Shown here: in pieces, positions 1-35,317 of the stretch
Layout of the letters: each line of letters begins with the position of its first letter
How positions within the stretch are numbered: the stretch's first letter is position 1
NCBI GenBank assembly: GCA_016210005.1
Contig: JACQVA010000100.1
Location: 1-35,317 of the forward strand
DNA from: Deltaproteobacteria bacterium
Lineage (GTDB): Bacteria; Desulfobacterota; Binatia; HRBIN30; JACQVA1
Direction of reading: 5' to 3'
DNA length: 35,317 nt
Made by a program: the position numbers and the translations under genes
The notes under the pieces: generated by a model
Databases searched by the model: none
What the model was told of the DNA's origin: nothing
The model's input: only the letters and a program-made list of their open reading frames with translations

Positions 1-32
1 GCGCTGGCGGGTCGTAGCGAGCCGGTGCCGTG

Positions 33-58
33 GATTCCCGCTTTCCGTTTCGCGGGAA
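33..58. repeat. Decayed TTCCCGC...GCGGGAA palindromic repeat
   Basis: Arms TTCCCGC (35-41) and GCGGGAA (52-58) flank a 10-nt spacer. The flank GGATTCCCGC is shared, in inverse orientation, with the cleaner copy at 35177-35196, where the arms are 8 bp with a 4-nt GAAA loop. The longer, T-rich spacer here looks like a degenerate copy. Repeats of this kind are common dispersed palindromes in bacterial intergenic DNA. No coding role is seen. Confidence 0.6.
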
Positions 59-94
59 CGACAGATTGCGTCCCTTTCGGCCATGGGCCTCGGC

Positions 95-117
95 CTGACA
101 GTACACAGTACTGTCAG
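95..117. repeat. Perfect 10-bp inverted repeat upstream of ribBA-like gene
   Basis: Arms CTGACAGTAC (95-104) and GTACTGTCAG (108-117) are exact reverse complements around ACA. There is no T-run after it, so it is unlikely to be an intrinsic terminator. It lies about 80 bp upstream of the predicted -35 box, where an operator or extruded cruciform could sit. It does not match the LexA or FMN-riboswitch patterns I know. Function unknown. Confidence 0.55.
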
Positions 118-144
118 ACTGGTGAGGATTCGCCCGGTCGGCTG

Positions 145-167
145 CACGTTACCCACAAATTTGTCGC
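145..167 (+). repeat. 23-bp block repeated inversely at 35135-35157
   Basis: This block, containing the self-complementary core ACAAATTTGT, is identical to the reverse complement of 35135-35157. In each case the TTCCCGC palindrome lies further upstream of the neighbouring gene, and both blocks read in the same direction relative to that gene (ribBA-like here, bioB at the other end). It is probably part of a dispersed composite repeat. A shared operator is less likely. Confidence 0.6.
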
Positions 168-199
168 ACACCCTTCTGTAACGCTCTCCGACCCCTGCT

Positions 200-228
200 T
201 TGCCATAGCCTGAGCCGCGCGCTATAGG
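200..228 (+). promoter_or_regulatory. Candidate sigma-70 promoter of ribBA-like gene
   Basis: A -35 box TTGCCA (200-205, 5 of 6) and a -10 box TATAGG (223-228, 4 of 6) are separated by exactly 17 bp. Transcription would begin near 234-236, only about 6 nt before the ATG at 241, giving a leaderless or nearly leaderless mRNA. No convincing ribosome binding site lies between the -10 box and the ATG, which agrees with this. Confidence 0.45.
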
Positions 229-240
229 TTTTGAGCACCT

Positions 241-1485
241 ATGTTCACCTCTTTTCGCGAGCCCCCGAAGCGCGCCCGGCGTATCAGCCCGATCGAGGAT
301 GCCATCGCCGACCTGCGAGCCGGCCGTATGGTCATCCTCATGGACGATGAGAACCGCGAGAACGAGGGCGACATCTGCATCGCGGCGGAGAAGGTCACCT
401 CCGAAGCCATCAACTTCATGGCCAAGTACGCGCGCGGTCTGATCTGCCTGGCGCTTACCGAGGAGCGCATCCGCGAACTGGGGTTGACGATGATGGTGGC
501 GGAAAACCGCGCCCCGCTGGGCACCGCCTTCACCGTTTCGATCGATGCCCGCCGCGGCATCGGCAACGGGGTTTCAGCCGTGGACCGTGCCGTCACGATC
601 CAGACCGCGGTGCGTGACGGTGCTCGAGCGGAAGATCTGGTGGTGCCGGGCCACGTGTTCCCGCTGCGCGCACGCAAGGGCGGGGTATTGGTACGTACCG
701 GGCAAACCGAGGGCGTGGTCGACCTCGCTCGCTTGGCGGGCCTCAAGCCCGCCGGCGTCATCTGCGAGATCATGAAGGATGACGGCACGATGGCACGGCT
801 GCCGGACCTCGAACGCTTCGCGGCGGTGCACGGGCTCAAGCTGTGCACGGTGGCAGACCTGATCGAGTACCGGATGCGCTGTGATTCGCTGGTCCACCGC
901 GCCGCCGAGGCGCGGCTGCGCAGCCGCTACGGCGGCGAGTTCCGCGCTTACGTCTACCACACCGACGTCGACGACGGTGAGCACCTGGTACTGGTCAAAG
1001 GCGAAATCGGACCCAATGAGCCGGTTCTCGTACGCGCTCACTCGGAGTACGTGCCGGGCGACGTGTTCGGTCTGGTGGCGCGCAACACCGGCGCGTTGAT
1101 TCACCAGGCGATGGAAATGGTGGCCAAAGAGGGGCGCGGCGTGATTCTCTACCTGCGCCAAGAAGGACGCAGTGCTGAAATGCTGGCTCCGAACGGGCGT
1201 AGCAGCCGCCAGGCGCGGCAGGACGTCCGCCGCCCCAGCACCGACCCGATCGCGCGGCAGGCGGAGTTTCGCGAGTACGGCATCGGCGCGCAAATCCTTC
1301 GCGATGTCGGTGTCGGCAAGATCCGCCTGTTGACCAACTACCCCCGGCGCATGATCAGCCTGCCGGGGTACGGCCTGGAGATCGTCGAGTGTGTACCGTT
1401 GAGCGTGCCGGCCAAAGCCGGTGCACCCGCCAAAGCGGCCCGCCCTCGCCCAGGCGCGGCCCGCAAAGTCGCCCCCCTACGCTGA
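241..1485 (+). CDS. ribBA: RibBA-like protein, both active sites degenerate
   Basis: The 414-residue protein aligns end to end with bifunctional RibBA: a DHBP-synthase domain (about 15-215) and a GTP cyclohydrolase II domain (about 220-390). Together these normally make two riboflavin precursors from ribulose 5-phosphate and GTP. The DHBP acidic loop RENEGD and the loop cysteine (LICL) are kept. However, the GVTTG segment is GIGNG, and the histidine of GGHTEA (His153 in E. coli RibB) is Gln in RTGQTE. In the second domain all three zinc cysteines are gone (SECLTGD is SEYVPGD; RCDCG is ARNTG), and the LINKLRAYALQ loop is replaced by unrelated sequence. RibBX proteins are known to lose the cyclohydrolase activity, but loss in both domains is unusual. 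It may be a non-catalytic or repurposed paralogue. The family call is firm; activity is doubtful. Confidence 0.85.
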   Translation: MFTSFREPPKRARRISPIEDAIADLRAGRMVILMDDENRENEGDICIAAEKVTSEAINFMAKYARGLICLALTEERIRELGLTMMVAENRAPLGTAFTVSIDARRGIGNGVSAVDRAVTIQTAVRDGARAEDLVVPGHVFPLRARKGGVLVRTGQTEGVVDLARLAGLKPAGVICEIMKDDGTMARLPDLERFAAVHGLKLCTVADLIEYRMRCDSLVHRAAEARLRSRYGGEFRAYVYHTDVDDGEHLVLVKGEIGPNEPVLVRAHSEYVPGDVFGLVARNTGALIHQAMEMVAKEGRGVILYLRQEGRSAEMLAPNGRSSRQARQDVRRPSTDPIARQAEFREYGIGAQILRDVGVGKIRLLTNYPRRMISLPGYGLEIVECVPLSVPAKAGAPAKAARPRPGAARKVAPLR

Positions 1486-1495
1486 ATCGCCGCGC

Positions 1496-2077
1496 TCACC
1501 GCTTCGGGAAGATCGACAGGCCGATGGAGAAGAAATCGGTGTTGAGCCCGCTGTTCTCGCGGCTGATGCCGGCGTTCGAGATGTGACGCATTCGATAGGA
1601 CAGCGTCAGTGCGGTCGTTCGGTCGAGGAACCAATGCGCCCCCCCGCCCACCTGCGAGCTGAACTGGAAGTGGGTGCCCAAGCCACCGCCGGTCAAGTCG
1701 GTGTAGAGCAGCCCCTCGCCGCCTTCGAGAAACGGCACCAGGCGTTGCCCGCGGTCGTAGCTGAGCGAGACGAACAGCAGGTTGGCCCCGGCTTCGACCA
1801 TTTCCGTGTCGGCATTGATGTACGAAACGATCGGCTCGAATACCATCTCGGCCTGCCAATGACGATCGGCCAGCGGCCGGTCGATCGCTGCCGGAAAGAA
1901 CAACGTGAGCCGCGGCAACAGCGACGCCATGGTGATCCCGCTGCGGTCGGTTTGACCGAAGGCGCTGCGCAAGCCGAACGATTGCAGCCCCTGACGGCCG
2001 TTGTCCTCGGCCGCCACCGGCCGCGACAGCGCTGCGAGCAGCACCAGCACAGGCACAACTATAGAACGGCGCAGCAT
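1496..2077 (-). CDS. pagL: PagL-like lipid A 3-O-deacylase (acyloxyacyl hydrolase family)
   Basis: This 193-residue exported protein has a signal peptide (1-23, ending VAA) followed by short amphipathic strands typical of a small outer-membrane beta-barrel, and ends near FSIGLSIFPKR. The family signature HISNAG places catalytic His at 165 and Ser at 167. PagL enzymes remove the 3-O acyl chain of lipid A. By spacing, the position of the third P. aeruginosa PagL triad residue (Glu140) is Asn179 here, so activity is less certain. The ATG at 2077 was chosen because it follows AGGA at about 8 nt and starts the signal peptide; an in-frame ATG at 2116 would add 13 non-signal residues and overlap dsbD. 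The gene is divergent from dsbD with only 24 bp between the starts. Confidence 0.75.
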   Translation of the reverse strand: MLRRSIVVPVLVLLAALSRPVAAEDNGRQGLQSFGLRSAFGQTDRSGITMASLLPRLTLFFPAAIDRPLADRHWQAEMVFEPIVSYINADTEMVEAGANLLFVSLSYDRGQRLVPFLEGGEGLLYTDLTGGGLGTHFQFSSQVGGGAHWFLDRTTALTLSYRMRHISNAGISRENSGLNTDFFSIGLSIFPKR

Positions 2078-2101
2078 CGAAGCATTCCTATCCTGGGCGC
2101 G

Positions 2102-3889
2102 ATGACGTTGGCGCAACTGTTATATCGCCATCGGCTGGCAGGCAAGTGGCTCGCCGCGCGCTGGTTGGTACTGTGTACCGTCGCGTTGTGCCTCATGTCC
2201 GTGCCAGCAGCGCTCGCGGCACCCGCCAAAGTGACGCTATCCCTGGAGGCAACCGGCGAGTCGGCGCCGCGCGGCGGCTTGATGCCGCTGGATATCTTCG
2301 CCCTCATCGAGCCCGGCTGGCACATTAACGCCCACAAGCCTACCGATGCCTACCTAATCCCCACTGCAGCGACCCTGGAGTTACCGCCAGGGCTCACCGC
2401 GGAGCCTATTCAATACCCGCCGCCCGACCGCAAGGCATTCACCTTCGCGCAGGGCAAGGAGCTCTTGGTCTACGAGGGCAAACTCGGCCTGGCCAGCGGG
2501 TTACATGTGCCGGCGGACCTTGCCAGCATGCGTATTCGCCTCGTCGCGAAGCTGCGCTACCAGGCCTGCAATGACACCACCTGTTTGCCGCCGGCCACGA
2601 CGACGGCGGAGCTCTGGGTGCCGGTCGGCAGCGAAGTCGCGGTCGCGCCTGAGGGGCTGGCGCCGGCGCGCGCGCCGGCGGCGGCTGCCGACACTGCCGT
2701 CAGCCGTTGGCTCGATGAGCGCGGCCTGCTGTTCACGCTGCTGGCAGTGGCTCTGCTCGGCGTCGGGCTCAATCTAACTCCATGTGTGTACCCGCTGATT
2801 TCGGTTACGGTGTCGTACTTCGGCGGCCGCAGCCGTGATCACGCCGGGCAGACGGCGCTGCTGGCCGTGGTCTACGTGCTCGGGGTGGCGCTGTCTTTTG
2901 CGGCACTGGGAACCGCGGCGGCGCTCTCTGGCGGCTTGTTCGGCGCCGCGCTGCAGCGGCCGGCGGTGCTGGCCGGCATCGCCACGGTCATGGTTATGCT
3001 AGCCCTCAGTTCCTTCGGGCTCTACCAGTTGCAGCCACCGGCGGCGCTCTTGCGCTGGGCCGGCGGCACGGCCCACGGAGTTGGGGGCGCGGCCTTCATG
3101 GGGCTGACCATGGGCATCGTGGCCGCGCCCTGCATCGGCCCGCTGGTGCTGGCGCTCTTGGTCGCGGTCGGAACGCGGCAGGACGCACTCCTCGGCTTCC
3201 TGCTGTTCTTTGCCCTCGGGTGCGGCATGGGGCTGCCGTACCTCGTGCTGGCGATGGCGGCGGGTTCGCTGCGCCGCTTGCCGCGTTCGGGCGAGTGGCT
3301 GCTCTGGACCGAGCGGCTCTTCGGCTTCGTGCTGTTGGGGATGGCGGCCTATTTTGTCGCGCCGTTGTTGCCACCAACGGTGCGGGGCTTCGTCGTTCCA
3401 GCTTTGATGGTCATCGCCGGCATCTACCTCGGTTTCGTTGACCCCTGCGGGCGCGCTCTGCCGGTCTTCCGCCAATTGAAACAAGCAGTGGGACTGACGG
3501 CGATTGCGCTGGCTTTGTGGCTCGGTTGGCCGCCGCCGGCCGAGAGCGCGATCGCGTGGCGGCAGCTGGACTCGGCCGTTCTCCAGACGGCGCGGGCTGG
3601 CAACCGGCCGGTGGTGCTCGATTTCGGCGCCGAGTGGTGTCTGCCCTGCCGCGACATGGCTCGCACCACTTTCGTCGACCGCCAAGTGGTCCAGGCCGCC
3701 GCGCGCTTCGAGATGGTGCACGCCGACGTGACCGAGGAGAACGAGCAAAACCAGGCGCTGCTCGAACAATTCGACGTCCGCGGCGTGCCGACACTGCTCG
3801 TATTCGACGCCGGCGGCAAGGAAGTCGCCAGGATGGTCGGTTACACCTCCGCAGAGGAGTTGCTGGCCGCAATGGCCAAGGCCGGTTAA
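2102..3889 (+). CDS. dsbD: Thiol:disulfide interchange protein DsbD
   Basis: A full three-domain DsbD of 595 residues that carries electrons from cytoplasmic thioredoxin across the inner membrane to periplasmic partners (DsbC, CcmG type). After a signal segment (about 16-40) comes the periplasmic alpha domain with its redox pair C156/C161 (ACNDTTC). Next is the membrane beta domain (about 207-475) with C228 (NLTPCVYP) and C344 (AAPCIGP). The C-terminal thioredoxin-like gamma domain has EWCLPC (C513/C516). All six catalytic cysteines are present. The reading frame is open from 1421, but homology and the signal peptide start at the ATG at 2102. It shares a very short divergent region with the pagL-like gene, so the promoters of each gene must lie partly inside the other's 5' end. 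Confidence 0.93.
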   Translation: MTLAQLLYRHRLAGKWLAARWLVLCTVALCLMSVPAALAAPAKVTLSLEATGESAPRGGLMPLDIFALIEPGWHINAHKPTDAYLIPTAATLELPPGLTAEPIQYPPPDRKAFTFAQGKELLVYEGKLGLASGLHVPADLASMRIRLVAKLRYQACNDTTCLPPATTTAELWVPVGSEVAVAPEGLAPARAPAAAADTAVSRWLDERGLLFTLLAVALLGVGLNLTPCVYPLISVTVSYFGGRSRDHAGQTALLAVVYVLGVALSFAALGTAAALSGGLFGAALQRPAVLAGIATVMVMLALSSFGLYQLQPPAALLRWAGGTAHGVGGAAFMGLTMGIVAAPCIGPLVLALLVAVGTRQDALLGFLLFFALGCGMGLPYLVLAMAAGSLRRLPRSGEWLLWTERLFGFVLLGMAAYFVAPLLPPTVRGFVVPALMVIAGIYLGFVDPCGRALPVFRQLKQAVGLTAIALALWLGWPPPAESAIAWRQLDSAVLQTARAGNRPVVLDFGAEWCLPCRDMARTTFVDRQVVQAAARFEMVHADVTEENEQNQALLEQFDVRGVPTLLVFDAGGKEVARMVGYTSAEELLAAMAKAG

Positions 3890-3964
3890 GAGTACCAAGG
3901 CCGTGCCCGGAAATCTTTGCGGGACGAGCAGAAATTCTGTCGTTCGTGCATGCGGTTTCTCGAA

Positions 3965-3985
3965 GCAACTGCTGGCGCCAGTTGC
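3965..3985. terminator. Possible bidirectional hairpin between convergent genes
   Basis: Arms GCAACTG (3965-3971) and CAGTTGC (3979-3985) lie in the 128-bp gap between the 3' ends of dsbD and the convergent ATP-grasp gene. There is no T-run on either side, so intrinsic termination is only a possibility. Nothing else was seen in 3890-4017. Confidence 0.3.
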
Positions 3986-4017
3986 GCGCAGCGCTGAGTT
4001 GTCTTGCGGCGCCGGCG

Positions 4018-5217
4018 CTACAGTTCGGCCGCGGGCCGGCGGGCGGCTTGTAGTGCCGCGCGCCAAAAGCGCGGCTGCACCAGCATGCGCCAGAGCACGT
4101 CACCGCGCGCGAACGCTCCGCCCATGGTCGCACCGCGCCAGGTGCGCAACGCCTGCAACCGTTGTCCCGCGCCGGCTTGATGCAGGGTGCGCAGTAGTGC
4201 CCGCAAGGAGCCCCACTTGACGCACGCCGGGCTCTGGCTCGGCACCGGCTGGCCATTGCGCCCGATGGTCTCGCAGTACAGCAGGTACGGCAGGTTGACC
4301 CCGCAGCGTGCGGCCAGCTCGATCCACAGCCACGGGCGAGGATTGAAGTCGAGCAGCCTGAGTTGCCCGTCCGCGGCATCGTGCTTGAACTCGATGTCGG
4401 CCAAACCAACAAAGCCGGCGTGATCGACCAAGCGCCATGTCAGCGCCTCGACCGCGGGCAGCGGCACGCCCTCCACCACCGAGCCGTCGCCGAAGTCGTG
4501 CGGCACCTGCGCCAGCTTGCGAGCGGTAAACAGCGCCCGCGTGCCGTCGTGGCCGGCAAATACACCGGCGGTGACCAAGTCAGTCACGGCGCCGGCGATG
4601 GGCCGTTGCAGCAGCAGGGCGAACCCCAAGGCGTGAGCCCGGGTAACCACTTGCTGTGCCGCGGTGGCGTCGCGCACCAGCAAGGCCTTCGCGCCGAATT
4701 CCTCGCGAAACGAGCGCAGGCACGAGTTGCCCGTCCAGATCACTCGGTGTTCCGGCTTAAGCACCAATGGATAGGGTAGCCCGGCCGGCACTTCGTCGCC
4801 GTTGATCTCCCAGGTCTCCGGAGTCGGTACGCCGGCGGCAGCGGCCAGCTCGTACAGCCGTAGCTTCGACTGCAAGCCCGCCAGTTGTGCGGCCGCCGGG
4901 ATCGTCAGCCGATAATACGCGGCGAGTTCCTGGCGATGGCGGGCAACGGCCATGAGCGTTGATTCATCGGCCACGAACAGCACTGGCCGAGTCGCAAGCC
5001 CGCGCCCGATCGCGCTCAAGCCCTCGACGAACGCGCGTCCGGCTTCGGCCGGCGGGCAGGCCACGGCGCGGGAGTAGCGCGAGTACTGTGCCGGGCCCAA
5101 CGCGCTCGTCGCCGCCACCGTGCACGGCACACCGCGGGCGGCCAGACTGCGCACCAACCCCAACGCGGTAAGGTTGTCGGGAATGATCACCGCCGGCGAC
5201 AGCTGCTGGTCTTCCAC
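4018..5217 (-). CDS. ATP-grasp ligase-like protein, substrate unknown
   Basis: A 399-residue ATP-grasp protein; such enzymes join a carboxylate to an amine or similar nucleophile through an acyl-phosphate. The N-terminal Rossmann-like part (1-110) begins SPAVIIPDN. The ATP-grasp core has SKLRLYELAAAAGVPTP (about 117-133), LVLKP (Lys154) and metal-binding segments GLADIEFK (Glu276) and LLDFNPRPW (Asp290, Asn292). The start is GTG at 5217 with AGGAG 6 nt upstream. A TTG at 5319 overlapping the upstream stop as TTGA is possible, but its extra 34 residues look non-protein-like. It follows the PLP decarboxylase-like gene by about 100 bp on the same strand, suggesting a shared pathway in which one enzyme makes or modifies an amino acid or amine that the other ligates. 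Confidence 0.8.
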   Translation of the reverse strand: MEDQQLSPAVIIPDNLTALGLVRSLAARGVPCTVAATSALGPAQYSRYSRAVACPPAEAGRAFVEGLSAIGRGLATRPVLFVADESTLMAVARHRQELAAYYRLTIPAAAQLAGLQSKLRLYELAAAAGVPTPETWEINGDEVPAGLPYPLVLKPEHRVIWTGNSCLRSFREEFGAKALLVRDATAAQQVVTRAHALGFALLLQRPIAGAVTDLVTAGVFAGHDGTRALFTARKLAQVPHDFGDGSVVEGVPLPAVEALTWRLVDHAGFVGLADIEFKHDAADGQLRLLDFNPRPWLWIELAARCGVNLPYLLYCETIGRNGQPVPSQSPACVKWGSLRALLRTLHQAGAGQRLQALRTWRGATMGGAFARGDVLWRMLVQPRFWRAALQAARRPAAEL

Positions 5218-5315
5218 CGCCGCTCCTATCGGTCCTCGTAAGCGCAACAGACGTGGAACCACCGAGGCACAGAACACACCCGTCCTATCCGTGCTTTCGA
5301 TGACCTGTGCCAGGC

Positions 5316-6659
5316 TCAATACCCGCTGTGCCCGACGGGCAACTGGGTGTGCAACACGTCGGCAGCAGTTTCCGCGCGGCGGATCAGGTGCAGCTGGCCG
5401 TGCCGGTCAACGAAATAGACCGGCGCTCGCGGACGGGTGAACTGATTGGCGCGGGCAATCGAATAGGCCCCGGTATCCAAGATCGCCACCGTATCCCCGC
5501 ACTCAGGCGCCGGCGCCGGATGGTTGTAAAGCAACACGTCCTGCGCCGCCAAGGTTGGGCCGGCGAAATGCCACCTCCGCGTGGCCGCGGCGCCGGCGTG
5601 TGCCGGCAGCTTCAACCGCCATTCGGAAAAGGAGAGCTTCTCGGGCAGGTCGTTCAAACTCACATCGATGTAAACCCAGGGCGGCTTCACCACCCGCACC
5701 CGTCCCAGCATGAGCCCGGCTCCGGCCACCAAGGTCCGGCCCGGCTCCAGGGCCAGCACGGCCGGCAGCTGATGCTGGCGGCGCAAGGCGATGGCGTGCT
5801 CCGCCATGCGCTGCGCGAGGCTCAGGCTCGATTGCGCCCCCGCTTGCAACCACCCCAGCCGCTCCCACAGCGGCGCCAGACCGAAGCGGCGGGCCACGCG
5901 CAAGTTGACCATCGTGTCCGCCGGCAGGCCGCCACCGAGATTTATCTCCTCGATGTGAACGCCGCGCTGGCGCAGCCTGGCGGCGACGCCGAAGCATTCC
6001 TCCAGAGCCTGCAAGTAAGGCTCGGCATGCGTGACCTGCGAGCCCACATGGGTCATCAACCCCGCCCACTCGAGTTCGCCCGCGCGCCTGATCACTTCCG
6101 CCAGGCTCTCCACCTCGCTCAGCCGGAAACCGAACTTGTGCTCGTAAGATCGCAAGACTAGGTGGCGGGCGGCCGGCCGCCGCAGTGGTCCGATGCGTAC
6201 GCCGATGCGCACGCGGCGCCCGGCCCGCCGAGCGAGCCGGCCGACGGTGGCAATCTCAGCCTCGGACTCGACGTTGATTAGATGCACCCCGCCATCGATT
6301 GCCCGGGTCAGTTCCTGCTCGTCTTTCAACGGGCCGTCGACGATCACCCGCCGCCAGGGGAAGCCCGCGCGTTCGATCGCCAGCCGTTCAACGCTCCCGG
6401 AGATCTCGGCCCCGCAGCCGAGATCGCACAACGCTGCCAGTACGCCGGTCTCGAAATTCGATTTGACCGAGTAGTAGAGCCGCACCGGCTCAGCCGTGGC
6501 CAGCGCCGCTTGCAGCGCGGCGTAACCGTCGCGCAGTGTCTGCTCGAACAAGACGTATGCGGGGGTTCCGGTACGCTCGGCCAGACCGCACAGATCGGCG
6601 GCTTCAGGCGTGACGCCGCCAGGGGTGGGGCGGGCGGGGGAAGCGGCCGGGTCGAACAT
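5316..6659 (-). CDS. PLP-dependent decarboxylase-like protein (fold type III, DapDC/ODC family)
   Basis: This 447-residue protein belongs to the alanine-racemase-fold group that includes diaminopimelate and ornithine decarboxylases. PLP lysine is K66 in YYSVKSN; HVGSQ (204-208), NLGGGLP (240-246) and LEPGRTLVAGAG (304-315) are the usual cofactor-phosphate and substrate segments; GAYS (397-400) is the C-terminal signature. The usual CGPxCxSxD motif reads AGPTLAAQD (366-374), so the conserved catalytic cysteine is absent (about Leu370). Substrate is therefore not predictable and ordinary lysA function is unlikely. It sits between radC and the ATP-grasp gene on the same strand, with a 70-bp gap from radC. 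ATG at 6659 is the natural start. Family call strong, reaction unknown. Confidence 0.82.
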   Translation of the reverse strand: MFDPAASPARPTPGGVTPEAADLCGLAERTGTPAYVLFEQTLRDGYAALQAALATAEPVRLYYSVKSNFETGVLAALCDLGCGAEISGSVERLAIERAGFPWRRVIVDGPLKDEQELTRAIDGGVHLINVESEAEIATVGRLARRAGRRVRIGVRIGPLRRPAARHLVLRSYEHKFGFRLSEVESLAEVIRRAGELEWAGLMTHVGSQVTHAEPYLQALEECFGVAARLRQRGVHIEEINLGGGLPADTMVNLRVARRFGLAPLWERLGWLQAGAQSSLSLAQRMAEHAIALRRQHQLPAVLALEPGRTLVAGAGLMLGRVRVVKPPWVYIDVSLNDLPEKLSFSEWRLKLPAHAGAAATRRWHFAGPTLAAQDVLLYNHPAPAPECGDTVAILDTGAYSIARANQFTRPRAPVYFVDRHGQLHLIRRAETAADVLHTQLPVGHSGY

Positions 6660-6729
6660 CTACTGTAATTTGTAGCGCCCCGGCCCGGCTAAAGGCAAGC
6701 TGAATAGCGGGCGCCGGAAAAGCCGCACG

Positions 6730-7416
6730 TCACCAGTAGCCGTCGTCAACGAAGCTGACGTAACGGCCCCTACCGATCACGATGTGATCGAGCACGCGGA
6801 CGCCGACCAGGTCGCCGACCTCGCGCAGGCGGCGGGTGATTTCGATATCTTCCTTGCTCGGCGTGGGGTCGCCGCTGGGGTGGTTGTGGACGAAGACGAC
6901 CGCCGCCGCCGATTCGCGTACCACCGGGGCAAACACGTCGCGCGGGTGCACGATGCTAGCGGTCAGCGAGCCGAGCGATACCGGCACGTCTTTGATCTTG
7001 CGGTGCTTGTTGTCGAGCAGCACGGCGTAGAAGTGCTCGCGCCGCTCCTCGGCTAGCCGCTCGCGGTAATGGGCGTAGACGTCATAACTCCCATGCAGGG
7101 AATCGCCTGGGGCGAATTCGCGTTCGCCGTAACGCTTGGCGATCTCCAGCACGGCGAGAATCTCGGCGATCTTGGCTTCGCCAAGGCCGTCGATGCGCTG
7201 CAACTCGCCCGGCCCTAGGGTCGCCAGCTGTCGCCAGTCATTGCCGCACTTCTCCATCAGGGCGCGGGCCTGATCGAGCGCGCTGCGCCCGCGCAGGCCG
7301 GTACGCAACAAGATCGCCAGCAGCTCGGCGTTGGACAGTGAGCTCGCCCCGCGCTCGAGTAGCTTTTCCCGCGGCCGATCGCCGCGTGGCCACTGCTTGA
7401 TGCTGACACCCGACAT
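6730..7416 (-). CDS. radC: RadC/JAB-domain (MPN+) protein
   Basis: A 228-residue RadC-family protein. The N-terminal half has a UPF0758 helical region and a helix-hairpin-helix-like segment (LQRIDGLGEAKIAEILAV, about 72-90). The C-terminal JAB1/MPN metalloprotease-like domain has the zinc motif HNHPSGDPTPSKED (His177, His179, Ser187, Asp190). Despite its name the family's role in DNA repair is unproven. The ATG at 7416 begins the conserved MSGVSIKQWP sequence and has AGGG upstream; an upstream in-frame start at 7464 adds 16 arginine-rich residues not typical of the family. Length and motifs are normal. Confidence 0.92.
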   Translation of the reverse strand: MSGVSIKQWPRGDRPREKLLERGASSLSNAELLAILLRTGLRGRSALDQARALMEKCGNDWRQLATLGPGELQRIDGLGEAKIAEILAVLEIAKRYGEREFAPGDSLHGSYDVYAHYRERLAEERREHFYAVLLDNKHRKIKDVPVSLGSLTASIVHPRDVFAPVVRESAAAVVFVHNHPSGDPTPSKEDIEITRRLREVGDLVGVRVLDHIVIGRGRYVSFVDDGYW

Positions 7417-7622
7417 GGCGCGCCCTATACCCCGCCGGCAACGCCGCCATCGAGCCGCAGCCAAAGTGGACGACCGCCACTGTGGCTAGACATGACAAGC
7501 AGTCTACCGCTGGGCAAGCGGCAGAAAATCCTCTGGCCCAAGCTGCTTGCCTTGCCGCAGCTCGCGCGACGAATTCGGGCCCGCGCCCCTGCCGCCGCCG
7601 AACGCCAGCGGGCTCGTGCCCG

Positions 7623-7871
7623 CTATTTTTCGCCGGCTGCGGGCTTGGGTGCGGGGGCTTGCTTTGGCGCCGGCTTCTGCTCACCCGAGCCGGCCTGCTG
7701 GCATTTCTTCACTTCGTCGATGCTGATCACCATGGTCTCGGCCACATCTTCAGCCGAGCGGCCGGTGCTCAGGTAGCGCCGCACTTGCTCACAGTTCACT
7801 GTCGAGAACGCCGCCAGCGGCATCATCATAACCACGCCTGCAACCAGCAGGGTCAGAACCAGGGTACGCAT
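7623..7871 (-). CDS. Small secreted two-cysteine protein, function unknown
   Basis: An 82-residue protein with a clear signal peptide (MRTLVLTLLVAG..., cleavage near residue 22) and a strong AGGAG about 8 nt before the ATG. The mature part is a short helical module, CEQVRRYLSTGRSAEDVAE, ending VKKC, so two cysteines about 30 residues apart could form a disulfide. The RSAEDVAETMVISIDEVKK part resembles a helix-turn-helix-like step seen in small exported proteins. The tail is Pro/Ala/Lys-rich (PAPKQAPAPKPA), likely flexible or wall-interacting. It lies downstream of the chemosensory operon with a 119-bp gap, enough for its own promoter. I do not recognise a named family. Confidence 0.7.
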   Translation of the reverse strand: MRTLVLTLLVAGVVMMMPLAAFSTVNCEQVRRYLSTGRSAEDVAETMVISIDEVKKCQQAGSGEQKPAPKQAPAPKPAAGEK

Positions 7872-7990
7872 ATGATCATCTCCTTATGACAGTCGGGAAT
7901 CGGCAGGCAGCCGCTTCGATAGCACCACTACCGGCGAGCAGCAATCAGCCCAGTAGCGGCAACACCATCAGTTAGCCCGAAATAGCCGCC

Positions 7991-10900
7991 CTAAGCGGTC
8001 TGTGCCAGCTTGGCGCTCTTGGCCTCCGCCCCCGGCACCGGCACGCCGAGATGGCGGCCCAAGGCCTGGACTAGTTGGCTCGCCGACATCGGCAGCTCGC
8101 GGGCCGCACGCAGCGCTTGCTGGCGGAAATCGGCCATGCTGGTGGCATCCGGCAGCAGCACGGCGATGGGCAGATCACGCAGCTTGGCGTCGGAGCGCAG
8201 CCGGCTGATCAGCCGTAGGCCCTCGCCGCGCGGCAGCGCGAAGTCCACCAACACCACGTCGGGCTTGATCATCGGCAGCAGATCGACGGCTTGGCGCACG
8301 TCGAAGGCCACCGAAGTCGAGCAGCGCACGCGCGCCAACACCTCGCGCAGCGCGCCGGTCATCTCGACGTTGTCACTGACGGCCAACAGCCGCTGCACCG
8401 CCCCGCGGCGCTCGAGCAAGCGGGTGACGCAGCTGTCGGGGTCGATCGGGGGAACGAAGAAATCGACCGGGCCGAAGGCAAAACCGCACGAGCCATCGGC
8501 ACAGTAGGCGAAGACGTCGCCGTATTCTTCATCAGCCGTCGCCTGGATGGCGGCGAGCGGATCCGGGGCGCGGTTGAGCAGGTTGACCGCCAGCATCTGA
8601 ACGCCGGGGCCGGCCGGGCGCTTGTTGTCCAAGGCGTTGAGGTAGTTGGACCCGGGCACGCGGGTGAGCACCTCACGCACCGAGTCGCGGAAGGCTTTGT
8701 TCTCTTCGAGATGGACGAAGGTAAGCGGGCCGGAGGTCGTGATCGGGCGCCGGGCCGCGCCGGCTGGTGCTGCCGCGGCTGCCGCCGCCGCTGCCGGCCG
8801 GGACGGTGCGCCGGGGCGTGGCGTCGCCGCCGGTGCCGCCGCAGCCGGCCGCGGCGCTGCCGCCGGCGCGCTCTCCTCCGCTTTCGGCCGCGGCGACCCC
8901 GCCGTCAGCGCGCGCAATTCCTGGAGCTGCTGTTCGATCTCGGCCCGTTCCACCCGCATCGCCGCCAGCTGCGCGATGGCGTCATCACACGCTTGGCGAG
9001 TAAGGCCGAGCTCATCGCTCAGCCGCTGCACTTCTTGCACGCGTGCTTGCAAGGCCTCGTTGCGCTGGTTCAGCTCCACCATGTAGCCGGCGACGGCTGC
9101 CGAATGCCGCTGTACGGCCTCGCCGTGTTGCCGTTCGATCTCGGCGATCTTTGTCTCCAGCCGGGTGATGTCGGCCTTCTGCTTGCGGGACTCGTCGCCC
9201 GCGGGGCGTGGCCGCCGCAGCCGTTCGCACTCGCGTTCGAGCTGGCCGGTCAGTGCGGTCATCTGATCCACACGCAACAGCAGGTCACGGCGCTCGCCAT
9301 CGAGCTCTGCGATCCGCCCCGCCATGGTCTCTTGTGCCTGGAGCGCACTGACGGTTTGCTCCTGGACGGTTTCGAGGTAATGCGTCAGTTCGGCGTTGCG
9401 GCGCTCGGCCGCTGCCAGCGCGGCACGGTACTGGCCGACCTCGCCTTCCGGAACGGTCGCCTGGAGCGCGCGCAACTCGGCCTGGATGGCTTCGATGGTG
9501 GCCGAGCGTTGCGCCGCATCGGCGCGAACCGCTTCCAATTCGCGTTGGAGCTGCAGTTGCGCGGCTTGCCAGGCGAGCTCGCCGCTACGCAAACCCGTGT
9601 GCGCCGCGCCGAGATCGGCCTCCAAGGTCCGCACCCGCTCGGCCAAGGCCACGGCTTGGGCGCGGGCGTCGTCCGCCCGCGCTTGCTCCGCCGCAAGTTG
9701 CCCTGCCATTTCTTCGCGCGCGGCCACCAGCTCCGCTTCGCGTTGGCCGGCGGCCTCGTCCCGCGACCCCTCGCCGGCACCGTTGCTCGCCGCGGCTTCG
9801 AGCTGGGCCACGCGTGCTTGCCGCACCCGCAGTTCCTCTTCCAGCGAGGCAATGCGATTCGAGAGCGAGGTCCTCACGGTGTCGCGCTCGGCCAACTGGG
9901 TTTCGAGGGCGCGCACCTGTACCCGCACGGCTTCCATCGCGATGCGGCGTTTCTCCAGCTCATCCCGCGCCGCTGCCAGCTCGGTTGCGAGCGCCGCCTG
10001 CGTTGCACCCAGGCTCTTTTCGCGCTCCTGCGCCAGCGCGGCCGCGGCTTGCAGCTGTTCATCGTAGCGCCGGCGCGCGCGCTCGCTCTCGGCACTCACG
10101 CTTTCCAAGGCTTCGGTGCGCTCGCCGAGGACAGCTTGCAGCTCGGTCAGCTGCCGGCTCAGCGCTTCGTTCTCGGCGGCCCGCGTGCTGAGCTGCTCCT
10201 CGAACGTCCGTTGCCTGACCTGCGCCACCTCCACGTTCACTTGGCCGGTGGCGAAATCGGCACGGATGCCATCGAGTTCGCGCTGTAGTTGCTCCTGGAC
10301 CGCGACCAGTTCGGCCTCGCGCTCGCGGGCCGTGCGGGTGGCTTCGGTCGCCGTTTGCAGCTCCGCGCTGTACCATTGCGAAAGGGCTTCAGCGTCGCGG
10401 TTGAGCTGCTTGATGACGTGCTCACGCTGGGCGCATTCCGCCTCCAGTTCCGCGACCCGAGCGCGCTCCGCCTCCGCCTCCGCCGCCCCCGCAGCGCGCA
10501 ACTCGGTGAGCGCCCGCTCCAGGTCGCCGCACTGGCGCACGCGTGCATCGCGGTCGGCTTCGATGGCCGCCAAACGGTCCACCAGCGCCGAGCGATCACC
10601 TTCCAGCGCTCCCTGCACTGCTTGCAGCGCCTGCCGGTGTTCATCCTCGCGTTGGCGGGCGGCGGCCTCGAAGAGCGCCCGTTCGCGTTCGCGCTCCTCG
10701 CGCAGCGCGCCCAGCTCCTGCTCGATCTCGGCGCGCAGCTGAGTGGCCGCCAGCAGCTCGGCTTCCAACCCGCGCAGGCGCTCGCCCAGTGTGGTGACTT
10801 CCTCGCGTGCCGTCAGGGCTTCCGACTGCGCCTCTTCGAGCTGGCGAGCGACCTCATCGCGGGCGGCCACCAATTCGGCTTCGCGCTGGCTGGCGGTCTC

Positions 10901-13042
10901 CTGCCAGGCGTTCAGCTCCGCCGTCTGGGCGGTAGCGGCCGCCGCCAGTTGCTCAGCCAGGCAGGCGCGCTGTTGTTGGGCCTCGGCCAGCTGTGCCTCA
11001 AGCGATTGCAAGCGCGCCGCGGCGTCACCCCGCGCCGCCGCTTGGGTGTGGTGCGACTCTTCCAGCGCGGTGTTCAGCTCCTGCTCGCGCTGGCGCAACG
11101 CGGCCAGCTGCGCCTCGAACTGCCGCGCCGCCTCGTCGCGCGCGGCCACCAACTCGGCCTCGCGTTGCGCCGCCGTCTCTTGCCAGCTGCTCAACTCGGC
11201 GGCCTGGGCCGCGCTGGTCTTTTCCAGCTGCTCCGCCGCCTGCGCCCGCCGGTGCTGTTCGGCCACTAGCTGTTCATTGAGCGAGTGCAGCTGCACCTGC
11301 GCCTCCGCCCGCGTCCGCTCGTGCGTTTCCCGCACCTCCGCCAGCACCGTGCTCAGCTCCTGCTCGCGAGCACGAAGTTCGTCGAGTTCAGCGTTGAGTT
11401 GCCGCGTCGCCTGGTTGTGGGCCGCAGCCAAGTCTGCCTCGCGCTGCGCCGCCGTTTCCTGCCAGCGCTTCGACTCGGCTGAGTGCGCCGCCGCGGCCGC
11501 CTCCATTTGCTGAGCTAACCCCGCGCTCTGCTGCCGCGCGGCGGCGAGTTGGTCGTTGAGCTGTTGCACCCGGGCTTGGCCGTCGGCCGAAGCCAGCGCC
11601 TGTGCTTGCTGCGCGGCCGCCAGCGCCGCGCTCAGTTCTTGCTCACGTTGCCTAAAGGCATCGACCTCGCCCGCCAGCTGCTTGACTACGGCGTCGCGCG
11701 CCGCCACCAGCTCGCCCTCGCGTTGCGCCGCGGTCTCTTGCCAGCCGCTCAACTCCGCCGCGTGCGCCGCGCGCTCCGCCTCCAGCTGCGCCAGCGCTTC
11801 GCCACGCTGTTGCTGTTCAGCGGCGCAAGCGGCGCTTGCACGCTCCAGCTGCTCTGCCAAGTCAGCGCGCTGTTGTGCTTGCACCGCCAGCTGTTCATTG
11901 AGCGCCTGCGCCTGTGCCTGTGCCTGCTCTCGTCCCTGGCGCAGTGCTGACAGGGCCGTGCTCAGCTCCTGCTCACGCTGTTGGAACGTCGCCGTTTCGC
12001 CGGCCAGTTGCTCGGCCAGGGCATCGCGCGCGGCCACTAGCTCGGCCTCGCGTTGCGCGGCCGTCTCTTGCCAAGCGCTCAGCTCAGCCGCGTGCTCTGC
12101 GCGCGCGCTCGCCAACTGCTCGGCGGCTTCGGCGCGTTGCTGCACTTCACCACTGAGCTGTTCGCTCAGCGCCAGCAGGCGCGCGGCGGTGTCCGCCTGC
12201 GCCTGTTCATGGGTCTGGCGCAACTCGTCGAGCGCGGCCGCGAGTCCTTGTTCGCGCGCGCACGCGGCGGCAAGGTCGCCATCGAGTTGCCCCAGCTGTT
12301 GCCGCAGCGCCTGTCGCGCCCCGGTCTCATCCGCCAATTGCTGGCGCGCCTGTGCGAGCGCTACCTGCATCTGGTCGCGGTCGGCATGCAGAATGCGCAA
12401 CGTTTCTTCCGCGCCGGCTTGTTGCGCCTGCAGCGCCGCCAGGGTCTGCTGCTGCTCACCCAGTTGCGCCGCCGCGGCCTCCGCCGAGCGTTCGCGCTCG
12501 GCCAACTGCTGCTGCACCTGGGCGACTTGGGCGGTCAGGGCCGCGACGGCAGCCGCGGCGGCGGCCTGCTCCTCCTGCTGCCGTTCGATCTCGGCGACAT
12601 GGATGGCGCTCTCGGTCTCCAGATCCGCGATGCGGCACTGCGCCGTCTCGAGGGCGGCGTTCAACTCGGCGTTGCTGCCCTGGAGTTGCTCGGCCGCGGT
12701 GCGTGTCTGTAGCAATATTTCCTGCCACTGCTCGGCCCGCCTAGCGGCGCTTTGGACCTCGCCTTCCGCGCGCGCACGCACGGCCTGCGCGCTTCGCTTC
12801 AATGCGTCAACCTGCGCCAACGCTTCGCGCAGGCGTGACTCGGTGAGTTGGCCCTTCTCGCGGCTGCCGCTCTCGGCGGCCTGCACCCGCCGAATCAAGG
12901 CGTCGCGCTCGCGGCGCAGCTCCTCGACGGTCGACTGCAGGCAAACCAGATCTTCGAGTGTCGGCGGCGTCTCGCTCGCAACGGAAGCCGGTTTCGCGCT
13001 CGGCAGTTCGGAATCGTCCTGATCGGTCATTACACGGTCCAC
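7991..13042 (-). CDS. Giant coiled-coil protein with C-terminal tandem pseudo-receivers
   Basis: A 1683-residue cytoplasmic protein (no signal or membrane segments) and the last gene of the chemosensory operon. Residues about 20-1380 are Ala/Glu/Gln/Leu/Arg-rich coiled coil. Within it a repeat centred on W-QETAAQREAEL recurs at Trp324, 434, 527, 620 and 713, the last four exactly 93 residues apart. An Ala/Pro linker (about 1385-1435) leads to a receiver-like domain (about 1438-1545) in which the phosphoacceptor strand reads AVNLLNR and the conserved KP is PP. A second receiver (about 1547-1665) keeps the acceptor Asp (LVDFALP) but lacks one acidic-pocket residue (AVSDN), the Thr/Ser and the Lys. 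AglZ and FrzS of Myxococcus pair a pseudo-receiver with coiled coil in the opposite order. It is probably a scaffold or polarity factor. GTG at 13042 directly follows the cheB stop; ATG at 13030, preceded by GAGTGGA, may be the real start. Confidence 0.85.
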   Translation of the reverse strand: MDRVMTDQDDSELPSAKPASVASETPPTLEDLVCLQSTVEELRRERDALIRRVQAAESGSREKGQLTESRLREALAQVDALKRSAQAVRARAEGEVQSAARRAEQWQEILLQTRTAAEQLQGSNAELNAALETAQCRIADLETESAIHVAEIERQQEEQAAAAAAVAALTAQVAQVQQQLAERERSAEAAAAQLGEQQQTLAALQAQQAGAEETLRILHADRDQMQVALAQARQQLADETGARQALRQQLGQLDGDLAAACAREQGLAAALDELRQTHEQAQADTAARLLALSEQLSGEVQQRAEAAEQLASARAEHAAELSAWQETAAQREAELVAARDALAEQLAGETATFQQREQELSTALSALRQGREQAQAQAQALNEQLAVQAQQRADLAEQLERASAACAAEQQQRGEALAQLEAERAAHAAELSGWQETAAQREGELVAARDAVVKQLAGEVDAFRQREQELSAALAAAQQAQALASADGQARVQQLNDQLAAARQQSAGLAQQMEAAAAAHSAESKRWQETAAQREADLAAAHNQATRQLNAELDELRAREQELSTVLAEVRETHERTRAEAQVQLHSLNEQLVAEQHRRAQAAEQLEKTSAAQAAELSSWQETAAQREAELVAARDEAARQFEAQLAALRQREQELNTALEESHHTQAAARGDAAARLQSLEAQLAEAQQQRACLAEQLAAAATAQTAELNAWQETASQREAELVAARDEVARQLEEAQSEALTAREEVTTLGERLRGLEAELLAATQLRAEIEQELGALREERERERALFEAAARQREDEHRQALQAVQGALEGDRSALVDRLAAIEADRDARVRQCGDLERALTELRAAGAAEAEAERARVAELEAECAQREHVIKQLNRDAEALSQWYSAELQTATEATRTAREREAELVAVQEQLQRELDGIRADFATGQVNVEVAQVRQRTFEEQLSTRAAENEALSRQLTELQAVLGERTEALESVSAESERARRRYDEQLQAAAALAQEREKSLGATQAALATELAAARDELEKRRIAMEAVRVQVRALETQLAERDTVRTSLSNRIASLEEELRVRQARVAQLEAAASNGAGEGSRDEAAGQREAELVAAREEMAGQLAAEQARADDARAQAVALAERVRTLEADLGAAHTGLRSGELAWQAAQLQLQRELEAVRADAAQRSATIEAIQAELRALQATVPEGEVGQYRAALAAAERRNAELTHYLETVQEQTVSALQAQETMAGRIAELDGERRDLLLRVDQMTALTGQLERECERLRRPRPAGDESRKQKADITRLETKIAEIERQHGEAVQRHSAAVAGYMVELNQRNEALQARVQEVQRLSDELGLTRQACDDAIAQLAAMRVERAEIEQQLQELRALTAGSPRPKAEESAPAAAPRPAAAAPAATPRPGAPSRPAAAAAAAAAPAGAARRPITTSGPLTFVHLEENKAFRDSVREVLTRVPGSNYLNALDNKRPAGPGVQMLAVNLLNRAPDPLAAIQATADEEYGDVFAYCADGSCGFAFGPVDFFVPPIDPDSCVTRLLERRGAVQRLLAVSDNVEMTGALREVLARVRCSTSVAFDVRQAVDLLPMIKPDVVLVDFALPRGEGLRLISRLRSDAKLRDLPIAVLLPDATSMADFRQQALRAARELPMSASQLVQALGRHLGVPVPGAEAKSAKLAQTA
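10870..12073 (-). repeat. Coding tandem repeat, 279-bp (93-residue) period
   Basis: Five related units lie inside the coiled-coil gene. Equivalent positions on the plus strand are 10870, 11149, 11428, 11707 and 12037, giving steps of 279, 279, 279 and 330 bp. The longer step carries a 17-residue insertion. Units encode WQETAAQREAELVAARD followed by a REQELxxAL element. Nucleotide similarity is high at the core and lower between units, so duplication is probably not very recent. Confidence 0.8.
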
Positions 13043-14248
13043 TCACACCGACGCCCGGCGGTCGTCGATGACCACGCACGATAATTCAGTCACCGGCGCG
13101 GCCGGCCGGCCGTCGACGCCGACGGCCGCGCACAGGTATTCGGCCAGGCGTGCCGGGGGAAACTGCAAGGCGGCGCAGCCCGCCTTCACCGCCGCCCCCG
13201 GCATGCCCCAAACCACCGAGCTAGGTTCGTCCTGCGCCAATGCGGCCGCGCCGTTGCTGCGCAAGGCTTTCATCCCCTCCACGCCGTCGTCGCCCATGCC
13301 GCTCAGCAGTACCGCTTGCACGCGGTGGGCGACGGCGCGCAGGCTGTCGAACAGTACATCGACGCTGGGGCGGTGCAGGTTGCGCCGGCCGCCGGCGTGC
13401 AGCTTGATGTGCTCGTCGGCGACCTCCATGTGCAGACCGCCGGGGGCAATGTAAGCAACCCCGGGCACCAACGGGTCGCCATGGCGCGCCTCGACCACGG
13501 TCAAGGCGCAGCGCTGGTCCAGGCAATGGGCCAAGTCGCTGGTGTAGCCCGGCGGCATGTGCTGGACGATCAATAGGCAGCCGCGAAATCCGAACGGGAT
13601 CGACGGCAGCATTTCCCCCAGCGCAGCCGGGCCGCCGGTCGAGGAGCCAATTGCCACGATCGGCAGCAGCTCCTTCTTGCCGGGCTTCTCTTTGCGCTCG
13701 ACGCGGGGCCGCTGCGGTTCGTGGGTGCTGCTCAACGGTGCCACCGCCGCCGGCCGCCGCATCATGCCGAAGGCAGCGCTGCGCACCACCCGCACGCGGG
13801 CGGCGGCTCGTACTTTGAAGCGAATCTCCTCCGCTTGCAGGTCCAAGTCCAAGCTGACACCGACTCGCGACGGTTTCTCCACGATCTCCACCGCACCGTA
13901 GGTCATCGCCTGAGCCGCCGCCTTGCCGCCGCGTTTGGTGTACGAGCTGATAATGACAATCGGGACCGGATGGCGCCCCATGATGACCTCGGTGGCACGC
14001 AGGCCGTCGACGTGCGGCATGTTCACGTCCATGGTGACGGCGTCCGGGCGCAGCCGTTGGGTCAGCTCGATCGCTTCGGCGCCGTCGCGCGCCGTTGCGA
14101 TGACTTCGATATCGCCTTCAGCTTGCAGGATGTGGGTAATCGTCCGGCGCATCATGCCGGAGTCGTCGGCCACCACCACGCGCAAGCGCCGCGCGCGTTC
14201 GGCCGTCCCATCGTCCTCAGCCAGAGCCCTCACCCCTGATGCCGGCAT
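13043..14248 (-). CDS. cheB: Chemotaxis methylesterase CheB (ChpB position)
   Basis: This 401-residue protein is a two-domain CheB that removes methyl groups from (and deamidates) the MCP for adaptation. The receiver domain (about 22-135) has acidic pair Asp28/Asp29, acceptor Asp74 (TMDVNMP) and KP at 125-126. After a basic linker the methylesterase domain (about 195-385) has the triad Ser203 (GSSTGGP), His230 (VQHMPPGY) and Asp321 (GMGDDG). The start ATG at 14248 is 26 bp after cheA; the stop abuts the GTG of the coiled-coil gene, so translation is probably coupled. An extra 20-residue N-terminus before the receiver is somewhat longer than usual. Confidence 0.95.
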   Translation of the reverse strand: MPASGVRALAEDDGTAERARRLRVVVADDSGMMRRTITHILQAEGDIEVIATARDGAEAIELTQRLRPDAVTMDVNMPHVDGLRATEVIMGRHPVPIVIISSYTKRGGKAAAQAMTYGAVEIVEKPSRVGVSLDLDLQAEEIRFKVRAAARVRVVRSAAFGMMRRPAAVAPLSSTHEPQRPRVERKEKPGKKELLPIVAIGSSTGGPAALGEMLPSIPFGFRGCLLIVQHMPPGYTSDLAHCLDQRCALTVVEARHGDPLVPGVAYIAPGGLHMEVADEHIKLHAGGRRNLHRPSVDVLFDSLRAVAHRVQAVLLSGMGDDGVEGMKALRSNGAAALAQDEPSSVVWGMPGAAVKAGCAALQFPPARLAEYLCAAVGVDGRPAAPVTELSCVVIDDRRASV

Positions 14249-14274
14249 GGCGAACCATCCCCCCCCTTGAAGTG

Positions 14275-17200
14275 CTAATCCGCCACCGCAGGAGCGCCGG
14301 GGTCAGGCGCGGGGCTGCCCTGTGTGAGTCGTTCGATCTCGATCAGCAGCTGTTCCTTGGTGAACGGTTTGGTGATGTAGCCTTGTGCGCCCGCCTCGCG
14401 CGCGCGGCGCCGGTGCTTGTCACTCGAGCGCGAGCTACAGACGATCACGGGCAACTCCTGGAAGCGCGGATGGCGGCGAATTTCGGTGATCAACTCGTAG
14501 CCGTGCATGCGCGGCATCTCGAGGTCGGTCACTACTAGGCGGAAGCGGCCGCTGGCGAGCTTCTCCAGGGCGTCGAGCCCATCGACGGCGGTGTCGACTT
14601 CGAGGCCGGCGCTTTCGAGAAAGCGCGCCGCCAGCTTGCGCACGCTGATCGAGTCGTCGACCACCAAGATGGAACGAGCCTCGACCGGGGCCTGGTCGGA
14701 GGCCTCGGCCATGATGAAGGTGGCCTGGCGATCGGCCACTGAGGCCAGCACGTCGAAGAGCCGGCCGACGTGGAGTACGAAGATCACGGCGCCGGCGCCG
14801 GAAATCGTTGCCCCCGACAGGAACGGATGGGCCTCGAGCACGCGCCCGAGCGGTCGGATCACCACTTCCTGCTGCGCCTGGACGCGATCGACGATCAACG
14901 CCATGGCGCGATCACCGGCGCGCAGGACTACAGCGACGGCGGCAGTGGCGGGAACGTTCTCGCCTACCAGCGGTGCCATCAGCAACACCGGCAGCAGCTC
15001 GTTGCGCACCTTCAGCATGCGCTGGCCGTCGACCAACACGAGGTCACTCATGTCGATGGCGATTACCTGCTCGACGAAATCGACCGGCAAGCCGTACACC
15101 TGCGGTCCGCTCTCCAGCAGCAGCACTTCGTCGATCGAGGTGGTGGTCGGCAGCGCGACGCGGATCGTGGTACCCTGGAGGTCCTTCGAATCCACCAACA
15201 GGCTGCCGTTGAGCGCGGCAATCTCACGCGCGACCACGTCCATACCCACACCGCGCCCCGAGATGTCGGTCACCGTCGCCCCGGTACTGAAGCCGGCGCG
15301 GAAGATCAGCGGCAGCAGCTGCTCGCGGTTGGGGCTGACGTAGGGTTCAATCAGCCCGAGCGCGCGCCCGCGGGCGAGAACCGCCTCGAAATCGATACCA
15401 CCGCCGTCGTCGTGTACCGCCAGCAGGACGCTGTTGTGGCGCTGGCTGGCTACCAGCCGGATCTCGCCGACCGTCCGTTTACCCCGCTTCTGCCGCATCA
15501 CCGGTGACTCGATACCGTGGGAGACGGCATTGCGGACCATGTGCAGCAGGGGGGCGTAGAGCGACTCGACGATGGACTTGTCGAGTTGCACGTCGGAGCC
15601 CTCGAAATGCAGATCGACCAGTTTCCCCTCTTGCCGGGCGGCATCGCGCACCGGTCGCAGCAGCCGGCGGAACAGGGTGTCGAGCGGCACCAGGCGCAAG
15701 CGAGTGATTTGGCGCTGCAGGCCGGAGGTGATCTTGGAGAACTGGCGTGCTTCTTCACCGAAGGCATCGATGAAGGTACCGAGCTGGTCGGCGATCTCGC
15801 CGGTGTCGGTGGCCAACTCGATCACGCTGCGGGCGAGGATGTTGAAGTCGTCGTATTTGTCGAACTCGAGGTCGGTGAAGAAATCATCTTCCGGCGTCGC
15901 CCGGCCGCCCTCGCTATCGCTGCCGGCCGCGCGCGCGGCCAGAGCGACCGGGCGGTCGCCGGTATTGAATTCGTAGCGCTCCTGAAAGCCTTCGATGATC
16001 TCCGCCAAGCGCGTGCGCGAATAATAGAGCTTCTCGCGCAATTCACCGAAGGCCTGGATCTTACGGTCCATGCGGGTGCGGCTGACCACCAGCTGGCCGA
16101 CTTGGTTCATCAAGGCATCGAGGCGGGCGGCCTGTACGCGTACGATATTGGTTTCGGCGTCCGAGGCGCGCGCCGCCAGGGCTTCGGAGAGCGCCGGGGC
16201 TTCGGGCTCACCCGCCGGCAACAGCGCCGGTTCCAACGCTTCCGCGCCGGCCGCGGCCGGCGTCGCGGTGGTCAGGGCGGCGACTTCCGCGGCCACGTCG
16301 CTGATTACGGCACGCTGCTCATCGTGCACGCCGCGGCTGCGGTTGATCAGTTCGGTGACCGAGTCGGTCAGCCGGAACAGGAAATCGACCAAGCGGGCGG
16401 CATCGACCGCCAGCTCGCCGTCAAGCACGGCGTCAAGCAGAGATTCACCATGATGGAGCTGGCCGGACACGCTTTCGAGGCCAACGGCTGCGGCGGCGCC
16501 CTTGAGCGTGTGGAAGTGGCGGAACAGCGCCTGGAGCAGCGTGCGATCATCGGGCTGATGTTCCAGATCCAGCAGTAGTTGTTCGCAAGCCTCGATGGCC
16601 TCGGTGGCGTCGATGGTAAAGGCGTCGAGCAACTCGCGCTCGAGTGCGACGCCCGCGGCATCGGCGGCTGCCGGCAGCGGCACCACCGGCGCCGGCAGCT
16701 CCGGTGCCTGCTGGTTGGCGGCAGCGAACAGCCGGCCCATCGCCGCTTGTGCGTTGGCGAGGAACTCGGCCGACAGCGGAATCAGCTCGGGCTGTTCCGC
16801 GGCAGCGCCGAAGCCGTCTTGGAGCTGTTTGGCGATCTTCGAGAGGTCTTCCAAGCCCACCATCGCCGCGGAGCCTTTGATGGTGTGAAAGATCCGCGAC
16901 AGCTGGTGGCAGGCCGCCGACTGGGTCTCCGCCGCCGCCAGGCGCGCTACCAGCTCCGGTACCCGTTCGAGGTACGATTCGAGCTCGGCCGCGAAAACCT
17001 CCGCCAGCTCTTTGGCCCAGGCCTCATCGGCTTCCGCATCGCCATCGCCGGGGCCGGCCGCCTCGGCGGCATCGTCCGTCGCGCTCTCGCCCGGCGGTAC
17101 CTGCGACAGGGACTCCTCGGCCGCTTCGGTCTTGCCGGCGGCAAAGACGTCCACCTCGTGCAGGTAGCTACGCACCCGCGGTGAGAATCCCATCACCATT

Positions 17201-17574
17201 TCGGTGTAGAGGTTTTCTTGCGTCTCGGGGTTGGCGCCGGCGAGGCAATCGTCGAGCAAGGGTTCGATGAGCGCAAGCGCGTCCTGCATTTGGCGAAAGA
17301 TCGCGAGCGCTTCGCCGACATCGCTGTTGAGGTAGGTGCTGGCCACCTCGGCCACGCGGTCGACCACGGCCCCGACTCGGCTGAGGTAGGTCAACCCCAC
17401 CAGTGAGGCGGTGCCTTTGAGCGAATGCCCAAGTGCGCGCAGCTCATCGAGCGCGACTGAGTCGTTCGGGTTACTGAGCAATTGCGCCAGCCGCTCGCGC
17501 ATGCCTTGGGCGAAGCGCCGCACGTCATCGCGGAACAGGTCCTTGATCGAGTCGATGGTAAAGCGGTCGGCCAT
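14275..17574 (-). CDS. cheA: Hybrid CheA kinase with three HPt domains and C-terminal receiver
   Basis: A 1099-residue histidine kinase, the centre of the chemosensory pathway. Three HPt domains carry phosphorylatable His50 (HSLKG), His230 (HTIKGSA) and His355 (HTLKGAA). Dimerisation helices (about 475-625) are followed by the ATPase domain with N-box Asn682 (MVRNAVSHGIE), G1 DDGGGID and G2 GRGVGMD. Then come a CheW-like domain (about 812-945) and a receiver (about 968-1085) with Asp973/974, acceptor Asp1017 (VTDLEMP) and Lys in ITKPF. All catalytic motifs are intact. Multiple HPt domains plus a terminal receiver are the hallmark of ChpA/PilL-type kinases that control type IV pili. A short acidic stretch (about 555-575) breaks the dimerisation region. 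Its ATG overlaps the cheR stop by one base (TAATG). Confidence 0.95.
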   Translation of the reverse strand: MADRFTIDSIKDLFRDDVRRFAQGMRERLAQLLSNPNDSVALDELRALGHSLKGTASLVGLTYLSRVGAVVDRVAEVASTYLNSDVGEALAIFRQMQDALALIEPLLDDCLAGANPETQENLYTEMVMGFSPRVRSYLHEVDVFAAGKTEAAEESLSQVPPGESATDDAAEAAGPGDGDAEADEAWAKELAEVFAAELESYLERVPELVARLAAAETQSAACHQLSRIFHTIKGSAAMVGLEDLSKIAKQLQDGFGAAAEQPELIPLSAEFLANAQAAMGRLFAAANQQAPELPAPVVPLPAAADAAGVALERELLDAFTIDATEAIEACEQLLLDLEHQPDDRTLLQALFRHFHTLKGAAAAVGLESVSGQLHHGESLLDAVLDGELAVDAARLVDFLFRLTDSVTELINRSRGVHDEQRAVISDVAAEVAALTTATPAAAGAEALEPALLPAGEPEAPALSEALAARASDAETNIVRVQAARLDALMNQVGQLVVSRTRMDRKIQAFGELREKLYYSRTRLAEIIEGFQERYEFNTGDRPVALAARAAGSDSEGGRATPEDDFFTDLEFDKYDDFNILARSVIELATDTGEIADQLGTFIDAFGEEARQFSKITSGLQRQITRLRLVPLDTLFRRLLRPVRDAARQEGKLVDLHFEGSDVQLDKSIVESLYAPLLHMVRNAVSHGIESPVMRQKRGKRTVGEIRLVASQRHNSVLLAVHDDGGGIDFEAVLARGRALGLIEPYVSPNREQLLPLIFRAGFSTGATVTDISGRGVGMDVVAREIAALNGSLLVDSKDLQGTTIRVALPTTTSIDEVLLLESGPQVYGLPVDFVEQVIAIDMSDLVLVDGQRMLKVRNELLPVLLMAPLVGENVPATAAVAVVLRAGDRAMALIVDRVQAQQEVVIRPLGRVLEAHPFLSGATISGAGAVIFVLHVGRLFDVLASVADRQATFIMAEASDQAPVEARSILVVDDSISVRKLAARFLESAGLEVDTAVDGLDALEKLASGRFRLVVTDLEMPRMHGYELITEIRRHPRFQELPVIVCSSRSSDKHRRRAREAGAQGYITKPFTKEQLLIEIERLTQGSPAPDPGAPAVAD

Positions 17575-18488
17575 TAGCGTACGCTCCTGGTTCCGCTGGC
17601 GGCCAAGCGGTTCGAGCCGGGGAGTTCGGCACCCAGCCCGAAGTTGGCGGCCGGCCGCACGATGCGGCGAAAGATGACCGTGCCGTTAGTGCGAATGGGC
17701 TCGAGGATATCGCGGTAGGCTTGCAGGGAATCGGCGAAGCCGGCGACGAAGAAGCCGCCGCGCCGCAGCGCCGCCACCAAGTTGCGCACCACGCCATCGC
17801 GCTGGGTGCCCTGGAAGTAGATCAGCACGTTGCGGCAGAAGATGACGTCGACCTGGGTGATCGGCAGGGCATCGGCGAGGTTGCAGCGCAGCCAGCGCAC
17901 CGCCCGCCGCAGTTCGGGGCTGACCTCGTAGTGCTGGCCGGCCGGGCGGAAGTAGCGCTCGCGCCGCCAGGACTCGAGCATGGCGACATCGCGAGCGGGG
18001 TAGAGTCCGCGCGCCGCTTTGTCGATAGCCTCGCCGCTGACGTCCAAACCGACCAGCTCGACTTCGAGTTCTTCGAGCAAGGGCCGTGACTCTTCGGCGA
18101 TCATGGCCATCGAGTAGGCCTCTTGTCCGGTCGAGCAGCCGGCGCTGACCAAGCGCACCCGCCGCCGGCCGTCACGAAGTGTTTCACGCACCAGCTGGGG
18201 GAAGATGAAGCGCGCCAGGGCATGGAAATGCGCCAGGTCGCGCAAGAAGCTGGTCTCGTGAATGCACAATCGTTCGATCAGTGTCTGCAGCTCGCCGCCG
18301 CCGGCGGGGCTTTCCTGCACCAGGCGGGCGTAGTCGCCGAAACCGATCCGCAACTCGCGCAGGCGCGCGGCCACCTGATTGTTCAGGTATGACTCGTGTG
18401 GCCCGCCCAGGTACAGGCCGCAGCGAGCCGCCACGGTGTCACGCACCCAGGCCACCTGCCACTCCGGAAGTTCAAGGGTGCGTGTCAT
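17574..18488 (-). CDS. cheR: MCP methyltransferase CheR (PilK position)
   Basis: A SAM-dependent glutamate methyltransferase of 304 residues acting on the adjacent MCP. The N-terminal helical domain (1-80) includes HETSFLRD, the family NETxFFRD signature. The methyltransferase domain has SAGCSTGQEAYSMAM (SAM loop), LVGLDVS and DVIFCRNVLIYF. No C-terminal pentapeptide-binding TPR region is present. The ATG at 18488 is chosen over a GTG at 18494; both sit in the same GTGGCCATG context, and AGGTGG lies just before the ATG. The gene lies 30 bp after the MCP gene and overlaps cheA by one base. Confidence 0.93.
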   Translation of the reverse strand: MTRTLELPEWQVAWVRDTVAARCGLYLGGPHESYLNNQVAARLRELRIGFGDYARLVQESPAGGGELQTLIERLCIHETSFLRDLAHFHALARFIFPQLVRETLRDGRRRVRLVSAGCSTGQEAYSMAMIAEESRPLLEELEVELVGLDVSGEAIDKAARGLYPARDVAMLESWRRERYFRPAGQHYEVSPELRRAVRWLRCNLADALPITQVDVIFCRNVLIYFQGTQRDGVVRNLVAALRRGGFFVAGFADSLQAYRDILEPIRTNGTVIFRRIVRPAANFGLGAELPGSNRLAASGTRSVR

Positions 18489-18518
18489 GGCCACCTACGC
18501 GGGAGCACGGCGCCGGCG

Positions 18519-21128
18519 TCAAATCGTAGTCTGCCCGTTACCCGGCCGCTGCGCCGGTTCCTGCTCCAGCGGTATCAGTTGTGCCGCGGAGGCCTCGGCC
18601 TTGCCATTGCCGACGGCTTCGACGCGGAAGAGGCCGATCTGCTGGTTCAGCTCGCTCGACACTTGGATCAGCGCGGCGGTGCTGTGCTGGGTTTGTTCCG
18701 AGGACACCTGCGCCTGGCGGGCGACATCGGAAATACTGAGCATGGCTTCGCTCAGGCTGGTCGCGCCGCGCACCTGTTGGTTGGCGGCGAGCGAGATCTC
18801 AGCGATCAGCTCGGCGCTTTGGACCGAGGCGCGCAGGATGCGTTCGAGCGCGTTGCCGGCTTCGGTGACCATGCCGGTCTGCTGTTCCACGTGTTCGGAC
18901 TGCCGCTCCATGCCGCCGACCGATTCGTTGGTTTCGGCCTGGATCGCCGCGATCAGGCGGGCGATTTCCTCGGCGGCGCCTTCGGTACGTTCGGCGAGTT
19001 TACGCACTTCGTCGGCGACGACGGTGAAGCCCAGGCCGTGTTCGCCGGCACGCGCGGCCTCGATGGCGGCGTTGAGGGCGAGCATGTTGGTTTGCGCCGA
19101 GATTTTTTGGATGGTGTTGATGATGGTGGAGATTTCCATCGAGCGTTCGCCCAGCCGTTTGATCTTCACGGCCGAAGCGCGGGTATTCTTCTGCAGCGCG
19201 TCCATGCCGGTGATCACGCGTTTGACGACGTCGCCGCCTTGGTGGGCGGCTTCCTCGGCGCGTTTGGCGGCTTCGGCGGCGACGGTGGCGTTCTCCGACA
19301 CCGACTGGATGTTCGAGGTCATCTCCTGCACTGCGGCGGTGGTGCTGGTGATGTCGCTGGTTTGCCGCGACGACCCTTGCGCCAGCTGTTCGGCGGAGGC
19401 CTGAATCTGAGTGGCGGAGCTGACCACGCGCGCCGACACGCTCTTGAGGTGTTTGACCAGTTCGCCGACGTTCTCGAACATCAGGTTCAAGGCGTCGGCG
19501 AGGTTGCCGAGCACGCCGCTGCCGACTTCGGCGCGGGCGGTCAGATCGCCTTCGGAGGCGCCGGCCACCACCGTGAGCAGGTGGCGAATCTCGTTCTGCA
19601 AGCGGCGGTTGTCTTCTTCGGCTTGCACCAGCGAATCGACCCGTTCATCGAGCATCTGGTTGAAGCCGCGGGCGAGGACGCCGAGTTCGTTGCGAGCTTT
19701 GACCTTGACGCGGGCGCGGAAGTTGCCCTCTTGAATCTCACGCATGGTGCCCGCCAGGGCGCGCACCGGGCTGGAGATGCGCGAGGCCAGCAGCAGCGCC
19801 ACCAAGACGAAGCCGCCGATGAGGCCGCCGCCGAGGGTCGCCGTCAAGTTGCGCAAGCGGATGACGGGCCGCATGGCTTCCTCTTCGGCAATCTCGGCGA
19901 TGATCAGCCAGTTCAAGCCGCGCAAGCCATCGAGCCAGGTCGAGGCGCCGAGCACCGACACATTGCGGTAGTTGAGGTAGCTCAGAGCCACCACCGCTTC
20001 GCTCTCCTCGGTGCGCGGCGGTGGATATTCATGGGCGTCGGCACCTTGAATAGCGCCTTCGGATTCGACTTTCTGGCCTAGAATAGTGGTGCCGCTCAAT
20101 GCGATCTCAGGGTTGTTCTCCTTCAGTTGGTCGAGAAAGCGTGAGTCGTTACGCATGAAGAAGTCGTTGGCATTGCGGCCGATGAGGTAGACCTCGCCGG
20201 TCTCGCCCAGTCCGACCGCTTCCCACTGCTTGTCGGAGGTCATGATGTTGTTGATGCGATCGATCGGCACCTGCACGATCAACATGCCGATCTTCTGGCC
20301 GTTTTCGAAGATGCCGGCACCGGCGAACAGCAACGGCTTGCCGTGGGCGGGCAGGTAGGGGGCGAAATCCATCAGCAGGTAGTCGCCTTCGCGCGACTCG
20401 ATTTGCAGCCGGCGGAAGAGTTTGCCGATGCTGGAGTTAGCATACGGGCCGTCGAGCAGGCTGGTTTGGAACTCGGGGCCCTTGCCCACGCTGTAGGTAA
20501 TGCGCCCGTTGTTGGCGTCGACCAGGTAGAGATCCTGGAAACCGAATTTCTCCACCATGCCGCGAAAGACCGGCTGCCAGACGGCGTGATACGAGCCGTA
20601 GCGGCTGCCGTCGCTGGGGTCGCTGAGCAGGTACTTCTTGCCTAGCGGGTTCGGGTTCATGGCCATGTAGGTGGCTTGCAGCCAGACGGCGGAGCGCTGG
20701 GGCAGCAGGAGCGAGCGCAGATCGAGCTTCTTATCCGCGAGTTCCTTCTTGTAGTAGGTTTCGACGAACTTCTTGAGAGCACCCATGCGCTCGCGCATGT
20801 TCTCGGTGGCGGTGATCGGGTCGTCGTCGAGTTCGCGCGTGGCATTGCCGAATTGCTTGGCCGCCAGCAGCGTGGCGGGGTTGCGCGCGACGGTGACGAC
20901 CTGGTCTTCGACCAGCTGGAAGTGGCGCTCGATTTCGCGCTTCTTCCCGTCGCGCACCGATTGCAGTTGGCGCAACGCCTGTTCGCGCATTGATTCGGAC
21001 GCGACCTGATAGCTGCGCCAGCCCAGGAAGGTCATCGCGGCGACGGCTAGCGGCACGAAGGCCAGCAGCACTTGCCAGCGGATCGCCAGGCGGAAGCCTC
21101 GGTCGGCGGTTGCATTTTTGGCGGCCAT
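18519..21128 (-). CDS. Methyl-accepting chemotaxis protein, large periplasmic sensor, two HAMP domains (PilJ position)
   Basis: An 869-residue transmembrane receptor. TM1 is about 18-37. A periplasmic region of nearly 400 residues (38-430), with features of a double-Cache-type sensor (FQDLYLVDANNGRITYSVGKG; GEVYLIGRNAND), is followed by TM2 at about 432-449. HAMP1 is about 449-501 (ending LARGFNQMLDERV) and a second HAMP-like unit about 514-565 (SEGDLTARAEV...LADALNLMF). The signalling domain has the highly conserved hairpin tip SAQTNMLALNAAIEAARAGE (677-696) and VADEVRKLAERT. P. aeruginosa PilJ occupies the same operon position but has a different sensor, so the stimulus here is probably different. 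GGAGGGG precedes the ATG. Confidence 0.93.
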   Translation of the reverse strand: MAAKNATADRGFRLAIRWQVLLAFVPLAVAAMTFLGWRSYQVASESMREQALRQLQSVRDGKKREIERHFQLVEDQVVTVARNPATLLAAKQFGNATRELDDDPITATENMRERMGALKKFVETYYKKELADKKLDLRSLLLPQRSAVWLQATYMAMNPNPLGKKYLLSDPSDGSRYGSYHAVWQPVFRGMVEKFGFQDLYLVDANNGRITYSVGKGPEFQTSLLDGPYANSSIGKLFRRLQIESREGDYLLMDFAPYLPAHGKPLLFAGAGIFENGQKIGMLIVQVPIDRINNIMTSDKQWEAVGLGETGEVYLIGRNANDFFMRNDSRFLDQLKENNPEIALSGTTILGQKVESEGAIQGADAHEYPPPRTEESEAVVALSYLNYRNVSVLGASTWLDGLRGLNWLIIAEIAEEEAMRPVIRLRNLTATLGGGLIGGFVLVALLLASRISSPVRALAGTMREIQEGNFRARVKVKARNELGVLARGFNQMLDERVDSLVQAEEDNRRLQNEIRHLLTVVAGASEGDLTARAEVGSGVLGNLADALNLMFENVGELVKHLKSVSARVVSSATQIQASAEQLAQGSSRQTSDITSTTAAVQEMTSNIQSVSENATVAAEAAKRAEEAAHQGGDVVKRVITGMDALQKNTRASAVKIKRLGERSMEISTIINTIQKISAQTNMLALNAAIEAARAGEHGLGFTVVADEVRKLAERTEGAAEEIARLIAAIQAETNESVGGMERQSEHVEQQTGMVTEAGNALERILRASVQSAELIAEISLAANQQVRGATSLSEAMLSISDVARQAQVSSEQTQHSTAALIQVSSELNQQIGLFRVEAVGNGKAEASAAQLIPLEQEPAQRPGNGQTTI

Positions 21129-21140
21129 GATAGACCCCTC

Positions 21141-21707
21141 CTATTTGTTACTCAGCGGCACAGCGCGGCCGATTGGCGCCGCTTCATCGGCGCGGCCCGG
21201 CAGGCGCTGTTGAAAGCGCGCACTCACGACGTTGACGGCTTCGGCAACCAATTTGTCGGCATCGAGCACGGTTACCACCCCGGTTGCAGCCGGCCAGTAT
21301 CTGCGGGAGAGCGGATTAGCCGCCGGCCCGCTGGGATAATCTTGCATCTCACCGGCATCGATCGAGCGCACATCGCGAACCCGATCGACGGCCAAGCCGA
21401 TGTCCACCTCGCCGCAGGTGAGCACCAAAATCTGATCGCCCGGCGTGTAGGGCCGGGCGGGCATATCGAGCAGACTATCGAGCTGCACCAGCGGCAGCAC
21501 CTCTCCGCGCAGGTTGATCACCCCGATCAGCGAGGGCGGCGCCTGCGGCACGGGGGTGGCCGGCTCGCCGGTGAGCACCTCGCGCGCGGCGGTCACGCTG
21601 ATGGCGTAGTCGCGCCCGGAGCGAGTGAAAATGCAATAGTCCTCGCCCAGGTGAGCCAGCCGCGCGCTCAGCCGGGTGGCGAGATCGAAGTGGGCCTCAG
21701 TGCTCAC
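21141..21707 (-). CDS. cheW: CheW adaptor (PilI position)
   Basis: A 188-residue CheW that couples the MCP to the kinase. The domain (about 22-165) shows the usual pattern: YCIFTRSGRDYAISVTAAREVL, PSLIGVINLRGEVLPLVQL, and LVLTCGEVDIGLAVDRVRDV. Additional residues at both ends are hydrophilic. The start codon is GTG, overlapping the stop of the upstream PilH-like gene as GTGA, which indicates translational coupling. Stop is 12 bp before the MCP start region. Closest functional equivalent by synteny is PilI. Confidence 0.92.
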   Translation of the reverse strand: MSTEAHFDLATRLSARLAHLGEDYCIFTRSGRDYAISVTAAREVLTGEPATPVPQAPPSLIGVINLRGEVLPLVQLDSLLDMPARPYTPGDQILVLTCGEVDIGLAVDRVRDVRSIDAGEMQDYPSGPAANPLSRRYWPAATGVVTVLDADKLVAEAVNVVSARFQQRLPGRADEAAPIGRAVPLSNK

Positions 21708-22063
21708 GCGTACCTCTTCACGATCGACACCAGATCCGAGGGGCTGAAGGGCTTGGCCAGATAGTCGATCGCACCCTGCTTCTGGCCCCAGAAGCGGTCG
21801 CTCTCGCCGTTCTTCGAGCTCACCATAACCACCGGGATATCCTTGGTCAGCGTGTCACGTTTGAGCTGGCGGCAGGTGGCGAAGCCGTCCTGGCCGGGCA
21901 TGACGATGTCGAGCAAGATGATATCCGGTCGATCCGCGCGCGCGCGCTCCATCGCCTCGACTCCAGTGCTGGCCTGGATGCAATCGTAGCCTTGCGGCGA
22001 GAGCACGTTGGCGATCAACTGCACTTCGCTGCGAATGTCGTCGACAATGAGAACCTTTGGCAT
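21704..22063 (-). CDS. pilH: Single-domain response regulator, PilH type
   Basis: A 119-residue CheY-like receiver with Asp8/Asp9, acceptor Asp52 (LLDIVMPG), Ser in VMVSSKN and Lys in LAKPF: all phosphorylation residues are present. The segment SDRFWGQKQGAIDYLAKPF closely matches the TDKVWGKRQGARDYLTKP region of Pseudomonas PilH, more than enteric CheY, supporting a type IV pilus output or phosphate-sink role. It overlaps the following cheW by 4 bp. Function by synteny is inference. Confidence 0.9.
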   Translation of the reverse strand: MPKVLIVDDIRSEVQLIANVLSPQGYDCIQASTGVEAMERARADRPDIILLDIVMPGQDGFATCRQLKRDTLTKDIPVVMVSSKNGESDRFWGQKQGAIDYLAKPFSPSDLVSIVKRYA

Positions 22064-22093
22064 TACTCCCTCACAAGACGAAATACGGTGGCC

Positions 22094-23509
22094 TCAGGCC
22101 ACCGGTTGAACCTCGGCGAAATCGGCGGCGGCCATCACCGGCACGTTCGGCGGCGGCGCCGCGCTCAGTTCCCGTTCGAGATCGAAAGCGCACTCCAGCA
22201 CCTTGGTGATCCCGCGCTCGGCCAGAGCCGCGCTACGCGCCTGGGGATCGTCGTGGCCGTTGCCGCTGGCGCGGCTGGGATTGGCCAGGCCGATCACGGT
22301 CAGGCTGCGAGCTTCCGGCATCCGCTGCAGTTGCCGCAGCTGATCCCAGAGCGCGCCGGCGCCGGTGACCTCGGCGATCAAATGGGTCGGGCCATAGAGC
22401 CGGGTCATCATCGGCAGCTGGCGAAAGCCTTCAGTGATGGTGAAGATCTGCCACTCCGGGTGGGCCAGGGCCAGCGCGCGCAGCTGCTCGTGGACCGCGC
22501 TGTCGCGATGGCAGGCGATCAAGACCCGCTGGCGCACGGGCGCCAGGTCGGCCTCCACCGCTCCAACCACCACGGCGCGGAAGAGCAGGCGGCAGGCGCG
22601 ACGAAAGACGTCGAGCAAGGTGTCATCCAACGAGCGAACCGAGCCATCACCGTAGAGCGTGTGGCGTGCCCCCGAGCGCGCGTGCTGCAAGCTCTCGCCC
22701 AACTCGTGCGTCAGGCTCTCGATCAGATCGGTGTACGAGCGCGCTTGGTCGGCCGCCGCCCCGGCGGGGGTATCGACCTCTTCGACATAAACGCCTTCGA
22801 GACCGGCGCGCAGGGTCTCGAACATCACTTCGAGCAGCTCGCGGCGGGCGCCGTCGTTGAGAGTGGTAACGGCGACCTCGGCGGCTTCCTCGGCTTCGGC
22901 CTCGTCGATTTCTTCGAGTCGAGCCGCCAGCGGCTGCGGCTCGCGCGCCGCTGAGCCGCCGTTGAGCGGCGGTACTTCGAGCAAGGGCATCGTGGCGGCC
23001 AAGCTCGGCGCCGCCGCCGGCAGTTCGGGAATGATCACGGCCGGCGGTACGGCAATCGGCTCGAGCGCCGGCCGCGCGGCGGGGAAGATCGCCGCCTCCG
23101 GCACGGGCGCGGTCTTGACCAGCTCACCGCCGGCCGCTTTGGCCAACACCTCGGCCACTAAGTTGATGACGATTTGCGGCTTGAACGGCTTGGCAATGTA
23201 GCTGACGACGTTGCCGATATCCTCGTACGCTTGGCGAATCTCGGCGCCCTTGGCCGAGATCAGAATCACCGGGATGTTGGCGGTGTCGGGGTCTTCGGCC
23301 AGCCGGCGGCAAACTTCGGTGCCGCGCATATCAGGCAGAATGAAGTCCAACAGAATCAGCGCCGGCTTGGTGGCTTTCGCCTTCTCGATGGCTTCGGTGC
23401 CATCGGCGGCGAGGTCGAGCATGTAGCCCGCGGGCTTGAGGACGATTTCGAGCGCCTTACGAATTGTGAGGCTGTCGTCGACGCCGAGAATCCGCGGCTT
23501 CTCATCCAT
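22094..23509 (-). CDS. REC protein with C-terminal pseudo-receiver (PilG position)
   Basis: A 471-residue protein. The N-terminal receiver (about 5-125) is intact: Asp11/Asp12, acceptor Asp55 (LLDFILPD), Ser in VILISAKG and Lys in IAKPFKP. A Pro/Ala-rich and then acidic linker (about 130-215) is followed by a helical region (about 220-310) and a receiver-like fold (about 315-445) beginning RVLIACHRDSAVHEQL, in which the acceptor strand reads HLIAEVTG and no KP is seen, so it is a pseudo-receiver. In Pil-Chp operons the equivalent position holds PilG. The long C-terminus may bind an output partner such as the coiled-coil protein; that is inference. Confidence 0.87.
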   Translation of the reverse strand: MDEKPRILGVDDSLTIRKALEIVLKPAGYMLDLAADGTEAIEKAKATKPALILLDFILPDMRGTEVCRRLAEDPDTANIPVILISAKGAEIRQAYEDIGNVVSYIAKPFKPQIVINLVAEVLAKAAGGELVKTAPVPEAAIFPAARPALEPIAVPPAVIIPELPAAAPSLAATMPLLEVPPLNGGSAAREPQPLAARLEEIDEAEAEEAAEVAVTTLNDGARRELLEVMFETLRAGLEGVYVEEVDTPAGAAADQARSYTDLIESLTHELGESLQHARSGARHTLYGDGSVRSLDDTLLDVFRRACRLLFRAVVVGAVEADLAPVRQRVLIACHRDSAVHEQLRALALAHPEWQIFTITEGFRQLPMMTRLYGPTHLIAEVTGAGALWDQLRQLQRMPEARSLTVIGLANPSRASGNGHDDPQARSAALAERGITKVLECAFDLERELSAAPPPNVPVMAAADFAEVQPVA

Positions 23510-23575
23510 TGCGTGTCTCCTTCCTCACCCTACGAGTGTACCCTGGCACAGCGGCCCCCTCACGGCATCGCTGGG

Positions 23576-24586
23576 CTAGCGGGCGTGCCGGCCACGGCGC
23601 TCTTCCCCCAGCTGCTCGCTGGTCTCGACCAGCAGCCACACCGCGGACTCGTTGATCCGTTGCGGCTGCACCGGCGACTCGGCCGCGACGAAGCGGTAGT
23701 TGCCCTCACGTGTGCTCAGGATTCGTTTGAACGCGCCACGCCCCCAGATGCCGGCGGCGCAAGCATCGGCAACGCGGCCGGCGTCGAGGAAGACCTTGGC
23801 CGGCGCACCATCGGGAGTCTCAACCGCGAGTTCGCCGGTTCGGCGGGCGGTGCTAAGCGCAATCAGGTCGCGCATCAACGTATCGCCGCCCAAATCGCCG
23901 GCGACGAGGTCGAGTCCGGTTGCTGACTCGCTCTCCTGCAGCGCTTTGAGCAAGGCCTTGGCGGCATTCGCAGCGCGCGGGCGGCCGTTACGGCGCACCA
24001 GGCGCCCGAAGGTCTTGAGCGCGGCCGCCGTCGGCGCGCGCCGCAACTCGACGGCGACGGCGGCGATCTTGTCCTGGCGATCGCGGAATGCCAGCGCTTC
24101 TTTGAGCAGCGGCTCCAGCTTCTCGCGCAAAGCCCCGCTCAGGATGCGGTTGGGCTCTAACAACGCGTGCAGCCGGCCCTCAATGTCAACCAGGTGTCCG
24201 ACGCTGAGTCCGCCGTCGTGCACCAGATTAGTGGCCACCGGAGCCTTGGTCCGGAGATCGAGTTCGCGCACGCCGCTGCAGCCATCGACCGGCAAGGCGA
24301 GCAAAAATGAACCTGCGCGCACAATCATGAACGCAGCCCGCTCGGTAACCCCGAGCAACTCGGTCAAGCCGAAGGCCTCGCGCAGATCCACCACCAGGGC
24401 GGGCTGCCCGCGGTGCAGCAGGAACGGCCGAGTGCTCTCACCGGCTTTGGCCGTGTGGAGCACCGCCTCGTCACGCTGATAGACGGCTTCGACCCAGTCG
24501 AGGTGGACGCAGAAGCACCCGTCATCGACACCGAAGACGAGAACGCGTGCTGTGCGAGATGCTTCTGCTATCGCTGTGCTCATCAT
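23576..24586 (-). CDS. CheW-like / DUF4388 fusion protein
   Basis: A 336-residue protein and the first gene of the operon. Residues about 12-150 form a CheW-like domain (VFGVDDGCFCVHLDWVEAVY; FLLHRGQPALVVDLREAFG; GSFLLALPVDGCSGVREL). A helical, basic linker follows (about 155-215). The C-terminus (about 222-330) resembles DUF4388/PatA N-terminal domains: LAGDLGGDTLMRDLIAL, RTGELAVE, KVFLDAGRVADACAAGIWG, EGNYRF. DUF4388 occurs in cyanobacterial PatA-type regulators and in myxobacterial regulators. Fusion to CheW suggests an adaptor that brings an output or multimerisation module to the array. Start ATG-ATG at 24586 has GGAGG upstream. Stop is 66 bp from the next gene. Confidence 0.85.
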   Translation of the reverse strand: MMSTAIAEASRTARVLVFGVDDGCFCVHLDWVEAVYQRDEAVLHTAKAGESTRPFLLHRGQPALVVDLREAFGLTELLGVTERAAFMIVRAGSFLLALPVDGCSGVRELDLRTKAPVATNLVHDGGLSVGHLVDIEGRLHALLEPNRILSGALREKLEPLLKEALAFRDRQDKIAAVAVELRRAPTAAALKTFGRLVRRNGRPRAANAAKALLKALQESESATGLDLVAGDLGGDTLMRDLIALSTARRTGELAVETPDGAPAKVFLDAGRVADACAAGIWGRGAFKRILSTREGNYRFVAAESPVQPQRINESAVWLLVETSEQLGEERRGRHAR

Positions 24587-24706
24587 GGGTCCTCCCGCCC
24601 GCGCCCTGTAGGAGCAGGAGGTATGCCACGCCGCTTGTTAGGTGACGGCTTCCCGAACTGAGCGCCGCAACGCGGATCTGTGCGGTACCCATTTAACGCA
24701 GCGTTC

Positions 24707-24735
24707 ACTATGCGTCACAGCAATTCGGCAGTCAA
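24707..24735 (-). promoter_or_regulatory. Candidate promoter of the chemosensory operon
   Basis: On the minus strand, -35 TTGACT (24735-24730, 5 of 6) and -10 CATAGT (24712-24707, 4 of 6) are separated by exactly 17 bp. The predicted 5' leader to the ATG at 24586 is about 115 nt. With gaps of at most 66 bp in the genes that follow, it could drive all nine genes. Confidence 0.4.
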
Positions 24736-24766
24736 CCGAAAAAAGTCTCGGATACGCGGTGACCAG

Positions 24767-24780
24767 ACCCGAATTCGGGT
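24767..24780. promoter_or_regulatory. 14-bp perfect palindrome, possible operator
   Basis: ACCCGAATTCGGGT is fully self-complementary and sits about 30 bp upstream of the candidate -35 box of the chemosensory operon. It may bind a dimeric regulator; the factor is unknown. Confidence 0.35.
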
Positions 24781-24874
24781 ATCTGCTGGCGACACAAAAT
24801 GGCACTGGCACCCCCGGTTGCAGGGTCGGCACGCGCCTGCTGGTAGACATTATTGACCCGAGAACGCGATCCGC

Positions 24875-26875
24875 TCAGAACTGGTAGGTGATCTTCAGGC
24901 CAGTCTCGTCGCGCCGGTGCATGCGGCCACCGATGGTCCACGGGTCGTTAACCGTGCGGCCGAAGCTGGTGAAGTACCGCTGTTGCAGGGCGATAGTCAG
25001 ATCGGGCGTCGCCGCGTAGCTGACCTCCAACAGGGCCGCAAAGGCATTGCTCATCGGGTCGTACAACCCAACGCCGAGCGGAACGATCGTGCCGCCGCGG
25101 TAGAAGGTGTTGACCGCCAGGGTCATCAGGAACTCCCAGCGCTTGAGGTCATCGGCACCGAAAGCAGTGCCATCCTGGAGGCGCTCGACTTGGCCGGCAA
25201 AACGACAGCGGCTGGGATCAGCACCCGCCCGGCATTGCCACGCCCCCACGCCACCGCTGCTGACGAGTTCATCGCTGTACGGCAGGACGGGAGGATTGTT
25301 CGGATCGTTGCTCGGAGAGAAGTACGGATCCTGGCCGGCGCTGACCGCGCCGCGCAGCTCGTCGCTGTTGCCGTTGATGTATTGCCAGAAGAACTGGCCG
25401 GTGAGGAAGAACGTGTTGCCCTGGTTCAGCCAGCGGATCCAAGTCGGTCGATCGAAGCCGAGCATCCCGGCCCAAATGTCACGCTTGGTGAGCTGATTGG
25501 TCGACAGGGCGAAATCTCCGGTAACCGGGTCGATTACTGGTTGATCGTTCATATCCTGGACGATCAGCTGCTCGTCCTTGGCCGTCGTTTGGTAGGGCTG
25601 CCCCAATGAGTAAGCGGTCTCTAAGCGAAAGACGATCGACGTCAGGCTATCCTCGAAGTAATTGGCGGTGAACCCGAAGATGTGAACGTACGGGTGCACC
25701 ACCTTGGCGGTCACGAAAGTGGGCACGACGCTGGTGCCTGCGAACGACATCCCGCTGAAGCAGGCGGGATCGTTCTTGTTGCGGACACAGGTCTGATTAT
25801 TTTGATCGACCTGAATCTTCTCGATGTGAACGCCGAACGGCTGGCCGTAGCCGATCGCCTTGCCGCGGCCGTATATGTAGTTGGTAGTGAACTCGAGGCC
25901 CTGCGGGGTAACGGTGTGGAAGCGGACGCCGACTTCGCTGGCCTCTTCCGGGTTACGATTGAAGTCACCACGCTGATAGCTGGTTCCTTGCAGATTGAAC
26001 ACCGGGCTGGTGAAGAACAGGTTGTTGGTCTTGCTGGGCACGTTGATTTGCCCGGCGCGCAGGGGATCGGGATAAGGCAACGCCCACGGGCGCGGCAACC
26101 AAGCTACTTTGGTGCCGGGCTGGAAATCGAACGGGTTGTAGACCACCTCGACGAACGTGTTTTGGAAGGGGCCGATGACGCCGAAGTCCCACAAGCCCTT
26201 CGCCATCCACAGCGGCACGCGGTAATTGTCGAAGGTCTCGTAAGGGAAGCGCCAGGTGACGTCGAGCGGATTCCACACGTCCATGAGCCGGAACTGATCG
26301 GCCTCACCCCAGACCACCTGTTGGCGGCCGAGGCGCAGGCTGAGCGGCACGTCGGCGAAGCGGACATCGACGTAGGCCTCGCGCAAGCGGTTCTCCCAGG
26401 CGAGGTCGCGGCGATCGGAGTCGGTGAACCGGCTGTAAAGGCCCTGGCGCAAGCTGCCGTCGGGGCGCAGGGTGCCGATCTCGTTACCTTGGACCGGCCC
26501 GCCGACGATATCGTCAAAGCGGGTTTGCCCGTGCTGGAGTTCCTCGGGCGCGATGGCGTAGAAACCATCGTAAGCCCCGCGGTAGAGAAAATAGAGCTTC
26601 GACTCCTTGAGGAACGGCACGTTGAACTTGTTGATGAACCGCCCGTCCTGAAGCCAATCCCAATCGACCCGCAGGCGCAGCGTGTTGCGGTTTTGCTCGA
26701 ACTGGAATTTGGTCGCGGCCGAGTGCCGCACCAAGTTCTGCGACTCGAGACTGCCGGCCAACTGCAACGCACCGTACTGCACGCCGGCGCGCGCCGGCCC
26801 ACTGCTGCCGGCCAGCAACGCCAACCCGACCGCGCAACCAATGCCCAGCCTCACAGATCCGCTCCGTCCGGTCAT
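24875..26875 (-). CDS. DUF1302 outer-membrane protein
   Basis: A 666-residue protein with a signal peptide (1-30, ending ARA), many alternating aromatic/polar strands and a terminal phenylalanine (KITYQF), all fitting an outer-membrane beta-barrel. DUF1302 features include RLRVDWDW, FADVPLSLRLGRQQVVWGEAD and LMDVWNPLDVTWRF. DUF1302 genes are usually neighbours of DUF1329 genes and often of RND/MMPL transporters, and have been linked to handling hydrophobic compounds; the mechanism is unsettled. It lies 72 bp after the DUF1329 gene in the same direction (one operon) and has GGAGGGG before the ATG. No RND transporter is in the window. Confidence 0.88.
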   Translation of the reverse strand: MTGRSGSVRLGIGCAVGLALLAGSSGPARAGVQYGALQLAGSLESQNLVRHSAATKFQFEQNRNTLRLRVDWDWLQDGRFINKFNVPFLKESKLYFLYRGAYDGFYAIAPEELQHGQTRFDDIVGGPVQGNEIGTLRPDGSLRQGLYSRFTDSDRRDLAWENRLREAYVDVRFADVPLSLRLGRQQVVWGEADQFRLMDVWNPLDVTWRFPYETFDNYRVPLWMAKGLWDFGVIGPFQNTFVEVVYNPFDFQPGTKVAWLPRPWALPYPDPLRAGQINVPSKTNNLFFTSPVFNLQGTSYQRGDFNRNPEEASEVGVRFHTVTPQGLEFTTNYIYGRGKAIGYGQPFGVHIEKIQVDQNNQTCVRNKNDPACFSGMSFAGTSVVPTFVTAKVVHPYVHIFGFTANYFEDSLTSIVFRLETAYSLGQPYQTTAKDEQLIVQDMNDQPVIDPVTGDFALSTNQLTKRDIWAGMLGFDRPTWIRWLNQGNTFFLTGQFFWQYINGNSDELRGAVSAGQDPYFSPSNDPNNPPVLPYSDELVSSGGVGAWQCRAGADPSRCRFAGQVERLQDGTAFGADDLKRWEFLMTLAVNTFYRGGTIVPLGVGLYDPMSNAFAALLEVSYAATPDLTIALQQRYFTSFGRTVNDPWTIGGRMHRRDETGLKITYQF

Positions 26876-26947
26876 AGCCCCTCCTCTCGCTCGCGGGTGG
26901 GTTCCCTAGCCCATGCGCTGCGTCAATGCCAACCGCCGCGCGGCGGC

Positions 26948-29068
26948 TCAGCCGCCCTTCTCTATCATGTGGGCGACGGTGAAGTAGTCCTCGGTCACTC
27001 CCATGCGCGCGCCGACATTGATGAAGTAGCCCTTTTCGGTGCCGGCGAATCGCGGGTTAGCGGTTGCGGTCGCGTGTTGGAGCTGCACGTCGTAGTAGAT
27101 GTCGGCATTGAAGAACAGCATCTCGTCTTCGTATTGCACCCGCGCATCACCCGGAATGGCTTCTCTCTTGGCCGTATACATATTGACTGCGGTCTTCCAC
27201 AGCTGACCGGCGCGGTCATAGCTGTCGGAAATCGCGATCACCCAGGCTTCTTGGTCGACGTAGAGGACGCGCTTGCCATAGGCGTACTGGCTCATCTTCG
27301 GCGTCGCCTCGATCACCCAGACGCGGCGCGGCTCCCACACGTCTTCGTAAAGCCAATCCTCCGGGTTCTGCCACTTGGGCGGGAAGTTGCGGGCGTGCAT
27401 CGTCGCCAGGATGGTGCGCTCGCCCAGCAAGCGGTAGCTCATCCAGCCGATGTGGCCGTTGTAGCCAGCGAAGGAGTCCGAATCGACGTCCTGGCCAAAC
27501 AAGGCATCGGAGCGCTGCGCCGTGGAGAGCCGGCGCACGCGCCGCAGTTGTGGCAGGTACAGCCAGTTGTCGTCCTGGCGCCCCGGATCGAGGTAACGAT
27601 AGAAGGTGGCGCCGACCCCCTTGAGATCGAACGGTTCGAGAATCGGGTGCAGCGACTCCTTGTACCGCACCCCCTCCGGATTAGGCATTTCCGGCTTGGG
27701 GTCGACATACAGGCGGCCGTTGTAATTGAGCCGGCGGTAGACGTCGGTCAGCAAATGGCGCTCGGTACGGATCGGCTCATGCGGTCCCACCGACCCGCTG
27801 TAAGTGTCAACGCCGCTCATGACTTTGTCGTCAGTCAGGAAGCCATTGTAGTAGAAGTTCCACATCACCTTCGCGGCCGCATCCGGGTCATTGGCGTCGA
27901 CCCGTGGGAACGGCAATCCGGCCACGTAGTTCTCCACCGTCAATGCCCCGGGACCGAGGCGGACCTGGCCGGCATGCTTCTCGGTGGCTTCACGAAAGCG
28001 CTTGGGCATCTTGATCGGCTTGTAGTCAACCAGCTCCAGGCGCCAGCCGTAGCGCACACCCCAATCGATGCCCGGCACCAGCAATTCGGTGAACTGGCTG
28101 GCGTTCTTTTCCGAGATCACTTGCCCCGCCGCCAAACCGTACTGTTCCAGGCTGGGCGCGCCGCCGTCACCAGCAGAGTCGGCCGGCTCGTCTATCGGCA
28201 CTGCGGCCTGTGGCGCCGGTTGCGGCGCGCGCACGGGCGCTGCCGGCCTGTGCACATCGGGCGCAGCGGCCGCGGCCACCTGCGCTGGCTCCTCGACCGC
28301 CGGCTCTGGTACTGCGAGCACGGCTGGCTCCTCGGCCATCGGGGCGGGCTCGGGTTCCGGCTCAGGTTCTGGTTGACGCGGCGCCGGCTTGGCCACCCGC
28401 ACTGGAGGCGGAGCCACCGGAGCCGGCTCCACCTCCGCCGGCGCTTCGGCCACCGGAGGTGCGACAGCAACCGGTGCGGCAGGCTCGGGTTCCTCGGGCA
28501 CATACCTGGGCGCCACCGCCGCGCGTCGAGCTGGCGCCACCGGGGCCGGCGCCGCCTCAACCTCACGCGCCGCTACCGCGGGTGCGGCCTCGGGTTCCTG
28601 CGGCACGTAGCGCGGCGCCCGCGCTGCCCTCGGAGCTGCTGCTAATGGAGCGGGAGCAACCTCGACGTTTCGCGCCGCTGCCGCTGGCCCAGCCGAGGGA
28701 AACTCACTGATAGCGGCTGGCGGCGGACTGCTACGCAGAACCCGACGAGCGGCCGCGGCGGTGCCGCCACCCACCGCCCCGGCACGCGCGGTCGCCGGTT
28801 TCGCAGCCGGGCGGGGCTTGCGCGGCGCACTCGCCACCGGCGCCGGGCGCCGCGCCGGGGGGGCCTGCTTGGCCACCGGCGCCGGCCTAGGAGCAGCCGG
28901 CACCGCCGGTGCCGCCGGCGCAGGCAGTGGTGCTGCCGGCGCTGCCGGCGCAGGTGGCCGCCCGTCTTCGGGAAACAGATCTCCCCAATCGACCTGGGCG
29001 GTCGCCGCGCTGAGTGTGAAGAGAAGGCCGAGTCCAAAAAAACCGGCCCGAAGTGCCACTGTTCGCAT
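26948..29068 (-). CDS. Exported DUF1329 protein with long Pro/Ala linker (paralogue 1)
   Basis: A 706-residue exported protein. The signal peptide (1-25, ending ATA) is followed by QVDWGDLFPED, then about 280 residues of Pro/Ala/Val/Glu-rich low complexity. The C-terminal DUF1329 domain (about 300-706) includes REATEKHAGQVRLG, GLPFPRVDANDP and LRRVRRLSTAQRSDALFGQD. DUF1329 is a periplasmic family thought to have a LolA/LolB-like lipid-binding fold. The ATG at 29068 is preceded by AGGAGGGG; the reading frame extends to a TTG at 29101, which lacks such support. It is co-transcribed with the DUF1302 gene and divergent from paralogue 2. The linker could span the periplasm or peptidoglycan (inference). 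Confidence 0.88.
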   Translation of the reverse strand: MRTVALRAGFFGLGLLFTLSAATAQVDWGDLFPEDGRPPAPAAPAAPLPAPAAPAVPAAPRPAPVAKQAPPARRPAPVASAPRKPRPAAKPATARAGAVGGGTAAAARRVLRSSPPPAAISEFPSAGPAAAARNVEVAPAPLAAAPRAARAPRYVPQEPEAAPAVAAREVEAAPAPVAPARRAAVAPRYVPEEPEPAAPVAVAPPVAEAPAEVEPAPVAPPPVRVAKPAPRQPEPEPEPEPAPMAEEPAVLAVPEPAVEEPAQVAAAAAPDVHRPAAPVRAPQPAPQAAVPIDEPADSAGDGGAPSLEQYGLAAGQVISEKNASQFTELLVPGIDWGVRYGWRLELVDYKPIKMPKRFREATEKHAGQVRLGPGALTVENYVAGLPFPRVDANDPDAAAKVMWNFYYNGFLTDDKVMSGVDTYSGSVGPHEPIRTERHLLTDVYRRLNYNGRLYVDPKPEMPNPEGVRYKESLHPILEPFDLKGVGATFYRYLDPGRQDDNWLYLPQLRRVRRLSTAQRSDALFGQDVDSDSFAGYNGHIGWMSYRLLGERTILATMHARNFPPKWQNPEDWLYEDVWEPRRVWVIEATPKMSQYAYGKRVLYVDQEAWVIAISDSYDRAGQLWKTAVNMYTAKREAIPGDARVQYEDEMLFFNADIYYDVQLQHATATANPRFAGTEKGYFINVGARMGVTEDYFTVAHMIEKGG

Positions 29069-29340
29069 CTGCGCCCCTCCTGCGCGCGGCAGACACTGCA
29101 ATCGCCGTGCTAGACGCGCAGTAGCGCTTCAACCCGCCATAGGTCAAGTCCGGCGCCCGGGTGCCCGACGCATGTTGGACGACTCGTCAACTGAGTAGCG
29201 CAATTTTGTGCGCGCTCCAGGGCTTCAAAACCGCCGCCGTCCGGACTATCGTGCTGGCATGGCCTCTGCTTCGTAATGTGCGGAACTTCGGCTCCGGTCG
29301 ATGTTGACCGCAGAGATGTCGGCCGAAGAAAGGGTGCTAC
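29069..29340. other. Divergent 272-bp region between DUF1329 paralogues
   Basis: No gene seen. It must carry promoters for both divergent genes. A sigma-54-like site lies on the plus strand at 29255-29270; for the minus-strand gene only a weak TTGACC-type -35 (near 29155) without a good -10 was found. Confidence 0.5.
29255..29270 (+). promoter_or_regulatory. Candidate sigma-54 promoter of DUF1329 paralogue 2
   Basis: TGGCATGGCCTCTGCT matches the TGGCAC-N5-TTGC plan with GG at -24 and GC at -12 in the correct 10-bp gap. The predicted transcript would start near 29281, giving a leader of about 60 nt with AAAGGG before the ATG. No activator site was identified. Confidence 0.4.
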
Positions 29341-31317
29341 ATGCGACGACGATTCCCCGTGTACCTTGGCCTGGCGGCCACGACGCTCCTGACCATCGCA
29401 GCTAGCGTCCACGCCCAAGTTGATTGGGGCGATCTGTTTCCCGAAGAGCGACAGCCCGCGGCACGGCCGGCACCCGCGCCTGCGCGGGTACAACCTGCTC
29501 CAGCCGCAGCGCTCCCCGCCGCACCGCCGGCGGCGACAACGCTGGAGCGGTCGTTGCAACGCCCAGCCCAAGTGGCCAGACCGCCGGCGGCACCGGTGCC
29601 GGCCGCACCTCGCGTGGCCGCACCCAAAGCCTCTGCACCCAAGAAGGTAGCCATGCCGCGGCCGCAAGCGCCGGTTCGCGAGTTTCCCGCCGCCGCAGCC
29701 AGTGCGCCGCGCGCAGACCAGCACAGCAACTTGCGCTCGAGCCCGCCGCCGGCCTCGATCGAGGAGCAGCACGCGGCACCGGCCGCCCCGGCTGAGTTGG
29801 AACCGGTTGCCGCACCGCCAGCGGCGCAGCCCGAGCCGGCACCGAAGCGGGTGGCGGCACCCGCGCGCGCTCCTGCTGCGGTAGCCGCCAGCCGTGTTGA
29901 GCCACCGGCGGCAGATCAAGCCGATGGCGCATCGGACACCGCCGTGGCACCCGCTCCGGCCGTCGCCAGCCGCGCTGCGGCTCGCCCTGCCGCCCGCGGC
30001 GCGCAACGCGCACCAGTCGATGTCCCCGCGGATGAGCCGCCCCTTCAAGGTGAACCGGTAGCTGACGTCGCGTTGCTTACAGCTAACCATCATAACGGTG
30101 CTCGCAGCCAGCCCGCGGCCGACGCCATCGAACCCGGCGTCGTGGTCAACGAACAGAATCTCGAACAGTACAAGCACCTGCTCAGCCCTGGCCTGGAGTG
30201 GGCCGTTCACTACGGCTGGCGCATCAGGGTGGGGGCACCGCGCCCGATCGAGATGATTCGGGCCTACCGTGAAGCCACCGAGAAATACAGCGGACAGGCC
30301 AAGCTGAGCCCGGATGGCTTGCGGGTCCTCAACTGGACGGCGGGATTGCCGTTCCCCAACATCGATGTCAACGACCCGATGGTCGCGCACAAGATCATGT
30401 GGAACTACAGCTACTCGTTCGTCGCCACCGACGATTATACCGCCGAGAACTTCGATGCCGACACCGGCACCATTGCCAAGAACAAGGGCATGACGGTCGA
30501 GCGGCATTACATGATCGACAACTTGCGCAAGCTCAACTACACCGGCCGCCTCTTCGTCGATCCCAAGCCGAACATCCCGAACTCGGACGACCTGCGCTAC
30601 AAGGAGTCGCTGCACCCACTGAGCGAACCGTTCGATCTCAAGGGAGTCGGCGGCACGTTCTACCGCTACAACGATCCCAACCGGCAAGATGACAGCTGGC
30701 TCTACCTGCCGCAGTTGCGCCGCGTGCGCCGGCTCTCCACCGCCCAACGCTCGGACGCCCTATTCGGGCAGGACAGCGACATCGACAGCTACTACGGTTA
30801 CAACGGCCACATCGCGTGGATGGACTGGAAGTTCCTCGGCGAGCGCACGATACTAGGCGCCGTGCACGGCCAACATGTGCCGGTGAAGTGGCAAGAGCCC
30901 GAAGATTGGGCTTTTGACGACGTCTGGGAGCCGCGCCAGGTATACGTGATCGAGGGCGTCTCCAAGCTCCCGCAATACGCCTACGGCAAACGGATAATCT
31001 TCATCGACAAGGAAGGCTGGGTTGTCACCTCCTCAGACATCTACGATCGGGCGGGGCAGTTGTGGAAAGTTTGGGTGAACCTGCGCAGCTTCAAGCGCGA
31101 GGTCATCCCGGGCGCCAAGCTGTCGCGGTACTCGGACGAGATGGGCTTCACGCACGCCATCGTGTGCCTCGACACCCAGCTGCTACATGCGACCAAAGCA
31201 GCCCTACCCAGCACCCACTCTCAGGGCGAGGAATGTCTGTACTACAACATGGGCGATAAGGTCGGACTCAGCGAAGAGTTCTTCAGCGTGGCCCACTTAA
31301 TTGAGGCCGGCCACTAG
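29341..31317 (+). CDS. Exported DUF1329 protein with Pro/Ala linker (paralogue 2)
   Basis: A 658-residue paralogue of the divergent DUF1329 protein. The signal peptide (1-25, ending VHA) is followed by the same mature start, QVDWGDLFPE, about 230 residues of Pro/Ala-rich linker and a DUF1329 domain (about 255-658) with REATEKYSGQAKLS, GLPFPNIDVNDP and LRRVRRLSTAQRSDALFGQD. The globular domains are clearly homologous, while the linkers have diverged in sequence but not composition. AAAGGG sits about 7 nt before the ATG. A strong hairpin follows the stop. It probably acts with, or substitutes for, paralogue 1 at the DUF1302 protein. Confidence 0.88.
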   Translation: MRRRFPVYLGLAATTLLTIAASVHAQVDWGDLFPEERQPAARPAPAPARVQPAPAAALPAAPPAATTLERSLQRPAQVARPPAAPVPAAPRVAAPKASAPKKVAMPRPQAPVREFPAAAASAPRADQHSNLRSSPPPASIEEQHAAPAAPAELEPVAAPPAAQPEPAPKRVAAPARAPAAVAASRVEPPAADQADGASDTAVAPAPAVASRAAARPAARGAQRAPVDVPADEPPLQGEPVADVALLTANHHNGARSQPAADAIEPGVVVNEQNLEQYKHLLSPGLEWAVHYGWRIRVGAPRPIEMIRAYREATEKYSGQAKLSPDGLRVLNWTAGLPFPNIDVNDPMVAHKIMWNYSYSFVATDDYTAENFDADTGTIAKNKGMTVERHYMIDNLRKLNYTGRLFVDPKPNIPNSDDLRYKESLHPLSEPFDLKGVGGTFYRYNDPNRQDDSWLYLPQLRRVRRLSTAQRSDALFGQDSDIDSYYGYNGHIAWMDWKFLGERTILGAVHGQHVPVKWQEPEDWAFDDVWEPRQVYVIEGVSKLPQYAYGKRIIFIDKEGWVVTSSDIYDRAGQLWKVWVNLRSFKREVIPGAKLSRYSDEMGFTHAIVCLDTQLLHATKAALPSTHSQGEECLYYNMGDKVGLSEEFFSVAHLIEAGH

Positions 31318-31327
31318 GCTTGCCCCC

Positions 31328-31358
31328 GGAGGGGAGATGCGCCGCGTGTCTCCCCTCC
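31328..31358 (+). terminator. Strong hairpin after DUF1329 paralogue 2
   Basis: Arms GGAGGGGAGA (31328-31337) and TCTCCCCTCC (31349-31358) are perfect 10-bp complements around an 11-nt loop, starting 10 bp after the stop codon. The tail is C-rich rather than U-rich, so it may be a weak terminator or an mRNA 3' stabiliser. Confidence 0.5.
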
Positions 31359-31399
31359 CCCTCCCTGCGCCATGAGCCGCCGTCAGCCTTAGGTTCGCC

Positions 31400-31429
31400 T
31401 TGACAAACAGACGGGGTTACCGAGATAAG
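31400..31429 (+). promoter_or_regulatory. Candidate sigma-70 promoter, near-leaderless
   Basis: A perfect -35 TTGACA (31400-31405), 18-bp spacer and -10 GATAAG (31424-31429, 4 of 6). Initiation would fall within a few bases of the ATG at 31438, so the lipoprotein mRNA may be leaderless. Only a weak AAGAG lies near the start. Confidence 0.5.
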
Positions 31430-31437
31430 AGCCGCCT

Positions 31438-33198
31438 ATGAAGCCAGCGATCACCCTTATCGCATTGCTCGCGGCCCTGTCGGCCTGCACTCCGCCGGCA
31501 GCGCATCTGCCGCCCGCTCCGGCACATGCATTCAGGCGGGCGGAGGACGCCTTTGCGCGTGGGGCCTACGAGCCGGCGGCGGCGGCGTACCGTCAGTTCC
31601 TGAACAGCACGCCGGACCCCGCCTACGCACCACGTGCCGCTTACCAGTTGGCGCTCGCGCAGTATCACTTGCAGCAGTATGGCGCCGCGCTGGTGACGTT
31701 GGATGAACTGAAGCAGCGCGTGCCCGGGCAGCAGTGGGTGCAAGTGTACGCCTTGCGCGGCGACGCCGAACTCGGCCTCGGCCGCCGGGTGGCGGCGTTG
31801 CTGGCCTGGGAAGAAGCCTGGCAGCTGGCCGGGCCGGCCGAGCAGGCGCGCCTGCAAAACCGCATCGGCGCCGTCAGGCCGCAGTTGACCGATGACGAGC
31901 GAGCGGAGGTGAGTGAGGTACTGGTCACGGCCGCGGTTCGTGAGGCGCTCGGCCTCGGCGACCTAATGGCCGCCGCACCCATGCCCCCATTCGAGATCGC
32001 CGCCGTTCCGGCACCGCCGGAAGTTGCCGCGGTCGAGGAGGAATCAGAACCTGCGGTCACAAACGGCGCCGAGCCACTGCCACCGGCAACAGAGGAAGAA
32101 GCGGCGGTCCCGCCAGCACTGGGCGACGAGGCTGAGGCACCCCCCGAAGCGGTCGAGGTGGCCGTGCCGGCTCCCGGGCCCACCACCAAGATTGCCTGCC
32201 TGTTGCCGCTCACCGGTGTCGATCGTGCCTACGGGCAACGAGCACTGGCCGGGCTGCGGCTGGCCTTTGCCGATGCCCCCGAGCAGTTAGTGGTTCGTGA
32301 CACCGGCGGTGATCCGGCCAGCAGCGCCGAGTTGCTGCAGGCTCTGCACCAAGATTCGTCGGTGGTGGCGGTGGTCGGCCCGTTGCGCAGCAGCGAAGCC
32401 GAAGTGCTCGCCCCGCTGGCCGAACGCGAGCGGCTGCCGTTGCTGCTGCTGTCACAACGCGAGGGGCTGGCTGGCCGCTTCGTGTTCCAGGTGGCGATGA
32501 CGCGGGGCCAGCAGGCTGAGATGTTGGTGCGCTACGCGGCCGACACGCTCAAAGTGCAGCGCTTCGGCGTGCTCTATCCCGAGGATGGTTACGGATCGGC
32601 CTTTGCCCAAGCGTTCATTGATGCGGTGGCAGCGCAGGGCGCCAGCGTGGTGGGCACGCAAGCATACGAGCCCGGCAACCCCGACTTGGCCGCAGCTGCC
32701 GGCGCCGTGCGGCGGTGGCATCAGGCGGGGCTGCAAGCGCTGTTCATTCCCGACGCCGCGGCGACCGCGGCCGCGGTGGCGGCCCAGGTGCGCGAGGGTC
32801 TTCCGGACGTCGCCCTGCTGGGCACCGAGAGCTGGAATGATGCCGCCGCGCTGAGCCGGGCGGGCGACGTGATCAACGGCGCGGTCTTCACCGACGCTTT
32901 CTTCGCCAGCAGCACGCGCGCCTCAACCCGCGAATTCGTCGAGCGCTTCGAGCGCGGTGAGGGGCGCCAGCCGACGGTGTTCGAAGCCCAAGCCTTCGAC
33001 GCCGGCCTGGCCTTGCGGCGCCTGATCGCCGGCGGGGCCACCTCGCGCGAACAGATCGTCGGCCAGCTCAACGGCTTGGGCCGGTTCGAGGGCGCTGGCC
33101 AGTTGCAGGGCACACCCGGCGGCTTCGGGCGCGCACTCTCGATCTTGCGCTACCGCGACGGGCAGGTCGAAGAGGTGGCGCCGGCCACCGACGGCTGA
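31438..33198 (+). CDS. LpoA/LppC-like lipoprotein (PBP activator family) with TPR region
   Basis: A 586-residue lipoprotein: signal peptide with lipobox LSAC, lipidated Cys17. Residues about 30-135 are TPR-like helices (AEDAFARGAYEPAAAAYRQFL; AAYQLALAQYHLQQYGAAL). An acidic Pro/Glu-rich linker (about 180-245) leads to a periplasmic-binding-protein type I fold (about 248-580) starting TKIACLLPLTG and containing VVAVVGPLRSSEAEVLAPLAE and FGVLYPEDGYGSAFAQAF. The same plan (TPR plus PBP fold) is found in E. coli LpoA, the outer-membrane activator of PBP1A. A generic amino-acid-binding role is less likely because of the lipidation and TPR. No PBP gene is next to it. Confidence 0.83.
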   Translation: MKPAITLIALLAALSACTPPAAHLPPAPAHAFRRAEDAFARGAYEPAAAAYRQFLNSTPDPAYAPRAAYQLALAQYHLQQYGAALVTLDELKQRVPGQQWVQVYALRGDAELGLGRRVAALLAWEEAWQLAGPAEQARLQNRIGAVRPQLTDDERAEVSEVLVTAAVREALGLGDLMAAAPMPPFEIAAVPAPPEVAAVEEESEPAVTNGAEPLPPATEEEAAVPPALGDEAEAPPEAVEVAVPAPGPTTKIACLLPLTGVDRAYGQRALAGLRLAFADAPEQLVVRDTGGDPASSAELLQALHQDSSVVAVVGPLRSSEAEVLAPLAERERLPLLLLSQREGLAGRFVFQVAMTRGQQAEMLVRYAADTLKVQRFGVLYPEDGYGSAFAQAFIDAVAAQGASVVGTQAYEPGNPDLAAAAGAVRRWHQAGLQALFIPDAAATAAAVAAQVREGLPDVALLGTESWNDAAALSRAGDVINGAVFTDAFFASSTRASTREFVERFERGEGRQPTVFEAQAFDAGLALRRLIAGGATSREQIVGQLNGLGRFEGAGQLQGTPGGFGRALSILRYRDGQVEEVAPATDG

Positions 33199-33267
33199 CC
33201 CGGCCGCGAGCGATCTGCGGCGGCGGCCACCCGATTGCGGTTGAACTCTACCCCGAAAGGGCACGCC

Positions 33268-33807
33268 ATGATGGAGCTGGCAGTCGCAAACGCGCGCATC
33301 GAACTGGTACGCGGCGACATCACTCAGCAGGACACCGACGCCATCGTCAACGCCGCCAACTCGACGCTGCTCGGGGGCGGTGGCGTCGACGGCGCTATCC
33401 ACCGCGCCGGCGGACCGGCCATTCTCCTCGCCTGTCGCGCCCTGGGCGGATGCAACACCGGTGACGCCAAGATCACCACCGGCGGCCAGCTTCCGGCCCG
33501 CTACGTCATCCATGCCGTCGGCCCGGTTTACCGCGGCGGCGCCCATCGGGAAGCCGACTTGCTAGCCAGCGCCTATCGGCGCAGCCTCGAGGTCGCCCGC
33601 GAAAACCGGCTCGCGTCGGTCGCCTTTCCCTCGATCAGCACCGGGGCCTACGCTTATCCCGTCGCCCACGCCGCGCGCATTGCATTGCGTACCGTGCGTG
33701 ACTATCTGCGCTGCCACAGCGACATTACGTTGGTGCGGTTTATCTTGTTCAGCTCTGCCGACCTGCAAGCCTACGCCCTCGCACTCGAGGAGATCGCAGC
33801 CACGTGA
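33268..33807 (+). CDS. Macrodomain protein (O-acetyl-ADP-ribose deacetylase, YmdB-like)
   Basis: A 179-residue single macrodomain. ADP-ribose-binding signatures are GDITQQDTDAIVNAANSTLLGGGGVDGAIHRAGG (split: GDIT at the N-terminal end, NAAN, and the GGGGVDGAIH loop) and the second loop ISTGAYAYP. YmdB-like enzymes hydrolyse O-acetyl-ADP-ribose or ADP-ribosyl groups. The start ATG at 33268 has AAAGGG about 7 nt upstream; an ORF extension to a TTG at 33235 is not supported. It follows the lipoprotein gene by 69 bp and may be co-transcribed with it. Confidence 0.92.
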   Translation: MMELAVANARIELVRGDITQQDTDAIVNAANSTLLGGGGVDGAIHRAGGPAILLACRALGGCNTGDAKITTGGQLPARYVIHAVGPVYRGGAHREADLLASAYRRSLEVARENRLASVAFPSISTGAYAYPVAHAARIALRTVRDYLRCHSDITLVRFILFSSADLQAYALALEEIAAT

Positions 33808-33824
33808 CGCGGCCGCTAGCCGCG
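33808..33824 (+). terminator. Hairpin directly after macrodomain stop
   Basis: Arms CGCGGC (33808-33813) and GCCGCG (33819-33824) around a 5-nt loop begin immediately after the TGA. There is no clear T-run, so termination is tentative. The remaining gap to the bioB 3' end (33825-34045) shows no gene. Confidence 0.3.
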
Positions 33825-34045
33825 CCGTCTCTACGTACCGCGGTTCGGAATTACGGTGATGTATCCAACAGGTTCCCGTTCCCCGGGCAGCAATGCCGCC
33901 GCCTCTGCGAGGTCGACCCTTCAAGGATGAAACCTGGCAGGAATTACCGGACACGGCCGAGGGACAGCGCGCGTGTTTCAGGTCAGGGTCAGGATGAGGG
34001 AATGAGACGCCGGACGGAACCTCACCCTATTTGTGAAGGGCAGCA

Positions 34046-35083
34046 CTACGCCGCCCCTGACGGCAAGGGCTCGACCTCGAGCCCCATCGCCGCCACCATC
34101 GCGTGGGCTTCGCTCGGCGCCTGCCCCGGCGTGGTCAGGTAGCCGTCGACGAAGATCGAGTTCGCCACCACCAAAGCCAGCGCTTGAAACCAGCCGAGGT
34201 TGAGCTCGCGGCCGCCCGCCACCCGTAGCTCGGTGGTCGGATTGACCAGCCGAAACAGGCAGAGCGCCTTCAAACACCGGCCGGGATCCAGCGCCTGTCT
34301 TCCGGCCAGCGGCGTACCGTCAATCGGGTGTAGGAAATTCACCGGGAGTGAATCAACCGCCAACTCGCGCAGAGCGAAGGCCAGCTCGACCACATCCTCG
34401 TCGCGCTCGCCCATACCGATGATGCCGCCGCAACAGGTGGACAAGCCCGCACGCCGGATGGCGGCGACCGTGCGCAGGCGGTCCAGGTAGCTGTGGGTGG
34501 TACAGATCTCTCCGTGGAAGCGTTCGCTGGTGTTGAGATTGTGGTTAATCCAGCCGATGCCGGCGTGCTTGAGCGCCACCGCCTGCTGATCTTCGAGTAA
34601 CCCGGGCGAAACGCACAGCTCGAGCGTGGGGAACTCCGCTTTGATCGCGCGGGCAGCGGCGGCGAAGCGCTCGATGTCGGCCGCGCTCGGCGCGCGCCCG
34701 CTCGTCACCATGCAGTAGCGCCGGGCGCCCGCCGCCACCGCGCGCCGGGCGCCCGCCAGCAATTCCTCGACTGAGTCCAATCGGTAGCGGGGAATGGCCG
34801 CCTCCGAGATCGCCGATTGCGAGCAGTAGTGGCAGTCTTCCTGGCAAAGACCGCTGCGGGCGTTGCGCAGCAGACACAGCTTCACTCGCCGGCCGTGGAA
34901 ATGCGTACGCACACGAAAGGCCGCCCGCAGCAGCGCGGGTAGGTCCGCGTCGTCACAGCGCAACACCTCACAAGCGTCGCCGCGATCGAGCGCCTCCCCG
35001 CCGATCACGGCATCAGCCAAGGCTTCGTAGTCGTTCGACGGGTTGGTTACGGCAGGCTCAGTGGTGCTCGTCCAGGCTTCCAT
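34046..35083 (-). CDS. bioB: Biotin synthase BioB
   Basis: A 345-residue radical-SAM enzyme inserting sulfur into dethiobiotin, the last step of biotin synthesis. The 4Fe-4S motif is CQEDCHYC (Cys80, Cys84, Cys87). Further conserved pieces are RRYCMVTSGRAPS, ELCVSPGLL, NHNLNTS, STCCGGIIGMGE, VNFLHPIDGTPL and LRVAGGRE, matching the residues that hold the 2Fe-2S cluster. The frame is open to 35224, but the upstream part encodes SRFRGNDG, the translation of the TTCCCGC palindrome, so ATG at 35083 is the real start. No other bio genes are in the window. A GC-rich hairpin lies 18 nt upstream of the start. Confidence 0.93.
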   Translation of the reverse strand: MEAWTSTTEPAVTNPSNDYEALADAVIGGEALDRGDACEVLRCDDADLPALLRAAFRVRTHFHGRRVKLCLLRNARSGLCQEDCHYCSQSAISEAAIPRYRLDSVEELLAGARRAVAAGARRYCMVTSGRAPSAADIERFAAAARAIKAEFPTLELCVSPGLLEDQQAVALKHAGIGWINHNLNTSERFHGEICTTHSYLDRLRTVAAIRRAGLSTCCGGIIGMGERDEDVVELAFALRELAVDSLPVNFLHPIDGTPLAGRQALDPGRCLKALCLFRLVNPTTELRVAGGRELNLGWFQALALVVANSIFVDGYLTTPGQAPSEAHAMVAAMGLEVEPLPSGAA

Positions 35084-35101
35084 CGCTCGCACCGCTATCA
35101 A

Positions 35102-35133
35102 CACCCCCGCGGCCAAGCAAGCCGCCGGGGGTG
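35102..35133 (-). promoter_or_regulatory. GC-rich hairpin in the bioB 5' region
   Basis: CACCCCCGCGGC (35102-35113) pairs with GCCGCCGGGGGTG (35121-35133) around a 7-nt loop, with one bulged base. If transcribed towards bioB it would end about 18 nt before the ATG and could act as an attenuator or terminator. It may also be part of the composite repeat next to the GIY-YIG gene. Confidence 0.4.
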
Positions 35134-35134
35134 C

Positions 35135-35157
35135 GCGACAAATTTGTGGGTAACGTG
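35135..35157 (-). repeat. 23-bp block, second copy (inverse of 145-167)
   Basis: Identical in reverse complement to 145-167. It lies between the bioB-proximal hairpin and the TTCCCGC palindrome, and is therefore also upstream of the GIY-YIG gene that reads the other way. Confidence 0.6.
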
Positions 35158-35176
35158 GTTCGGTGTTATGGCCGTC

Positions 35177-35196
35177 ATTCCCGCGAAAGCGGGAAT
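35177..35196. repeat. ATTCCCGC-GAAA-GCGGGAAT palindrome
   Basis: Perfect 8-bp arms with a 4-nt GAAA loop. Dispersed palindromes of this sequence are common in many proteobacterial-type genomes and give RFRGND-type peptides when translated. It lies 20 bp upstream of the GIY-YIG reading frame. Confidence 0.8.
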
Positions 35197-35216
35197 CCAG
35201 TTTGGCCTTTGGCGCT

Positions 35217-35317
35217 ACGGACAAGCAGTTCTGCGTTTACATCCTGGCCAGCAAACGGAACGGCACGCTGTACCTTGGGGTGACTTCACAGCTGGCAACG
35301 CGGGTGTGGCAGCATAA
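35217..35317 (+). CDS. GIY-YIG endonuclease, 5' part only (window edge)
   Basis: The frame reads TDKQFCVYILASKRNGTLYL then GVTSQLATRVWQH before the window ends. VYIL and LYLG correspond to the GIY and YIG motifs of small YhbQ-like nucleases, with the following TSxLxxRVxxH helix. The expected ATG before DKQF is ACG here, so the start is either a TTG at 35202, another weak codon, or lost by mutation. The product's target is unknown. The gene lies directly beside the palindrome, a common arrangement for solo GIY-YIG genes in my experience (inference). Confidence 0.7.

Follow-up and report, generated by a model that had tools for sequence, protein, structure and literature searches.

A giant coiled-coil protein with a paired receiver-like head is a candidate for an undescribed scaffold of Pil-Chp-like sensory systems in Binatia

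How a chemosensory array tells type IV pili where to extend is understood only in part, and the known links, FimV/FimL and FrzS/SgmX, come from two lineages. We analyzed a 35,317-nt stretch of DNA (the window; assembly GCA_016210005.1, contig JACQVA010000100.1) from Deltaproteobacteria bacterium (Binatia; HRBIN30; JACQVA1), an uncultured lineage, in which a chemosensory operon is followed by a gene for a giant coiled-coil protein. The question raised by this locus is what such a protein does beside a chemosensory kinase. Our tentative answer, with a rough probability of 45%, is that the giant would be a FrzS-like docking scaffold of a Pil-Chp-like system, acting independently of phosphorylation. 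The recurrence of the gene in related genomes, judged from sequence, points to a scaffold so far undescribed in such systems.

The operon and the gene that closes it

All genes of the operon are located on the minus strand. In transcription order, they encode a CheW fused to a DUF4388/PATAN-type domain (23576-24586), a response regulator with a long conserved C-terminal extension at the pilG position (22094-23509), a CheY-like single-domain response regulator at the pilH position (21704-22063), a CheW at the pilI position (21141-21707), an MCP with a dCache-like sensor (below the Pfam cut-off), HAMP and signalling domain at the pilJ position (18519-21128), a CheR methyltransferase at the pilK position (17574-18494), a ChpA-like CheA with three Hpt stretches and a C-terminal receiver (14275-17574), a CheB methylesterase with a receiver at the chpB position (13043-14248) and, directly after cheB, the giant (7991-13042). 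The gene order and the multi-Hpt CheA with its receiver mark the operon as Pil-Chp-like and putatively of the Tfp class; it has the Pil-Chp order with one extra gene at each end. The first-pass annotation had placed the giant at the close of a Pil-Chp-type operon, in agreement with this arrangement.

The extension of the pilG-position regulator is conserved and has no Pfam match, and its end reads like a receiver lacking the Asp. A PATAN-like C-terminus was considered for this regulator and dropped, as it does not match the domain of the CheW-DUF4388 protein. The CheW-DUF4388 gene opens the operon, and its homologues are found in the same place at four other loci (L043-L045, L049). We take DUF4388 to correspond to the PATAN domain. 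PATAN domains are found in cyanobacterial regulators, one of which, PixE, was reported to bind PilB1 (PMC7690835), in keeping with a pilus output. The CheW-DUF4388 protein may connect the array with PilB directly.

The region upstream of the operon (24875-31317) contains one gene of DUF1302 type and two of DUF1329/LolA-like type, one of them on the opposite strand. A 987-codon open frame (25682-28645, plus strand) runs antisense to the DUF1302/DUF1329 genes, and its codon-position composition suggests a shadow ORF. Elsewhere in the window, a gene with a weak ATP-grasp match adjoins a gene for a PLP-dependent Orn/Arg-type decarboxylase (4018-6659, minus strand), and a Macro-domain protein is encoded at 33235-33807 (plus strand).

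The giant ORF (7991-13042, minus strand) encodes 1683 aa from a GTG start, exactly the length and position first noted. The ATG four codons in, at 13030, would give 1679 aa and is probably the true start, because the orthologues start close to the matching site. The codon-position GC of the ORF (0.81/0.49/0.81) is the same as that of the neighbouring genes, and the orthologues align to it in frame. A genome of another genus of the same family (G001, locus L039) encodes a protein of 1501 aa that shares the layout of the giant and is 73-74% identical to it over the last 250 residues. Codon usage and orthologues thus exclude a chance ORF or the shadow of a 665-aa plus-strand ORF, and the giant is a real, conserved gene. 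No Pfam or NCBIfam model spans the whole protein, and a limited search of the open-access literature turned up no chemosensory operon described as encoding a coiled coil that ends in tandem receivers, consistent with the earlier impression that this part of the system is undescribed. A contig-collection search with the giant alone as the query returned no match, and with the alignment as the query two MAG contigs were matched.

Coiled coil and receiver-like head

The protein begins with a conserved N-terminal coil part (residues 1-180; 12503-13042), which has 37-49% identity to other-family orthologues. The coil middle (residues 181-1200; 9443-12502) is fast-evolving, length-variable and Ala-rich, and the conserved coil end (residues 1201-1380; 8903-9442) has 33-55% identity to other-family orthologues. 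A Pro/Ala-rich linker (residues 1381-1433; 8744-8902) leads to the C-terminal head, composed of a divergent aspartate-less receiver-like domain 1 (8402-8740) and a pseudo-receiver domain 2 with part of the C-terminal tail (8006-8401).

The coiled coil is well supported: residues 28-1197 contain no proline, and heptad periodicity (autocorrelation versus shuffles) reaches z = 16.5 over residues 28-1380, 3.1-6.3 in every 140-aa piece of the coil and 14.7-17.8 in seven relatives. We found no DNA tandem repeat in the gene that could produce this pattern as an artefact. An SMC-like protein was rejected, since the NCBIfam SMC matches reach 62.8 bits against a cut-off of 567 and are due to the coil only, and so was a transmembrane anchor, as no 19-residue window exceeds 1.43 on the Kyte-Doolittle scale.

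The coil ends are conserved between families, while the middle differs in both length and sequence, as would be the case for a spacer that binds through its two ends. The first-pass estimate of roughly 200 nm is arithmetically right for a fully extended coil; the coils of the orthologues are shorter, about 880-1,190 residues versus about 1,350 in the giant, and the coil is thus no strict ruler. The great length of the coil and its near lack of prolines would also suit a coiled-coil-rich cytoskeletal protein, whose filaments or matrix would position the array or other machinery, with the receiver pair capping them or regulating their assembly. Such a role agrees with the unlinked paralogues in the same class that are also giants with coil and pair, but the poorly conserved middle would be unusual for a filament that packs laterally, and we regard filament formation as quite improbable.

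The head was modelled by AlphaFold2 from a 17-sequence alignment as two alpha/beta domains (mean pLDDT 91), and a Foldseek search with this model of the pair gave the FrzS receiver among its top matches. Domain 2 belongs to the receiver (Response_reg) superfamily: it is matched by Pfam Response_reg at residues 1553-1645 (E = 3.6e-9, above the gathering score), aligns with receivers by hhalign (E 5e-19) and has clear structural matches to receivers (VIA Z about 11), including PleD, DivK and the FrzS receiver.

Domain 1 (about residues 1434-1547) has no Pfam match, and domain 2 is the one receiver that Pfam finds in the giant. Compared end to end with canonical receivers of the same operons, domain 1 gave an hhalign score of 26.6 (E = 4.6e-4), whereas 100 column shuffles scored no higher than 16.6. 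Folded alone, it reached a pLDDT of 85.5. Its model resembles receivers weakly (VIA Z up to 7.7, in a list that is mostly receivers and leaves other families compatible; Foldseek E no better than 0.04), and its second half is modelled as a beta-hairpin at the place of helix 4 and strand 5. We conclude that domain 1 is probably a strongly remodelled, divergent relative of receivers, a relationship that is favoured, not proven. hhalign gave no support for homology of domain 1 to domain 2 (E 0.2).

The conserved residues of the two domains differ from those of a working receiver. In domain 1, the acidic residue at the end of strand 1 and an Asn at the end of strand 3 are present in 17/17 sequences; that the Asn occupies the phospho-Asp position is a structural assignment, because hhalign puts it one position off. 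In domain 2, the phospho-Asp is kept in all 17 aligned sequences, other residues take the place of the conserved Thr and Lys, and most of the acidic pair is gone, its first position being Ser, Thr or Gly. Unlike the head, the CheY and the pilG-position receiver of the operon have the canonical residues. A pseudo-receiver is defined as lacking at least one of five conserved residues (DD, D, T, K) (PMC12632262), and by this definition domain 2 is a pseudo-receiver through the loss of T, K and most of the acidic pair, and domain 1, as a probable receiver, would be one through its Asn at D. The first-pass description of two degenerate receivers therefore holds for the presence of two receiver-derived domains, one with a clear receiver fold and the other so divergent that only profile comparison shows the relation, its structural matches being weak; it goes too far for the kept phospho-Asp of domain 2.

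Domain 2 may accordingly be not fully dead, as its invariant phospho-Asp could mean that phosphorylation still matters. The ChpA-like kinase would then phosphorylate domain 2 slowly, making it a phosphate sink or a low-efficiency switch that the coil only concentrates at the array. The several Hpt domains of the kinase and the proposal that pseudo-receivers may serve as less efficient response regulators (PMC12632262) agree with this output, as does the invariance of the Asp in the 17 homologues. However, domain 2 has other residues in place of the helpers Thr and Lys and lacks most of the acidic pair, and the operon already encodes at least four receivers, with the catalytic residues intact in the CheY and at the pilG position, making a phosphate-handling role unlikely.

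Distribution and linkage to chemosensory genes

A profile of the receiver-like pair detected it in 38 of the 148 genomes of the class at E <= 1e-18. In an even draw of 395 genomes across the phylum, only class members reached this threshold; two genomes outside the class scored about 1e-16, with the second domain alone. Six genomes from two families (the window, L039, L042-L045) have a giant with coil and pair as the next gene after cheA or cheB, and in nine further genomes pair genes are located within about 6.2 kb of cheA. In two genomes (L048 and L049), two different coil-plus-pair genes stand in tandem after a different, Frz-like che cluster. Two different genes of this type are also found in tandem at L047, where the locus ends at a contig edge. 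Seven genomes of one family (f9; L052-L055, L093, L095, L096) have a shorter pair protein, which gave a GAF match in both cases examined; its gene is transcribed divergently from an adjacent regulator-(CheW)-MCP-CheA operon. Another four contigs with the pair are too short for judging the neighbourhood.

The expectation that homologues lie in chemosensory operons is borne out by these loci, but not by all relatives. A 1608-aa relative (L046, G007) has no che genes nearby, and short zinc-ribbon or plain relatives at L038, L040 and L041 lie outside chemosensory operons. In the 431-aa paralogue from the giant's own genome (L038:9428-10723), the same pair is preceded by a double zinc ribbon and a short stretch that resembles a coil. 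In a more distant set of 16 loci, CheA is absent from the vicinity; coil-plus-pair giants of this unlinked kind in the same class have about 860-1,950 aa. These paralogues show that the receiver-like pair is not exclusive to chemosensory systems. At least 5 of the 16 distant loci (L057, L098, L102, L104, L106) have an unlinked giant adjoining a conserved ORF of ~500 aa, which is a Mur ligase in both cases tested (L057, in the giant's own genome, and L098); a weak GAF match was detected in one of two such giants tested.

Pair and CheA distances correlate across 11 loci (r = 0.82, reached in 0 of 2000 permutations), where common ancestry alone would give some correlation. This co-divergence, together with the position directly after cheA or cheB, could reflect binding of the pair to the neighbouring kinase, at its Hpt or CheW domains. 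The giant would then tune or cluster arrays and replace the second linker, ChpC, which is encoded after chpB in Pil-Chp operons. The operon, however, already contains a second CheW, fused to the PATAN-type domain, and the giant itself has no CheW-like part, so that we give little credence to a role as a kinase adaptor.

Pilus output and comparison with known systems

The genome carries a pilB-pilT-pilC cluster and several PilT-family ATPases, with PilB and PilT family proteins exceeding the NCBI cut-offs, and a genome search did not find FliG, so a flagellar output was rejected. The presence of PilB, PilC and PilT without FliG makes type IV pili the likely target, and the operon, as predicted from gene content, most likely controls them. 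A second, different che cluster is located on contig C116. No Roadblock domain was detected in the genome, so an MglB-type circuit was rejected, and the myxobacterial MglA-SgmX circuit cannot simply be transferred to this organism.

We propose that the giant is a dedicated, probably dimeric coiled-coil scaffold of the chemosensory system, in which the long coil would serve as anchor and spacer. The conserved N-terminal coil end would bind one site (array, pole or envelope complex), the middle would supply only length, and the conserved C-terminal coil end would present the paired head. The head may dock a partner, for instance a regulator of PilB, the operon's response regulators or the kinase, and would not be switched in the usual way by aspartyl phosphorylation. 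The gene, its coil and paired domains, the residue losses, the recurring cheA linkage and the pili without flagella are the observed part of this picture. The docking scaffold is supported by the loss of key catalytic residues in both domains across the 17 homologues while the operon's CheY and pilG-position receiver keep theirs, by the architecture, the codon usage and the confident pair model with its FrzS match, by the cheA/cheB linkage and the pair/CheA correlation (r = 0.82), and by the conserved coil ends with their variable middle, PilB and PilT without FliG, and the FrzS precedent. The invariant phospho-Asp of domain 2, the lack of detected Roadblock/MglB, the unlinked paralogues and the G007 relative away from che genes argue against it.

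A broader and doubtful extension of the docking scaffold is that the Binatia have their own family of giant tethers, many-hundred-residue coils with the same two-domain head, of which one branch would physically bridge the roughly 100-200 nm between the array and the pilus machine and the other would serve unrelated sites. If true, this tether would be a previously unseen way for an array to be wired to an output. One half of the paired head has an invariant Asn and the other an invariant Asp that has lost its helpers, so that the head provides a defined family for asking what pseudo-receivers bind.

Among known systems, the Pil-Chp system of Pseudomonas aeruginosa shares the gene order of the Binatia operon, an order which we take to be regulator, regulator, CheW, MCP, CheR, multi-Hpt CheA with receiver and CheB. 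The Binatia operon differs by the extra CheW-PATAN gene in front, the giant after cheB and fewer detectable Hpt domains. The FimV/FimL hub of the Pseudomonas system is a polar hub linking Chp to pili, the same scaffold role as proposed for the giant, and the domains of FimV presumably differ from those of the giant. AglZ of Myxococcus xanthus has an atypical receiver and a domain structure similar to FrzS (PMC1974792); it is reported for gliding (A) motility, has the FrzS-like order and is likened to the giant by description, not by sequence.

FrzS of M. xanthus also combines a pseudo-receiver with an extended coiled coil, and together with a chemosensory system it acts on type IV pili; its pseudo-receiver binds SgmX, a pilus activator, and its coil suffices for polar localisation (PMC11580455, PMC12632262, PMC1974792). 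FrzS was named earlier, together with AglZ, as the closest functional parallel, with its parts in the opposite order, and both the domain order and the FrzS receiver among the top Foldseek matches agree with this. FrzS has one N-terminal pseudo-receiver without the Asp and a coil of 258 residues, whereas the giant has the reverse order, with two domains at the C-terminus, of which the second has the Asp, and its coil is about five times as long. The FrzS family is defined by an N-terminal aspartate-less pseudo-receiver followed by a coiled coil, so the giant, by analogy, may work like FrzS and is not a member of its family. Taken together, a third, structurally different scaffold, conserved beside cheA in a class without cultured members, would represent a solution independent of FimV/FimL and FrzS/SgmX, and would test whether pseudo-receivers generally act as docking heads.

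Follow-up and report, generated by a model that had tools for sequence, protein, structure and literature searches.

To our knowledge, receiver-coil proteins linking chemosensory systems to surface motility are understood mainly from Myxococcus. AglZ and FrzS of Myxococcus xanthus consist of a receiver plus an extended coiled coil, which covers 1076 residues in AglZ and 235 residues in FrzS (PMC4546325). Both proteins are tied to Frz, a chemosensory system that governs gliding or pili (PMC4546325, PMC1974792). PATAN regulators (PixG and others) of cyanobacterial type IV pili were described to interact with PilB and PilC (PMC12288463, PMC10519157). A bacterial domain made of a motif and a coiled coil, present in 2-8 tandem copies in one family, is reported for DivIVA-like proteins (PMC9858780). 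As portrayed there, these are cell-division proteins of Gram-positive bacteria with another motif, and no relation to the protein described here is claimed.

The window, i.e. the whole stretch of DNA that was analysed (35,317 nucleotides), belongs to contig JACQVA010000100.1 of Deltaproteobacteria bacterium. On its minus strand an open reading frame of 1683 codons was found at 7991-13042 (coil gene), in whose product a long coiled coil is followed by a Pro/Ala linker, then by a receiver-like domain and finally by a receiver. An alternative start, an in-frame ATG, lies four codons after the GTG. The parts outside the repeat array are:

7991..13042, minus strand: whole gene, 1683-aa coiled-coil, receiver-like and receiver protein, GTG start at 13040-13042
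12074..12985, minus strand: N-terminal coil block, residues 20-323, resembling relatives, with the ADLETES anchor at residue 139
8732..8893, minus strand: Pro/Ala-rich linker, about residues 1384-1437, from sequence, bounds by eye
8405..8722, minus strand: receiver-like domain with no match in Pfam, about residues 1441-1546 as delimited in the model
8048..8389, minus strand: receiver domain, about residues 1552-1665 (Pfam Response_reg 1553-1645)

Heptad-like periodicity was observed across most of residues 20-1350, being weak around residues 1070-1190; this and all further register analyses were simple moment analyses rather than the output of a trained coiled-coil predictor. The rod comprises ~1360 residues, is mostly coiled coil and, at the coiled-coil rise of 0.15 nm per residue, measures ~200 nm if fully extended. 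An SMC- or Rad50-like identity was rejected, as the NCBIfam SMC models remained far under their cut-offs (best 62.8 versus 567 bits) and sub-cut-off matches of this kind are expected for any long coil. Scanning the window with Rfam at gathering thresholds and for tRNA yielded nothing, and a search for plasmid relatives of the window gave no match. A literature search, most subscription journals lying outside its coverage, yielded no title on the coil protein.

The coil gene was found to be the last of an operon of chemosensory genes, with intergenic gaps from -4 to 66 bp; CheB and the coil gene abut with a gap of 0 bp. In the direction of transcription, the preceding genes are:

23576..24586, minus strand: CheW-DUF4388 protein, first gene of the conserved cluster (Pfam)
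22094..23509, minus strand: receiver protein RR471, 471 aa (Pfam)
21704..22063, minus strand: single-domain receiver, CheY-like (Pfam)
21141..21707, minus strand: CheW-like protein (NCBIfam CheW 38 bits, under the cut-off of 260)
18519..21128, minus strand: methyl-accepting chemotaxis protein (Pfam HAMP and MCPsignal; dCache under cut-off)
17574..18494, minus strand: CheR (Pfam)
14275..17574, minus strand: CheA with three Hpt stretches and a C-terminal receiver (Pfam)
13043..14248, minus strand: CheB, directly upstream of the coil gene (Pfam)

DUF4388 is what we take to be the Pfam entry for PATAN. The likeness to the PATAN regulators of cyanobacterial pili therefore lies in the first operon gene; here, however, DUF4388 is fused to CheW instead of a receiver and stands outside the rod protein. 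This fusion of CheW to DUF4388 (23576-24586) might connect the system directly to the pilus motor. Next to the operon lie one DUF1302 and two DUF1329 proteins (window 24875-31317). No pilus gene turned up in a Pfam scan of 17 window proteins. At genome level, all 15 genomes of the order had PilT-family (TIGR01420) matches above the curated cut-off, as did 5 of 14 controls; such matches are no proof of twitching. Flagellin (PF00669) was found in 0 of 15 genomes of the order and in 4 of 14 controls. The Arf-family search for an MglA-like GTPase was negative in all 15 genomes, yet also in all 14 controls. The chemosensory system probably acts on type IV pili in this Binatota bacterium.

The nearest genome compared (G001) belongs to another genus of the same family. 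It showed an identical order of the whole operon with the coil gene last. In G010, G006 and G004 the operon order was kept without CheR and CheB, and in G013 CheA adjoins the coil gene on a 6-kb contig. More distant versions of the coil gene were located near che genes (L045, L046, L049, L050), while for the G007 relative, 42% identical in the C-terminal part, no che match was obtained within 20 kb, mostly on one side of the gene. A search with the C-terminal 284 residues gave hits at E 1e-20 in 12 of the 15 genomes in the order, counting the one that carries the window; class-wide the C-terminal part was detected in at least 34 of 148 genomes at 1e-12, with up to 16 candidates scored per genome. 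The array part was detected class-wide in at least 2 of 145 genomes with up to 15 candidates per genome, a lower bound on its spread since G013 was not among the matches, and order-wide with a longer query in 3 of 15 including G013. A scan of named genomes gave 15 loci, of which 3 were close (a Candidatus Binatia MAG, Bacterium HR30 and a groundwater 'Deltaproteobacteria' MAG); on the basis of these the window probably falls into Candidatus Binatota. The remaining 12, mostly from Actinobacteria, were weak (E 6e-7 or worse) and were taken for general receiver matches.

The C-terminal 246 residues contain both the receiver-like domain and the receiver. For the second one, Pfam profile and fold agreed: PF00072 scored 37.2 bits against a cut-off of 30.2, and in Foldseek its model (mean pLDDT 71) matched the receivers of DivK, Spo0F, CheY and FrzS. 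FrzS receiver structures were among both sequence and fold matches, alongside many other receivers. The first domain had no Pfam match and is receiver-like, judged by the strand and helix order in a model of moderate confidence. The acceptor Asp was invariant in ten aligned C-termini, while the acid pair before it was reduced to one or none in 9 of these 10, L055 having Glu-Asp. In the window receiver the phospho-acceptor Asp is kept together with one pocket acid, and the usual Thr and Lys are absent by eye. The window receiver may therefore be unable to accept phosphate. Paralogues of the receiver pair were observed in the window's own genome on another contig (L057:9760-11052, 431 aa) and in G001 (L056:9878-11080, 401 aa), in which an N-terminal zinc ribbon (Pfam for L057, by eye for L056) replaces the long coil.

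With AglZ and FrzS, the coil protein shares a receiver plus an extended coil, an atypical receiver and probably a tie to a chemosensory system, a che operon being present at the coil gene. Several differences became visible. The coil gene sits inside its che operon. In AglZ and FrzS the receiver is N-terminal, the coil C-terminal and the phosphorylation site missing, whereas in the coil protein the coil lies ahead of Response_reg at 1553-1645 of 1683 and the acceptor Asp is retained. Given the C-terminal position of its receivers and the retained Asp, we did not file the coil protein with AglZ and FrzS. It may nevertheless work like these two, which link Frz to motility, and most likely connects the chemosensory proteins with the pilus machinery.

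The coil carries a tryptophan repeat. Trp occurs at residues 106, 324, 434, 527, 620, 713, 890 and 1158 of the 1683-aa protein. The initial annotation had listed residues 324, 434, 527, 620 and 713 with spacings of 110, 93, 93 and 93, which is correct (codons 12071-12073, 11741-11743, 11462-11464, 11183-11185 and 10904-10906). The three Trp outside the array (106, 890, 1158) were missing from its list. The five are all Trp within 324-713. The proposed exact spacing of 93 holds for the last three steps, not for the first with 110. Based on Trp spacing and unit comparison, the array was divided as follows:

11795..12124, minus strand: repeat unit 1, residues 307-416, 110 aa, Trp 324
11516..11794, minus strand: repeat unit 2, residues 417-509, 93 aa, Trp 434
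11237..11515, minus strand: repeat unit 3, residues 510-602, 93 aa, Trp 527
10958..11236, minus strand: repeat unit 4, residues 603-695, 93 aa, Trp 620
10838..10957, minus strand: unit 5, first part, residues 696-735, Trp 713, followed by the relatives' continuation

The repeat is real and goes beyond a coincidence of Trp codons. At a lag of 93 residues, 163 of 428 positions were identical within residues 240-760 versus 14% expected (z 14.2). Over the coil (1399 residues) lag 93 gave a z of 8.3 versus 3.7, the 95th percentile of the largest z among 200 heptad-block shuffles. In gap-free alignments units 1-4 shared 39-53 of 93 residues pairwise (42-57%) and 53-67% of their DNA. TRF found no tandem repeat in the array at the DNA level, a result to be expected with copies so diverged. 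Recent slippage is disfavoured, synonymous sites being near saturation. The possibility that an assembly error or chance created the periodicity, raised initially and thinkable for a 268-contig assembly, is hardly credible, since the longest exact repeat in the coil gene is 19 bp, which makes short-read multiplication or collapse of units unlikely, the DNA of the units is as diverged as stated, the flank lengths agree exactly with an independent genome (see below), and a real problem would resemble the more uniform repeat gene of G001, which stopped at two contig ends.

Conservation within the unit is uneven. In the 22 residues around Trp, 176 of 220 residues were identical in the window units versus 206 of 498 in the rest, in line with a real Trp-headed unit with a better conserved core. 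Four-fold third bases agreed at 50 of 87 sites in the core (0.57) and at 49 of 116 in the rest (0.42), with 0.39 expected. The core identity looks to be mostly due to selection rather than recency; since agreement at four-fold sites is slightly higher in the core, gene conversion possibly contributed some share. In 15 unit instances from three genera, Trp was found 15 times, Ala+4, Arg+7, Glu+8 and Leu+11 14 times each and Gln+1 13 times; these instances were chosen with motif patterns, and part of their conservation is a selection effect. From the spacing Leu -3, Trp 0, Ala +4 and Leu +11, the Trp probably occupies a core position beside small residues.

In order to trace the origin of the array, its flanks were compared with those of relatives. 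A Trp lies exactly 82 residues before the motif [AG][RQ]QR[ED] in 6 of 6 orthologues (window, G001, G013, G010, G006, G004), the Trp having been chosen by eye in the last three. In the window this is Trp 713. The QREAEL core was absent from the orthologues of G010, G006 and G004, which retain the Trp and match loosely downstream of it. On the other side, the distance from ADLETES to the first unit Trp, obtained by subtraction, is 185 residues in both the window (Trp 324) and G001 (Trp 311), while ADLETES and Trp are 132 residues apart in G013 and 125 in G010, G006 and G004. Of all units, the stretch before Trp 324 gave the best fit to G001 (score 259 versus 117-152 for the other four), and the part following Trp 713 gave the best fit both to G001 (248 versus 78-125) and to G013 (171 versus 70-112). 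Against G013 the stretch before Trp 324 did not single out unit 1 (78, other units 70-83). At this site the window therefore has 389 extra residues compared to G001, five units versus one, between equal flanks of 185 and 82.

Unit number differs across related genomes: alignment gave 5 in the window, while a strict pattern gave 3 for G001 and 1 for G013. This pattern was run on the open reading frames of 31 loci, of which L058-L060 are second copies of L039-L041, and is blind to diverged sites such as those found by eye in G010, G006 and G004. Most simply, one ancestral unit would have been duplicated in tandem: with one unit in G013 and one Trp each in G010, G006 and G004, expansion in the window is simpler than repeated loss.

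The unit was also found elsewhere in G001. In the orthologue, strict Trp units lie at 311, 715 and 874 (spacings 404 and 159). For the unit at 715 (L038) a counterpart without Trp was seen in the window, where residues 1097-1148 (~9599-9754) aligned with G001 718-769. A second G001 coil gene stops at the ends of contigs C31 (L100:1-2094, minus strand) and C7 (L086:2-4372, plus strand), and we infer that the two pieces represent one gene. The C31 piece consists of a receiver 61% identical (76/124) to that of the 471-aa-type operon protein of G001, followed by a linker and a coil whose first part is similar to the beginning of the window coil (score 304 versus a maximum of 158 in 100 heptad-block shuffles). 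The C7 piece carries Trp units at 24, 144, 349, 469 and 606 and a more diverged one at 722 (spacings 120, 205, 120, 137 and 116). The receivers of RR471 and of its G001 counterpart are, among those compared, closest to this coil-fused receiver. The second G001 protein has the receiver-then-coil order of AglZ and FrzS, and its gene looks like a fusion from two genes of one operon. Judged from these sequences, the Trp unit is shared and re-amplified, the spacing of 93 being seen in the window only.

How does a step of 93 residues fit a coil? As pointed out initially, 93 is a multiple of neither 7 nor 11. It does equal 7 heptads plus 4 hendecads, i.e. 26 core layers at 3.58 residues per layer. 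Among the seven periods tried, the unit-averaged hydrophobic signal was strongest at 3.55 (0.309), followed by 3.6 (0.281), 3.5 (0.225) and 3.667 (0.121). With this composition and this peak the unit length can fit a continuous coiled coil, and in the moment analysis the heptad phase drifted gradually along the array with no jumps. A single-sequence monomer model (mean pLDDT 69, pTM 0.26) was helical over residues 290-760 save two short breaks. These Gly-containing breaks (model 193-196 and 377-381) correspond to residues ~482-485 and ~666-670 (~11588-11599 and ~11033-11047) and occupy nearly equal places in units 2 and 4. The model gives only a hint that they could be hinges.

Taking all data together, we lean toward the coil protein being a scaffold or output protein of a probably pilus-acting chemosensory system, with the Trp heads as multiplied contact sites. 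The receiver part would listen to CheA or hold chemosensory proteins. The rod, presumably dimeric, would carry the signal to the pilus machinery or position it at a distance, and each Trp head would be a contact point, used for partner docking or lateral rod assembly. Repeated docking sites, a role suggested for the units initially, are possible in this sense. More unit copies would then mean more sites on a rod ~58 nm longer, and the step of 93 would simply reflect the length of what was copied, a length that the coil tolerates since it accommodates 26 core layers.

Plain lengthening of the rod ranks not far behind the contact-site reading and is a real, if lesser, possibility. Internal duplication would be easy, the copies would need helix alone, and the Trp core would serve coil packing with no docking. 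The capacity of 93 residues to keep the coil phase suits this explanation, and other internal lags stand out as well, namely 78 and 39 in the window (partly within the array) and 92 and 78 in G001. Moreover, the lengths of the relatives vary widely, with open frames from 401 to 1683 aa, some of them ended by contig edges. The Trp core, however, shows roughly twice the conservation of the remaining unit, recurs in the second G001 protein and has its Trp kept at the corresponding site in all six orthologues, which speaks against this reading.

A molecular ruler, in which exact steps of 93 residues (~14 nm) put partners at fixed distances, had been named initially, beside repeated docking sites, in preference to a plain rod and now appears improbable. 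Three spacings of exactly 93, the 82 residues after the last Trp in 6 of 6 orthologues and the 185 residues before the first Trp in the window and G001 would agree with it. Against it, the first step is 110, the spacing was not kept in the nearest relative (404 and 159) or in its second coil protein (116 to 205), the ADLETES-to-Trp distance is 132 or 125 in the other four orthologues, and one-unit relatives have a similar operon.

Returning to the contact-site reading, a more far-reaching form of it would make the Trp unit a portable contact module, multiplied separately in two receiver-coil proteins, with the copy number setting the number of partners per ~200 nm rod. We regard this as tentative and rather doubtful. 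If true, it would represent a tunable signalling scaffold holding partner molecules or neighbouring rods; we know of no such tunable scaffold in any chemosensory system. Outside Myxococcus, the locus indicates that another lineage has a receiver-coil protein inside a che operon with the domain order reversed, and that a relative with the Myxococcus-like order seems to combine a receiver derived from an adjacent gene of the operon with a coil of the window type. Furthermore, it offers a natural copy-number series, from one to five units of one motif in one place, by which the effect of coil length or motif number becomes directly testable.
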